A stretch of 64,000 nucleotides of DNA from Isoetes taiwanensis (taxonomy: Eukaryota > Streptophyta > Lycopodiopsida > Isoetales > Isoetaceae), in assembly GCA_021234155.1 (NCBI GenBank), contig JAJEKV010000014.1:7023563-7087562 (forward strand), read 5' to 3'. The translations under genes were made by a program, and so were the position numbers. The notes beneath the pieces were generated by a model that made no database searches, was not told where the DNA came from, and was given only the letters and a program-made list of their open reading frames with translations. Each line of letters opens with the position of its first letter. Position 1 is the stretch's first letter. Of the stretch, positions 1-64,000 are shown piece by piece.

Positions 1-1130
1 AGTAATGCAATCACCATCCCTCCATTAATCTACAATCACTTCTAGCATGCCAAATAATTACGATACATGGAAGCACCATTAGTAGATGTGCTTACAACTC
101 TTCTATTACATTCTAAGATTTTCAAAAAATGGCACTTCCCCATGTCTATACATTCCCCCCTTCTGCCTTTATCTCATATCTGGGCTTTATCTGACAACTC
201 TTTCGTTCAACTTCATGGTTTACCTACCACCACGATTAAATATGTTATTCCTCTATTCATCTTCTTCTTCTTCATTATCCATAAGATGGATAACATTGTT
301 CAATCTTGGCCAATCAATTCTTCAATCTGCCATAATTTAAGTGGATATCATTCTCTAAATATAAATGCCTAACCTGACTTTGTTCCATTAAGTGCTTTCT
401 TATACTCCAAGAATTTTTTTTCAAGGCCAAGAACTTTTTCAAGGCTATCACCGACTATTCTAGCCATAACCCTAGGGCCAACAACTTTATAGACCTCAAG
501 TAGGACCATGATGTAATCATGACATTTCCTTCTCCACCATCACGCTATTTACACATGAGCTTCAATCCGACTATCATGTCAATCTTATTTTATAACCATA
601 TCTAAGCATTCTCAAAACTTGTCTTACAACCACCGTGTTGTAACCTTATCCAACCATAGCTTGAATGCTATCAACTTAGCAACATATTGTTATTTTACCA
701 CTGGATATCAATATATGGATGCTGCCTGGTTTTCTCAATTTTATCTTCAACAGGATGCACCTAACATCACATCAAGAATCTTATTCATCCGATATGGTAA
801 GATGAACCTTCCCTGAATATCATAGGCATTATATATCATGCACTGCCTATTCCAAATTTCCTTGCCACCAGAGTATACTACTACGAGATCACATCTACAC
901 TATAAGGAGTGGTTACCAAAGTGAAACGCAATACCTGTAACTTAATCTCCCTCAAACATCACTTCCATGCGATGCGTACATTGGCAACCGCAAATCAAAG
1001 TTAGCTCCTTGATGAAGTACATTTTTCTAGCTTATCTGCTTTGCAGGATAGAAAATCAACCAAGATTATAGAAATACCATGTAATCAATTTCACATACCT
1101 TCATAAAACAATTTGTCACGCCTAAAAATG
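1..1130. other. unassigned AT-rich sequence
   Basis: I see no credible gene in this stretch. Open frames are short, overlap one another and resemble no family I know. It lies left of a LINE fragment and may be degraded repeat DNA. Confidence 0.4.
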
Positions 1131-1134
1131 CAAA

Positions 1135-1835
1135 TAGTATGCCAATTTTGGCTTCAGATGCAAATCTATTCACAGAAGATGAGGTAAGGGATGTTGTGGT
1201 TAATATGGCTAGCAGTATAGCGCATAACATAAGTGGTATGTGCACAGAGCTGATAAAATGGGGCGGACAGATCACTATATCAGTACTTGCCAGATTGCTT
1301 AATAGTTGTGTGAAGCAAGGGTTGCCAGATGGATGGAAGGTTAATCATGTCCATCCAATACATAAGCAAGAAGGCAAAAGGGATGTCAGAAATTACGGGA
1401 CTATACTGATAGGCAGTGTGTTTGCAAAAATCTTAGGCAGTTTATTGGAGAGCAAACTGAGCCAATGGGCAGAGATAAATGGCAAGCGTTCACAGTTTCA
1501 AGCAGGATTTCGAAAGCATCACAATACCTTGGATCATGCCCTCACACTTAGAGTAGTGATGGAAAAGGCTAAGGCCCCAAATTGTGCACTGTACATTGCA
1601 TACATTGACTTCACCAAAGCCTTCGACACTGTCCCGAGGAGTGAGCTTGGTGCGAGAATGGAACAAATAGGTGTTCCAACTGAGATCAGAGGTGCAATTT
1701 GCAGAAATTCTCATTACGCTTTCTGGTAGCCTGTACGATGTGATCAGAAATACCATTGGGTACGGCAAGGCTGCCCTCTTTCGCTTACTCCGTTTGGCCT
1801 ATACATAGATGAGCTTGATAACTCCATCCATCTCC
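1135..1835 (+). pseudogene. L2-like LINE reverse transcriptase fragment
   Basis: This is part of a non-LTR retrotransposon reverse transcriptase, the enzyme that copies element RNA at a nicked target. The readable frame runs to 1729. It carries the pre-RT segment (PDGWKVNHVHPIHK), the NYG motif near 1395, the QAGFRKHHNT block near 1500 and motif A (YIDFTKAFDTVP) near 1605. Just after 1729 the frame shifts, and the next block (RQGCPLSLTPFGLYIDELDN) is read in another frame to about 1835. The catalytic YADD region is absent, so the copy is truncated at both ends. It is related to the longer element at 35560-37460, which shares the FDTVP block and the GCPLS-FGLYID signature. The family is clear; assignment to the L2 clade rather than a neighbouring clade is less certain. 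Confidence 0.85.
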
Positions 1836-1857
1836 TTTGATGATTATTAAAATCTGG

Positions 1858-2250
1858 CTACACAAAAAAATACTTAAGACTGTGATGGTCAATTTTAAGA
1901 AGGAATCTCCTATCCAACAAGTAATGACACCATATTTTCAAAGTTTGTACTACTGCTAGCATTTTTAGATCTTGTGTTGGATGATTACGTTTTGCAGGGG
2001 TAAGCTTGTTAGATTCATAAACACATATCTTTCCATCTTGCAATGAAACACCTCTAATTCCTGCCCTAGAAGAAGCAATAGTTACACAAAATTCCTTATC
2101 CATGGAGGAAACTTTGATATGGGCGATTGAGTCAAAGTATCCCTTAAAAACTAAAACTCTACTCACACTTTAAATTCCACTAAAAAACAATGTCTTTTTG
2201 TAATAAGGTTGTCAATGGAGAAGTTAGCTTAGAGAACCGTTTAATAAACT
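1858..2250 (-). pseudogene. Ty3/gypsy RT-RNase H fragment
   Basis: This is a remnant of a Ty3/gypsy LTR-retrotransposon polyprotein on the minus strand. Reading from 2250 downward, the end of the RT domain is visible (KRFSKLTSPLTTLL), with an in-frame TAG just before WNLKCE near 2160. It is followed by the RNase H start (CVTIASSRAGIRGVSLQDGK) and the typical LAVVQTLKIWCHYLL and DHHSLKYFF blocks. The first RNase H aspartate, normally in a DAS motif, reads as IAS here, so the domain would be inactive. The fragment abuts PPR-derived sequence on its 5' side and unrelated LINE sequence on its 3' side. Confidence 0.85.
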
Positions 2251-2289
2251 TGCTCAAACAAGTGTTGGGCTTCTGTAATTTGTAGCCTT

Positions 2290-2690
2290 GAGTAGGCGAC
2301 AATCATGCATTTCTTCAAATAGTTGCACTACCTCTTTAAATTGTCCTTGCTATATAAAGGCTGCAATTATCAGGTCCCATGATACCATGATATAACATTC
2401 TTTTTAGGCATTTTGTGAAAAACCTAATCATTCAACCATGGTAGGTCCCATGATACCATGATATAACATTCTTTTTAGGCATTTTGTGAAAAAGCTAATC
2501 ATTCAACCATGGTAGTCCATGAGACTGCATTCCACGTATGCATTTGCCTAGGAAGTTCCAGAACCTCAACAATTTTCCATTTGTCTATAAAGATCCAAAG
2601 CCTCTACATTTTTCCATGTTGTCCATAGGCAGATATTATGGCATTTCATGACACCACACTAACTTTCATCTGATCATAGCCTAATCTACT
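2290..2690 (-). pseudogene. PPR (pentatricopeptide repeat) protein pseudogene
   Basis: Minus-strand reading gives consecutive PPR-like motifs in changing frames. They are YDQMKVSVVS*NAIISAYG followed by QHGK, then EALDLYRQMEN, then MHTWNAVSWTTMVE, then HKMPKKNVISWY, then IIAAFI*QGQFKEVVQLFEE. These match plant PLS-class PPR proteins, which normally bind organellar RNA. Several stops interrupt the frame, including a TGA where the motif expects Trp (VVSW). A 71-bp tandem duplication (2373-2514) has doubled part of one repeat. The 3' end is fused to a gypsy fragment near 2255. Only about three repeats remain of what would normally be ten or more. Confidence 0.75.
2373..2514. repeat. 71-bp tandem duplication
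   Basis: Two adjacent copies with a 71-base period (starts at 2373 and 2444) differ by about one base. They begin GGTCCCATGATACCATGATA and lie inside the PPR pseudogene. The near identity implies a recent local duplication. Confidence 0.9.
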
Positions 2691-2699
2691 CCATACACA

Positions 2700-3690
2700 C
2701 GCAAGGCAACATGTTATAGTAAGCATTCAATAAATTCACATGTAGAAAATCCAAAATCTATTGTTGTTTTTGCTTTCTTGTCACAACCAAAATCACCGCC
2801 TCAAATTTGTAGATACCTCTGTCAACAAAAGATATTCATTAATGTACAAAACTGAAAGATGTCAAGTGCCAAAATATTAACATTTATTGTAATGCAAGTG
2901 GTCTGCATTGAATCTGCCAGGAATTTTTAGCTTGTTTCATTCAAGCTTGTTACTTTAGTAGCAAATAATACCCACCATTTATGTCCCAATTTGGCATATT
3001 GGGCTTAACAACAGTATTAGCTCGACAAACTATGAAGATTATGGTGTTGTGTATACTTTGATTAGGCAACCTTTATTGCTTTTCAACACATGGACATCTC
3101 CTTAGAAGTGCATTTACATTTTGATTCACATCGAATAGATCACAATTACATCATTGTTGTTTGAGCCTATAATTTGAACATGCTTTCTCTTGGCCTGGAT
3201 TGCTGCACACTAATTTACATGGAGGAGAAAAAAAACCTAGTAAACATATTTATTTACCATAAAAATGCTCTTTCTTTTTATATGAATGAGAACAAGGGAG
3301 GCCCTTTCTCCATGAACATCATCAAGTTCTTTAATATATCCACTCTTATGTATATAAACTCCATTATTCCTGTAAATATTCCATCCCAGAAAGTATTCCC
3401 CAAACATTAATAAAGATTGCCAAATAAATGCAGCCACAATCCCATCAAACTTGTTAGTAACATAAGAAAAGGTTCATTGTTAAGCAGATCTAAGCCATAA
3501 ACATCACATTGCAAAATGATACAATGGTGCAACAGTAACATGGCTATTTATGAGTCTTGCTTCTAAGTTGCACTGAAAGCTGGCATTTTGCAAATGGGCA
3601 TCTGTAATATCGTATTCTAGACTATACAAAACTCATTGGTGTTTCAAATATCTCTAATTAGATTCCTCTCAAGCACAAAATTATAAGGTC
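2700..3690. other. unassigned spacer downstream of PRP8
   Basis: No gene is supported here. The stretch is AT-rich and contains the probable 3' untranslated region of the minus-strand PRP8 gene just below 3697. I saw no poly(A) tract in the first 100 bases after the PRP8 stop, which would have marked a fresh retrocopy. Confidence 0.4.
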
Positions 3691-3696
3691 GCCTCT

Positions 3697-6600
3697 TTAG
3701 TTGAAGGCATCCTCGAGATCACCCTCCGCGTTGTTCTGGCCATCCTCTGTATTGCTGAATTCCAAAAAGTGTGTAGGGCGATGCTTTTCATGATAATACT
3801 CCCTTGGATTTGACAACTTCACATTATATTTCATACCAACTTTATGTTTGACACCCATAAAGTTATAATTCCACAGCCCATTGTCAGGCACCATGTAAAA
3901 TCCAAGAAAACGATCACTAAGCAGCATTTGTACTTTCTCATAGTGCGTAGGTAAATAACCACGAGGATTGCTTCCACTATCCTTATTTTGACGGCCCCAT
4001 TCATAGCCAGTAGGTGTAAGCTTGTAAGCTGTCAAGGAACAAGAGCCTGATGTGAAATTACATGTCAAGATTATGCATTTTTCTGCATCCCATTTTTTGT
4101 TGTTCTCCAAGATCTTGGCATGTGATGTCAGGTCCTGAGGAGACAATTGTGGTAGTTCATTGGGTTGTGTGTGCAACCATCCAAGGGGCTCCAAATCATT
4201 CAAGAAGTCATGCTCTGGCAAAGCTGCTGGAAGATTTACCTGTTGATGAGTGCCCCATTGTGGGGGCATTACAATACAACGGATTTCTTTAACTTGTTGA
4301 TTGTCTGGTGTGCTGATACCATATAAGTAACCAGCTATTTGTGTTCTCAGATCAGCTATACAAATAAACTTCTTAAGAATGTTCTTTGGCATAATATAAG
4401 TGTACCCAGCTTCCTTAATATCGTCCGAATTCACATAAATATGATTGACACGAAGGTACAGGTTGGTTGCAGATATTGCACGGACACGCCAGTCTGTTTT
4501 TGATCCAAATGCAGCTTGTTCATATGGACTGGTTGTGGTCACGATTAATTCATCACCATGAACATTTGTTGTTTTTGTAGTGACAGCAGTTAGTTGGCTT
4601 GCTTCTTTGGCTTGTTTCTCAATTTCAGCTATTTGCTGGCGCTGCTGCGAAGGAGGAGTTATCTCAGCTCCCAGAATAATATCACGAATTTCAGACTGAG
4701 TCAATGCTGATGTGTTGACATTATTTTTCTTTGCATAATCAGATAGTATAAGGTCTCTCAATGCAACTTCAACCTTCATCCACTGGTCATCACTTAATGA
4801 AGGCCAAACATGATGGGACTCAGTAACGATGGTCTTGTCTGGCTTAAGAAGCATTTTAGCTTTCTCATTATTCACATGAAGTGCACGAAGAATCAAAATC
4901 AGCCGACAAAAGGCAGTATATGAAGATATGGTCTTTAACCAATCGTCATATATGTTGAATAATACTGCCTGTGGTTCAGTTGCCTTCAAGATGAGATCAC
5001 CAAATTTTTCTATCTTTAGACAAGCTTGGAATGGCAACTGAAGCTCATTACCCTTTATCACAATGTTTGGGAAGTCAAGCAGATGGACTTCCAAAGGATC
5101 AAGCATTCCTTTGCGGGTCACAATAATTTGCTTGGGCTGCTCTTCAACAGGTAAAGAACGCACCAATGCAGCCACTTCTTCAGCAGTCTTCCATTTTGCC
5201 AACTGACCAAGACGCTTTTGCCCGGCCCACACACTAGTGTGAATGGCCTTCAAAAACAGCTGTCCTGTTCGAGGGTTGAAAATAAAAATTGCACCATTTA
5301 TTGGCTTAGTAGTCAGATTTCCTTCAAATGTTTTGTGTATGGTAACACGGTAGACATTGGTATCATCTACAAACCATATAATCTGGTTACTGAAAAGCTC
5401 TCCATAGTTTTGAGACGACAGGTATGGCTCTGTGGGCTCAGATGAGTATAACTGTAAACCTTTCCTCACACGCTCTCGCAACACATAAAGGGCAGGGTTT
5501 GCCTTCATAATCTTGTTCATGGCTTGGCCAAGAAGTGGCTTTGAACCAGGAAACCAGTTCCCAAACGCAGAATGTAGATTGTAGGCCAAGTCAATGCCGA
5601 TCATCACACCTGTAGGTGCTGGATAGATAGACATGTTATCATTGGTGTAATCAAGGAATTTTGCCCTCGTGTATCGTTCAATATCATGAGAGTCGTAATC
5701 ACCCCATCGTAATTGTACATCAACCCAGTACTTGTTGCTTGCCTTCTGGTCAAAGACATCTTTTGATTCTGCAACCAAACTTGGCTTGCTCATATGCCAC
5801 TTATAGGCCGCAAAAAGAAGGATGTCAGCACAGGAACTATTCATTTTATAGCTCTTTCTGGGATGAATAGTTTCTTTCTGCACAGTCTCAATTTCCAGGG
5901 CATCCAACTCCTGATCAAGCACCTGGCACAAATCCATGACAAAACTTTCATGTATTTTCTGCCAAAGATGTGCCCTAAAGATCTGTATGAGAGATATTTT
6001 CAGAGTGGGTATTTTTCCATGCATGAATATTCCTGTTAAGTCAAGCTGAACTTGAAAGCCAACATAGACATTTGCGCGATTAATTGTAGGTGACCACCAA
6101 AGTGTAAAACGTCTATTTGGAATTTGATTCAACCCTGATCTTTGAGCATTTGTCAGCTTTTTATATTTCATAGATTCTTCAAAACCTGATGCTTTCTCCC
6201 AAAACAGACCCTCCCATGTTGGGAAATAAGTGCCTTTAAAGAGAGTATGCTCCAAAATGCCTTCCACTCCACCAAGGGCTTGAATGACATCTGTGCGGTA
6301 ATTATTCAAGTTCCAGAGCTTCCCATCGTGACGCTGGTGCGTCCACCAGAAAGGGTTTTGTTTAAGGACTTGAAACTGTTTAAAATCAGTCCTCACACGC
6401 CACCCTTTATCATATGCCAGTGTGCACCTATCTTTTTGAAAGAGTGTATTAATACGAGGAATTCCTCTATCCCAAGAATCTTCCAAATCTTCCAATGTTA
6501 GCCTTCTGTTTTGTACATGTGCTTCCTGCCGCTTTAGTGCATATTCTGCCCATACTCGTTGTGAATCTATGAATTCACTTTCCCATGGCTGAATATAACG

Positions 6601-9600
6601 GTACAAGTTTGGTATCAGCTGCTCATCCTCATGGCTCATGCCACTTCTGAAGTGAGTAACTCCCACATCAGTTTGTCGGCTATACCGCAAATCGCTCTGA
6701 GGTATTAATGTGTGGCCCATAGAGAGCATTCCAAGGCCTCCAATTTCTTTTGGCGCATAAAAGATAACCGGTGGAAACCTGCTAGGCATTTTTGAGTTCA
6801 ACCCAATCTTTATACGGGTTTGAATCTTGTTTTCACATTTCACCAACAAATCAAGAAGCTCTTGCGTATGGACTGTGGCTTCACGGAAGTAAGTCATCAA
6901 ACCAATCAACGTGGTATTCCACTTGTTTACTATCTTGGTAAATGTTGTTGATCCTGAGGACATAAGAATCTGCCGAACACGATTCTCAAATACTTTCATT
7001 TGCTCATCATCAACACGAAGATAGGCAACAGCAGTGCGTTCCTTTGTCTGCTCATTCTGCAAATTCCATACGCCATCCTTGCTACCAAAAGCTTCTTGTG
7101 ATATTCGTGACTTTGGTAATATCCGTACCTCAAAACCACACATGCTGAATAGCAAGTTTGGATTATCTTTGCTATAAACAGAGACAAAGCTGTCCTCCCA
7201 CTTCAATGTAGTGATGCTTCGGGGTAGTCTATTCTTGATATCCCAAAAAACACTTCTCCCCAAGTTAACATCGTGCTTCAGCAATCTCATCCGAGCATCC
7301 CGAGGCCAGCACTTTTTATTATTATATCCAACAATATTCTCATTATTAGGATCTGGATGTTCCGTAAGGTAGCGCTGGATAAGATCTCGAGCCTCCTCAT
7401 GTGTGAAGCGGCACAGCATGTGCACCTTATCGATATACCTTGAATACAGCCGGATTGGATGCCAAGTCTCAATCTTTACATCATTGAACGTGATGAACTC
7501 ATTTGGCATCTGAGGCGGGCCAGCTATTTCACTTGCTCGTGTAAGTCCCAAAACCAGAAGATCTAATGCAAGACCATAGTACTGAACCACAAAGGAGGCA
7601 AATTGTAAGCCTCTTAGCAGACCATAAAAGTTTGTGTGGCTCATATCCTTGTATGAAAGAACAACATTGTTCTTTGCAGTCACATAATCTGCTATGTTGT
7701 GATCAAGTACGAGGCATGAAGTCTGTTTAGCATTGTAAGATCAATTTTGTCAAAGAACTTTTCGAACTTAGTTTGTAACATGACCACACATTGACCTTCA
7801 TTGGTATCCCATACATCCTGTAAATTATTGATTCCTTGACACCACTTATAAACCAGCAGTGGTGGGGGCTCAGAATCAGCAGGTTTGATCCAGTTCGGGA
7901 ATAGGCAGCGCTTATCTCCTTCATACCATAAATACTGATCAAGATAAGCATCTGTAATCTTTTCTAGTGGTTCAATCTCATAAACAGGTATCAGATGACT
8001 ATAAAGGTCCATAAATTCTATTCCGACCTCTTTAAACGCACGCTGTGTAAGAAGGTGACGTTTTATTCGTGCTAAAGCCTCATGAGGATTGTCATATGCC
8101 TGCTCAATCAGCGCAAGTTCTTCTCTCTGCTGCTGATTTAACCGTACAGCAGCACTATATGACTCTTTCAGCCTTTCCAAAGCCAGGATCAGGAGCTTGG
8201 TATCGTGCTTGTATGAGAGTGGTGGGAATGGTATGGGTGAAAACTTTCTAGACTCCAGCCAGTGAACCATGGTCGTATATATAGCCACAGCCTCCTCAGG
8301 AGTAATATATGGCCCATCTTTCAAATAATTATGTTGTCGTTCCTGTTCAGCCTTTAGCCAGAGGCGGGTTAGCCTGCCAAGATTCTTCCTACACACAGTT
8401 TTATCAACTGTAGCACCTCGACGAATACGTTCCCTATTATAATGTGCCACATTTGTCCACCAATCTGCTTTTGGTTTCACATAACGTAAGATCATGTTCT
8501 CAATCGGGACAGCCAAACCAGGCACCTTCCATGGTATATTAGCTTTCCAACAACGCCATGCTTCACTTAGATGCTGCAGAATTGTTCTTGCCTTGTTTTG
8601 CTTTATACCCTCAGGCATAGCATCCAGCACATCATGCATGACTGCTGCTCTTAGCTCCAAGTCAAAATGGCTTTCAACCCGTTGCTTTGTCACCGTTTTC
8701 GCTACACCCTTTGAATGACGACCCTCGAATTGCCTTGCAAGAAGATTGCCAAGCCACCTTTCTAGAAGGGGCACAACACCACGGAGGAAGAACAACCAAA
8801 CCCGCCACATCGGTGCCCAAAAACCACACCCAGGACCTTTGCCGACAGGTCCAGTATTAAATCTATAGTAAATCAAGTGCTTCAAATCTTTGCACATTCT
8901 TATTTGACGCATAAGCCTGTACTTGTAGCGGTACATTCCTGTTAACTGGCCAACATGAGAAAATGTGTACTGTAGTCCATCAGCGAGCTGATAGGCATCA
9001 ACATTGCCTAATCGAAACTGAATGTTTGCATCAACAACAAGCTTTGTCAGTCGAAGAATTTCTCTACAAAGATGAAAAGCATTTCCAAAGCGAGACTTCT
9101 TACGTTCTTTTGTGGTCAATGTTTTAACTGGTTTCAGATTAAAATTGTAGTCGAGATGCAAATAGTTCAAATTCTTCCGATGTATCAAGAGATTCAGCAT
9201 GTTGTAACCCTGTTTGCAGACTTGCAGACCAGCTTCAGCCCAATCTAACTGGGTAGTCTGGAAGAACTTTGTCGCACGTAAAGAACGGAATAAGTGCTTC
9301 TTCCCTTGCCCTTTTGGTGGCCTATGGTGTAGTTCATTCAACACATAGCACTTCAGAAGCTTCTGATAACTCACACGAACCTTTGCAGGATAAGTGGGCA
9401 GACAATGCTCTTTATACCAATCAGAAACAAGTGGTACATCTTCTGCTCGCCTTGTTCTTCCAGAACGCATGTTGAAGGGTCGTGGAGCAAACAGCAATGC
9501 AATTCCTGAAGCTGTGGTATCAGTATACAGAGATGTTGATTCCAGAAGTGGCTCGACACCTTTTGGTAAAGTAAAGTCTTCGCCATCATCTTCTTCCTCG

Positions 9601-10662
9601 TCAACTAGTTTCTTGTCTCTCCGATCCGTCTTATAACCTGGGATTGGATGAAGCAAAGGATCATAATAGAAAGCTGGAAGTTCAGGATCTTCCGTCTTTA
9701 TATGCATCACCATGGGAGTATGGTAAACTCCTAATCTCACTTTCCGGGGCCTATTATTGTATAGATGTGGAAACGCAATTCTGTATTCTGTACGGAGAGG
9801 GGACCTTATTATCAGCTTGCTTATATCATTAAACTCATTCCAGTCTTCATCTCCCTTCTCCATGTCACGATACAAAGGTTCAAACTTTGGACCTCCTGGA
9901 ATGCACATGTTCAGAGCCTTGGCAGTGAAAAACGATTCCATGCAAAACAGATAAAAATAATTTCTATCAGTTAAGTCCGATAGCAATTGGCCTGCAAGCC
10001 GATGCAGAGCTGCCATTATTGGCAAGGATAGGTGCCATCTTCTATAGCTAGGCCCATTGATCAACTTCGTTTTCACAAGAGGCTTATGATCGTAAAACCA
10101 CATGTACACAGCAGAATCCTCAACCTCGGTGAAGGTCCAATTGTATAGCCTCCAATGGATCAACATCAAGAAGATTGTCTGCATAGTCAAGAGGTGGCTC
10201 TTCATCATCAAATGGTGGAAAACGCATCCGTTTAAAATGCCTCCTATCTCTCTTCTCACGCCTCATCATAATCCACATTGTACCCCACTGTGCTAAATAG
10301 ATAGGTTCAACAACCCAAGGAATTTCGTCAACAAACGTGATTGCTCCAGTGATATGATACAGAATTCTCACATCCCGAACCTGTTCCCATGGCATGGGCA
10401 TATTTTCCAATAGCTTGTACACAGCATGGGGTACAAATTTGAGTGCTCCAAGATAAACACGCTTGTCATGACGGTATCTTTTAGAAGAGATATCTCCATG
10501 ATCTCTTATTATCTTGCGGACATGTTCAGGCGGCATATCCTCCTTTTGCGTCTCTACAAAACCATGTTTACGCTTCTCACCATATCTCTTTGTGTTGAGC
10601 TGCTGCCATTTCCTTGCTTTCTCAAGCCTGGCTTCAGCTTCAGAAATCGGAGCAGGCATCAT
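3697..10662 (-). CDS. PRP8: PRP8, U5 snRNP spliceosome core protein, intronless with two frameshifts
   Basis: PRP8 is the central scaffold of the spliceosome; it holds U5/U6 snRNA and the splice sites in the nucleus. The match is close to plant PRP8 throughout. It begins with the short N-terminus [14 protein letters not shown] and the block [18 protein letters not shown]. Next come the long N-terminal region with the PROCN part ([19 protein letters not shown]), the RT-like region and linker, the endonuclease-like region, the RNase H-like domain ([20 protein letters not shown]) and the C-terminal Jab1/MPN domain ([16 protein letters not shown]), ending in an acidic tail. Total length is about 2,320 residues against 2,335-2,360 usually; the proline-rich N-terminus of other plants is missing. 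No introns occur over 7 kb. Frame is lost twice: one extra base near 10132 (after IQLDL) and one missing base near 7715 (after TMLNRL). It may be a recent retrocopy, or a working gene with two sequencing errors. Confidence 0.93.
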
Positions 10663-11925
10663 CTTTGTAACAATGACCTAATTCAAGAACCTCGGATAAA
10701 CCCTTCGAGAAAAAAAAAAACAAACTACACGGGATTTTTACCCTGCAACTGTTGCCTTTTAACTTCTAAAAATGCCGGAAAGAAAAAATGCTTTTGATCA
10801 CCTGTTGGTCGCTCCTTGATCGCTGCCTTCCCTTCCCTCTTTAGTATTAAATAGTATAATAAAGGCCTTGCCCTATTTTAACCATTCCCTTTTTCAAAGG
10901 TCTCCTCTCCACTAACAATACTTTTAATCTAATTAAATCCCCTTATCGGACTCTTGTATGGAAAGGGAGAGTGCTTTTTTTTTGCTTATCATTACTAGAA
11001 CAGTACTGATAACTAATTATCAGCACTTAATTAGCAGCCCGATAAGGCGGTTATCGGGTCGTCGCTTCTGATGTCACCTTTGATAACCGCCTCGGCCCTA
11101 ACGGGCCTCGGCAGTTATCAAACACGTACAGACTCGGCCCTAACGGGCCTCGTCTGACGTGTCCAAAATGCGTGGCCTCGGATGTACAGCCTCGGTCACG
11201 CATTTTTGGTTATCAGCCTTAGCTAGACCGATAACCTTACCTTATAGATTTTCGATAGGCCTGTGTTTTTCGAACCAGGCCTCTGTTCGGGGCGACGCAG
11301 ATTGATTCGATGGGCTTCTTCTTTTCTAAGTTATTCTAATCTTGGTAATTTTTCTCCTTTTGCTTGGAAATTGGAAATTGGTGGAAGCAGTCGTAGGAAC
11401 AACAGAAAGGAAAAGATATGCGGGAAACAGTAGGAAATCCAAGAGCAGACGAATGGAATATGCAGAGCAATAACAAGAAATAAGTGGGATGAATGAATAA
11501 ATATTAAAGAGGCAATGGAAAAAATCTAATGAGAAAAAGGAGTTAAAGGAACAAAACTCGAGATGAAACAAGACAAGAAGAATCGAAACATTTATAAAAA
11601 ATAGATTGAAACAAGACAAGAAGAATCGGAACATTTAAAAAAATAGAGAAGCTATAGGACCAACAATGGGATAATGAGTCATAACGTCACAAATGAATAT
11701 CACAACAAGGAAGTGGATATGAGAATACAAATGCCAGTAACACCAACCACGCCAATGGAGCAAATACAATGGAGCAAAGTGAAAAGTGATCAATGAGGTT
11801 AGGGAAGCAACCAAAAAAAGAACCAACATGGAGTAGAGCAAAGGAACCACCTGAAATAGAGAGAGATAAAATGACACCACTTGAAGACTATCATAATCGA
11901 ATCATATTATCTAGAAATATAAAGT
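10584..11925. repeat. segmental duplication, copy 1: PRP8 5' end plus upstream region
   Basis: The first ~80 bases of PRP8 coding sequence and about 1.2 kb upstream recur at 28437-29575 in the same orientation. Shared landmarks are the AATGACCTAATTCAAGAACC block just upstream of the start codon, the GTTCGGGGCGACGCAGATTG block and the terminal block ending near TCATATTATCTAG. This copy alone contains the hairpin insertion at 10901-11285. The other copy alone contains a LINE tail. Since upstream DNA is shared, the duplication was at DNA level and not through mRNA. Confidence 0.9.
10901..11285. repeat. 385-bp insertion built of consecutive hairpins
   Basis: Compared with the paralogous sequence near 28755, this copy has about 385 extra bases between CTTTTTCAAAGG and TTCGGGGCGACG. 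Inside are six successive inverted repeats: 11006-11023 (CTGATAA/TTATCAG), 11038-11058 (CCCGATAA/TTATCGGG), 11079-11122 (TTTGATAAC/GTTATCAAA), 11122-11162 (ACACGT-CAGAC/GTCTG-ACGTGT), 11163-11209 (CCAAAATGCGTG/CACGCATTTTTGG) and 11208-11236 (GGTTATC/GATAACC). The third and fourth share the loop core CTCGGCCCTAACGGGCCTCG. It may be a small foldback or MITE-like element or a structured non-coding RNA. I saw no clear target duplication. Confidence 0.7.
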
Positions 11926-11929
11926 TATC

Positions 11930-13080
11930 CTAAAGGGACCGATCAAGTAGATCAACATTGCTAGCAAAATAAATACTACAACCATGCATTGCCTATCAAA
12001 CTCTATTGTTGCTAAAAAATAATCAGGCTTTTGACACATATATAATGGAGTCTCGTGTTCTCCCACCCCCCCCCCCCACGATTTTTTTTTCGTGTGTGAA
12101 TTTTTCTCCGCCGCCATTTTCCCATAGTACAGGTGCACACCTTTATTAAGGGTCCTCCCCTTGTGTTGAGCATATCATTGCATTTCGAAGAAGGAATTCG
12201 TTAATTTTCGTGTTCAATTCTTAGCAGCTATTCCAATGCAACTTGCGATCTGATCTGTTGAAGATTTTTAGCTCCCTTGTCTGGCACCTTTGCGATAGAA
12301 AGCTCAAAGAGGGCTTGCAAATTTGGCCCTCGATTTGAGAAAAAATTCCACCATTTTGACCCTCAAAGGTTGCAGGTGATGCAAATGGGTTGGATCCCCA
12401 AAAAAAAAAAAAAAAAAGAAGAAGAAAGCGAATCAAACTATTCATCAAAGCCCCGCGAGATTCTGCAGAGAATTCCGTTTAAGGAATTGGTTGAAAATTG
12501 CTTTCGAGCATCATGTTGTCCATACATGGTATCGTAATTGAAGTCAGACATGTCCATGGGGGGGCATTTCATAGCCTCAAAGATGTTATATCACAAAAGG
12601 CGTGATTTAGTAAGTAGCAAAGGGCCAATGAATGTGCTTGTGTTTGCAGTGCAATGATTGTGCCATTAAGCTCGACCATTGCCATCTCAATTACTACTTA
12701 AGCTCGACCATTGCCATCTCAATTACTACTTGGAGCAACCCTAAGATTTCATGACCTTGGCATTTACCTCTCATGTCATAATAGTAGGAATGTTCAGTGT
12801 GCTATAGATGCCAAATGCTATAAAAATATTAATAAATTAATGTATTATATTTAAACGCAACAATGTTCTATAACATAGTAGCCAAACTAGTGGTGGAACA
12901 TACGTTCACTCAATTGAAACAAGTACTATAGGTGTTGATGCTTTTGAACTTGTTGAGGAAGATGTTCTATAACTTCTATTCAATTTGTGTTTACGGCTAA
13001 GAAGAACCATGTCAATGAAACAAAAGATAGATATGTATAGTACATCCTTCAACAAAGCTGCACTTTTTAAAATAATTTAT
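11930..13080. other. unassigned spacer with homopolymer tracts
   Basis: No gene is supported. The stretch contains a C-run near 12068, an A-run of about 18 near 12401, and a 33-bp tandem duplication at 12666-12731. Composition changes sharply near 13085, where the A-rich tract begins. Confidence 0.4.
12666..12731. repeat. 33-bp tandem duplication
   Basis: Two adjacent identical copies of a 33-base unit beginning TTAAGCTCGACCATTGCCAT. It lies in otherwise unassigned DNA. Confidence 0.9.
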
Positions 13081-14089
13081 CAATTCTGGGAAGGGACTCG
13101 CGAGAGACACAAAATCGGCCGACTACCAAAGGACTTCCTCAACTATAAGCCTAGTCGCCGCGAAAACCTTCAGCTTAAACCGATAGCAAGAAGACACTCC
13201 CGCCACCACCCCCGAGCAGTCGGACAGGACGCAGAGAAAAAAGAGAGGAACGAAAAAGAGGGCCACCAGACGGAGTAGCGAGGAGATGAAAGGAACCGGT
13301 AGAAATGAGGCGTTGAAGGATAGTGGCAGGGCATGCGAATGAAGGCAAGCGGGCAGGGGAAGAAAGGAAACCAGGATCCGAAGAGTCTGGTTCAAGTGAG
13401 AAGAAAACTACACATTGACGACGAAAAACCAAAGAAATGAGCCAGCCGTGGGGAGAAAACAAAGCGGAAGAAGAAGAGCCGAAACACCTACACGGACGAT
13501 ATCACCAATGACCAAAAAAGAAAAGGATATTAGAGAAAAAAACAATGAAAAGAAAAGCACGCCGCCCCGATGACAAATCTAAGGAAGTGCCCCGACTGGA
13601 CGGCAGTAGCGCAATGACCTGAAAAAAGGAAGCACATTAGAGAACAAAAACAACGAAAAGGAAGGAACACCGCTACGATGACGAATCGAAGGAAGCGCCC
13701 GGGCATGCCAACGAGAACGGCAACAAGGCGAGGACAAAAACAAACCACGCATTATACGCACAATGCATATATGATATGGATGCAAATCACGGACCGATGT
13801 CCGTAGATAGTTGTCTTATTTGAATACGATTACGGACCAAAGCTCGTGAATGTGGCTACGGACCAAGTCCGTGAATGTGGCTATGAGTCCCTCCCAACAC
13901 TGTGGCCAAGAACTAATAACAAGTAACCGAGATAAAAAGGCAAGGAGGAAAAATCTTACGATATAGGAATGTAAAATGCATAGACCTAAAGAAAACAAAG
14001 TGCAACCCCACATATGTTGTCAACAAGAAGTCTAAAGCGAAGAAGGTTCATAAGGATGTAAAAAGGGAGAACAAGATGAGGAGAATGAA

Positions 14090-14262
14090 AATGCTAAGGT
14101 CCGGGCGCAAAGGTAGCATAGGAGAAATGTGTGGTCTTTGTCCGAAGACAAATACCCTATGCATCAATCCATGAAAAAAAGGCCCCAATAGGAAAACATC
14201 ATATCGCGGCAAACGAGGGATCTAGATTGATAAAGAGAATGTAGACATACTAACGTGAATCG
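14090..14262 (+). repeat. internal repeat module, copy 1
   Basis: About 170 bp resembling 15091-15255. Both contain AGCATAGGAGAAATGTGTGG, a CCGAAGACAAATACC block and GGCAAACGAGGGA. Divergence is considerable, with many small indels, so the duplication is old. Confidence 0.85.
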
Positions 14263-15090
14263 CATAAACTAGAAGCCCAATACGACGCGACCGCGACAAT
14301 GTAAGCGAGGGTGAGACGAAGAGGAGCACCAACGACCGAGCGCGAGAAGAACGGGAACAAAGGCCCCCATGAGCGGTTAAAAAGAACAAAAACGTGCATA
14401 ATGGTGAAGCGGCAAGCTGCAAGACGACAAGCACTCAAAATGACGTGGCGATTAGAAACGATAAAAATCAACAATTCATGAAAAAGAGAGGATAGCATCA
14501 CCCGGGGTTGGAAAAAAGCATCACCCAAATGGGTGGAAGAAAAATATGATAAACAAAAATTGGCGTGCAAAAATAGCTAAATAGCAAATATGATGTATAA
14601 TGGTAGCACAATGTATAATGTATATTTTAAGCCCAAGCATAAATACGAGAAAAAAGAGGAATGCAAGCCAATGAACCAATCCACGAGAAAACAAGCACGC
14701 ACAAGAGCCCAACGGCCCGAGAAAAGTGTAAAAAACGACGATCGCGCCTTTAATAACAACTGAACAATGCTAGAAGCCCCCAAAACCACATCGATTATAT
14801 GCGCACCGAAAAGCAATAATACAAAAAAAAAAATGATCGAAATGAAAGCAGAGCAAAACAATGGATGAAAGCTCCCCATAACGGATATACAATAGGAAAA
14901 AAATCGACGGAAGAGGCGAAAACCGACCGAGGTAAATAGGGTTCAAAGGAGAAATATAGTGCAAAAGAGCTCATAAATGCAAAAACATGACAAAGTGCAA
15001 AAACCATGGCAAAAAGAAGAATCGAATGAGTATAAGGAAGTGCCAAATGCAATATCGCGGCATAAAACCTGCAATGATACAAATGGCGTG

Positions 15091-15255
15091 TAATACTAAG
15101 GTCCAGTTCAGGGGTAGCATAGGAGAAATGTGTGGTGAAGCCCGAAGACAAATACCATATGCATAAAGCCATGAATAAAGGCCTCAATAGGAAAAACAAA
15201 CTTGGGCAAACGAGGGACGAGATTGAGGAAGAGAATATAGACATACCAGACCGGC
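15091..15255 (+). repeat. internal repeat module, copy 2
   Basis: Partner of 14090-14262, about 1 kb downstream in the same orientation. It keeps AGCATAGGAGAAATGTGTGG and ATTGAGGAAGAGAATATAGA in place of the slightly different version in copy 1. Confidence 0.85.
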
Positions 15256-17366
15256 GCAAAAGAATGGTCGAGAAGGAAACGAAACTAAAGTTAATTGGAG
15301 CACAAGGAAACGAAAAAAGGAGGCGTAACTTAAAAAAACGATAAGCCCAAGGAAACAACACATAGGCCACGCGAGAATAAAGTAAAAAATGCGACCGAAC
15401 ATAAACAAGTAGATCCAACGGAATAACCCGGACAACCGCTAAAGAGTCGCGGGGCATCAAAAACAAGATAAACCACAAATGCAAAAATAAAATCCAACAA
15501 CTATGGGAAACCAAGAATGTAGAAGATAATACCACCGAATAACGATATACCACCCGATAATAAGCATAATATGGAAACCAAAGTTGAGACACCGTATATA
15601 GGAAAAAGCAAATTCAAATGATGCCAACATAAAAAGTCAAACAATCATGTAAACGCATATAATGCAAAAACATGCCAACATAAAGCGAAACCATATTGTC
15701 AACCATAACGCAAAAAAGATAACAACCATGAAACATCTGGAAACATGATAGAGGCAAGAATGTGAAAAAGCCAATGCAACCATTGTAATGCTCACCGCCA
15801 AAAAAGAGGAGAACAACGTTCCGCGAATATGAAAAAGAAAATCAACCCTCATAGTGCATAATAAGCATAACGTGGAAACCCAGTGGAGACATCGTACATA
15901 GGAAAAAAGGCAAATTCAAATGATGCCGAACATAAAAGGTCAAAATAGATCACGTGAATGCAACATAGGGATAATATCAAGGTAAACAACAAGGATGACG
16001 AAAACATAAGGTGCCAGAGATGAAAAGGACAATACATGTAGAATAATATGCCACACGGACCAGATGCGCCCCCTATGCTAAAAGCAATATACACGTGCAA
16101 AAACACACCTTATGGCAAAAACACTTTAATGACCAAGTTAAACCCATACAAATGCACCCATAAGGTCAAAAGGCTAATGCTCTCCCATCGTCCTAAAGAA
16201 ATTCCAAACCAACAGGAATGACACATGTCCAGACAAAATTGAATATGTAACAAGATGAATCGTAACAAATAACCCCAAAATATGATGCTAAGGATTACGA
16301 AATGAAATGGACATGGGAGCAAATGCAGCAAATAGGAAACATGCTAAACCACAGTTGCACAATGAAAATCCGCAAGGTCTATTCGTATATGCCAAGGTAG
16401 AAAACCCGCCAAGAGTAGTCACCAGGAGTGTTGCGTAGTAATGTGTTCAACCTCAAACGCACAAATGAGAAGGAACCGAAGAAAATAAAAGAGCACCACA
16501 AGATTAGAAATTGAACATTGGCAAAATATGAGCACGTATAAGTTTGTTTTCAGACCCAAATTGTACATATGACAAGAATTGAAATATGTTGAAAAGAGGA
16601 ACAAACGCCAGATAAATGAGATGATCCAATGAATATAGGCAAATGATCATGCATATCGGAGAGTCAAAAGTCCCAGTAAGCACAAATGAGAAGAAAAAGA
16701 TGCCAAACCCATAATTAAATGCAAATACCAAACCCAATCCCCATGAACAATAGTTGAAAATAATCATGTAGGCAGCTAACTAAAATATAAAACGACTTGA
16801 ACAATATAAAAATTGTGAGGTAAGGAAACATAAAAGGCTAAGAGACATGGACGAACCCAGAGCCACGAAACAAGTTGCACATTGGAACATACAAACGCGA
16901 AACAAGTTTAACAAAACAAATTTCAAATCTTTCTGTGGGAAATTCGGAAAAAGAGAAACATACAGGATACTTACAGGGTCCAAAACTACAACACCATGCA
17001 TTATTGCCCTTGAAAATATTCAAACAGAGCGATGACCCCAAAATAGTACGCTAAGGATTCTGAAATGAAATGAACATGGGAGCAAAATGCAAAGAAATAG
17101 GAAACTGCGCGAAAACCACATTTGCAAGGTCTATCCGTATGTGCCAAGCTAGAAAACCCACCCCTAAGTAAGAAATTGAATGATGCGATGCCAAGCACGT
17201 AAGTAAATACCAATACAAATCCCCATGATTAAAGAGAAATATGCGATGAACGTAAGCTCAAAGGTAAATGAACAAAAGGAGAAAGGACAAGCTAGCCGGA
17301 TCAGGGACATGGAGAAGGCAAGGCCGGACATTGGGATGGCAAAGGAGGCTAGAGAAGTGACGTGTA

Positions 17367-17627
17367 GCAACTTACAAGGGAACTAACACACTATAAAGGC
17401 GTAAAGCCATAATGAACTGAAAAGTCGATTTAGAAAATAAAAATGTGGTGGTTGACAATAACCTCGGAAGTAGTTGGAAGTTGAAATTAAGTGGTGAAAG
17501 TGACCACAACAAAAGCAACTTACAAGGGAACTAACACACTACCAAGGTGTAAAGCCATAATTAACTAATGTGGTGGTTGACAATAACCTAGGACGTAGTT
17601 GGAAGTTGAAATGAAATGGTGAACGTG
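17367..17627 (+). repeat. imperfect tandem duplication, period about 148 bp
   Basis: Copy 1 (17367-17500) and copy 2 (17515-17627) share GCAACTTACAAGGGAACTAA, GTGGTGGTTGACAATAACCT and GTAGTTGGAAGTTGAAAT. Copy 1 has about 30 extra bases in the middle. It lies within the A-rich tract. Confidence 0.85.
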
Positions 17628-20269
17628 TATAACAACAAAAGTGCAAACCTAGAATGTAACATTAAAATGAAGTGCAAACCTCGAATGTAACAGAAAAATA
17701 GAATGTTTAAAATGAAGTGCAAACCTCGAATGTAACAGAAAAATGATAATACAGGCATCATCACCAGAGTTCGAACCTTCATCTACCACTAAGGCAGCCA
17801 ACGCCCTGCCCAAGGAGTTATCCATCCATGAGGAACATAAAAATCTCATTTCTGCATATCTGTTGTGAGAAAGAACCCCAGGGAAGAAGCAGCTGGACCT
17901 GAAGCTGTAGAGAAAAGGGCGAACCATCTACAGACTATCATCTACAGGCTATGGCAAGAAAAAATGAGATTGGTGGAGCTGGGTGGAATTAGCGGCATGC
18001 GGCAACCCTAAATAGCTGAAATCGGCCAGGCAGATCGGCTTAGGGAGTGAAGGCAGGAAAAGGATATAAGGAAAAGGCTGCAACTTGTTTGCTCACAGTC
18101 GATCTGCTACAAGACAGAGAAATACGACGGTCCCAAGAGGGGCAAACCAGCAACGAAGCAGCATCAACACTCCGTCTAATGCTCCAGCGACCACATCCAC
18201 TCCAGATTCGGGCCTTGACTGCACAGATTTCCAGCTGTAAAATAAAGGCAGGACAATGGGCGAGAAGAAGAGGCTGTAACAGAAACCACAGACATGGGTC
18301 AGCAACCAAATGGCCGGGAACCGCCCTGGCTATGCCAGATCCTGACAAGTACAGAAGAGAGGATAAGAAAAAAGAAGGAAACGAAGGTAGAGAGCATGCT
18401 CGAATGATTTCACATAGCCGAATCCAGAGCGGCATTGAAAACCCTTGTGCTGCAAAACCAATTGTATAATCTGCCATCTTCCATGGAAAGATTCGATTCC
18501 GCAGATGCACCAAGATTTGTGCTGCTCCCTAGCCAACTGCATGTATCAATAGCAAAACCGAGAAAACCCATACCAATAATCGAAACCTCCATCCATGCAT
18601 GAGCAGAGCCCCAAGGAAACTAATCCACAAAAAACACCAGCAAACCAGAAAAGGATCTTCAAAAACACGGTATGAAAAGTCAGCTCGAGGAACATCCGAG
18701 CATGCCAGATAGTAGTTTGTGCACATGAAATAGCATGCATCATCAGAAACGAAAATGAATCAGAAGGAAAACGGATTTGGATAGGAAGAAAAGCAGGAGG
18801 GGATGAAGGTCGGATGGGTTGAAATGACGCTGAAGTATCGAGGATAGGCAGGGAGGATAGGCAAGAAAGCAAGGGACAACTGAGAGTATGAATAAGCTAC
18901 GAGAGGATAAGAAGAGCTGCTGTGAGATAGGCTTGTCATTCATCACAGCAGCAGTATACAATGTGTGGAAAACTAGGGAGAGAGAGGGGATAGCCGACCA
19001 TAGGAACAATATCGGACTACCCCCTAAAAAGAAATGTGCCAAGGCAAAATAAAAGGGTAATGGCAACAACTTCTCATCGGGATAAAAAACCACCGCCCTT
19101 TCGGGTTTTCGAGGAAAACCCTAATGAGAAATGGTCGCCAACAACCTTGAATGTGTTGCCTGGAGAACGGAGAGAAACGAGTTGATGGCGAACGCAAATA
19201 GAGCACGACCCCAGCAAAACGAGTTGATGGCTTAACGCAAAATAGAGCACCTGACCCCAAAGAACGGCAAAAAGCCTCCCCCGCATGTATCCATGGAGAA
19301 CCAAAGGAGAGGGGTGATGGCGAACAGAAATAGAGCAAGACCCCAGCAGACGGCAGAAAACGGCGGAATCCTGCAAGCAATACCAACAAAACTCCCAAAA
19401 AGAACACCCGTAAATGGTCAGAGAAAATAAATAGCACAAGCTGCACCAAGAAGGTCCAAAAATGAAAACAGAGGAAAAAAGAACATAACAGAAAAAGATA
19501 GCATCACCCAGCGGGTGGAGAACCATTATGTAAAAATATGCATCACCCTCGAGGTGGAAATAAACAGCATAATATAAGAATAGCAACACTCACAGGTGGA
19601 GAACAACAAAGAGGCATGAACAACAAAAAAATACAAATGAAAAAGACGCATGCGCCACCGTGAACAGGGCGGGAAGGGAGGGAAGCTACGAGAGGATAAG
19701 AAGAGCTGCTGTGAGAAGACGCCGATAATCGAGCCAGAACAGAAATGGCCTAATATAGGCGCTCATCCCTTCCCAGAATGGCGATCCGATGGCTCGGATC
19801 GATGGGATTACTTGATCATCCAAAGTTCTGAGCCACATAGACCTCTAGCTAATTAGAGGACCCGTAATCACCCAAATTTATCATGGCCAATAACTTACTA
19901 AATCCCAAGGCACATTGGTTAAAGATGGAAAAATCATTTCTACTTCAATGGAGAATTGCTATCTAGCCAATTTTACCAATCTTAGAAAACCAATCTTAGA
20001 AATGTTGAATGGGATGGCAGAGTCAACAATTATTTAATTGCTTGAATCTTATAATAAACTAATGATTATGAGTCTATTCCCATCCATTGACAAAACTGTA
20101 GACAAAGTGGCATATCTACATGCCACAGCTCCAGACTTATCACCATTCATTGGCACACAGTACCATAGATTGCTAAAGAGCAGATTAATGTTTCTGGTGA
20201 AGAAATCGGTATATATCTTTGCAAGTTGTTCCTTGGACCCATCTGTAGATTCAATTGCCACTCCTTTTC

Positions 20270-20282
20270 TTTTCTTCTCTTT
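20270..20282. repeat. L1 target-site duplication, left copy
   Basis: TTTTCTTCTCTTT directly precedes the T-run that is the complement of the L1 poly(A) tail. The same 13 bases stand at 28430-28442 on the other side of the element. The pyrimidine-rich sequence limits uniqueness, but placement exactly at both ends is convincing. Confidence 0.7.
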
Positions 20283-20899
20283 TTTTTTTTTTTTTTTTTT
20301 TTTTGAGTGAATGGGGTTTTTTTCATTAATTATAGAAAAAGGTACAACATACTGAGTGAGCCTTTATAGTTAAGCCACTCATAGAAAAGCAAGTAGAAAA
20401 ATACATATAGAATAAGTGCTTTGATAAGCACTTAGTAGTGTCCAAAATATTACTCAGCCTTATTAGTAGCTGGTAAATTTGTTGTGCTGCAACTGAGAAG
20501 AACATTGTTGAAAAAGTTGAAAAAGTTCAGCAATATCTACCTTAGCCAGTCAAAGACCAGTCCAAGATAATTCCTGCAAAATAGATTAAGTACTGATGAG
20601 GTACTACAATGCTGCAATTATATGAAAACAGGTGTATGGTTCCAAAGGTAAGGTGCAGTATAATGGATAGGAGAAGAACAGGGATGTCAATGGAAGTGGT
20701 AGGAGCTAAGGTAGTCAAAGTGAGATTGGAACTGGGGCTGAAGAATAAGAGTGCGACCATTTCCCCAATTTAACTCAATGATCAGCCTATCTGCATTTGT
20801 GGTGGACATGAGAATGATCAATGTTCCATATGCATCTGCCGCACCCACAGAGTGGTAATAATAACATTCTCGTAATTCTCAAACCGTTGATGAGTCATT

Positions 20900-23800
20900 C
20901 TTCCGCTTTGTTACATTCCAAAACCACCATAGTTGCACCATTAGATATGTGCTTCTGCGAATTCCATAGCCCAGTCCCAGTTCATTATCCCGATGAATGG
21001 TATGTCAATATCGCTGATGCCCCCGACCGGACCTCGCCCACATGTCATACGTGTATTGTATATCATGAACTAGACTCGGCCCTGGAAACAGTCTGTATTC
21101 TGCAGGTTCAACAGAAGTGCTAATGTCCCTACTTAGGTTCCTCATGTAATCTACCAGTAACAAATTAGGTGTTAGTAAGAGATTCATGACAAGTCAGCTT
21201 TAAATATTTTATATGCACCATAGAAATTGCCAATACTTAACCATTTATTATCTAAAGAATCCAAGGAATCATTGTGTTTGGTGTATCCGACTTGTTGCAA
21301 CCATTTCTATGTCATAGATAACTTGAAATTTAATCCAAAGTATAGAAATTGCCTTTCCACCATATTGACACCTATTTCTATGCTTCCATACATTCCACAA
21401 AGCAATATAACATAAGGAATTCATAAATGCATCATCATTCATCAAGAACTCAAGCAAAGTAGCGGGACAATTAATATTGAAAGTAAGTTCAAACCAACTC
21501 CAAAATGGATTTAGAGTAGCACGACCAAAGATATGTTCAAGAGATTCAACATTATTGCAACCAAGAGGACAAAATTGGGATGCACAGGATTGGTTAAGGA
21601 ATTCGAAAGTCTTGCCAAAGTTTCCATGTTTGGTAGGCTCTTATTGGCAATTAACCGGATGAAGTAAGAAATCTTTGGTGGCACATATGAGTTCCGTGTA
21701 TTTATAAAAGCCTTTTTTCACAAATCATCGAAAAGACCCCAATAAAGTTTGGATTTGGAAGGTCGATGGGGAGTATTTAAACAGAGGAGTAAACTTTGGA
21801 AACACTATAGCTAGGCTTACCCATAAGGAACCAGGTCATTAATGATAGGATTGGTAAGGAGATTGATGTTGCTAGTTTTCACCGATGATTCTAAACAAAA
21901 GCTTATCGATGAGTCTGCCTCTAATCTTATTTTTCAGATTTGTCCAGAAATCCATCCGGTTTGAACCCATAAGTCACCAAGTTTGGAAATGCCATATTCT
22001 CATCCACTTTTTGTATAACTTAGGATGCTTAATGGCCAAGGGAGTACTATTGTCACTAGAAAGATTAGGATTCCAAAAAATACTTGTGCTCGGGTGGCTA
22101 TTTTGAATGCTTGAATGTTCAAAGTTAGTGTGAACTTTGTTCTAGGCCGTGATAATGCCTCTCATAAGAGGGGATATGTTTGGTGCGTGTTTTGAATTGT
22201 GAAGGCTGGGCGTGCGATCATGAGTGATAGAAGGATGCCCTTTAGGATGACTACATGAAAGCCAAGTATTTGATAAAGGTTGTGGCTGGATTATTATGAT
22301 GGAAAAGGGATTTCCGGATATATTTTCCAGCCAAAGCACACGACCAAGAGCTAGGTTTTACATCCAATGCCACCGCTTCTTGCTTCCGGTAATTGTGTTC
22401 CAATTAACCATATGGTGATTCTTCCAGATGAAGTTTCTAACAATTCTCTCAATTTGATGGTAGATACATTTTGGTGCTAGAAGGGCAGAAGAGTAGTAGA
22501 TGTGAGAGGCAAAAAAGAACGAGTTAGCAATTATGACTCTGCCGCAAGAGAAAGACAATTACCATAGTTGCCTAGCTTTTTTCGATTTTGGAAACAATAG
22601 GTGTCCATAATCCTTTGAGACTTGGATTGAGTGACAATGGCATACCCAAAAGGTTGGTTGTCTCTGTTGATTTGATGCACTTGATGCCAAAGAATCTTCG
22701 TCAACATCTAAATCTCCAACAATAGTACATTTGTTCCTCAAGTAAGATGTATACCAGAGGCAGCTCCAAAGATGTGAATTGTGTTCAGGAAGTTGGCAAT
22801 AATGCCTGACTCATTCTTGAGGAAGCTGAAGGAGTCATCTGCATATTGCAAAATGGAGAGGCTGGAAGTATTGTCAGGAAGATTCAGACCAACTATGCTT
22901 CCCACAGATTGTTGATGAATAATCACTCTAGTGAGCATCTCTGCTACAGCCAGAAAGAGATAAGGGGCTAGGGGGCAACCTTGTCTGACACCACGAGCCG
23001 AAGGGAAGAAATATCCAGGGGAACCATTCACTAGAACAGTTGATTGGGATCTAGAGTTTAATCCCAATATAAGCTTGATAATTTTCTCACTGAAGCCCAA
23101 TTTATGCAGTGAGACTAGAAAATTCCACCTCACAGTGTCAAAGGCTTTTGAAAAATCTAACTTTAATAAAATACAGTTTTGTTTAGTTAGATTGTTCCAA
23201 TGCATTCCTTCCATGGCTGCAATGTAATTATCAAGGATGTATCTGTTTGGGAGAAAAGCAGATTGATTCTGACTAATGATCTCTTGAAGATGAGCTTTTA
23301 CCCTATTGGCTATAATCTTAGCACAGACCTTATAGGTAGAGTTTGTTAAAGAGATAGGTCTCCAGTCTGAGAAAGTTTGAGGATTGTCAACTTTAGGGAT
23401 TAAAGTGATAAGGCCAGAGGAAAGAGCAGGATGCAAATGTGTGGAATTCCAGAAACCCTTGATCATGTGCATAAAGTCATTTTTAATAGTGTCCCAGAAT
23501 CTAATGTAAAATTCGGGTGGAAGAACATCAGGGCCAGGGCTTTTGCCCTTGGCAAGACTCTTGAGGGTAGAAAAGGTCTCTTCTGCAGTGGGAATAGTAT
23601 CTGTGGAAGGGGTCATGATCAAATTACTGTGAAGATCATTATTTTCAATGATATCAGTGAAAGATTTGGCTTCAATTGTTTGCACAGAGCTGTCTACTGG
23701 CTGAGAGAAGATTTTCTCATAGTTGGAGCAAAAGAAATTGGAAATTTCTTTTTGATCCGAGTATATATTGCCATTTTCATCTTTGACAGTGGTCAGCTGA

Positions 23801-24956
23801 CTTTTTAAAAGTCTGGATTTGGCAACCCTGTAAAAAAACTTGGAATTTCCATGATCCATATTGGAAATATACTTAACTTTGCATCTGATAGATGCACCCT
23901 TTGCTTCCATCTCTTCAATTGTTTTAATGACATTTTCTAAATTACCTTCTTGCCAATGAAGCTCAACATCCAAGGGGTTCTCTTGCAGCTGCATTCTTAC
24001 CTCTTTCATTTCTTTAAGGTAGGCTTTTTTATCTGCTTGTTTGCTTTCATGTAAATTCTTCGACCACTGTTTGATCCAGGTTTTGGAGTCTTTTATGTTA
24101 GAATAAAAGGATTTCATGGAATTTGTGGATCTAACTTTGGGGAGAGTTTCATAAAAAGCAATGAAGTCTTCTGAAAAGTATCCGAGTCAAGCGAGAGCGC
24201 TTCAAATTAAAAAGGAGTATTGCCATGCTTTTAACAGATAGAGTGTAATTTATAGTAAAGAATTGAGGCTGGTGATCGATATAGATGTGCTCTCATCACT
24301 TTGCTAACCGCACGACTATTCCAAATATCATTATGAGTGTTGTTTATGTAGAATCTGTCCAGAGCACAATAAATCCTGCTATTACCTTCTTGCTTATTGG
24401 ACCAAGTGTAGGCAGAGGTAGAGGATGGAATATGCTGAAAAAAGAACTTGTCAATCATTTGATCCCACTGAAGAATCTCTTGAGATGACATGTTAAGATT
24501 TTTTCCTATCTTCATTTCCCAAGTAGGTGTGTTATTGAAATCCCCTGCCATGATCCAAGTGTCACAGGTCTGAGATGCAATAAAATTACTAACTATGGGC
24601 CAAGTGTTAGCTCTAAGTCTTGAATCAGTGGAAGCATAGATGTTTATAAGTCCAAAGCTAAAATCATTATGCCTGAAAATGACAGATTGCCAGGACCTGC
24701 ACGGGCTATTATAAACATAACTGTGAGTAAAATGTCTCCAAATTATGCATAGGCCACCAGAAGTGCCATTGGCCTCAATCCAAGTAGATGAAAAGCCAGG
24801 GCCAATCCAATCTGCTAAGTTTGAGCCTTCAAAGCTGGGAAGTCTAAGCTCCTGGAGAAGAATGATATCTGCATCATAACTTTTGATTTGAGAGATAGCC
24901 CTTCTTCTTTTTAAAGGGCCTTTGATACCCCTGAGATTCCAACTGAGAATCTTCAT
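20900..24956 (-). pseudogene. L1 ORF2: endonuclease, reverse transcriptase, zf-RVT
   Basis: ORF2 nicks target DNA and reverse transcribes the element RNA. It starts at 24956 (MKILSWNLRGIKG), 35 bases after the ORF1 stop. The apurinic-type endonuclease shows LLQELRLPSF, GLCIIW, IMAGDFNN and CALDRFYINN. The terminal DH motif (DHQPQFFTINYTL) sits in a different frame near 24270, so there is a frameshift there. The RT follows from about 24117, with DWRPISLTNSTYK, QSAFLPNRYI, motif A LKLDFSKAFDTV, RGVRQGCPLAPYLF and the catalytic LQYADDSF. After 22738 the frame breaks repeatedly. The post-RT region (CGRVIIANSFFFASH) and the zf-RVT cysteines with ALWNVWKHRNRCQY (21269-21600) are still recognisable. 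A weak RNase H-like remnant may lie near 20900-21000. Confidence 0.9.
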
Positions 24957-24990
24957 GAGGAGTGAAAGAATAAAGCAAAAATGGAGAAGG

Positions 24991-27788
24991 CTAATGGGAT
25001 CTGCTAGCCCTTTTGGTTTTTTGTCGAGTATTGGCTGCAGGCGTGTTTTGGATTTGGCCAAGAATGCTTTTTCCTTTATTCTTCCTATTTCTTTTGGAAG
25101 ATTGATTTGTTGGGTGGTCAATAGTATGACTGTTTTGATGATCAAGCAGATAGATGTCTCCATCCCATAGATTATCATTGTTTGGAAAATGAGTGTCAGG
25201 GGCATTTTCTTTGTCAGAGTGAGGTTCAGCAGAATTATCACCTGTAGCTATAGTGTCAGAGTGAGAGCACTGCCAGAATTTAGATTTGCAGCATTCATGA
25301 ACTACTTTCTCAGATAAAGATGAATCAGTGAAGTTTATGGGGGAACTTACATTATTATCTACATTATTATCCACATTAGAGCAGTTAAGTAACAAATTAT
25401 CTGCAACTTTTAAAATGGAAAGATCTTGCCTGGTATTAGCTTGTGACTCTGAAGATCTCATTTGTTGCAGGGAGGTGTTCCCATTTGTTGCCTCTGTAAG
25501 GTGCTTATCACATGCTGTTACTGTTACTATTGTGTGCTCAAGTTCTATATGCAGCAAATTATGCTCCCAACTGTTTGAGATATTTCTAATCTGTTCATCC
25601 CTATCCTTTGTGTCCACTGACAACTGTTCTGGCAGTACCTCAGTGGCTGTCATTAATTCCTTCAATTGCTGAGCTATCATTGGGGAAATGGATGCATTTT
25701 TAGCAGGGGGCAAGGGTAATTCAGTAGTTTCCGTGAGGTCAGCATGTAAGAGGGGGGAAGCAAGTATATTTTCAAAAGGTAGTGCAATGTTTTGGATGGG
25801 ATGGGTGATGATGGATGTATATGTAGGTGTGTTTTCAGGTGGAGAGTGATATGAGATTGGCTCAATGGGACCAATACAGTTTTCATCTGCAGTTTTTTCA
25901 TCATCAGGATCATCTGGCATATCTGCAAGAATGGCATAGGAGTTTGATACTTTTAGTGTATCAATTGGATCATCATAATCTTCAGAGGGTTCAGATTCAT
26001 GAAGGTCTAAGATATTTTGGTGTTGTGGAACCTTGACTGGGGCTGGAAGAATCACAGTTGTTGATGATGTAACCTGGTTGCCTTTTTCTTTGTCCTTTTC
26101 TTTGGGATGTGTACCTTTTTCATTAAGTAATGAAACCCCACTCAATTCATGTGAGGATTTGCTTCTCCCAGAAAATGTCATATTGGAAGAATCTATTGTT
26201 CCAACTTGGGCATCAGCAAATCCTTTGATTGGTAATGATTGTTGACTGGTAGATTGCCTGGAATCTTTCATAATGTTCGATAGAGTCTTATGCAAGTCAA
26301 CTTTTGGAGGCAAAACTGAGATTTTACCTTTCCCTTTTAGCATATACCTGTTGTGCTCAATGTTTGCTTTATATAGTTTAGCCATCTCAGTATTCTGTTT
26401 TGTTGCCAGAATAGGCTTATCTTGACAAACTGATGGTTGATCTTCCTTGATGAAGACCCCTTTGTTTAGCACCTTGATCTTCATTTGCTTGTCTGATTGT
26501 TATAGTAGATATCTGAGAGCTGTTAATGTGATCAGTTTTTTTCTGTGTCAAGGTCCTGGCATCTCTGTGTTTTTGGATTCTTTTTGTACTGCCATTAACT
26601 TTGTTCCATCCATTTTGGTGCCAATGAGTATTATGATCTGGCTTATTCATGCCCATTGCTGCATAATGAATGGATCCCAATCTGTTTGGGAATGTTAAGG
26701 TGGCTGCTTGAGATGGCCTAGCATCACCATTCCCCTTCTCTGGAATTTCATATGTTTCTGCTTCCTTCTGTGGCAGTATGCATTGACTCCCTACTTTGTG
26801 TCTCAAGTTACATGTCTGGCAAAGATTTGGTAATCCAATCCATCTAAGTTGAAGGATAGAGGTTTTCTCAAAAAAATCTATGAAGGATATGGTAGTGGGA
26901 ATGGGTTTGGTGATATCAATCTGGATGAAACATTTTGGAGGATAATATGTGGAGTATTCAGTGGTTAAATAGGTACCAATGGAGCTAAAGATAGACTTGA
27001 AGCAGTCTTCATTCCAATATATGGGACTGAGCTCACTCATGGAGACAGAAGCTATGTGTAGCTTTTTGAATTCATTTAAAGGTAAGGTGGCATTCCATTT
27101 TAAAAAGGATATTTGGGAGGTTTCACAAGTTGTGAGGCCAAGCTTAAGCAAGAAATTTGCAGTCCTGGGGCAACCACATTCCACGAGAATGTATGGGTGA
27201 CTTAGCCAGTAGATAGAGTTTATGACAATGCCTTTGTGAAGCCTTAGGAGGTGGTCCCAAAGTTTTTCTATTTTTATACCAAGAGAATCAACTTTGGCAA
27301 CGGCAATGAAGTGATAATGAATCAATTTTTGAGGCAATCAATGGAGAGTTTAAGTGAATACCTCTGAAAAGCTCAATATTTGTAGGGGCTCTTGATTGTT
27401 GTATCTCAAAGTCCACAGCCAATTGCTCGTCTGAAATGATTGGTTGGGTTGGTCTTGGAAAGAGAGGAAGTGGTACTCCAGAAGGATCCAATCTTGGCAA
27501 AGTGAGAGTTCCCCTTGGATCCAAAGCAAGTGTATCCCAATTAGGAGCATATGGGCTGAAGTGATTCATATCTTTTAACAAAGGATCCGGGTTAGCAAAA
27601 TCACCAAATTTGATAAATTTTGATGGATCAAGGTGTGTGAGAAGAGAGTCCCTTTGGGCAGCCGGAAAGAGCATAAAACTATGAAGAAATGAGAGGGAAT
27701 TTGAATATAGGGCTGACGGGTATTGCAAATCTTTTTTGTATTTTTGGGAAAAGTACGCCATTAATGCTGAATAGTAAAAAAAAAGCAA
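24991..27788 (-). pseudogene. L1 ORF1: gag-like RNA-binding protein
   Basis: ORF1 of plant L1 elements packages element RNA. The first part (27788-27288) contains an N-terminal region and VDFEIQQSRAPTNIELF. A one-base frameshift near 27330 leads to the second part (27337-26417), with an RRM-like/DUF4283-like stretch (WLSHPYILVECG) and a CCHC-type zinc knuckle (CQTCNLRHKVGSQC) near 26800. A second frameshift near 26450 leads to a long acidic, low-complexity linker (26484-24991) that ends in a basic tail (NTRQKTKRASRSH). The order gag, knuckle, linker is typical of plant L1. Confidence 0.8.
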
Positions 27789-28429
27789 ACAGAGGCAAGA
27801 GCAGAGGAATGAAAAAGTAGAAAAAGTAGGAATGAAGGCAAATTGGAGAAGAGATCTATCTAAAAACTAGGAGGGATTGGAGAACCAAATTTTACCAGAG
27901 AGTCCCGAGAAATTTTAAAAGTATGAGTAATCATTCTGAGAAAATCTTGACTGAGATTTTCCTTTCTGACCATCCACAAAATACCTGAAAGATTGCTGTT
28001 GCCGAAATGTTCTTGTTGCCTGTGAATTCTAGCACCCACGCTTCGACAATTTCGGCTTCAAATTCTTCTGAGGATGGAGTAAATGAGTATTCAGGGCTAA
28101 ACAGAGAGTCTGGAAAGAATTGCTTGAGAAGAAAACTATCCCGAGCTCTCTGGAGGATGGTCCGTAGAGGAAACCACAAGTAATTCTTTGATCCTGCTTC
28201 AGAATAGTGAAAAATTTAGTATCCATTCATAGAAAAATTGACGAGGAGATCGAATTTTGCAAGGCCTCTACAAGCCCTGCAAGCTTTGGCAAGTAATTCG
28301 AATCAGAAGGGAAATTTTCTTAGAGAAAGGATCAAGAACGAGTTTGAATCGAAAAAGACAAGGAATTCAAGAAAATTGGCGCTCGGTGATGACGTGTCCA
28401 TTCCGTAACTGCCTTCACTCTAGACATGT

Positions 28430-28442
28430 TTTTCTTCTCTTT
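28430..28442. repeat. L1 target-site duplication, right copy
   Basis: TTTTCTTCTCTTT at the 5' end of the L1, matching 20270-20282. It runs directly into the duplicated PRP8 sequence (TTGTGTTGAG), so the L1 landed exactly at the edge of that duplication. Confidence 0.7.
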
Positions 28443-29221
28443 GTGTTGAGCTGCTGCCATTTCCTTGCTTTCTCAAGCCTGGCTTCAGCTTCAGAAATCG
28501 GAGCAGGCATCATCTTTGTAACAATGACCTAATTCAAGAACCTCGGATAAACCCTTCGAAAAAAAAAAAAAAAAAAAAAACTACACGGGATGCTTACCCT
28601 GCAACTGTTGCCTTTAAGCTTCTAGAAATGCCGGAAAGGAAAAATGCTTTTGGTACCTGTTGGTCGCTACCTGTTGATCGCTGCCTTCCTATGTATAGTA
28701 TGATAAAGGCCTTGCCCTTTTTTAACCATTCCCTTTTTCAAAGGTTCGGGGCGACGCAGATTGATCTTTTCTATTCTAATCTTGGTAATTTTTCTCCTTT
28801 TGCTTTATCTCTTCGCCAATCTCGGTTTTCCAGATTCTGAAACCCTTGTGTTTGGCTTGGAAATTGGTGGAAGCAGTCATAGGAACAACAGAAAGGAAAA
28901 GATATGTGGGAAACAGTAGGAAATCCAAGAGCAGACGAATGGAATATGCAGAGCAATAACAAGAAATAAGTGGGATGAATGAATAAAGAGGCAATTGAAA
29001 AAATCTAATGAGAAAAAGGAGTTAAAGGAACAAAACTCGAGATGAAACAAGACAAGAAGAATCGAAACATTTATAAAAAATAGATTGAACTGAGCAGAGA
29101 AGCTATAGGACCAACAATGGGATAATGAGTCAGACCATCACAACTGAATATCACAACAACGAAGTGGAACAACGAAGTGGATATGAGAATACAAATGCCA
29201 GTAAGACCAACCACGCCAATG

Positions 29222-29400
29222 GAATAGAATAGATTTTTTATCGTCCAGGAATAGAATAGAATAGAATAGAATAGAATAGAATAGAATAGAATAGAATAGA
29301 ATAGAATAGAATAGAATAGAATAGAATAGAATAGATTTTTTATCGTCCACGGAGACCGATTGACCTATGGGACCCAAACAAAAAGAGAGCAGCAAGCGTA
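29222..29400 (-). mobile_element. severely truncated LINE 3' tail with (AATAG)n
   Basis: In minus orientation this reads GGTCTCCGTGGACGATAAAAA followed by repeated ATTCT, matching the 3' end of the LINE at 35560-37460 (GGTCTCCGTGGACGTTAAAA then ATTCT repeats). It interrupts sequence that is continuous in the paralogous copy near 11760. It is thus a very short 5'-truncated insertion with an expanded tail. Confidence 0.85.
29248..29333. repeat. (AATAG)n pentanucleotide microsatellite
   Basis: About 17 near-perfect units of AATAG between two TTTTTTATCGTCCA blocks. It arose as the tail of a LINE insertion and was probably expanded by slippage. Confidence 0.95.
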
Positions 29401-29579
29401 TTACTGTCAACAAAGTGAAAAGTGATCAATGAGATTAGGGAAGCAACGAAAAAAGGAACCAACATGGAGTAGAGCAATTGGACAAAAAAGAAACCACCTG
29501 AAATAGAGAAAGAGAAAATGACACCACTTGAAGACTATCATAATCGAATCATATTATCTAGTCTAGAAATACAAGAAAT

Positions 29580-32500
29580 TTATCGCGGCGGCCTTGTCTT
29601 TTCCTAAGTCTATTATAGGGGAGTTTGTGTCAAGTTGAAACTGGTGTGAAAATAATTCTCATCTCAAACCATAATGCTTTGCCTTCATATTGAAGAAAAT
29701 AGTGTAATTTTGAGCATCTCAAAATGGGGTTCAAAAACTGAGATTCACATTGCGAGCATCGAGTTAGACAATGCTACTTTATGTTGTGTTTAAGAATAAC
29801 ATTTAAATAAACCCTTATTAACTAAAGGGAAATGCCATTTCGATGTTGAAGTTGTTGATTGGTTGATAATCTAAAGGCTTATATTCAAAGCCCTTTTGAT
29901 CACCAATTGTGTAAGATCAAGGGCTACTTTTTGAGAATGATCAATTCCTTCACTAAATTGCATTACGAAGATGTTGCTCAATGCCATTTTTTATGGTTTT
30001 GCATTGCTGGAGTTCCAGACGTTTGGGGTATTTTTGCATTTTTTACATTGGTCAATCTAAAATCAATCTAAAAGCCCCATCACCTCACTTGTTTATTGGG
30101 TCAAATTAATCAATTTACGGTGAAATGCCATATTCATGGTTTAGCATTTAGATGTTAAAAAAACAATAGACACTTTAACAGGTGTTGTTTTAAAAGGATA
30201 ATACAATTGGTTTCTAACAAAACAAAGAGGGCGGAAAAGGACAGACGTCGCAGTCTCCAGCATACAACTAGCATGCAACTTTATCAAACAACTATGAGTT
30301 ACTATGTAATTTTAAAATTCCAAAGACTAGTTTGTGCATGGCTTAATTCATGTGCTAAAATACCACCATCATGTTCATGCATATAAAATATGTGAGCGCT
30401 TCTCATTTTTGTGCAATTGCATGTTCAACTAGATTCATGTGTTTTACCTCGAAATGATCCCTTGGTTAGGCATTTATTTACAGAACTTATTCTCAATAAT
30501 ATTCTATGTGTAACAACATAGGAAATAGCAATTTCAAGTTCACAATTATTCTACTGTCTCAAGTTTCCACTATTGCACCGCTTTACCTCAATTTTATGGT
30601 AGAGCCTTTCACTTACCTGTGTCTTTTGCTTCATACCATATACGTGCCTACAAATAATAAGGGGACTTCTACTTTAGTATTTACTTTCTAGATCTTAGTG
30701 ATTGCTTAATGTAGATCTTATTAGTACTTCTCATTATAATCTGTATGCTTATTATAAGTTGCCTGTTCTAATTTGTTAAGACCATTATTTCATTCCCATA
30801 ACCTCACGCCTCTCAGCTCATTTTTTTTATTGTGTATCAATCCACAACTACTGCAATTTACATTTGCTACAGAAATGCACAACTAATAAACACTATTCTG
30901 ACAAAAATATAACTACCATAAGCTTCACCCCAGTAAAATGTGAAGAACATACTTGAAGCTTGGTGGTAGCAGGAACACAGAGATATGGAATAGAAACATG
31001 GCGCGAACAAAGACGTGTTTTAAAAGAATGACGTGGCAATCTTGGGCTGTGTGCTTGAATCCCCCGCAAAAACCAGAAACGGGAATCTCATCGTCCGGAG
31101 GTGTGATTCCAAACATTGGCAATGATATTTGTAATATTTTGTAGAATGTCCACTGTAGCATTGGCATGTACTTAAACGTCGGTGCTACAGCGGACAAATG
31201 CAGTGAGTGTAACATGACAGTGTCAGAGTTGATGTACAATATACACCTGTATTTGGAATGTGCATTTGGGCTAATAAAATCCTGCGCTAGCATGTTACAG
31301 TGAAAGATTGGAGCAAACGTGAAAGATTTATCTTGGGGTTTTCATGTTTGGCCAAAAACTTTTAAAAAAAAATGTTAACTTGATTTCCTAAGTTTCGGGA
31401 GTTTTATTTGCCAGTTGCGAACATTTCTTTGGCTCGAAACCTATGATGTTGGACCCACTATTAACGTCGAACCTGTTAATGCAATGCCTACTTAGTAATG
31501 GATTTGCGTCTATTCGCAGCGATGCAATAACTATAACAAATGAAACTCCATGCACACCATGTGAAGGTAAAGGGAGGCCTTAGTTTATGCCATTAGCGGC
31601 GTGTTGGGACACAGAATAATTTTGTACATGAAATGGAGTGGTTAATGTACCGAACATCATCAATCCATTATTTATTTGGCAAAATAATGGAGAATTGCTA
31701 TTCCACCTTTTCAATTGGATGCTCATTGACTCAGGTTTAAAGTTGGTAGTGTGCTTCTCACGCTGTCTAACGAGAGCTCTTTTCCTATGTCTTTGTTGCC
31801 TCTTCAATTAATTTCATACCAACAGGCATTTTTGCATGAGCCATAGGTAACATTTAGGCCAAATGAAATTTCGTCTGCCAAAACCTATCACTTATGTCAG
31901 ATGCAAAAAAGAAGGGGGCAACAGAATCGGAACATGGGTGCATGGTCTGATTGATGCAGGCAGCTCAACCGGCACCGCTGTTGAGGATATTCAAAGCGGT
32001 GAAGATTGGCAGATAGCGTGAAAAAACCCATATTGTTTGAGACAGACAGATCACTTGAATGTGTTTCAGATTGCAGAAAAACAGCAGCAATTGAGCTGAA
32101 AACTGACAAATTGCAAGGGAGAATCAATACTGCGAAGCAATTCTGGAGCAAATCCGATTTGCTGAAGGTTAATGTCGGTGCAGAAATTTGCTGTTATCCT
32201 GCTTACCTCACGGCTTTGTGACAGTTTTAAAAGCCGGAGTTTGTGCCGGAACGATTTTAGGGAAGCAAAGCGGTATGCATTTTGTATTTGGCCCCAATTC
32301 GAGCAGACAGAAGGATTCGTCCCCGTAGAATCGTCAATAGTGCCCTGCAATCTGCAGATTGGCTGATGAGCTTCCTGTGACAAAAGATTGGCACCATATA
32401 TTCCACTGATGCCAGCGCCAAATTTGGGATAAATTCATCTTTCCTGCATATGAATTCAAACCTACAGGTAGACTTCAAATATGATCTTGCCACTGCAGAG

Positions 32501-33150
32501 GCCACTGATGTGCAAGGAGACCTCTATTTTGCTAATGGCATAGTTCTTAAAGCAAAGCAAGACTTTTTGGTCGTTTGATATTTACCTGCTCAGGCCATCT
32601 CTGGCAGCGTAGAGAAAACAGGCAACTGCAGCTATGGCGAAATCCTATGATCAGAAAGGGGCGGACATGGCGCCAGAAGCTCTTCCCTTGCGAGCGGTGC
32701 AATTTTCCAAAACTAAACCACCAAATTTAGTCTCTGCAAGTGGCGCTTCCCTCCGCTCAATCTAGGACAAACCTGGATTCGCCATAGCCAGACCTCCCTT
32801 CACGGATGAACTCAGAAATATTGAAGACTTTGCTTCCAAGCAAATAATCATTGGAATGGCGCAGAGGAAGTGGAGATCAGAGCATTCGACATTCGACGGA
32901 GCGGATTCATTCAAAGCAGATAAAAACAAAAACGTGGCATCCCTGGGTTTTTTTTTTAGCAGGGTTGCCTAACCCCCCCTGCCCACTTTCCTGCAATTCT
33001 AGCTCTGCCACGTGGCTTGCCACGTCAGCTCAAAACATGTTGAGCCGTCGGATTCTGTAATTTCCAATCCTAGGGCCAGGAAAATTAGAAAATCCAAGTA
33101 ATTCGACCTGACCTGTTGCTGCGAGACTTGCTTCGTCTCGGTTTTCCTTC
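29580..33150. other. unassigned spacer
   Basis: No recognisable gene. Short frames such as 30925-31293 (-) and 32006-32221 (+) match nothing I know. The 31900-32900 part is less AT-rich, with balanced codon-like texture, and could be a decayed gene, but I cannot name it. Confidence 0.35.
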
Positions 33151-33156
33151 GTGGCC

Positions 33157-33369
33157 ATGGCCTTATATACCGGGCTTGTTTCCGACTTCACCTTCGTTCT
33201 ATTCTCCGCATTCTCTGTTTCCTTCTATTTTTTGAGCTTCTGGAAATTCTCCTCACTCTGGCATCCACTCGGGCGATTGATCCAGCCATATTTATATTTA
33301 ATTGACCATTCTTGGCAAAGGCAACTACTCTGGCCTGGAGAATTTTGTGTCTGGAGTATTTGCCCCTGA
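33157..33369 (+). CDS. hypothetical small protein with one hydrophobic segment
   Basis: I do not recognise this gene. A start in good context (GCCATGG) at 33157 opens a frame of 70 codons, beginning MALYTGLVSDFTFVLFSAFS. The first 30 residues form one likely membrane segment or signal anchor, followed by WKFSSLWHPLGRL. Just upstream are a CACGTG box (about 33009) and GCCACGTCAGC, elements common in plant promoters. It might be the first exon of a larger gene or chance. Support is weak. Confidence 0.2.
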   Translation: MALYTGLVSDFTFVLFSAFSVSFYFLSFWKFSSLWHPLGRLIQPYLYLIDHSWQRQLLWPGEFCVWSICP

Positions 33370-34477
33370 TTGTCGCCATAGCCTTGCACTAGTAGGTAAT
33401 TTGGTACATGGATTCGATTGTAAACGGATCTGGATTTTGTAGCAAGCGCAAAAATCCTGTGGATGGTCCTAATTGTCAGAGGTGCCATAGCTGGGCTTAT
33501 TTCAGTTTCCAAATGATGGCATTTGGTTGGCAGAGTGCTTATCTCTGCAAAATTATGCAGTTGCAGGGAATGGCTATATCTAGAGATCTTGCTTACCGGT
33601 TGATGTATCATGTATGAGTGGCACAAATGAACAAGATATCCTAACTATAGCCATATTGTATATCATTAGAAACCTTAGATGCTAGGCTTTCTCATGATAT
33701 CCTCTCCTACCCCATCTGATGGGCCTAGCTCAAGCAATTCCGTTTTGAATGAAAGGGGGGTCTTTGCATCCAATTGTTGACATAATGTTCCATCATTGGT
33801 GCACTTGTGTACCTTGAATGGAGGTCATAAGGACTATTTGTTGACCCCGTGTTCTATTAATGCCGCACTAACCTACCATTGATGGTGCCACATATTTCTA
33901 GCCTAACCATTAGGGACTCCATATTTGCCACGTTATTCATGCAAAACAAAGCATCTATCCTTTGGGCTGTTGGATGCTAATTTCATTGGGCCCTCATAAA
34001 AAACAATGGATGATATCTATCCTTTGACCTATTTGGATGCTAATTTTATTGGGCCTTAACAAGAACATTCACTTGGACCGTTACTTTTAGGAGGCAGCTT
34101 TATTTAAGCTAGATAGCGACCTCTTATAATGAATCAATTAAACAGGACAACCATTTACTCCAAATGAATCAATTATATTTGGCAATTTGCAATGAAAATC
34201 TGAAAATCAATTAAAAAAGGCAATGAATGAGAAAGAACAGATAATTGCAATGAAAATGTGAAAATCAATAAAACAGGGCAATGGATGAAAAGAATGGATG
34301 ACTTTTTGGATTGTTCAACCCATATGCCGCACAGAATTTCACCTTTTGGATTAGTGTTTATTCTGGATGAATTGCAATGGTGAATGCAATCTGAAAACAG
34401 GGCAATTTTATTACAACAATTAATCCGAATCCAATCTGGGTGGGCTCTTCCTGTATTAAACATGAATGAAAACAACG

Positions 34478-34561
34478 GAATCAAAACACTAGCTTCATCT
34501 CTTCGCTCCTGTATCTGCCAACTTTGAATCAAAACACTAGCTTCATCTCTTCGCTCCTATA
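34478..34561. repeat. short direct repeat, 36 bp
   Basis: GAATCAAAACACTAGCTTCA and the following bases to CGCTCCT occur at 34478 and again at about 34526, period 48. It is probably a local slippage or repair duplication. Confidence 0.9.
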
Positions 34562-35368
34562 TCTTCCATAGATGTCGTCTTTGCTACAAATATCATGGTA
34601 TCTTTGCTACAAACATCATGTATCTTTGCTTCCTTATTATCCCAATGGTATTGCACATTAAAACCATGTGCTGAGTTGCTTATGAAATGAAAACTGTGCA
34701 TGAAAACAGTTCTATAGAATGAAATTAATATGCAGACTCACTGTAGAATGCACTTTTTGCCTGACTGCAACGCATCATCAAATACCTGTGAAAATTTACT
34801 AACTGATCCTACTACTCATACAGTAAATAAAGCTCATAGGGAGAATCATTTTATCAAATGATAATACTTGCAAAATTAAGATTGAAGCTGAACAAAAATA
34901 CCAGTGAATTATACTGAATTTGAATGATAAAATTCGACGCTAGTATTCAAGCTTTAAAAGCAACATTTGCTTGAGTAGATCACATGCAAAAAGAAATGTT
35001 TACTTTGATATTTCAGAAACACTAAAACAGATTATATGCCAAGTTTGATGAGCCACTAGTAGAAAGCCAGCTCGTATTCTTCACCAGACTGATTAGCATA
35101 TTGTCATAGGCCTGCACATCAATATTTAATCCAAAGCTTTTTTTAGTAAGAAAAAACATAAACTCAACAAAACGTCAAAACCAACTTTAAACTCTTTAAC
35201 ACAATAGCAAAAAGGGTAGCAGCAGGGACCTTTTTTTTCTTTTTTGCTCAATGGTTGGAATCATTTTCCCAAAAGCCTTGCAAATTCCATTGTCTTATTT
35301 GTGATGTACAGTCTTGTAGTCTTGTTGCTGTCGGCCTCATGACACATTCACACCCTTCTGCAAGTATG

Positions 35369-35437
35369 AATCATACTTGTTTATAGCTATGCATCCATGC
35401 TTGTTTAATCATACTTGTTTATAGCTATGCATCCATG
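35369..35437. repeat. short direct repeat, 31 bp
   Basis: AATCATACTTGTTTATAGCT and the following bases to CATCCATG occur at 35369 and 35407, period 38. No function is apparent. Confidence 0.9.
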
Positions 35438-35579
35438 ATGATCTTATAAAAGCAGATAAATGTTAATCCTTATGAATTCAACTAGAAAACCTTTACCTAG
35501 TCTACTTTAATGCTTATCAAGCCAATAGATAGTCTCCAATGCATTTATAACTTGTCTTCATCACTACTCTTTTAAATCA

Positions 35580-37129
35580 AGCTTTGCAAGAAGGCTTGTC
35601 AGAAACTTAGGCTATCAGTAAGGTCGTACCAATTTACAAAGCAGGTGATAAGCATGACCCTTCTAATTATCGCATGATCATGGTAAGTTCCATATTTTCA
35701 AAGCTCTTAGCCAGTCTTACTGAGAAGCAGTTGACATCATGGGCAGAACATACTGGTGTACGTGCTGTAGGACAGGCAGGCTTTCGTCCATGCCATTCTA
35801 CCATAGACCATATTTTCACATTGCGCATGCTTATTGAACATAGTCGAAGTTTGAAACAAGACCTCTATATATGCTTTGTGGATTTTACTTCTGCTTTTGA
35901 TACAGTACCACGCGAGCTTCTTTGGCAGCGCTTGCAGGCACTTGGGGTTCCACAAGATCTTCAAAATGCAGTTTATCGGCTCTATGAAAGGGTTTTTGCT
36001 AAATTTCCAGCATCAGGTACTCCAATCACTAGCAATATTGGAGTTCGTCAGGGTTGCCCTTTATCTCCTACACTCTTTGGCTTGTACATTGATCAATTGG
36101 AAGAATGGCTTGATAATCATGGCGGCGGAGGTCCACATTTAGCACACTATATCATTAGGCAACTTATGTATGCTGATGGCACATACCGCTGCTAGTATGC
36201 AGCAACATTTACATGCTCTGCACGGTTTCTGTGAGAACACAGGTCTGCGTGTTAATCTGCAAAAGACCAAGCTTTTGGTAGTTCAATCTTCTCGTCACAC
36301 TGTTCCCCCTATGCACTATGATAGCCGCGAAGTTGAAGTTGTGGATAGCTACAAGTATCTTGGTGTAGAATTCTGTACGAACACACTTTGGGAACAGTGT
36401 ATTACCAAGCGGGTGGCTGCTGGATGGAGAGCACTCTATGCAATAAGATAAGATAAGATGAATTTTTACGTCCACTGGAACCCAACGGGTTATGGGACGG
36501 CACATGCAAGGGCAACAGCCCATCTAAAACCTGGGGACTAGGCCCCGTCACCAAACACAAGAACCAAATATTAAAAGACTACCAAGAAGAAGATAATGCT
36601 AATGCTAGAGGTAATTTTGTGCTTCTAAAATTATCTAGACATAGCACAAATTCATGATTGGCCACGGAAAGCCCACTTGTTTCGGGCTTTAGTAGAGCCT
36701 GTTTTACTGTATGGTTCTGAAGTGTGGGGGCCTGCCATTAGTGCTAGTGCTTGGGAGAGCTTGGAGCGGGTGCAAAAGTCCTTTCTCACTTACAGTCTTG
36801 GAGTTAAAACAACGGTGCCCTATGCTATTCTTTTACAAGAGACGGGTTTTTGGCCTCTTCAACATTCTGCCATGAAGCGCCATCTCCACTATATCTGCAA
36901 GGTGCACCACATGGATGATGTTAGGTATCCTGTTATTGCACTTGCCATGGCTGAATCTCCTCAGCGTTTGAAACGATGTTGGAAAGAGCATTGCACTACA
37001 TGGTTTGCCCGTTGGGCTGTGCAACCAGAGCACTGCCTGATGCTTGCCAGTTCTGATCCTGAGCTTTTGCAACAATATCTTAATGTACAATATCCTGAGC
37101 TTGTGAAGATGAAAGCCATACTCTTCTGA
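35580..37129 (+). pseudogene. reverse transcriptase of L2-like LINE, broken
   Basis: Reverse transcriptase with VPIYKAGDKHDPSNYR near 35625, QAGFRPCHSTIDHIF, motif A CFVDFTSAFDTVPREL near 35875 and VRQGCPLSPTLFGLYIDQ near 36045. The catalytic loop reads LMYAD and then jumps out of frame. About 11 bases that should encode the second Asp and neighbouring residues are missing between GAT and CTGATG, so catalysis is lost. Reading resumes at 36170 (LMAHTAASMQQHLHALHGF), with the thumb (KTKLLVV, YKYLGVEF) to 36444. A nested insertion follows, then the C-terminal part (FRALVEPVLLYGSEVWGP) from 36677 to the stop at 37129. An in-frame TAG also interrupts the start near 35610. Confidence 0.88.
36445..36660 (-). 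mobile_element. nested LINE 3' tail
   Basis: In minus orientation the sequence ends GGTTCCAGTGGACGTAAAAA followed by TTATC repeats. This parallels the GGTCTCCGTGGACGTTAAAA plus ATTCT tail of the host element. It separates RT codons for GWRALYAIR from those for FRALVEPVLL. It belongs to a related subfamily with a different tail unit. Confidence 0.75.
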
Positions 37130-37320
37130 GTTGCCCTGCTTTTGAGATAGTCCGGAATCATTTTTCGACCTTAGCATTCCATTCCACGCTTCCACAACTT
37201 CTCAGCGCACCATCTGTGCATGACTTGGCATTATACATACTTGAGGTTCTAGATAAACGTCTGCAATTACTGAGCCCTCAGTAGTCATTATCTAAGCTTG
37301 TCTAGTATCATCATTACTGC

Positions 37321-37356
37321 AAAGGTTTTTCCCCTGAAAACCTTTCGAGGCAGGGG
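37321..37356 (+). promoter_or_regulatory. possible H-type pseudoknot in LINE 3' UTR
   Basis: Stem 1 pairs AAAGGTTTT (37321-37329) with AAAACCTTT (37337-37345), nine perfect pairs. The loop contains CCCCTG (37331-37336), which can pair with CAGGGG (37351-37356), six perfect pairs. One nucleotide forms the first loop and five (CGAGG) the last. L2-like and other LINE transcripts are often recognised by their RT through 3' structures, so this may be the priming signal. The role is inference. Confidence 0.55.
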
Positions 37357-37459
37357 TTTTTTAATCCTAGTAGTAATGATTGTACTAGCCCATTGTATGG
37401 GTCCCATGACCTATTGGTCTCCGTGGACGTTAAAAAAACTATTCTATTCTATTCTATTC

Positions 37460-39400
37460 ATGCTTAAGTCATAAGTACAATGGCTGAAATGATTCCAATA
37501 ACAAATGTACATGTTTACGTCAACAAGAAGTAATGCCATAAAGATTAAATCTGCCTGCATGTTTGTGTTATTTGACAGATGAATAAATGCTAACAAACAT
37601 AGCTGGTAAGCACAACAGACCTCTAGAAAACAGTCATCTAGAAAATAGTCATGTACATGGTAATTTTACAACAAGACCATTTCAGCACTTTTTTCCTTAT
37701 AGTTAAAGAGAGAATAACCGTAATAGAAGTAATAGAAGGTAGCCTTTATATTTAGATATGGCATACCAGTGAGTGTTTGCGAAGATGAAATATTATCAAA
37801 AACATAATAGATCTTCAAATAAAGATCCAGAAGTATTTTCAGATAGTTTGGAGTCAAGACTCTTCAAGTATAATGTGAAGCCTGATATCGCATTTATAAC
37901 CATAGAAGTTGGGAATAGAGAGGACCTGAAAAGTTTATATTCTATTTTTAAGTCCCGAAATCCAATGTTCTTTCTGATCGCTAAAATGTCCTTGTGGAAT
38001 TTAGAATTTTGCTGATACGTGCCAGATGTGTATAATTCCATGTCTATGGCTCTGCTAGCCATAAAAATGACAGACTTCTGCTTTGTGTAGTTATATGCTA
38101 CATCCACAGGTCAAATGTGTGTTGCTCCATGCATAAGGCTTTACTAGCCAGAAAAATGACCTCTAGATGCCATTACAGTAAACCATTAAATTTCTTATAC
38201 GTCCTATCATATGGAGGCTATTTTCCACATTTTGTGTGTAAGACAGCAAGGCCCCCTATAGACCCATTGTTCAGCATGTATTTTTTGAGACAAAAAATTG
38301 CCACTAAAAATATATGACCCATATGAAATTGGTAGAGATAGCAAATTAACGGCCTATTGCCCACCAAGGTTAGCTTAGCTGCCACCCCTTCATACAATCA
38401 TGAGGGGAATTCACATGCCCAGACTACAATGCTGTGAGCAGCAGGTCACAATTGCTTTCAAAGGTTAGCATAAGGTCTAAACCTACATAGTTTTGAGAAG
38501 AGTAAAGCTAAAGGCTACTGCTATAGTGCACTAAGGGCCATGTTAATTGGAAGGCGAAAGCACCCATCATCCAACTCCCTGCCCATAAGTTCAAGTGGTG
38601 CAACAGTCAATTTTTCCATACGAAAAGACTTGGTCATGAGGAATTAAAAGGCCAAACCTTTTAAAAAAATCTCCTTGACATATAACACCTCCACATTGTA
38701 CTCCAAGGTGTCAAGCTTTCCAGCATAGCTCTAGGGGCAGCACCTCTGAAAATTTGGGAACCAAAAGCCCTTTTGCTTCCAAAGGAAATCCTACCATTTT
38801 AACATTCAAATATGTGAAACAGGGAGAAGTTTATGGCTATTTCTATAAGTCCATCCGCGTAACCAACCTAAACGTCTGTATATGCCTTTTCCTGAAGGGT
38901 CAGGGGTTACATAACCTAGAACCTGTGCCTTGAGCAGTGCAAAAACAATGTTAAATTTGATATATATAGTTATTCACAGAGCTGGTTTGTCAGATTCAGG
39001 TGCTTGTACATCTGCAGGCTCATTTTCATCTATAACTGTAACATAGTGTCGTTTGGTCACAAACCTTATGCCCAGGCCTTGATTCTTGCAATCTAAGTTT
39101 CATTCGCAGCTGCAGCAGAGTTACACCTGGCTACTGATCATTTCTACCAGACCTTGATTCTTGGGAGCAAGGTGATTGAACAGGTTTCTTTCCTAGTTTC
39201 AAGCATTTTTCAAATTGAAATCCAAGTTTTCTATTTGCCCATTTTAGTTGTGGCCAGAACCTTAAAGCATTTCTGCTTAGTTTTGTTTATCTCTCATATT
39301 TGTTCAAGCCATTTTTTCATGAAATAGAGGAAGTAATCTATGGTCATAAATCTGGCCTTCAAGCATTCAATATTATATGAGATACAACTTAGAAAGAAAA
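37460..39400. other. unassigned spacer
   Basis: No gene or known repeat family is visible. Only short frames without family resemblance occur. Confidence 0.4.
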
Positions 39401-39406
39401 TACAAG

Positions 39407-41665
39407 TTAGAAAGAAAAGTTACCGTTGTTTTGGTCGTGTTTCTCCTTAAGCCTCAGTATTGCTGTTTGTCTCCTTGCTTTGGCTGCCTCATCCGTATAT
39501 TGTCGCATCCCAAATAACCAACAAAGTCTCATTCTACCAGGAGCATATAATTGATCCCTAAGTCTGAGCGTGTTCATTTTCCATAATTGATCCGCTATTT
39601 TTTTCGAATCTCTCTCTTCCTTCTTCTCTTTTGCTTTCTTGGCAGCAATCTCTTTCAAAGCCTTTCGCTTTTCCTGTTCAAGCCTTTTTTCTGCCATTCT
39701 CTGTTGCTTTTGTATTTCCAATTCTTCTTTCCGAGCTTTCTCTTCCAAGATGAACCTACACCATTCATCTGACGAAACATGAAGCACTCCACGCAAATCT
39801 GGAATTGCCTTTCTTCCTCTGTTAGTAGGCTGAGATGCAGTATTATTATATCTATCATTCTCATCTGTTTGGGTTCTTGTGAAAGATCCAAATATAGGTG
39901 TTCTTCTAGCTGTTGGAATAACCCTAGATGTTCATGCAGTATTGGACATCAAAGAATTAAGATCAATGTTTGTAAAGGGCTGCCTATACGAAGTTTCCCA
40001 ACACCGAAACCCTCTTTGTAACGGAGCCAAGTGGTCTTCTATGTCATGACTTCATGGGTTCACTATTTTATTCATATGCTCAAGCTCACCAAACTGATCC
40101 ATGGCTTGACTTGGTAAGCTTTCTTGATCAGAGGAATCCTCAAGCTGGTCAAATGGATCCATAGCTTGTGGTAGACTTTCTTGATCAGACACATCTCCAA
40201 GATGACCATATTGATCTACAACAAATTCATCTACAAGATGGCCTACAGGGTGGTTCATTACGGGCTGGTTTAGTGGAGTGTTACCAGTGTGACCTTCATC
40301 CAATGCATGCGAGACAACTCCATTGGGTAAAACTGCTTTCTTGTTCAAAGGCCATATGCCTGTTGCCCTAAAACCAGCTCTGATATTAGTATCAGTCAGA
40401 GAATCCCTTATTGCATACCATATTAAAGTAGCCAAATCTTCCTTTGACGGCTCCACCCAACGCCTCTCAAGCATGTACTTTGCTCTATATTTCTGGAATG
40501 CAGTCTTAAAGGGAGCAAAGCATGCAACATCAAGTGGTTGTAGTTTATGTGAAGTGTGTGGTGGCAAAACATAAAGATGAATCCCCATCTCTTTGGCAAT
40601 AAGAATCACATCATTGTCAACATGGCTGCCATGGCCGTCCAAAATGATGAGATGTGGATTGGAAGGGTCAACACCACCAGGTACATTTTTTTGAAGTGAA
40701 TTAGCCAACATTTAAAGAGTTCACTTGTCATCCAAGCTCGGTATTGAACAGCTTGCCTTGCTCCTCTTTCACAACCATTGATATAACATCCCCTTAGTCG
40801 CTTTCCTTTGAAAATATAGTAGCTCGAAAGTCTATATCCTTCTGCATTACAACAGGCCAGAACTGTAACCCATTCTCTATTTTGCATCACCACTTCATGC
40901 ACGTTTCTTGCACCCCTTCTAGCAATAATTTTCATCCCTCTCACTTTTCCAGCTTGCACACCTGTTTCATCTGCATTCCAAATCTTGGAGGGGGGAAACT
41001 GAAACTCATCGTACACTCTCTAAACTATTATAAAATGCATGTAAGTTTTGCTCAGATAAAGCCATAGCACGTGCTGTATCTAGCGTCTCAGCAGAACGTA
41101 AGGAGATCTCCGGGTGCCTGGCATGAAAGAGCTGCCACCATTTCCTTCCAAGAATGCCATTCTTGAAGGGTGTGGCTCTATCAACACATATTTCAACAAC
41201 CTTTTCCTTTAGCATGCCTATTGTCACTCCTCTACCTTCATCTGCATTTCTCAAACACCAATTTACAATCTCTAATTCCTCTTCATCACTAAGATACCTG
41301 GAATGTTTTCCCTGCTTGCGTTGTGACCTCCCATATAGATGGTTTCTTATAGTTGATTCAGGAATACCGTATTCTCGTCCAGCTGCTCTAATGGACATAG
41401 TATTATCTTCAACATCATTTATAGCTGCATCTAGATCTTTGACTGTCCATGATCCTCTTCTTGCCTTTAACTTTGCCTTGGATGTGCTTGCTGAAATGTC
41501 CCTTCTCCTCCTTTTGCTTCTTGCACCTTTAATTTGCTTAGCAGATGCAATTGAAATTGGTGTTGATGCTGAATCAGTAACAACATTCATGGTATTGCGT
41601 TTTGAACGTAATAGAATGAGAAGAGGAATTTCAGAATTACAACCTAATGAAGACAGTATAGTCAT
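39407..41665 (-). pseudogene. pogo/Tigger-like DDE transposase
   Basis: A cut-and-paste transposase of the Tc1/mariner superfamily, pogo branch. The N-terminal part (41665-41006) has a basic stretch, a psq-type helix-turn-helix (AAGREYGIPESTIRNHL) and a CENP-B-like helix-turn-helix (NGILGRKWWQLFHARHPE). The catalytic core shows the first Asp in WNADETGVQAG near 40970, the second in ILDGHGSH near 40640 and the third in LQPLDVACFAPFK near 40540. The C-terminus (about 39940-39407) is a charged coiled coil (EEKARKEELEIQKQQR). There are two single-base losses: near 41020 (SLESV to YDEFQ) and near 40690, where an A7 run needs eight A (HFKK to NVPGG). A stop near 40052 separates core from tail, perhaps across an intron. 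I could not locate terminal inverted repeats. Confidence 0.88.
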
Positions 41666-41699
41666 TATATGATAGAATGAAAGGATAAGATTAGATCAA

Positions 41700-43955
41700 A
41701 CATAAACTGTCAATCAAAATCTGCATGTAGTGCCAACTGAGCAAAATATACCTTCAGAAAAGCGAAGAAAACATTATTTTTAATGGTGCCTTTCAAACAT
41801 GGAAGAGGCCTTCTTCAGAACTTAGAACTTACCATCTGAACAGTTCATGGTCCTTAACGTGAAAATTGGCATGATCCTTACCGTGAAAGTGCACCATGGG
41901 ATACAGTATCCAACCATAAGTTTAGTCCTTTCTCTAGTTGTGGCCGTAAGCCAATCAAATTTTCACCAGAAGACCCGCTGTTCAACTATAGTAAAATGGA
42001 TGTAAGACATCTGCGAGTTGATGCAGATGGCTGCAACATTGAAATAAGTAGTGTTGTAAACACACAGAGATGTCTGATACATCCCCCCAGCATTATTCAC
42101 TTATCTTCCTTTGGAGCAATTTGGCCTAATGAAGAATCAGATTTAGTGTGCTGAATAAGTTAAGGTTCAACACTCTATCCTATAGAACAAAAATCTGCAA
42201 CAAAGTCGCAGACTGTCCAACTAATGCAGGAAACTTAGAATTTTTGCCACACATGCATCAATTGAAACCATATAGATGGGACGCCTCTTCCACGTTGAAC
42301 TTATAGCAGTTCTCATCTATCACATGCCAAATGCACAATCACTTTGTTCATGAGATGAGGTATAAATCAAGATCTTATGCAAGCCATGATGAATATAATG
42401 GGAACTATTGGTTTGCCATTTTACTTAAGAATGTTGTGTTTGGAATCTTTATTGTTCAGTCCTGTTCTTTTCTGAATATACATGTGCTGGAATACATCCC
42501 TTCTTCTTTTGTAGTCTGGCATAAATGGTGTAAGTAAACATGATTAAAAAGTCGTCTAAAGTTACTTTCTTTGTTTTCTCTCATACCGCATTATTAGGCA
42601 GCGACGGAGGATTTGATCAAGGTGCATTCAAGCATTAAACCGTTGAGCTCAATCGCAACATTGTAGAAAGGCTTCCTACTTTTCATTGGCAAGCTGCATT
42701 ATTTATTATATGTGGAATATTACGGAATGCAAGCCAGTTTGAAAAGCTCTAATCTCGTTGCAGTTTATATATTTCTACGCAGGCAAGCAGGTGCTTTGGA
42801 ATACCTCTCATTATCGAATTGCAGTAGAGGAAAAGGATGTGCATTGACAATTCTCAAGGTCCTGGTCTACAAAGAAAAGATCTAATGACTAAACGAAGAA
42901 TATATATATTTTGTTTGCTCCCGGTGCAATTTGCAGCTTAGATTAGAGGAATGGATCAATCCGTTTCTATCTAAAAAACACTGTTAAAGCTCAATCTGTT
43001 CCTGCTTAGAAGTTCTTGTTGAGCTCCATTATTTATTATATGTGGAACACTACCAAATGCAAGCCAATTCGAAGAGCTCTTTCCATGGTAGTCTGTCCTT
43101 AATGCTTAGCATCAGATAATTATCACGCTGCATTTTGTATATTTCTATGCAGGCAAGTGGGTGCTTTGGATGCCTCTCATTCTCTGAGGCATTGCTCCGA
43201 ATATTAAATTGCAGTAAATGGAAAAGGATGAGCAATTTTGTTGCAAATTTGTAAGCCAATCAACTAGATTCAGATTGTACAACCAATGTAGGACAATTAG
43301 AATCTTTGCCATACATGCAGCAATTAAAATACTTATATTGCTTCTTCCAGGTTGCACTTATGCATATGAAATACTAGTGAGCAGTTATCATCTATGCACA
43401 TGCCAAATGCTAAAGAAGGAACAATTATTCTGTTCAACACTGTCAAAGCTCAATCGGTTCCTATTTAGAAGTTCTTGTTGAGATACATTATTTATTACAT
43501 GTTGAATTCGAAGAGCTCTTTCCATAGTAGTCTATACAAAATGCACATGGCAATAGCTGCATATATTATGGTCTTCTTTAAATTTCCCAATTAATTGCAG
43601 TCCTTAGGATAGTTCTTATTGTAGTTTAGTTTTGTGTTTTGTACTTCTATCTCTAGCAACTTCATGCAAAATGATCTTCATGCAAAAGCAAGCGTGGATG
43701 TTGCTGGAAATTATTTGATTTGTAGACAGTGACTAGTGCAAGGGATTTGCTCAACAAGTTGGTGTTAGATTGACCCCAAGATGAGAGCTGAGATGTCAAG
43801 AGGGTTTTCATTTGCACTACAGAATTAAAAATAAGATAGGTGCCACTTTGCACCTCCAAAAAATTAAGAACAATCAATGACAATGATAGATGCCATGTTG
43901 CATGACAGGACATTAAGGCCCAGTAAAAACACATGCTAGGAAATTAGCCTAGCGC
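41700..43955. repeat. diverged repeat-bearing DNA upstream of a Helitron terminus
   Basis: No gene is visible. About 150 bp at 42197-42345 recur in diverged form at 43240-43410 (shared: CATGCA-CAATT, CATCTAT-CACATGCCAAATG). A TTATTTATTATATGTGGAA block near 42703 recurs at 43031 and, weakly, 43489. GAAGAGCTCTTTCCAT recurs at 43073 and 43510. The layout suggests internally duplicated cargo of a non-autonomous Helitron. Confidence 0.5.
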
Positions 43956-43959
43956 TTTA

Positions 43960-43989
43960 GCCCGGCAATGCCGGGCACACGTTTACTAG
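43960..43989 (+). mobile_element. Helitron 3' terminus
   Basis: A perfect hairpin GCCCGGC-AAT-GCCGGGC (43960-43976) is followed after nine bases by CTAG (43986-43989) and then T. This is the classic Helitron 3' end: a GC-rich stem-loop shortly before a CTRR terminus, inserted before T. The 5' end (TC, preceded by A) cannot be fixed from one copy, and no Rep/helicase gene is present. The element should extend leftward and be non-autonomous. Confidence 0.65.
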
Positions 43990-44773
43990 TTACATGTTGA
44001 AAAGCAAAGCACTATATCCAAGGGGAATAAAGCATAAGGATCAAAGATTGTATCTCTTCAAGAGCTTCCAAGCAATACATACCATGGAAATCAAAATGGA
44101 AACCAATCAAAGTAGCAATGTATGCATGATCTATATACATTAAATAACTATTTCACAATGTTGATACTCACCTCACCTACAGATTGGCCTCTAATCAATC
44201 TATTTTGTCTGGAAAGAAAACTATTCTCCTTGCATATGTCCAAGCTTCAATAAGGGAAATCTACTATGCTTGAGCATACTATAGCTTCTGAAATGGAATT
44301 TCTAGGTCTTAACACCTCTTTGCTTCAAGAGCTCCATCTTTGGGAGAAAATTGGGAGCAAATCTACGGTAAGGAAAATTTGGAGGCAAATATGGCCAGAT
44401 GAGTTCGGCCAGTTGCAAAAGAAATAGAGGGGGTAAAAAGCTAGCTGGAATTGCGAGCGAATACAAATGTGAATTTTCCTTACAAGCAAAGAAGCCCTAC
44501 TCTCCTCTATCGCTAGATTAGAGCCAGATCCTGGGCACTTATACCTAAGGAGGGTATGGCATTTGCGTTTGAAGGTTAGCGACCCCCTCCAACACACATA
44601 TAGGCATTTTTGAAAGGCAATCCTCTCTCTATACATGAAAGTGGTCTAAAAAATGCCCTCCATTGAGCTCCCGTGGGTTATACCCCAATCGAAGATTAAT
44701 CACTTGGGAGCCGGATAAGCTTCCGAAGACGAATGCCAAAAAGGAAGTTGCCAGATTTGGACAGCAATCCAAG

Positions 44774-44813
<40 letters not shown>

Positions 44814-46090
44814 AATCTGTCAAGACAGACTTCAATCCTACATTTAACCTTTTCAAGGAAAAACTTCAGATTCAATAAGCAGCCTAAGTACCAAACTGGT
44901 GACATTTAGTACAAAGCCATGATCTGGTTATCATTCAATAAAGACTCCAAAAAGTAATATATAGTAGTGACAAATTAACAGAAAGTGAAGAATGATGCAA
45001 CAAACTTTAGATATGACCTGAGAACAGGTTCAACTCAACTTACATTTTAGCTTTATAATAAGCTATAACTGAAAGGATTTAGTCAAAAAACAGCCTCTCA
45101 GCTTTACATTTTGAAAGAGAATAGATTTTGAGAATTGATCAAGTCCAATCAACAAGAATTAGACCCTGAATTTCGTCAATCTTCCATTTCTTGAACAAAA
45201 CATAGCAGGGAGTAGAAGTTCCTGTTACCTGCAGTAGAACCAGAGGACAGTTAGCCAAGAACATGGGTAAAAGCCTAAGCTACTAGCAGGTGTCATAAGA
45301 GCTTCTAGGTTTATGCCCCTTCACCCTGCTTGTTTTACAAACAAATGTGGGGAATGGTCAGCATATATATCCATACTGTCTATAAAAGCCCATCAGACTC
45401 AATGATCTTATTGCTAACAAGCCTAGCTTTAACATAGGATCATTACATGTATATAGTCAAAAAATGGGCCATAAAGAGTGAGCAGAAATCCTAAAGTTAC
45501 AAATAACCTGTATAATTATGAGATCCAGCCAACAGAAATATAACAATACTTTTAAATAACATCATGCAGTTTGCTAAGTCTCAGTTAGAGCACATCTATA
45601 TTCTTCATCTGTTGAAACTTTTAGGCAAATAAATCAGCACATAGAGTAATGGTCAGCACATAGAGTAGAACTGTTTATGAAGCCAGCTTTAAGTCTAAGT
45701 ACAACTAGCATAAGAAAACCATATGGAAAAGAGATACAGTATGAGTTTGGACTAGTTCGTTGCAAACTATAAATTGCTAATGGCAAGTCATTTCCTGAAT
45801 ACATATCATTGGCTTAAAGCGATTCTACATGCCAGATCATATACGTCATAGCAGAATAAAAAGGAGCAACATATAATAACTGTAAGGCCATTTATTGGTT
45901 TAATGCTTAAATAATAAATTAACAAACTATAATTATAGCCCTATGCAGATCTTATCCTTTCTTAAGCCCATAGCAAATGCTGTATGACTGTATGCTTTAA
46001 CACAAACCAAATAGATAGAAGAAGAAGGATTAACTCCAATTTTCCATGGGCCAGGTAATATAGAATAGAAACTTTAGCTCAATCAAATGA
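43990..46090. other. unassigned spacer with long A-run
   Basis: No gene is supported. An A-run of about 30 lies near 44779-44808. The bases after it (AAATCTGTCAAGACAGACTT) resemble those after the A-run near 55670 (AAATCTGTTTCCAGACTTCC), hinting at a shared repeat. Confidence 0.4.
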
Positions 46091-46093
46091 AAC

Positions 46094-46372
46094 CTGAGAG
46101 TTGCGCTCCAGATCACAAGCATAGTCTTGAATTTCGTCATATCCATGCACCAGCTTAGGGAATCCAAGTATTTGGGCAGTATTCTCCACTCTATTTTCCA
46201 AGCTGGTTTTCCCAATAGCTGCTTCAGAGTTTGCAGCAGTTTCCTCAACGTTTTGCATGACATTCTTGTCATCCCCATTCTTTGCCCATGCATCTAAGCA
46301 ACCAGAAGCAATTTTAACCCAAATGCCCATGCTTTTGCTAAAAACGGCAAGCACAGAACTCAGCGCATCGTT
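46094..46372 (-). CDS. possible exon of an unrecognised gene
   Basis: I do not recognise this. A 93-codon frame (from NDALSSVLAVFSKSMGIWV to DYACDLERNSQ) has balanced residue use and ends at a good donor (CAG then GTTTCATT) at 46094. The 5' limit is uncertain. It could be an internal exon of a cellular gene cut by transposon insertions, or chance. No partner exon was found. Confidence 0.25.
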
Positions 46373-46969
46373 CCCAAATTACGGCTCATGCGGCTTACAG
46401 CAGGCAAAATGCCAAATATAAAGCTGCCTAGCCCTAATGTTACCGACAGTCCTTAGCTTAAGGCCCTGTATTGCTCACGAACTACGCCTCCAGCATATAT
46501 TATAACCGAAATCATACCTTTAGGAGACCAACTTGGTGTCTATTTTCTCACGTGCTGATGCATGCCAGAGCTTTACTCTGGCCGCTTTTGTTTTTCACGG
46601 TCTTTCCAGTTGGAGATCTGCAATTTTAGGTTAGACTTGCTTCATAGTGCATAAAATGCGTAATCACATTTAGGACCTTTAAAAATTAACAATAAGTCAT
46701 TGGCTCTTTTCTTCATTCAAGTCTCACCTTTTTAACCCAAGCCTTCTTTCTAAAAAACCAGGGATATTCCCATAGCTGAATTCAACATCAAAGGTAATTT
46801 TAAGAAGGGTAAACACCCACTCATATAATATGTTGTAGCACCCTTATCTCTTACCTTATATGACAATGTACAAACTCCTCACCGTGTTGTTTGTGGAGTT
46901 GCTTTCCTGCAACTTGAACAAAAACCATGTTTTGCAACATAATTTCAATAATTAAAAAAAAAAAAAAAA

Positions 46970-49218
46970 CCCGGCAAATCCTAGCCTTAGACAAAAGCCT
47001 AGCTAGAATTAACGTCTGAATAAGTCAATCCTTATTCAGCATGATCAACCCATACAAAGCCTAGGCAATCTTTGATGGTACTCTACTTCCTTAGTTTCTT
47101 ACACAAATTCTTTAACCAAACCATATAATATCTTTCATATAATATACAAGCCACAAGACATTCTTGTAAACTCCAAATGTATATTTAATTACCAAATAAG
47201 TAGTGGTATTAATTCATTAAAGCCATTGTAGAAGGAAAGCCAATTTGTACAACCAGTAGTCATAAGAATTATAAAATATATACTCTTGGCCTGAAAACTC
47301 CAGATATGTATGTCTTATGTGGACCCAACATGTATTTGTAATCCAGTATTTTTAATTAGATCTTAGCATTCTATGACTTTTATGCTTATGCATAATGTTA
47401 ATAATACATACCTGTAGCATTAATAATCTGAACTTTAAGATGTTAAGTGAAGAATTTTCTCATTGTATTTAGCATGAAAAACGAACATCTATGTTTCTGT
47501 AGAGCAGGGGCAGCATTTAGATTGGCCAATGAAGTTAGAATGCAGACCTATAATGATTATTCATACTATCTTATGTGGAACTAGCCTTTATTCAGAATAT
47601 CATAAACAATGTAAAATTAATCCTGCAAGAGTACATACTCATTGACATACCATAAAACCCTGAAATATCAGCCCATATCTATTCATTGATATGATGGAAA
47701 GAGTCAAAACAGAGCTGTCATTAGATGTATCCTCTGTATGAAGTTTGTTATATGACTGTAATAATGGATGAGCTTACGCAAAATTTAGTGCAGAACACGT
47801 GGAAACAAAATATGCCTGGTTTTCATGAAAGCTGGCCAGACATTCTCAAGATTAAAACTATTTAGGCAGCTTCATATTAAGTATATTGTAGAAAAAACAG
47901 AAGCTACTTATAGAAATGATAGTAAAGCAAGATGTATGCTCCCTCTTTTGTGTCACAACATATTATCTGTTCATCCCTTTGGCAAAATCCAAAGAACTCA
48001 GTTTGAATTCCTTCTACCAGCCAAACACCAACTAAGCAATAGAGCGACAAGGGAAGGAGAGTAATTCGTACCTGCAGCCAACCATCAAAACATTAGCAGG
48101 AAACTGGTAATGATTGAAGGGCCAAAAGGTACATGTGATTACTCTCAGTTTATCACATTTCACCCCTTGTAGCCCATTACCAATCATTAGTCCTAGCTTA
48201 AAATAGAAGGAGAAGTACATACGAAATATAGCTAAGGGTTTTAACCCCCAGATCTAGTGTAGATAAAAAATATCAAATGCAAAATACAGACCAAATAAGT
48301 GTATGTTTATGGGCAAAGCCTTTTTCGAACACAGCAGATCACTCGATTATATGAAGAAACAGGTGTTCCAGGCCATTTATTCTGAGGTGAACCATATACA
48401 AAAACTTAAGCAATTATTATGAAATATACCTGATCGTTGTCTTGTTCAGATACAAAGCCCTCATTTTCTTGTGTTTCTGGAACAGATATAATATTAGCCC
48501 CAGGTCCAGAACCATGCTGGATCTTATTATGAATGGTATCTCCAGAGGATTTTTTCTTGCTAATAGCTTCAACCGATTCATCCTTACTATGTTTTTGTCC
48601 ATGTGCTTCATTATCCTTAGCCATCAGGTTACTGCGAAAGCTGCAATCCAGACTATCTTTGCACCACTGGATCTCCTTTTCAATGCATTCTATATTAAGG
48701 CACTCAAGATCGGAGGAGGAGATAAAGTTATCAGGGTCTGAATCTGAATCCATTTTGTAGCTACTTAGGGTTATACGAAAGCAAATGTCAAGGTCTAAGA
48801 AATCTGTCAGCTCTTCATAAATTACATAGACTCGAGGCAATCTTATTCAGTAGAGAATCTATGAATGGTAAAGCTAATGCATGTGGCACTGTAAAACCCT
48901 GCTAGGTACACATACCTAAGATCATTGGGAATGCGGACGCCTCTTAATGGTATTCGGCTGGTCATCTGGTCCTTGGATGCAAAATCCGGCATGAACTATT
49001 ATGCTTCACGAATGCCTTTAGGGTAGAAAATAGAAACTGGTATAGTGTAACTTAACCCAAAGATATCGTTAAAGTAACCTTATTTCACATATTTTTTAAG
49101 TCCAACAACCATAATATGTAATTCCTTACCATTAGAGGTTCTATTTAATTATGCTTTAGGGGATATGTTCCTAGAGGTATGTAATGGTGACCCATATGAC
49201 CAGTCAACATGTTTCTAA
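46970..49218 (-). repeat. LTR-like direct repeat A (3' copy in element orientation)
   Basis: It is nearly identical to 53393-55644 with a handful of substitutions and small indels (for example GCTGGCCAGAC here against GCGGCGGAC there). It contains an intact copy of the element's first coding exon (48430-48753, minus). High identity means recent insertion or tandem formation. Confidence 0.95.
48430..48753 (-). CDS. first coding exon of the element, copy inside repeat A, intact
   Basis: Start codon at 48753 (MDSDSDPDNFISSSDLECL) and 108 codons to EQDNDQ, then a donor (CAG, GTATATTT) at 48430 in phase 0. The product is acidic then basic, with no domain I recognise. In this copy the exon lies downstream of the RT with respect to transcription, so it would be translated only from a transcript starting inside repeat A, or if elements are in tandem. 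The same exon in repeat B has two frame-changing indels. Confidence 0.6.
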
Positions 49219-49418
49219 AGAAAAAAAACCCTACCACCTCCCGAAGGAAATGCTAAGACCTCTGTATAATTCTGTAATTATAGGGAGGGCTGACCCCTAC
49301 CATTACAGTTGAGGTCAGACCACTCCCTTTAGCATCTGCCTAGCCACTCAGAACCTTTTAAAACTTAAAAGTATTACCTCAAATATTGTGGATAATCTCT
49401 TGCTTCAATACTTCAATG

Positions 49419-51446
49419 TCATACTTGATACCAGGGAAGTTGCTGCAATGGATATATTTGATCACTCTGCTTTTTCAGGCCATGGCGGTCAAAACCATTA
49501 TCTATAAACTGTCGTATCAGATTAACAATATCTGAACCTGCTTTTACTGGACAAGAGTTATACATGAATGGTAAGATCTGTGATAGGATAACATTACGAG
49601 CTTGATGGTATGGCCGACAACTACTGGCATGAATGTACTTCAAAGCATTAAATGGCAGAACGTCTCTCTTATCATATTTATAAGTCCAATATGACCCATT
49701 AGCTCTCCCAATAATCTCAATGCACATATTAAGAAAGTTAGCTTTCTGACCAAATGTATATTTACTGTCTGTCCCATGTAACAACCCTGTTTCTTCTTTA
49801 ATTTCTATATTGTTTAGGTCATAAATCCATATACCTTTATTGGCGTCCATTGTAGCCTTATCCAGGAAGTTTCTGATGATGGGGCAGTTTACAGCTAGTA
49901 AATCATCCATATATCTGTATACATGTTTAAACTGTTCCATTTCTTTATACCTGCCCTGTTTTGCAAGTTCCTTAATGAAACTCATTTCAAACCAAGCTAG
50001 AAAGAGGTTACACCAAAGATGGATCATATGAGAATCCCATAGGGATACCGGGCCGACTTGTCTCCAAGATTCCTTACCCATATGGATGAAACAGTTGGTT
50101 AACAGCCAACAATTAGCATTAATAAAAGTCTGACAGCCCATTCTGGTCCAGCATTCACTAGTGGGAGCATATTTAAACCACTTGGCAACATATTTGTTAT
50201 CTTTAGTCCTTTTTATCCAAATCTCATTTTTATGGTGCTTGCTTTTGTTCCATTTCCATGCCGCCTCTATAACCAGAGTGATGATCTTGCAAATGCCCTT
50301 ATCCCCAAGCAGTGGGATTGTTTCATAACATTTAGTTATGTCTGCTACATACACTTCATGTATCTTGTTAGGAAGGTTTATGATAACGTCATAAACAGAA
50401 TTAACCATCCAGTTGGAATTGACACTATGCGGGAATAAAGTACTAACCTTGGCGCAGAGCATTTTAGAAATATCAGGCCATGCCTCTGTTATGTCATTGA
50501 GGACTGCAGTAATAATATCAGCAATCTCTGTATAGATAGTCCCATGGGCGTTAGTTATCCATCTGTAATTCTTCTTATGTGCTTTATAAACACCAAGTAG
50601 GTATGGAAGCTTCTCGTGTTCGATACAAATTTGTCCCAGGATATCTATAATGTCTGCCTTGATATTTGAGGCCACATTCTCAATAGTGGTCTTAGTAGAT
50701 ATGAAATCCTTGCTGCTTAACCTCTCTATTGCTTTGTTCCTAATATGTAGTGGACAAATGAAGCAGGCATTATTTGTAGCCTTATCTACCCCTGAGATGT
50801 ACAGATTCTTCCTTAACCATTCTAAATTTTGGATAATGCTTGGGTCACTCAAAGGGAAGAGTCTATCACTGTCTGATTTTATGGCCAGATCTATTTCTTC
50901 CTTAATTCTGTAACATATCCTCTCTTTAGCCCTTTCTTTATCATTATCAGTGAGAAGTGGAAACTGAAATCTGTGTAACTCGAAGAAGATATCACCCATG
51001 TTTTGTATCTCTGTTTTTAGCTCCTTCCATACCAACTTTCTGTCAGGGATATTATTTAGACCCTTTCGGAATAGATTTCTAAGTCCTTTATTCTTCACAA
51101 TATTCACATTAGTGGTACGGATATGACCAACTACCGGGTCAATGAATGTTTGAAGGTGTGGGCTCTTACATGGAGTTTCATCATTTTGGGCAAATGTCAG
51201 ATAAGGTTTGTAGCATAAGTCCCTAAGTGTCTCCACATATCTCCATGAAAACATGATGTCTGCCATCATGAGTTCCCCATTGCCATGGAAGATCTCGGTC
51301 ATTACTTCATCAAAAATCTGTGGGATACATATTTTATCTAATATCTTGGAGAAAAAAGTACAATGTATGATTTTCTTTTTGTTTTTATCGGTACATGTAG
51401 CTATGTGCAATCTGCCCTGACAATCCCTCACCATCTTCTTAATAAT
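49419..51446 (-). CDS. Penelope-type reverse transcriptase exon
   Basis: The uninterrupted 675-codon exon starts after a good acceptor (TTTTTTCAG) at 51446 and ends at 49419. Counting from the Met at 51434, motif 2 is near residues 281-300 (GVYKAHKKNYRWITNAHGTI). Motif A is at 362-374 (YVADITKCYETIP, Asp365). A motif-B-like stretch is at 459-483 (QVGPVSLWDSHM, then NLFLAWFE), and motif C is at 506-513 (YRYMDDLL). A thumb of Penelope type follows (FLNMCIEI, then YKYDKRDVLPFNALKYI and RNVILSQILPFMYNS). All catalytic aspartates are present, so the RT could be active. The frame ends soon after the thumb, so the C-terminal GIY-YIG nuclease of canonical Penelope is absent. A reverse-transcriptase-related (rvt) gene or another PLE branch are alternatives. 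Confidence 0.8.
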   Translation of the reverse strand: MIKKMVRDCQGRLHIATCTDKNKKKIIHCTFFSKILDKICIPQIFDEVMTEIFHGNGELMMADIMFSWRYVETLRDLCYKPYLTFAQNDETPCKSPHLQTFIDPVVGHIRTTNVNIVKNKGLRNLFRKGLNNIPDRKLVWKELKTEIQNMGDIFFELHRFQFPLLTDNDKERAKERICYRIKEEIDLAIKSDSDRLFPLSDPSIIQNLEWLRKNLYISGVDKATNNACFICPLHIRNKAIERLSSKDFISTKTTIENVASNIKADIIDILGQICIEHEKLPYLLGVYKAHKKNYRWITNAHGTIYTEIADIITAVLNDITEAWPDISKMLCAKVSTLFPHSVNSNWMVNSVYDVIINLPNKIHEVYVADITKCYETIPLLGDKGICKIITLVIEAAWKWNKSKHHKNEIWIKRTKDNKYVAKWFKYAPTSECWTRMGCQTFINANCWLLTNCFIHMGKESWRQVGPVSLWDSHMIHLWCNLFLAWFEMSFIKELAKQGRYKEMEQFKHVYRYMDDLLAVNCPIIRNFLDKATMDANKGIWIYDLNNIEIKEETGLLHGTDSKYTFGQKANFLNMCIEIIGRANGSYWTYKYDKRDVLPFNALKYIHASSCRPYHQARNVILSQILPFMYNSCPVKAGSDIVNLIRQFIDNGFDRHGLKKQSDQIYPLQQLPWYQV

Positions 51447-51715
51447 CTGAAAAAATTACTAAACCAGGTTATTTAAAATACATACTTAAGATCAAAAGAA
51501 CCTCTCTACATTCTGGTAGGATAGAAAGTAGTAATGGGCCAAGTGGCATATTTATGGATAGCTCCTTTATTTTCAGAACATTGTTCTGTTTCCATCATAT
51601 GTACAACATTTAAGACGTAACATGTAATCATGTACACAAGCATTTCAAACCTAATTCCTTGTATGCATTCATAAATGAAATAAATTTAACTTACCCTTTT
51701 TACTTATGGTACGTA

Positions 51716-53250
51716 AGTTTTTGCACCGTCCCGTCCTTGTAGTTGTCCATCCCTGGTTTGCTGCCCTTAGTAACAGAGTGTCCCAAATTGGTAGGAGTAT
51801 TTAACCCTTCCACAGTTTCACTATCTGAGCCACAAGTAATAGCTTTTATAGGTGCCATGGTGATCCTAGGTGATCCACTGATCATGCTGCTGTGGCTGGT
51901 ACGATTCTTAGGGGCTGCTTTTCCATATTTATTGACTCTTCCACTACTAGTGCTGGCTGAACCTTCATTTGACTTAAGGAAAGACTGGGGTTTAATACTC
52001 TTCTCACATATGTCAACTAACATGCACTTAGGCCTGCTCAGTTTAAAATCTGCCCAGGGGTCTGTTGCCAATTGGAGTGCCATATCTATAAGCATACGTC
52101 TGGCTACTAAATAGGAAAGAAAGGCCATGACACTAGATTTCAGAGTAGTTTTGATGCAGGTCCTGAAGGCTACCATTTGGCCAGCAACAGTCATATCCGG
52201 GTAAATTTCATCAAGATTGTTAAACATATACCAAATAGCCTGATCAAACCATGTCATATTATCCTTACATTTTTTGGTATTGACGTTACCCCTAGTAGAG
52301 GCTCATGAGATGCATTTGAAATATGGGCAGAATGTTCTCCATATTCGCTTAAGATAAAAGTCTCCTCTTGTTTCGCTTGGGTACGCCATGTGCCCTTTCT
52401 GATTGATGTATATAAATTCTGTTTTGTCACAAGTCTTGTCAAAAAACCTGTGATCTATCCGAAATTTGACTCTCTCTTGTTTGACCAGTTTCTCCATCTT
52501 GTAGGCAGCAGCCCTAGCAGCAGCTAATTGAGCTGGAGTAATATTTCCAAGGGTAATCCATGCTTCTTCTGTAATGGGTGCCAGTGCTCCAAAGTTCTTG
52601 GATCTCCAAATGCCTTGATTATATAACACTGAATAGCTCTCCACAATCCTTTGTGGTATGATAGGGAACCTGTGACAGTTAGCCAGATTAAAGCCGAAAT
52701 CATCTTTGTCAATCTTATTACCTCCTGTGGTCCTGCTTTTAAGAGTTTCTTTGTCCTTTTCTGAGAGGAGGTTTTCTCCAAATGGGTCTTCTTCTTCATC
52801 CACATCAACATTTAGGCTCTCCTCAAATGTTAATTTTTTAATTTCATTGGCCTTTTCCAGTGCAGTCAGGCCAGCAATAAACTGCTTATTGCATTTATCT
52901 TCTTCTTGAGTCCATTTGTATATGAGGTCTGGTAGAGCTTCATACATATTGTCAATACAGTTGACAATGTTCTCCAAAGTGTCACTGTTTTTGTTAATGA
53001 CAGGGACCTGTTTTAACCATTCGCTGAAACCCATATGTGAGATGCACGAGAACTCTCCAGGTCCCCTCAGGCTTTCTCGAACTTGTATGTGTTCGTGTAC
53101 CCTTTTGTCTTTGATGCAACATATCAGGGTTTGTACAGCATTGCATGGGCATTCCATGTTGCCCTCGGCATATCCAAGAGCACAGAGTTCTTTGTTCCAT
53201 ATGGGCAGTACCATTTTAAACCCTTCATCATCTGAAAGTTCTGTGTATTC
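51716..53250 (-). CDS. second coding exon of the Penelope-like element, one nonsense codon
   Basis: It begins after an acceptor (CATGTAACAG) at 53250 in phase 0, matching the donor of exon 1, and reads EYTELSDDEGFKMVLPIWNK. About 500 codons follow in one frame, broken only by TGA at 52303-52305. The first part contains cysteines (CPCNAVQTLICC), an acidic stretch (DVDEEEDPFGE) and an alanine-rich helix (PAQLAAARAAAYKMEK). The second continues from MTWFDQAIWYMF to a Ser-rich tail. No endonuclease motif is apparent. The donor is uncertain; ACG then GTGCAA near 51716 keeps phase 0 with the RT exon. Confidence 0.6.
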
Positions 53251-53392
53251 CTGTTACATGAACATTCAGAATATCAAATCAGTAATGGTTAGTTCCAGAA
53301 AGCTCGTTATTAATAAAGCCTAGAGTCCCCTGTTTACTAAAGGAAAAGAGCATCACCAGTAAGACCAGTGAGTTCAAGTATCAAGAAAAAAA

Positions 53393-55638
53393 CCCGGCAA
53401 ATCCTAGCCTTAGACAAAAGCCTAGCTAGAATTAACGTCTGAATAAGTCAATCCTTATTCAGCATGATCAACCCATACAAAGCCTAGGCAATCTTTGATG
53501 GTACTCTACTTCCTTAGTTTCTTACACAAATTCTTTAACCAAACCATATAATATCTTTCATATAATATACAAGCCACAAGACATTCTTGTAAACTCCAAA
53601 TGTATATTTAATTACCAAATAAGTAGTGGTATTAATTCATTAAAGCCATTGTAGAAGGAAAGCCAATTTGTACAACCAGTAGTCATAAGAATTATAAAAT
53701 ATATACTCTTGGCCTGAAAACTCCAGATATGTATGTCTTATGTGGACCCAACATGTATTTGTAATCCAGTATTTTTAATTAGATCTTAGCATTCTATGAC
53801 TTTTATGCTTATGCATAATGTTAATAATACATACCTGTAGCATTAATAATCTGAACTTTAAGATGTTAAGTGAAGAATTTTCTCATTGTATTTAGCATGA
53901 AAAACGAACATCTATGTTTCTGTAGAGCAGGGGCAGCATTTAGATTGGCCAATGAAGTTAGAATGCAGACCTATAATGATTATTCATACTATCTTATGTG
54001 GAACTAGCCTTTATTCAGAATATCATAAACAATGTAAAATTAATCCTGCAAGAGTACATACTCATTGACATACCATAAAACCCTGAAATATCAGCCCATA
54101 TCTATTCATTGATATGATGGAAAGAGTCAAAACAGAGCTGTCATTAGATGTATCCTCTGTATGAAGTTTGTTATATGACTGTAATAATGGATGAGCTTAC
54201 GCAAAATTTAGTGCAGAACACGTGGAAACAAAATATGCCCGGTTTTCATGAAAGCGGCGGACATTCTCAAGATTAAAACTATTTAGGCAGCTTCATATTA
54301 AGTATATTGTAGAAAAAACAGAAGCTACTTATAGAAATGATAGTAAAGCAAGATGTATGCTCCCTCTTTTGTGTCACAACATATTATCTGTTCATCCCTT
54401 TGGCAAAATCCAAAGAACTCCGTGTTGAATTCCTTCTACCAGCCAAACACCAACTAAGCAATAGAGCGACAAGGGAAGGAGAGTAATTCGTACCTGCAGC
54501 CAACCATCAAAACATTAGCAGGAAACTGGTAATGATTGAAGGGCCAAAAGGTACATGTGATTACTCTCAGTTTATCACATTTCACCCCTTGTAGCCCATT
54601 ACCAATCATTAGTCCTAGCTTAAAATAGAAGGAGAAGTACATACGAAATATAGCTAAGGGTTTTAACCCCCAGATCTAGTGTAGATAAAAAATATCAAAT
54701 GCAAAATACAGACCAAATAAGTGTATGTTTATGGGCAAAGCCTTTTTCGAACACAGCAGATCACTCGATTATATGAAGAAACAGGTGTTCCAGGCCATTT
54801 ATTCTGAGGTGAACCATATACAAAAACTTAAGCAATTATTATGAAATATACCTGATCGTTGTCTTGTTCAGATACAAAGCCCTCATTTTCTTGTGTTTCT
54901 GGAACGGATATAATATTAGCCCCCTGTGTCCGAACCATCTTTGGATCTTATTATGAATGGTATCTCCAGAGGATTTTTTCTTGCTAATAGCTTCAACCGA
55001 TTCATCCTTACTACGTTTTTGTCCATGTGCTTCATTATCCTTAGCCATCAGGTTACTGCGAAAGCTGCAATCTAGACTATCTTTGCACCACTGGATCTCC
55101 TTTTCAATGCATTCTATATTAAGGCGCAAAGATCGGAGGAGGAGATAAAGTTATCAGGGTCTGAATCTGAATCCATTTTGTAGCTACTTAGGGTTATACG
55201 AAAGCAAATGTCAAGGTCTAAGAAATCAGTCAGCTCTTCATAAATTACATAGACTCGAGGCAATCTTATTCAGCAGAGAATCTATGAATGGTAAAAACTA
55301 ATGCATGTGGCATCAGAAAAACCCCACTAGGTACACATACCTAAGATCATTGGGAATCTGGGACGCCTCTTAATGGTATTAATTTGGTCATCCGGTCCTT
55401 GGATGCAAAATCCGGCATGAACTATTATGCTTCACGAATGCCTTTAGGGTAGAAAATAGAAACTGGTATAGTGTAACTTAACCCAAAGATATCGTTAAAG
55501 TAACCTTATTTCACATATTTTTTAAGTCCAACAACCATAATATGTAATTCCTTACCATTAGAGGTTCTATTTAATTATGCTTTAGGGGATATGTTCCTAG
55601 AGGTATGTAATGGTGACCCATATGACCAGTCAACATGT

Positions 55639-55644
<6 letters not shown>
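53393..55644 (-). repeat. LTR-like direct repeat B (5' copy in element orientation)
   Basis: Matches 46970-49218 at an offset of about 6,423-6,426 bases. It should hold the promoter and first exon for the internal genes. Its right end runs into an A-run of about 25 bases, then a sequence starting ACCCCTCAAATC. Confidence 0.95.
54852..55176 (-). pseudogene. first coding exon in repeat B, frameshifted
   Basis: Same exon as 48430-48753. Compared with that copy, it has a one-base loss near 55126 (GGCGCAAAGATC for GGCACTCAAGATC) and a net two-base gain near 54925. The reading frame is thus disturbed between them, although the total change restores phase before the donor at 54852. About 65 residues in the middle would differ from the intact version. 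Confidence 0.6.
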
Positions 55645-55669
<25 letters not shown>

Positions 55670-55698
55670 CCCCTCAAATCTGTTTCCAGACTTCCATC

Positions 55699-55730
55699 CT
55701 TGGTATTTCCAGTCGACTGGAAATACCAAG
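55699..55730. repeat. perfect 32-bp palindrome
   Basis: Two 16-base arms, CTTGGTATTTCCAGTC and GACTGGAAATACCAAG, with no spacer and a GTCGAC centre. A second inverted repeat, CCTAGAAAATTG/CAATTTTCCTAGG, lies at 55746-55777. Together they stand between the Penelope-like element and the next gene, and could be a transposon end, a cruciform or a dyad binding site. Confidence 0.9.
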
Positions 55731-55745
55731 TCTGCCTTCAGCAGC

Positions 55746-55777
55746 CCTAGAAAATTGACAGGAACAATTTTCCTAGG
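55746..55777. repeat. inverted repeat, 12-bp arms
   Basis: CCTAGAAAATTG and CAATTTTCCTAGG flank ACAGGAA, with one extra C in the right arm. It is 15 bases after the perfect palindrome. Confidence 0.8.
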
Positions 55778-56207
55778 CCAGGATAAGGACATAGCATTAT
55801 TGGGTAAAAGCACGTTAGGTTGATAAAATATTGGGTCATTTTAATACATATACATTTTTAGAAATGTATAATAATTACCGTGAATTTTGGTTTTTTTTTC
55901 GACTGAAAATAGGCAATGGAAAATTCCCTCCAATTCTTTCTTCCCCGTTCTTGTTTCTTTGTCCTTTGATCTCTCTGCTTTTACCCTGCGATCCAGCACC
56001 TCGATCCCTTGCAAGCGACTAAAGCACGCTCTTCCGAAGTAGCTTGGTCATTCTCAACAAATCAAAGGTACAATCGTCTTCTTCCCTAGTTTTCTTCTTT
56101 CTGCTTTTAATTTATTACTTTAGGTTTTTGTTTACATGTGCAAGCTCAGATTGTTGCACCTTTAGGACAATTAAAAGATATTTGTTGTTGCATTGCAGGT
56201 ATAGACA

Positions 56208-59200
56208 ATGGCAAAGACACCAAAGAAGAGTGATGCCCCTGCATCAGTCCGAAAATCTCCCAGGGCTTCCAAAGCAGGGACACATTTGAAGTCTGGAAGT
56301 CCTGGCTGTAGCAAGGAGAACTGAAATGAGGACACAGTATTTTCTGCAAGGGATCTGGCGAATATGAAATTCAAGGAAAAATTTGCAGAATACAACTCTT
56401 TAATGACAGAAGTTTGGGGATCTAAGGAACCTACCAGGTACGGGTACAAGGATGAGCTGGTGAAGTTGGAAGACCAGGCAGAATTTTTCAAGTGGTACGA
56501 GTTTGCATTCGGTAGGAAAGATGTACAGAATCACTATGTTCCACTGTATTTTGCTCGAGCATTTGCCTTACACTTAAAAGGTGAATTAGTTGATTGGGAT
56601 GATGTGAAAAAAACAGCCACAGCTAAAAGCAAGGTCAAAGAATCCGAGGTTTTGACTGAAGTTGTAACAGTTAAGTCGAGCAATGCCAAGGGCCACAAGT
56701 CTTATGATACTTTCTACAAAAAAGAAGATCTGGATAGTTTGAATGTATTTCTTGAGAGCAGATCCTCTTTGAAGGAAAGTATATGTAAGGAGATGCAGAA
56801 TTTACAGGAGACGAGACTGCAGCTATATGAGACTTTGAAGCATAGGGAAGGGGAAAGGGCAATATATTCTAAGCTAGTCCATGAGGCCGAGACTAATTAC
56901 TTGAATCTGATGTCAGAGCTGCAGGCATTTCAACAGCAGATGGATGAAAGTGACGGTAGTGCTATGAAGTTTCAGCACATAAAATGGAAGGTGGAGGATG
57001 CAATTGTGCAGAAGAGCAAGCGGGGGAGGGATCTAGCTGAGCTTAGCAAGGAAGTGGAAGCAAAAGCATCTGAGTTGAGGCAGCTAGATTCTGAACTCAA
57101 TTTAAGGTCTTCAAAAAAGAAAGCAATTGAGGAGGGGGACACAAAGATTTTGGAGTTGAGGGAGTTTTTAGATCACTCCTCGGTCCTTAGCTTGCAGCCT
57201 CCTCCTCTTTCTTTGGTTTCAGTTGCAGAGCATCCAATTGCTGATTTTCAGTCCTGCACAAATTGCGAGCAGTGTTTTGGTTCCTCCCCAGTGGTATTGG
57301 CATCTTGCAGACATCCTTACTGCCTATTATGTATCTCCTATCTTGCTAGCACAAGGAACAACTGCGCGGTACCAGGCTGCACATGGGATGTGAATCTACC
57401 TCGTGCATTGGGGCTGATTGGAAAAGGTAAGCATGCATAATCGATTTCTTTCATGTCTAGTTCAGGTGTAAGATTGGTAGATGGATATTAGTTAGAAGTT
57501 GTGCATTGGTTGTGCATTAATTGTTCTGTAGTATATTAATTACATTTGGGTTTTAAAATGTAGGTTGAAGTGAAGATTTGTAGGGTTGGATCGTTTTGCT
57601 TTTCTAGGCTGGTGTAAACATCATGTTAGTACATGCATATTATTAATGTGCATGATGTACAGTGTTGCCAGATATTATTGAGGAGTTACTTTTATGTACT
57701 AACAAAAGAGGATAGGTAGGTAACTGCCTGTGTGTACATTTGTATAACATGTGGTCTTCTACTGGGGGACATTTTGTACTCTATGATACATTTTAATGCA
57801 ATTACAATTTTCCAGTAAGCTTTTCTACACTTGGCTCCAAATACATATATCTAATATATGTAATACAGCTACATGGAATGCATTTATGAATTCTTTTTTC
57901 TAGGAAGCTTTCTACATTTGGATGTGGGTACATAAAACTGTACATAGTTCTGCAATACAGATACATGGAGTACATTCGGAATTGGATTGTACATTGCTTT
58001 TCTGGATTGTACATTTCTTTCAGTCATCTATTTACTATTGGTAATGCTTTCATTCTTGCAGGTGACATGGGTAGTATAAAGAAGCCAGAGAAAGGTATGT
58101 GATATGTGGTTATGGTCTCTTCATATGTATTTCAATTTCACCTCGTATGCAGATGCAGGCAAGAACAGAGTAGATCCTTCTGTAAAGACACTTGATTTTT
58201 CAAGTTGTGTAGATGATTATTATGGAGGGAAGCATGATAAGTCAACCCCGTCCACATTTAGGTCACCTCTAAACACATTGAACACATTTGTAGCAGAGCA
58301 TGAGAGAGGAGGAAAAGGAACATCAAGTAAGTAATTAGTTTTAAATGAATTTGCTGGATTTTATAAGGAAGCAAATTGAGCTCATTTTTTTAATAACAGA
58401 TACAGTTGTCACAAGCAAAGCTACAATTGTAGCTTCATATGCACAACAAATTGAGCTCCTGAAGCAAAGGGCTGAATGTGGCAACACAGGTGTGTGTCCA
58501 TATTAGTTTAATTTCTACATTTTCTTGATGTTTATCTACTGTTGACAATGAGTTATCTTGTAGTACTGGAACCAGCGAGCGAGGAGAACAATGAAGCCAT
58601 CTCTGACACTCTAAAGAAAAAAGATATTATTGTAGAGGTCTTCGACACTCCAAAGAAAACAATTGTAGACAAGGTCCAGAAGGTACCAAGCCAATGCCAC
58701 ATCATCAGACCGAACTTGAAATGTTGTTTTCAAATGGTAAGTCAAAAATTACTTATTGCATTTATTTATTGCATGTTCATACATTTTATTATTCGCAGAA
58801 ACAGAGGAAACTAGTGGATCTATGGCCTTAGTTGGAACTACAATCGAAAAGATTGAAGAATCATGTAAGTCAGGAACATATACAACTGGTACTGAAGGAA
58901 TTGTAGTGGAGAATGTGGCTACAGATATGAAGCAGGTGGTTGTGGTGAAGCAAGAGAAGGAGGAATCTGAGGATAGAACAGATACAGATAGTGGTGTGAA
59001 CGAGAAAGAGTCAAGAAAAAGAAAAGATACAAAGGTGTCACGGCCAGCTAAGAGAACTAGAAGCCAGACATCAGTTGAGCAACTGTAAGTGTAATTGGAT
59101 TAGTAAATATGTGTTTTATGCTAGTTACCATTGATGCTTGGTTTGCAGTGACATGGATAACCTTCAGACAATGGTTCCATTCTATCCATTCCAAGCTGAA

Positions 59201-60103
59201 CCTCTGATTAAGGTCACGAAATATTGTGTGGAGACATTGTTTAAAGATAGGCACATGTCTAACAGACATTTAGACATATTTGGAAGGTATGTGAGCAGCA
59301 CATTGACATCCAAATGGCGAGATGTTTTTCTTCCCTTCAGAAAACTTTTTGACTTATCGGGCAGCATTTAAAAGATTAGCCCTGGATGCTAATAGTATGG
59401 GACAGTCAGGCAGGAGTGCAGTTGAGAAAGGGCTACAAGGCATTGTTGTTAGTAAATGCCAGTATATTATGGTTCCAGTTCAAGTTGAGGACTCCGCCCA
59501 TCATGTTTTGGTGATTTTTGTTTTAGAGTCTGCAAAAAATTGCAGTACCACCTCAATGGCTTCTCCTGCAATTATTGTGTTGAACTCCATGACTGGTATA
59601 ACAGTGGACATCAAACTCCTAAATATGTGAGCATTTTCTTTCAGTATATGTACTCGTGCTTGCTTAAATCTTAGTTGCATGTTCTCATTTGTGTGTGCAG
59701 GCTTCATAAGGATGTCATCACATATCTAACCAACTCTAGCTCACGTAGAGTTGAATTATATGTGAAGAATGCAGTGAAGAAGGAAACTATTCCAGAGGTT
59801 CCACAACAACCAGATAATGTAAGCTGCGGTCTTTATGTGATGGTCTTTATGCAAGCTTTTGTGGATGCCCAAGTGAATTCTAAAAGCATGGTGAGTTGTT
59901 ATTATATTTCACATAAATCCTTTGGGATGTTTTATTGTAGCGGATCTTAATTCTTGTGTTTGTTGCAGTTTTCATCAACATGGTTCGACAAGGATTTTGC
60001 ACTTGGCAGAAGAAATGTATTAATAAAAGCCATGATTGAATATGGTTTGAGAAGAAGAGATGAGACAAAACAAGTTGTCACTGGGCAGAAGAGTGGTAGT
60101 TAA
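56208..60103 (+). CDS. RING finger plus Ulp1-like protease gene, ten exons, damaged
   Basis: Exons by splice consensus: a 5' UTR exon ending 56067, then 56199-57426, 58062-58094, 58153-58326, 58400-58489, 58564-58736, 58799-59084, 59149-59626, 59701-59890 and 59969-60103. The start at 56208 gives a basic tail (MAKTPKKSDAPASVRKSPR). TGA at 56322 interrupts it; a second Met lies at 56364. A coiled coil (about residues 170-310) precedes a C3HC4 RING (about 350-392; CEQC, CRHPYC, CAVPGC), typical of ubiquitin ligases. A basic stretch (KESRKRKDTK) follows. The C48/Ulp1 protease fold has His in HHVLVIFVLE (59499-59504), Cys in QQPDNVSCGLYVM (59825) and the oxyanion Gln, but Asn (LNSMTG, 59583) where Asp is usual. 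Phase needs one more base in exon 6 (near 58680) and one fewer in exon 8 (near 59336). It would be about 925 residues. Ulp1 genes often ride in DNA transposons. Confidence 0.72.
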
Positions 60104-60296
60104 ACTCATTCCAACTTATGGAATTTAAAGCTAATTGACTATTGTACTTTGAAATTTATTTGAATAAGAAATTGTTTGCAACGCTTTAATTTCTATCAAG
60201 GGTTACAAACTAGAATTAGTTTAGACTTTCTGTCTTATCCTTAGGCTTGGTCCGGTTAGATGTATGGCTAACCTAACTGCCCTGGATTACTTACAG

Positions 60297-61598
60297 GGCT
60301 TATTATATTTGATCTCCAAGGCATTTTGGGTTACTATTGTAAATCAGCACCCAGTGACTATAATGGCACTCAAGTGCCAATCCAATTACCTGATGGAGTC
60401 TTCTTTTGTCGTCCATTGTCGAAATCATTGTTGTACTGGTGTTCCAACCATTGGGATTTGGTTGTTTGGTCAGATCTTCCCTTGGATGTTCTGACAGCCA
60501 TTGTAGACAAGTTGTATGAGCAAGGGACCAAGATTTAAATTCATTTATGGTGGCAATAGATGTTGGACCCTCTTCTTAGAGGTCAATGATGGGACAGACA
60601 TATTTCTTTTCCCTTTGGATATTCCACTCCTCAAGTATCCAGAATACGGAAATAGATGTGTTATGATTACTGACCTTCCTTTCAAATGTATCTTCAATGA
60701 GGGTTGCTCTTGCTGCATACCAGTATGGCATCCCAGGCTAACTGGTGAAGACAAAGATTTGTGTTGGCTATTTGACTGATTTGTAGGCTTGAAGAATGCA
60801 AATGACTTTACCACTTATGTCCAAGAGCATCAATTTGATACTTCTCGTGCATACAATGACACAGTAGTGAAATGCATAAAATCTCAATATGATGAAGACA
60901 TTGATAGTTTATGGAGCTTTTGCAATAGAGGTTGCTTGCTAATTAAGAAGCCTAGCATCACAGTGAAGAGATTCACAATAATAGAAGAATCTAGTGAAGA
61001 TGATGAAGGTGGGGTACAAGATGAGTGTCTTTGGTACATCGATAGCAAACAAGTCGAGGACACGGGCACATCTTCGTGTATGTATCTAACTTAGGTAATA
61101 CAATTATGCTTAGATGTTGTATGTTGTAGAGCTTTTGCAATACAGGCTGTATATACATAACTTAGGTAATACAGTTAAGCTTTCACATGATATACTAATA
61201 ATTTTGTATGCATTGTAGATGTAAGGAATGATCTACAAAACAAATGTCAAATTCTTCAACCAGCTGAAGTAGATCTTCAACCAACTGATATAGAAGAAAC
61301 AAATCTAAGTTCCCAATATGTCTTTGGGGGGGACTAATCCAAGGTCGAATACCATGCTTCCTGAGCTTTGGGAAATGGTTGAGAGAATCAGTGATTCAGA
61401 TACTCGAAGCAATTTGCTAAATCTACTTGCAGTCCAAGGTTTACTACATAATCCTTGGGTTGGGGGAGACCATCCTTTGCAGAACTAGTTGACCAGCCAA
61501 TAGGGTGGACCGGCCTTCCAATAGCCAAAGAATGCCCAACAGCAAGTGCTACTGCTGTAGCACATGTAAATCCTGAAAACCGTTGGAAGAAAAGCTAG
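60297..61598 (+). pseudogene. FCP1/NIF-like HAD phosphatase-like gene, 5' end not found
   Basis: After an acceptor at 60297 the frame reads LIIFDLQGILGYYCKS, which resembles HAD motif I (FDLDGTL) with the second Asp replaced by Gln. Next come VFFCRPLSKSLLYWCSNHWD and LVVWSDLPLDVLTAIVDKL, the motif-II-type block of FCP1/NIF phosphatases, and a Cys-rich FNEGCSCCIPVW. Frame breaks: one extra base near 60533, TGA at 60777, and a G7 run near 61326. An intron 61078-61218 fits in phase 1. The last exon ends ENPRWKKS-like (NPENRWKKS) with TAG at 61596. No initiating exon was found in the 190 bases after the upstream gene. FCP1-type enzymes dephosphorylate proteins such as the RNA polymerase II tail; with the Gln substitution, activity is doubtful. 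Confidence 0.5.
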
Positions 61599-61847
61599 TA
61601 CTGAGATATTATGTTCCAAATGACATAGTGATTAGGCCTGCTTCTTAAGTTATTAAGTGTGTACACTGTACTATTTGCTTCAGAAATATAATTATGTGTA
61701 CCTTTTGCACTTGTCTACAATTTGAACTTCAACATGTTCCATGCTATATTTTACAAACCAGGTAGTTCACACAGTACAAACCACTGCAAATTCAATTCAA
61801 TTCAAAAAGTAACACAATACAAAGCACTGCAAATTCAAAGCTTTCAC

Positions 61848-63683
61848 CTAATCCAAGGCATCCACCATTACGGGAAGACTTCCTAGCAATATCTCATGCA
61901 CATCATCAGACAATGCAAAAGCTGCACTAGTACCTTTAACCCTGTGTTTTATCTTCTTCATGGGAAATTTAGCTCCAATAACAGACTCTACTGGTACCAA
62001 TACTTCTCTATCATCCAACAGCTTATATTTGTTATGGCAACTTGGCAATTTCTGATAATAGTAAGCTGATATGACTGTGTCACCTGCATGATGCTCATTC
62101 TTGTAATCATCAATGACCGTTTGATCCAATATATGCTTTTCTCTAGTGCAAGCAAGAACATAGTATGGCACATCTTCCTCATTACCAGGAAGAGCAAAAG
62201 AAGCAAAATTATCACCAAACTGTATCACATCATGTAACTCCTCTACCTCATTTGCAAACATTGCGGTTTCGATTCCAATTACAGACCTTCAAATGTGCAC
62301 ATGGGACTAGCTTCTTCAATGTCCACTTTCCACGGTGTTGAATAGACTCACATGCACGCCATTCAAAGTTTATGCGAGCCTTTGCAAAAAACAAGATAGT
62401 GGTCTAACCATCAAGAAGGTTGGGTCCTCCTGGGACTTATGGAAGATACACAATGCCCGACTTTGGACACCGGGAAGGGGTTGCACATCAAATGGCTTTG
62501 ACCATCAATCTCAGCCTCCTTCACTTCCCAATACACTCTACTTAACTTGAGATTTCTTGTTTCTCAAAACAACACGGGCATCATGAGCACCCTTTATTTC
62601 AATCCCATGCTCTCTTCTTTGCTTATCGGCCAAGAGTTGCTTGGCCTTGGCAGCCTCTCCATCATGTTCCCCTTCCCATGCCCCGATCCAAGAAATTCCA
62701 TTGTACACGAATGCCATGTCGACAATGGTACCGTGATATGAAGTAGAATGATCTTTTGGATTTGAACTGAAAGCAAAGACAACCATCGACCACCGCGAGA
62801 TGATACCGCATGTGAGATCCTCCATTCTCTTTCAACCACTTTGAAGATGAAGTTGAAATGCATGTTTGTAAAAAATGTGTGTCATGACTTCTATCATCGA
62901 AACATATAAGTGAACAGTCTTACGCAACTTACCATTTACCTTGAAGAGAGTGATGTGTACCAAAATAGTGATCCGGTCTCAGCATTCCAATGTTCGGGAC
63001 CGCACTTCTTTGAAGGGCAATAATGTGTAATTTTCTGCAAAGTCTACTACTGATATCACAGAATCATCTCTTAGACTCTGGATGCTTCTTCTAAATTCCT
63101 TGCTCTGCCAATGAGCTGCAAAGTTGTGATGCACAAACTTTTTCATGTGATCAAACATGGCAGATAGCATGAAAGGAGCATCTGTTTGCTTCTCCACCAA
63201 TCTTAGTCTTCTAGAAGTGCCCTTCCTTGACTTCTCATCCATATAACAGTAAGCCTGCCATTTAACATCATCTTCATTATTCTGTTCAGTCTCTTTTGGA
63301 CATAAGGGAATCTTTTGCTTACCACATTTTTCACAATCCCCCCTTATGCACTTCAGATTGTGCCACTCTTCCCTTTCCTCTTTTTGGCAAACCATTTCTC
63401 TCCAAAGAGTGTTAACATTACAAAATGTAAGCTTTTATGCCTGACAAACCCCATCATGTGTACCAACAGCACATACATCACAATTGCAACTGCAATTTAT
63501 GTGAAACTTCAGCCTCATAGAGTTGAAAGCTTTTCTGAAATTCTCTGCTTGTTCATGCTTGACACAACAGCAAGTGTTTCTCTCCTTCAATTTCCTTATA
63601 CAACTTGGTTTCAGGTATTCGAACATTCTAATACCAACATCTGCATCTGGATTCTCCTCCACAAATTGCTCATACAACTCAGC
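61848..63683 (-). pseudogene. DDE transposase-like gene, decayed
   Basis: Convergent to the two genes before it. Exon 63683-62940 starts after an acceptor and holds a Cys-rich segment (CSCNCDVC), TAA at 63435, a Cys pair motif (GDCEKCGKQ) and SVVDFAENYTLLPF (Asp near 63044). TGA at 62979 stands where ECW-DRITILVHIT would be read. Exon 62838 onward reads AVVDGCLCFQFKSKRSFYFI (Asp near 62787), then VQWNFLDRG, and after frameshifts GEHDGEAAKAKQLL (Glu near 62657). The last exon (62261-61848) reads VPYYVLACTREKHILD to KFPMKKIKHRVKG. The order DFAENY, DGC-QFKS, GEHDGE and the HRVKG tail is what I know from an unnamed transposase family in animal genomes; the D, D and E would be the catalytic triad. 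At least four breaks make it inactive. Confidence 0.6.
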
Positions 63684-63689
63684 CTGCAC

Positions 63690-64000
63690 ATTGCAAAAGA
63701 AAATAGGTAAGTTGGAGAAGACTGTGCATTGAATACCTTACATATCCAGTACATAAGTAAGAAATACTATGTATACCAGTACATATCAGTTGTACATGTA
63801 AAAAGATTTGATTGAATCTATACATATTCAGTACATATGTACAGTAGATTATGTATAGTATCAATTTATAGCACATTTAATCCTACATCCTTACACTATA
63901 TACATATATATCACATAATATACATGAAATACTTCCAAGAGCAAGTAGATGACCCCATAAACCTCATTTACATGTATAATACAGTAAGCAAAACAGATTG
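63690..64000. other. AT-rich region with TGTACA-type repeats
   Basis: Upstream intron or flank of the minus-strand transposase-like gene. It contains many CAGTACAT and GTACAT words, like the introns near 57600-58020 of the RING-Ulp1 gene and near 61090-61190. The shared vocabulary suggests a common origin for these non-coding parts. Confidence 0.4.

Follow-up and report, generated by a model that had tools for sequence, protein, structure and literature searches.

A DNA transposon of Isoetes taiwanensis with a convergent transposase-like gene and a RING-Ulp1 modifier gene probably extended by a HAD domain

Genes and features of the locus

The window (i.e., the whole stretch of 64,000 nucleotides that was analysed) ends within an element in which a plus-strand modifier gene faces a minus-strand transposase gene. 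The features are the following:

55798-55801, no strand: left target duplication TATT (4 bp); right copy at window-equivalent 71133-71136, outside the window
55802-64000, no strand: transposon, delimited from copies and ends, cut by the window end
55802-55822, plus strand: left terminal inverted repeat, agreeing with other copies at 20 of its 21 bases; its right counterpart is at window-equivalent 71112-71132
56068-56198, plus strand: 5' UTR intron, placed by eye from splice signals
56208-57426, plus strand: first coding exon, which encodes the coiled coil and the RING, with an in-frame TGA at 56322-56324, open from 56325
57255-57380, plus strand: RING finger with eight ligands, their spacing identical in copy L030
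57427-58061, plus strand: first coding intron, 9 GTACAT sites
58062-59148, plus strand: middle exons and introns of the RING-Ulp1 gene, exon borders by eye
59149-60103, plus strand: Ulp1 exons (59149-59626, 59701-59890, 59969 onward), stop at 60101-60103
60096-60296, plus strand: putative phase-1 intron that would link Ulp1 with HAD in frame
60297-61080, plus strand: HAD domain of FCP1/NIF/UBLCP1-like type; motif I reads DLQG, with its D codon at 60311-60313; the window copy has a broken frame
61081-61219, plus strand: putative intron downstream of HAD that contains GTAATACA repeats
61848-63683, minus strand: transposase in pieces (63435-63683; 62979-63434; region 62538-62831; 61848-62288, the C-terminus)
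63684-64000, minus strand: start of a transposase intron, 5 GTACAT sites

The RING finger follows the pattern C-x2-C-x13-C-x-H-x2-C-x2-C-x10-C-x4-C and is matched by the RING models of Pfam below their cut-off only. Five unbroken RING frames with 51-56% identity are found in lineage B (the window element belongs to lineage A), and the frame is broken in L031, a lineage C copy. Modelling 93 aa of the RING region gave a structure with a pLDDT of 46, too low for use. The Ulp1 exons contain the site codons for His (59499), Asn instead of the usual Asp (59583), Gln (59807) and Cys (59825), and Peptidase_C48 (Pfam) matches at 59702-59889 (E=1.1e-6, 29.2 bits vs. a cut-off of 20.7); no such match is obtained with the pieces of L030 and L031. 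The triad is thus His-Asn-Cys, with Asn for Asp in all nine lineage A copies, L030 and L031. The Cys codon is readable in 6 of the 9 lineage A copies, and L030 has Arg at that place.

Compared by profile with solved structures, the HAD domain comes closest to UBLCP1 (3shq_A, E=1.3e-4), and NIF matches at E=5.6e-4 with 20.1 bits, i.e., below the Pfam cut-off of 21.8. The first-pass annotation had counted three genes. The three gene regions are indeed present, but HAD is probably not a gene of its own: the splice signals make it rather likely that HAD is the spliced-on C-terminus of the RING-Ulp1 protein. HAD has no ATG of its own and its phase-1 junction is in frame with Ulp1. The donor is present in L030 and in all nine lineage A copies, the acceptor AG preceding HAD is readable in six of these nine, and an acceptor of the same phase is present in lineage C; in L030 the junction requires a 1-base shift. 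Unbroken HAD frames reach 288 aa in lineage A. Motif I is DLQG in 9/9 lineage A copies and EIQG in L030, neither of which has the DxD of an active phosphatase, and FDIDGG in the two lineage C sequences, which do have it. HAD was not detected in L031, the only full-length copy of lineage C examined. The absence of HAD from lineage C that this suggested is ruled out by other lineage C places that carry it. Three independent genes are replaced by what are probably two convergent transcription units, i.e., the transposase and the coiled coil-RING-Ulp1 gene.

That a convergent transposase-like gene lies beside the modifier gene, with DFAENY, DGC-QFKS and HDGE signatures, had been proposed and is borne out. 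All three can be read on the minus strand, where the frames are broken: DFAENY in piece 62979-63434 (D codon 63042-63044), DGC..QFKS and HDGE in region 62538-62831, where the frames are shifted. The N-terminus is encoded past the window end. The three acidic motifs are conserved across the three lineages and suggest a transposase of the DDD/E type that would move the element; it may resemble animal DFAENYS proteins. A 551-aa transposase relative from L031 is matched by no Pfam model at E≤1, no convincing match for the transposase came from NCBIfam, PHROGs or solved structures, and no mention of DFAENY-type motifs was found in a literature text search.

Ends, copies and recurrence of the element

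A single DNA transposon of the cut-and-paste type, with terminal inverted repeats, encloses the modifier and transposase genes; this is practically certain. The first-pass annotation had suspected a large DNA transposon at 55699-63700. The transposon is confirmed by several copies that have the same gene set between inverted repeats and flanking target duplications, but the extent is corrected, since the element runs from 55802 to window-equivalent 71132, past the window end. A palindrome at 55699-55730 was considered as boundary and ruled out: most long copies start at 55799-55802, and the palindrome lies outside the element, with no other match in the copy searches. The inverted repeats are 21 bp long (GGGTAAAAGCACGTTAGGGTG). 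A 5.9-kb insert is nested in the element at about window-equivalent 64188-70067, and the size without it is about 9.5 kb.

All ten copies with both ends have perfect 4-bp target duplications, of ten different sequences; this count excludes the lineage A copies C1066, C1044 and C974b, in which one end is missing. Eight other genomic places cover at least 7 kb of an 8-kb query at 93-94%, and the end pattern is found at 4,147 sites (vs. 95 with a reversed control). Two internally deleted copies of 4.1 kb each, with most of the interior gone, have target duplications as well. A search of viral_contigs and genome_contigs with a few peptide patterns found no relatives.

The same layout is seen again in the diverged lineages B and C. 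A RING place lies within 20 kb of 39 of 73 transposase places (part of the 150 listed), always convergent (39/39; 0.18 expected). A listed HAD lies within 20 kb of 39 of 105 RING places, always downstream on the same strand (39/39; 0.33 expected), and within 12 kb of 32 of the 150 listed transposase places, always convergent (32/32). The genome search scores the best candidates only, so that places without a listed partner are not readable as independent genes. Among the places listed, no independent occurrence of these genes was seen, with RING near 39/73 and HAD near 32/150, nor did the RING-Ulp1 gene turn up as a single-copy, syntenic gene lacking the transposase. A layout of two units with a conserved accessory protein is thus highly probable.

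Selection, apparent decay and short words

Between the window and L030, pN/pS is 0.36 (0.30-0.44) for RING, 0.28 and 0.36 for the Ulp1 pieces, 0.47, 0.65 and 0.41 for the HAD pieces, and 0.23 and 0.30 for the transposase pieces, with pS of 0.51-0.82. Another transposase piece, with a pN/pS of 0.72, was set aside because frame breaks put it partly in the wrong reading frame. These ratios point to purifying selection between lineages A and B. Taken with the layout shared by diverged lineages, this selection makes the modifier gene look like a working part of the element rather than chance cargo. The first-pass annotation had seen it as a passenger: its presence in the transposon holds, and passive carriage is disfavoured by the low pN/pS and the recurring layout. 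That the gene is a captured passenger with no role, the intron words being splicing signals or drifted tandem repeats, is accordingly improbable: the synonymous sites at which pN/pS is low are near saturation and the layout is identical in diverged lineages, although transduplicated Ulp1 is described as frequent in plant MULEs and CACTA (PMC2528002, PMC13317346), both A and B have a degenerate HAD motif I, and no HAD was detected in L031.

No clear sign of selection is seen inside lineage A. Counted at non-methylatable sites, divergence at the three codon positions is 1.98/2.47/2.81% in RING, 3.20/3.69/3.06% in Ulp1 and 1.15/1.63/3.06% in one middle exon, and both the first intron, at 1.04%, and the 5' end, at 1.43%, diverge less than the coding exons. 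The differences between copies show a CG/CHG pattern; should this reflect methylation, the copies would be silenced in the tissue sampled. The assembly is described as made from nanopore R9.4.1 reads (PMC8566536), which, together with the CG/CHG pattern, weakens pseudogenisation as the only cause of decay. Part of the light decay reported for all three genes is probably nanopore sequencing error and not true decay. It must be kept in mind as a warning that frame breaks in nanopore-assembled repeats are possibly artefacts.

The sharing of short words by introns, also proposed from the window, is supported for all three gene regions. Three introns, one per gene region (1090 bases), contain 14 GTACAT and 3 TAATACAG; the window's first 55,700 bases contain 41 and 2, respectively. 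The words are lineage-specific: GTACAT in A, a 10-bp AGTACAT array in B and ATGTAA in C. The non-coding DNA contains 15 GTACAT in lineage A (200 shuffles: mean 3.0, maximum 9), 18 AGTACAT in lineage B (mean 0.9, maximum 4) and 31 ATGTAA in lineage C (mean 6.2, maximum 14); the B and C words were chosen after inspection of one copy each, and that of B was later checked genome-wide. The lineage B array pattern has 232 genome sites vs. 2, and 42 of 51 array loci have a listed HAD place no more than 15 kb away, where 0.12 would be expected. Most of the words lie deep within the element, in its introns and between its genes, rather than at the termini.

Possible role and relation to known systems

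The element can be compared with VANDAL/VANC and KIU of Arabidopsis, likewise large plant DNA transposons with a transposase and an accessory gene (PMC5735166, PMC13317346). The VANC21 motif is described from introns as well as from non-coding DNA between genes and at the termini, in tandem repeats, with other motifs for VANC6 (PMC5735166); the lineage-specific words of the Isoetes element, partly in tandem and enriched in its non-coding DNA, resemble this anti-silencing system. Kaonashi (KIU) MULEs are reported to carry Ulp1 (PMC13317346). However, VANDAL and KIU are non-TIR MULEs, and MULE target duplications are given as 7-12 bp (PMC10741241), whereas the Isoetes element has 21-bp inverted repeats, a DFAENY transposase, RING and HAD; its 4-bp duplications and the lack of a Pfam transposase match place it outside MULE/VANDAL/KIU.

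The superfamily is Sola-like by duplication length, repeats and size, as compared with the published description: 4-bp duplications, an acidic triad, and inverted repeats and an overall size that fall in the range published for Sola (PMC10741241, PMC3627910, PMC9033089). These sources report Sola in moss and, unlike the present element, the parts of them considered make no mention of a RING-Ulp1-HAD gene. A literature search found nothing on Sola transposons in Isoetes. Ginger1 also combines an Ulp1/OTU protease with a transposase and has 4-bp duplications, but in it the protease and a Gypsy-type integrase form one fused protein (PMC2836005, PMC10045372), whereas Ulp1 is here a separate convergent gene; transposase and Ulp1 are on opposite strands and there is no Pfam integrase match. 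Grapevine CACTA with ULP domains are likewise plant TIR transposons with Ulp1-like sequence inside (PMC2528002), with other ends and another duplication length.

We propose that the RING-Ulp1-HAD protein would be a trans-acting accessory factor working like VANC. The protein, or a partner, would bind the short words in the introns and intergenic DNA of the element, and its ubiquitin- and SUMO-directed activities would clear away or block the silencing factors at these sites and so keep the element expressed. By analogy, we give such anti-silencing a probability of roughly 0.35; with that step left out, an element with a conserved accessory protein is very likely. The fuller version, in which a lycophyte non-MULE transposon would have independently evolved VANC-like sequence-specific anti-silencing, with co-evolution of protein and words and a HAD phosphatase turned pseudo-enzyme, is slightly more tentative.

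Two other roles were weighed. The protein may act directly with the transposase or with repair factors, trimming SUMO or ubiquitin while the element transposes, the words being transposase binding sites. This is somewhat unlikely: the pairing with the transposase is convergent and conserved, the words vary between transposase lineages, and a repair-related role has been proposed for Ulp1/OTU in Ginger1 transposases and Ulp1 in Mutators (PMC2836005), but the interior position of the words and the target duplications of the 4.1-kb copies, which have lost most of the interior, argue against it. Less likely still, the modifier gene would protect or stabilise element proteins by a general ubiquitin-proteasome action, without sequence-specific anti-silencing. 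UBLCP1, the top HAD match among solved structures, acts on the proteasome, and RING and Ulp1 are ubiquitin/SUMO-type modules, but the lineage-specific words are then left unexplained.

Ulp1 sequences are reported in several unrelated plant transposons, with a role stated as unknown (PMC13317346). In the Isoetes element, Ulp1 is accompanied by RING and HAD and kept by purifying selection, and the motif sets alongside differ from lineage to lineage. If the protein of the preferred anti-silencing reading binds these words, the link between Ulp1 and sequence-specific anti-silencing would become a testable convergent rule, in a plant lineage far from Arabidopsis.

Ends, copies and lineages of the element

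The ends of the element were fixed by comparing six copies, 30 kb each. Its features are listed below (positions above 64000 are window-equivalent, on the same contig beyond the window end).

55802 to 71132: window copy of the transposon, with a nested 5.9-kb insert
56208, plus strand: ATG of a multi-exon gene for a coiled coil, a predicted RING finger and a predicted C48-type protease domain (Ulp1)
57255-57380, plus strand: RING
Minus strand, convergent with the RING-Ulp1 gene: probable transposase with motifs DFAENY, DGCAAQFKS and HGKGxHDGE

The first-pass annotation had proposed a possible three-gene DNA transposon at 55699..63700, which several copies bounded by inverted repeats and target duplications would support; such copies are found. 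When 55699-63700 was searched against the genome (1,658,258,908 bases, 1110 contigs; the window is C952:7023563-7087562), 35 matches were listed. Most of the long matches begin at query position 94-104, and at least 7 kb of the query is matched at 93-94% in 8 other places. Five copies without interruption measure 9.4-9.7 kb; two 4.1-kb copies are internal deletions retaining both ends. The terminal sequence GGGTAAAAGCACGTTAGGGTG is inverted at the two ends, and a perfect 4-bp target duplication is present in all ten copies compared at both ends (TATT, AATT, TAGA, CAAT, TGAT, TTTG, TACC, CTCT, CCCT in lineage B and AGTG in lineage C). The 18-bp end pattern occurs at 4,147 genome sites vs. 95 for the reversed control (up to 2 mismatches), thus roughly two thousand elements would share these ends. 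In its 4-bp duplications, its size and the shortness of its inverted repeats the element resembles Sola, and it is provisionally termed a Sola-like TIR transposon; Sola is described as known in moss and uncommon in flowering plants (PMC10741241).

The window copy belongs to lineage A. Lineage B (copy L030, contig C1097) has a transposase of 71% identity, an unchanged gene order and 2 mismatches to A per end repeat. Lineage C (copy L031, contig C1077) has a transposase of 59% identity and 5-6 end mismatches; its coiled-coil gene is 32% identical to that of L030 and Ulp1 is present. A further class of the HAD domain (FCP1/NIF/UBLCP1-like), with 30-34% identity to that of lineage C, is seen in the whole genome, in one place or more with a 57% transposase as its neighbour (C908:5891489 beside C908:5893913); the family thus has more lineages than the three studied.

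Around the window copy, a perfect 32-base palindrome (55699-55730) lies just outside the element, with no second match in the window (up to 3 mismatches) nor among the 35 listed genome matches. The nested insert (contig C952, ~7087749-7093629, window-equivalent 64188-70067) has ends CACAAGGCCCCCAAAA and, on inspection by eye, a duplication of 3 bp (GGT); it looks like a non-coding CACTA-type element. The stretch 53712-55669 ends in a poly-A run and an 81% copy of it flanks the element on contig C1029, thus it is probably a retroelement 3' end. The window also contains a pogo/jerky-type DDE_1 transposase (40055-41695, minus, DDE_1 E=3e-11) and a Prp8 splicing factor gene (3700-10677, minus) with long, uninterrupted exons.

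The RING-Ulp1 gene, its probable HAD part and the transposase

The HAD region, downstream of Ulp1, has no ATG of its own; it opens at a splice acceptor, AG 60295-60296, which joins in frame, in phase 1, to the donor GT 60096-60097. This donor lies five bases upstream of the Ulp1 stop. It is kept in all nine lineage A copies and L030; the acceptor is readable in 6 of the 9 and in L030, where the junction is put out of frame by one additional base. HAD likewise starts behind an acceptor of identical phase in lineage C. HAD is therefore probably the C-terminus of one protein with RING-Ulp1, perhaps as a splice form. Of the three separate genes first annotated, the convergent transposase stands as a separate unit, HAD probably does not.

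The same gene set recurs in several copies. The place lists comprise the best 111-150 of 1,913-6,679 first-look candidates, so that missed partners are expected. A RING place lies within 20 kb of 39 of 73 transposase places, always convergent (39/39; 0.18 expected, script count); these 73 come from 150 listed, the 77 left out being mostly more distant. A listed HAD lies within 20 kb of 39 of 105 RING places, on the same strand and downstream in all 39 (0.33 expected), and within 12 kb of 32 of 150 transposase places, all 32 convergent (13/49, 14/27 and 5/74 in the closest, the middle and the most distant class, respectively). HAD was not found in the L031 copy; at other lineage C places (contigs C919, C191, C1045) it is convergent, 2.4-2.5 kb from the transposase. 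The L031 transposase (551 aa) has an acid spacing of D-83-D-40-D or D-42-E and no Pfam match at E<=1.

Selection, sequence variation and active sites

Between the window and L030, pS is 0.51-0.82. The RING exon has a pN/pS of 0.36 (0.30-0.44), Ulp1 of 0.28 and 0.36, the HAD pieces of 0.47, 0.65 and 0.41, and two transposase pieces of 0.23 and 0.30; a third transposase piece, partly in the wrong frame, gives 0.72. Both units have thus been under purifying selection. Frames are intact in five lineage B RING sequences and, for lineage A HAD, up to 288 aa.

Nine lineage A copies were compared (window, C46, C1032, two on C974, C1029, C1066, C1030 and C1044). Mismatch to the majority is 13.0% at CG and 12.0% at CHG vs. 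3.3% at CHH and 2.6% at A/T. Transversions are also up, and of the 785 indels no longer than 4 bases, 536 are near a CG, vs. 34.8% of positions. The assembly is described as built from nanopore R9.4.1 reads with Guppy 3.1, racon and pilon (PMC8566536). The light decay noted earlier holds as regards the presence of frame breaks, but we infer that many of these stem from basecalling errors linked to methylation, with true deamination in the mix. CG/CHG clustering and exon excess are perhaps a methylation footprint in a nanopore assembly. However, exons are more variable than the intron and 5' end within lineage A, which counts against a simple account: non-CG/CHG-type sites differ at 2.0-2.8% (RING), 3.1-3.7% (Ulp1) and 5.3-7.4% (transposase) in coding exons, vs. 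1.0% in the first intron and 1.4% at the 5' end. A third-position excess is seen in one tested exon only (1.15/1.63/3.06%).

The Ulp1 His is invariant. Of the nine lineage A copies, 6 have a readable Cys codon, and L030 reads Arg at this place; Asn (LNS) stands where Asp is usual in all nine, L030 and L031. HAD motif I reads DLQG in all nine, EIQG in L030 and FDIDGG in both lineage C copies, where the downstream DD is kept as well; HAD thus looks catalytic in lineage C and degenerate in A and B. A 4-row HAD profile matched UBLCP1 (3shq_A) at E=1.3e-4, with three other matches at E of at least 0.096; no Pfam match was found for lineage C HAD.

Intron words and the role of the accessory protein

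Words were counted in non-coding DNA and compared with 200 dinucleotide shuffles, the words of lineages B and C being picked post hoc, after inspection. The shared intron words reported from the window are borne out: GTACAT occurs 15 times in lineage A (mean 3.0, max 9; 2 coding) and TAATACAG 3 times (mean 0.3, max 2), the latter not being found in non-coding DNA of B or C. In another copy of lineage A, C46, GTACAT occurs 26 times vs. 6.0 expected. Lineage B has 18 AGTACAT (mean 0.9, max 4; 1 coding) and 26 GTACAT (mean 2.8, max 7; 6 coding). Lineage C has 31 ATGTAA (mean 6.2, max 14; 5 coding) and a GTACAT count inside the shuffle range (8; mean 3.2, max 10). Control maxima in 33 bins of 3 kb are 6 (GTACAT), 2 (AGTACAT) and 7 (ATGTAA). 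Lineage B also has a 10-bp tandem array inside a transposase intron (L030 ~7660-7750), whose 19-bp pattern has 232 genome sites vs. 2; among 51 array loci taken from the rows listed, 42 have a listed HAD place no more than 15 kb away (0.12 expected) and 9 do not.

Arabidopsis VANC21 is described as binding YAGTATTAY in non-coding DNA of VANDAL21 (intronic, intergenic and terminal), with targets arranged as tandem repeats, VANC6 motifs that differ, and methylation loss following VANC expression (PMC5735166). KIU are presented as VANC relatives bearing Ulp1, with motifs of their own (PMC13317346). Ulp1 is already described in MULEs, CACTA and Ginger1 transposons; searches of an open-access literature collection listed no transposon described as carrying a RING-Ulp1-HAD gene.

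The element shares the anatomy of these systems, assembled from other parts: an accessory gene that is conserved and includes Ulp1, and sets of motifs that diverge. On the best reading (probability of about 0.35), the RING-Ulp1-HAD protein would be a VANC-like accessory protein; that it may instead be a transposition co-factor is only slightly less probable.
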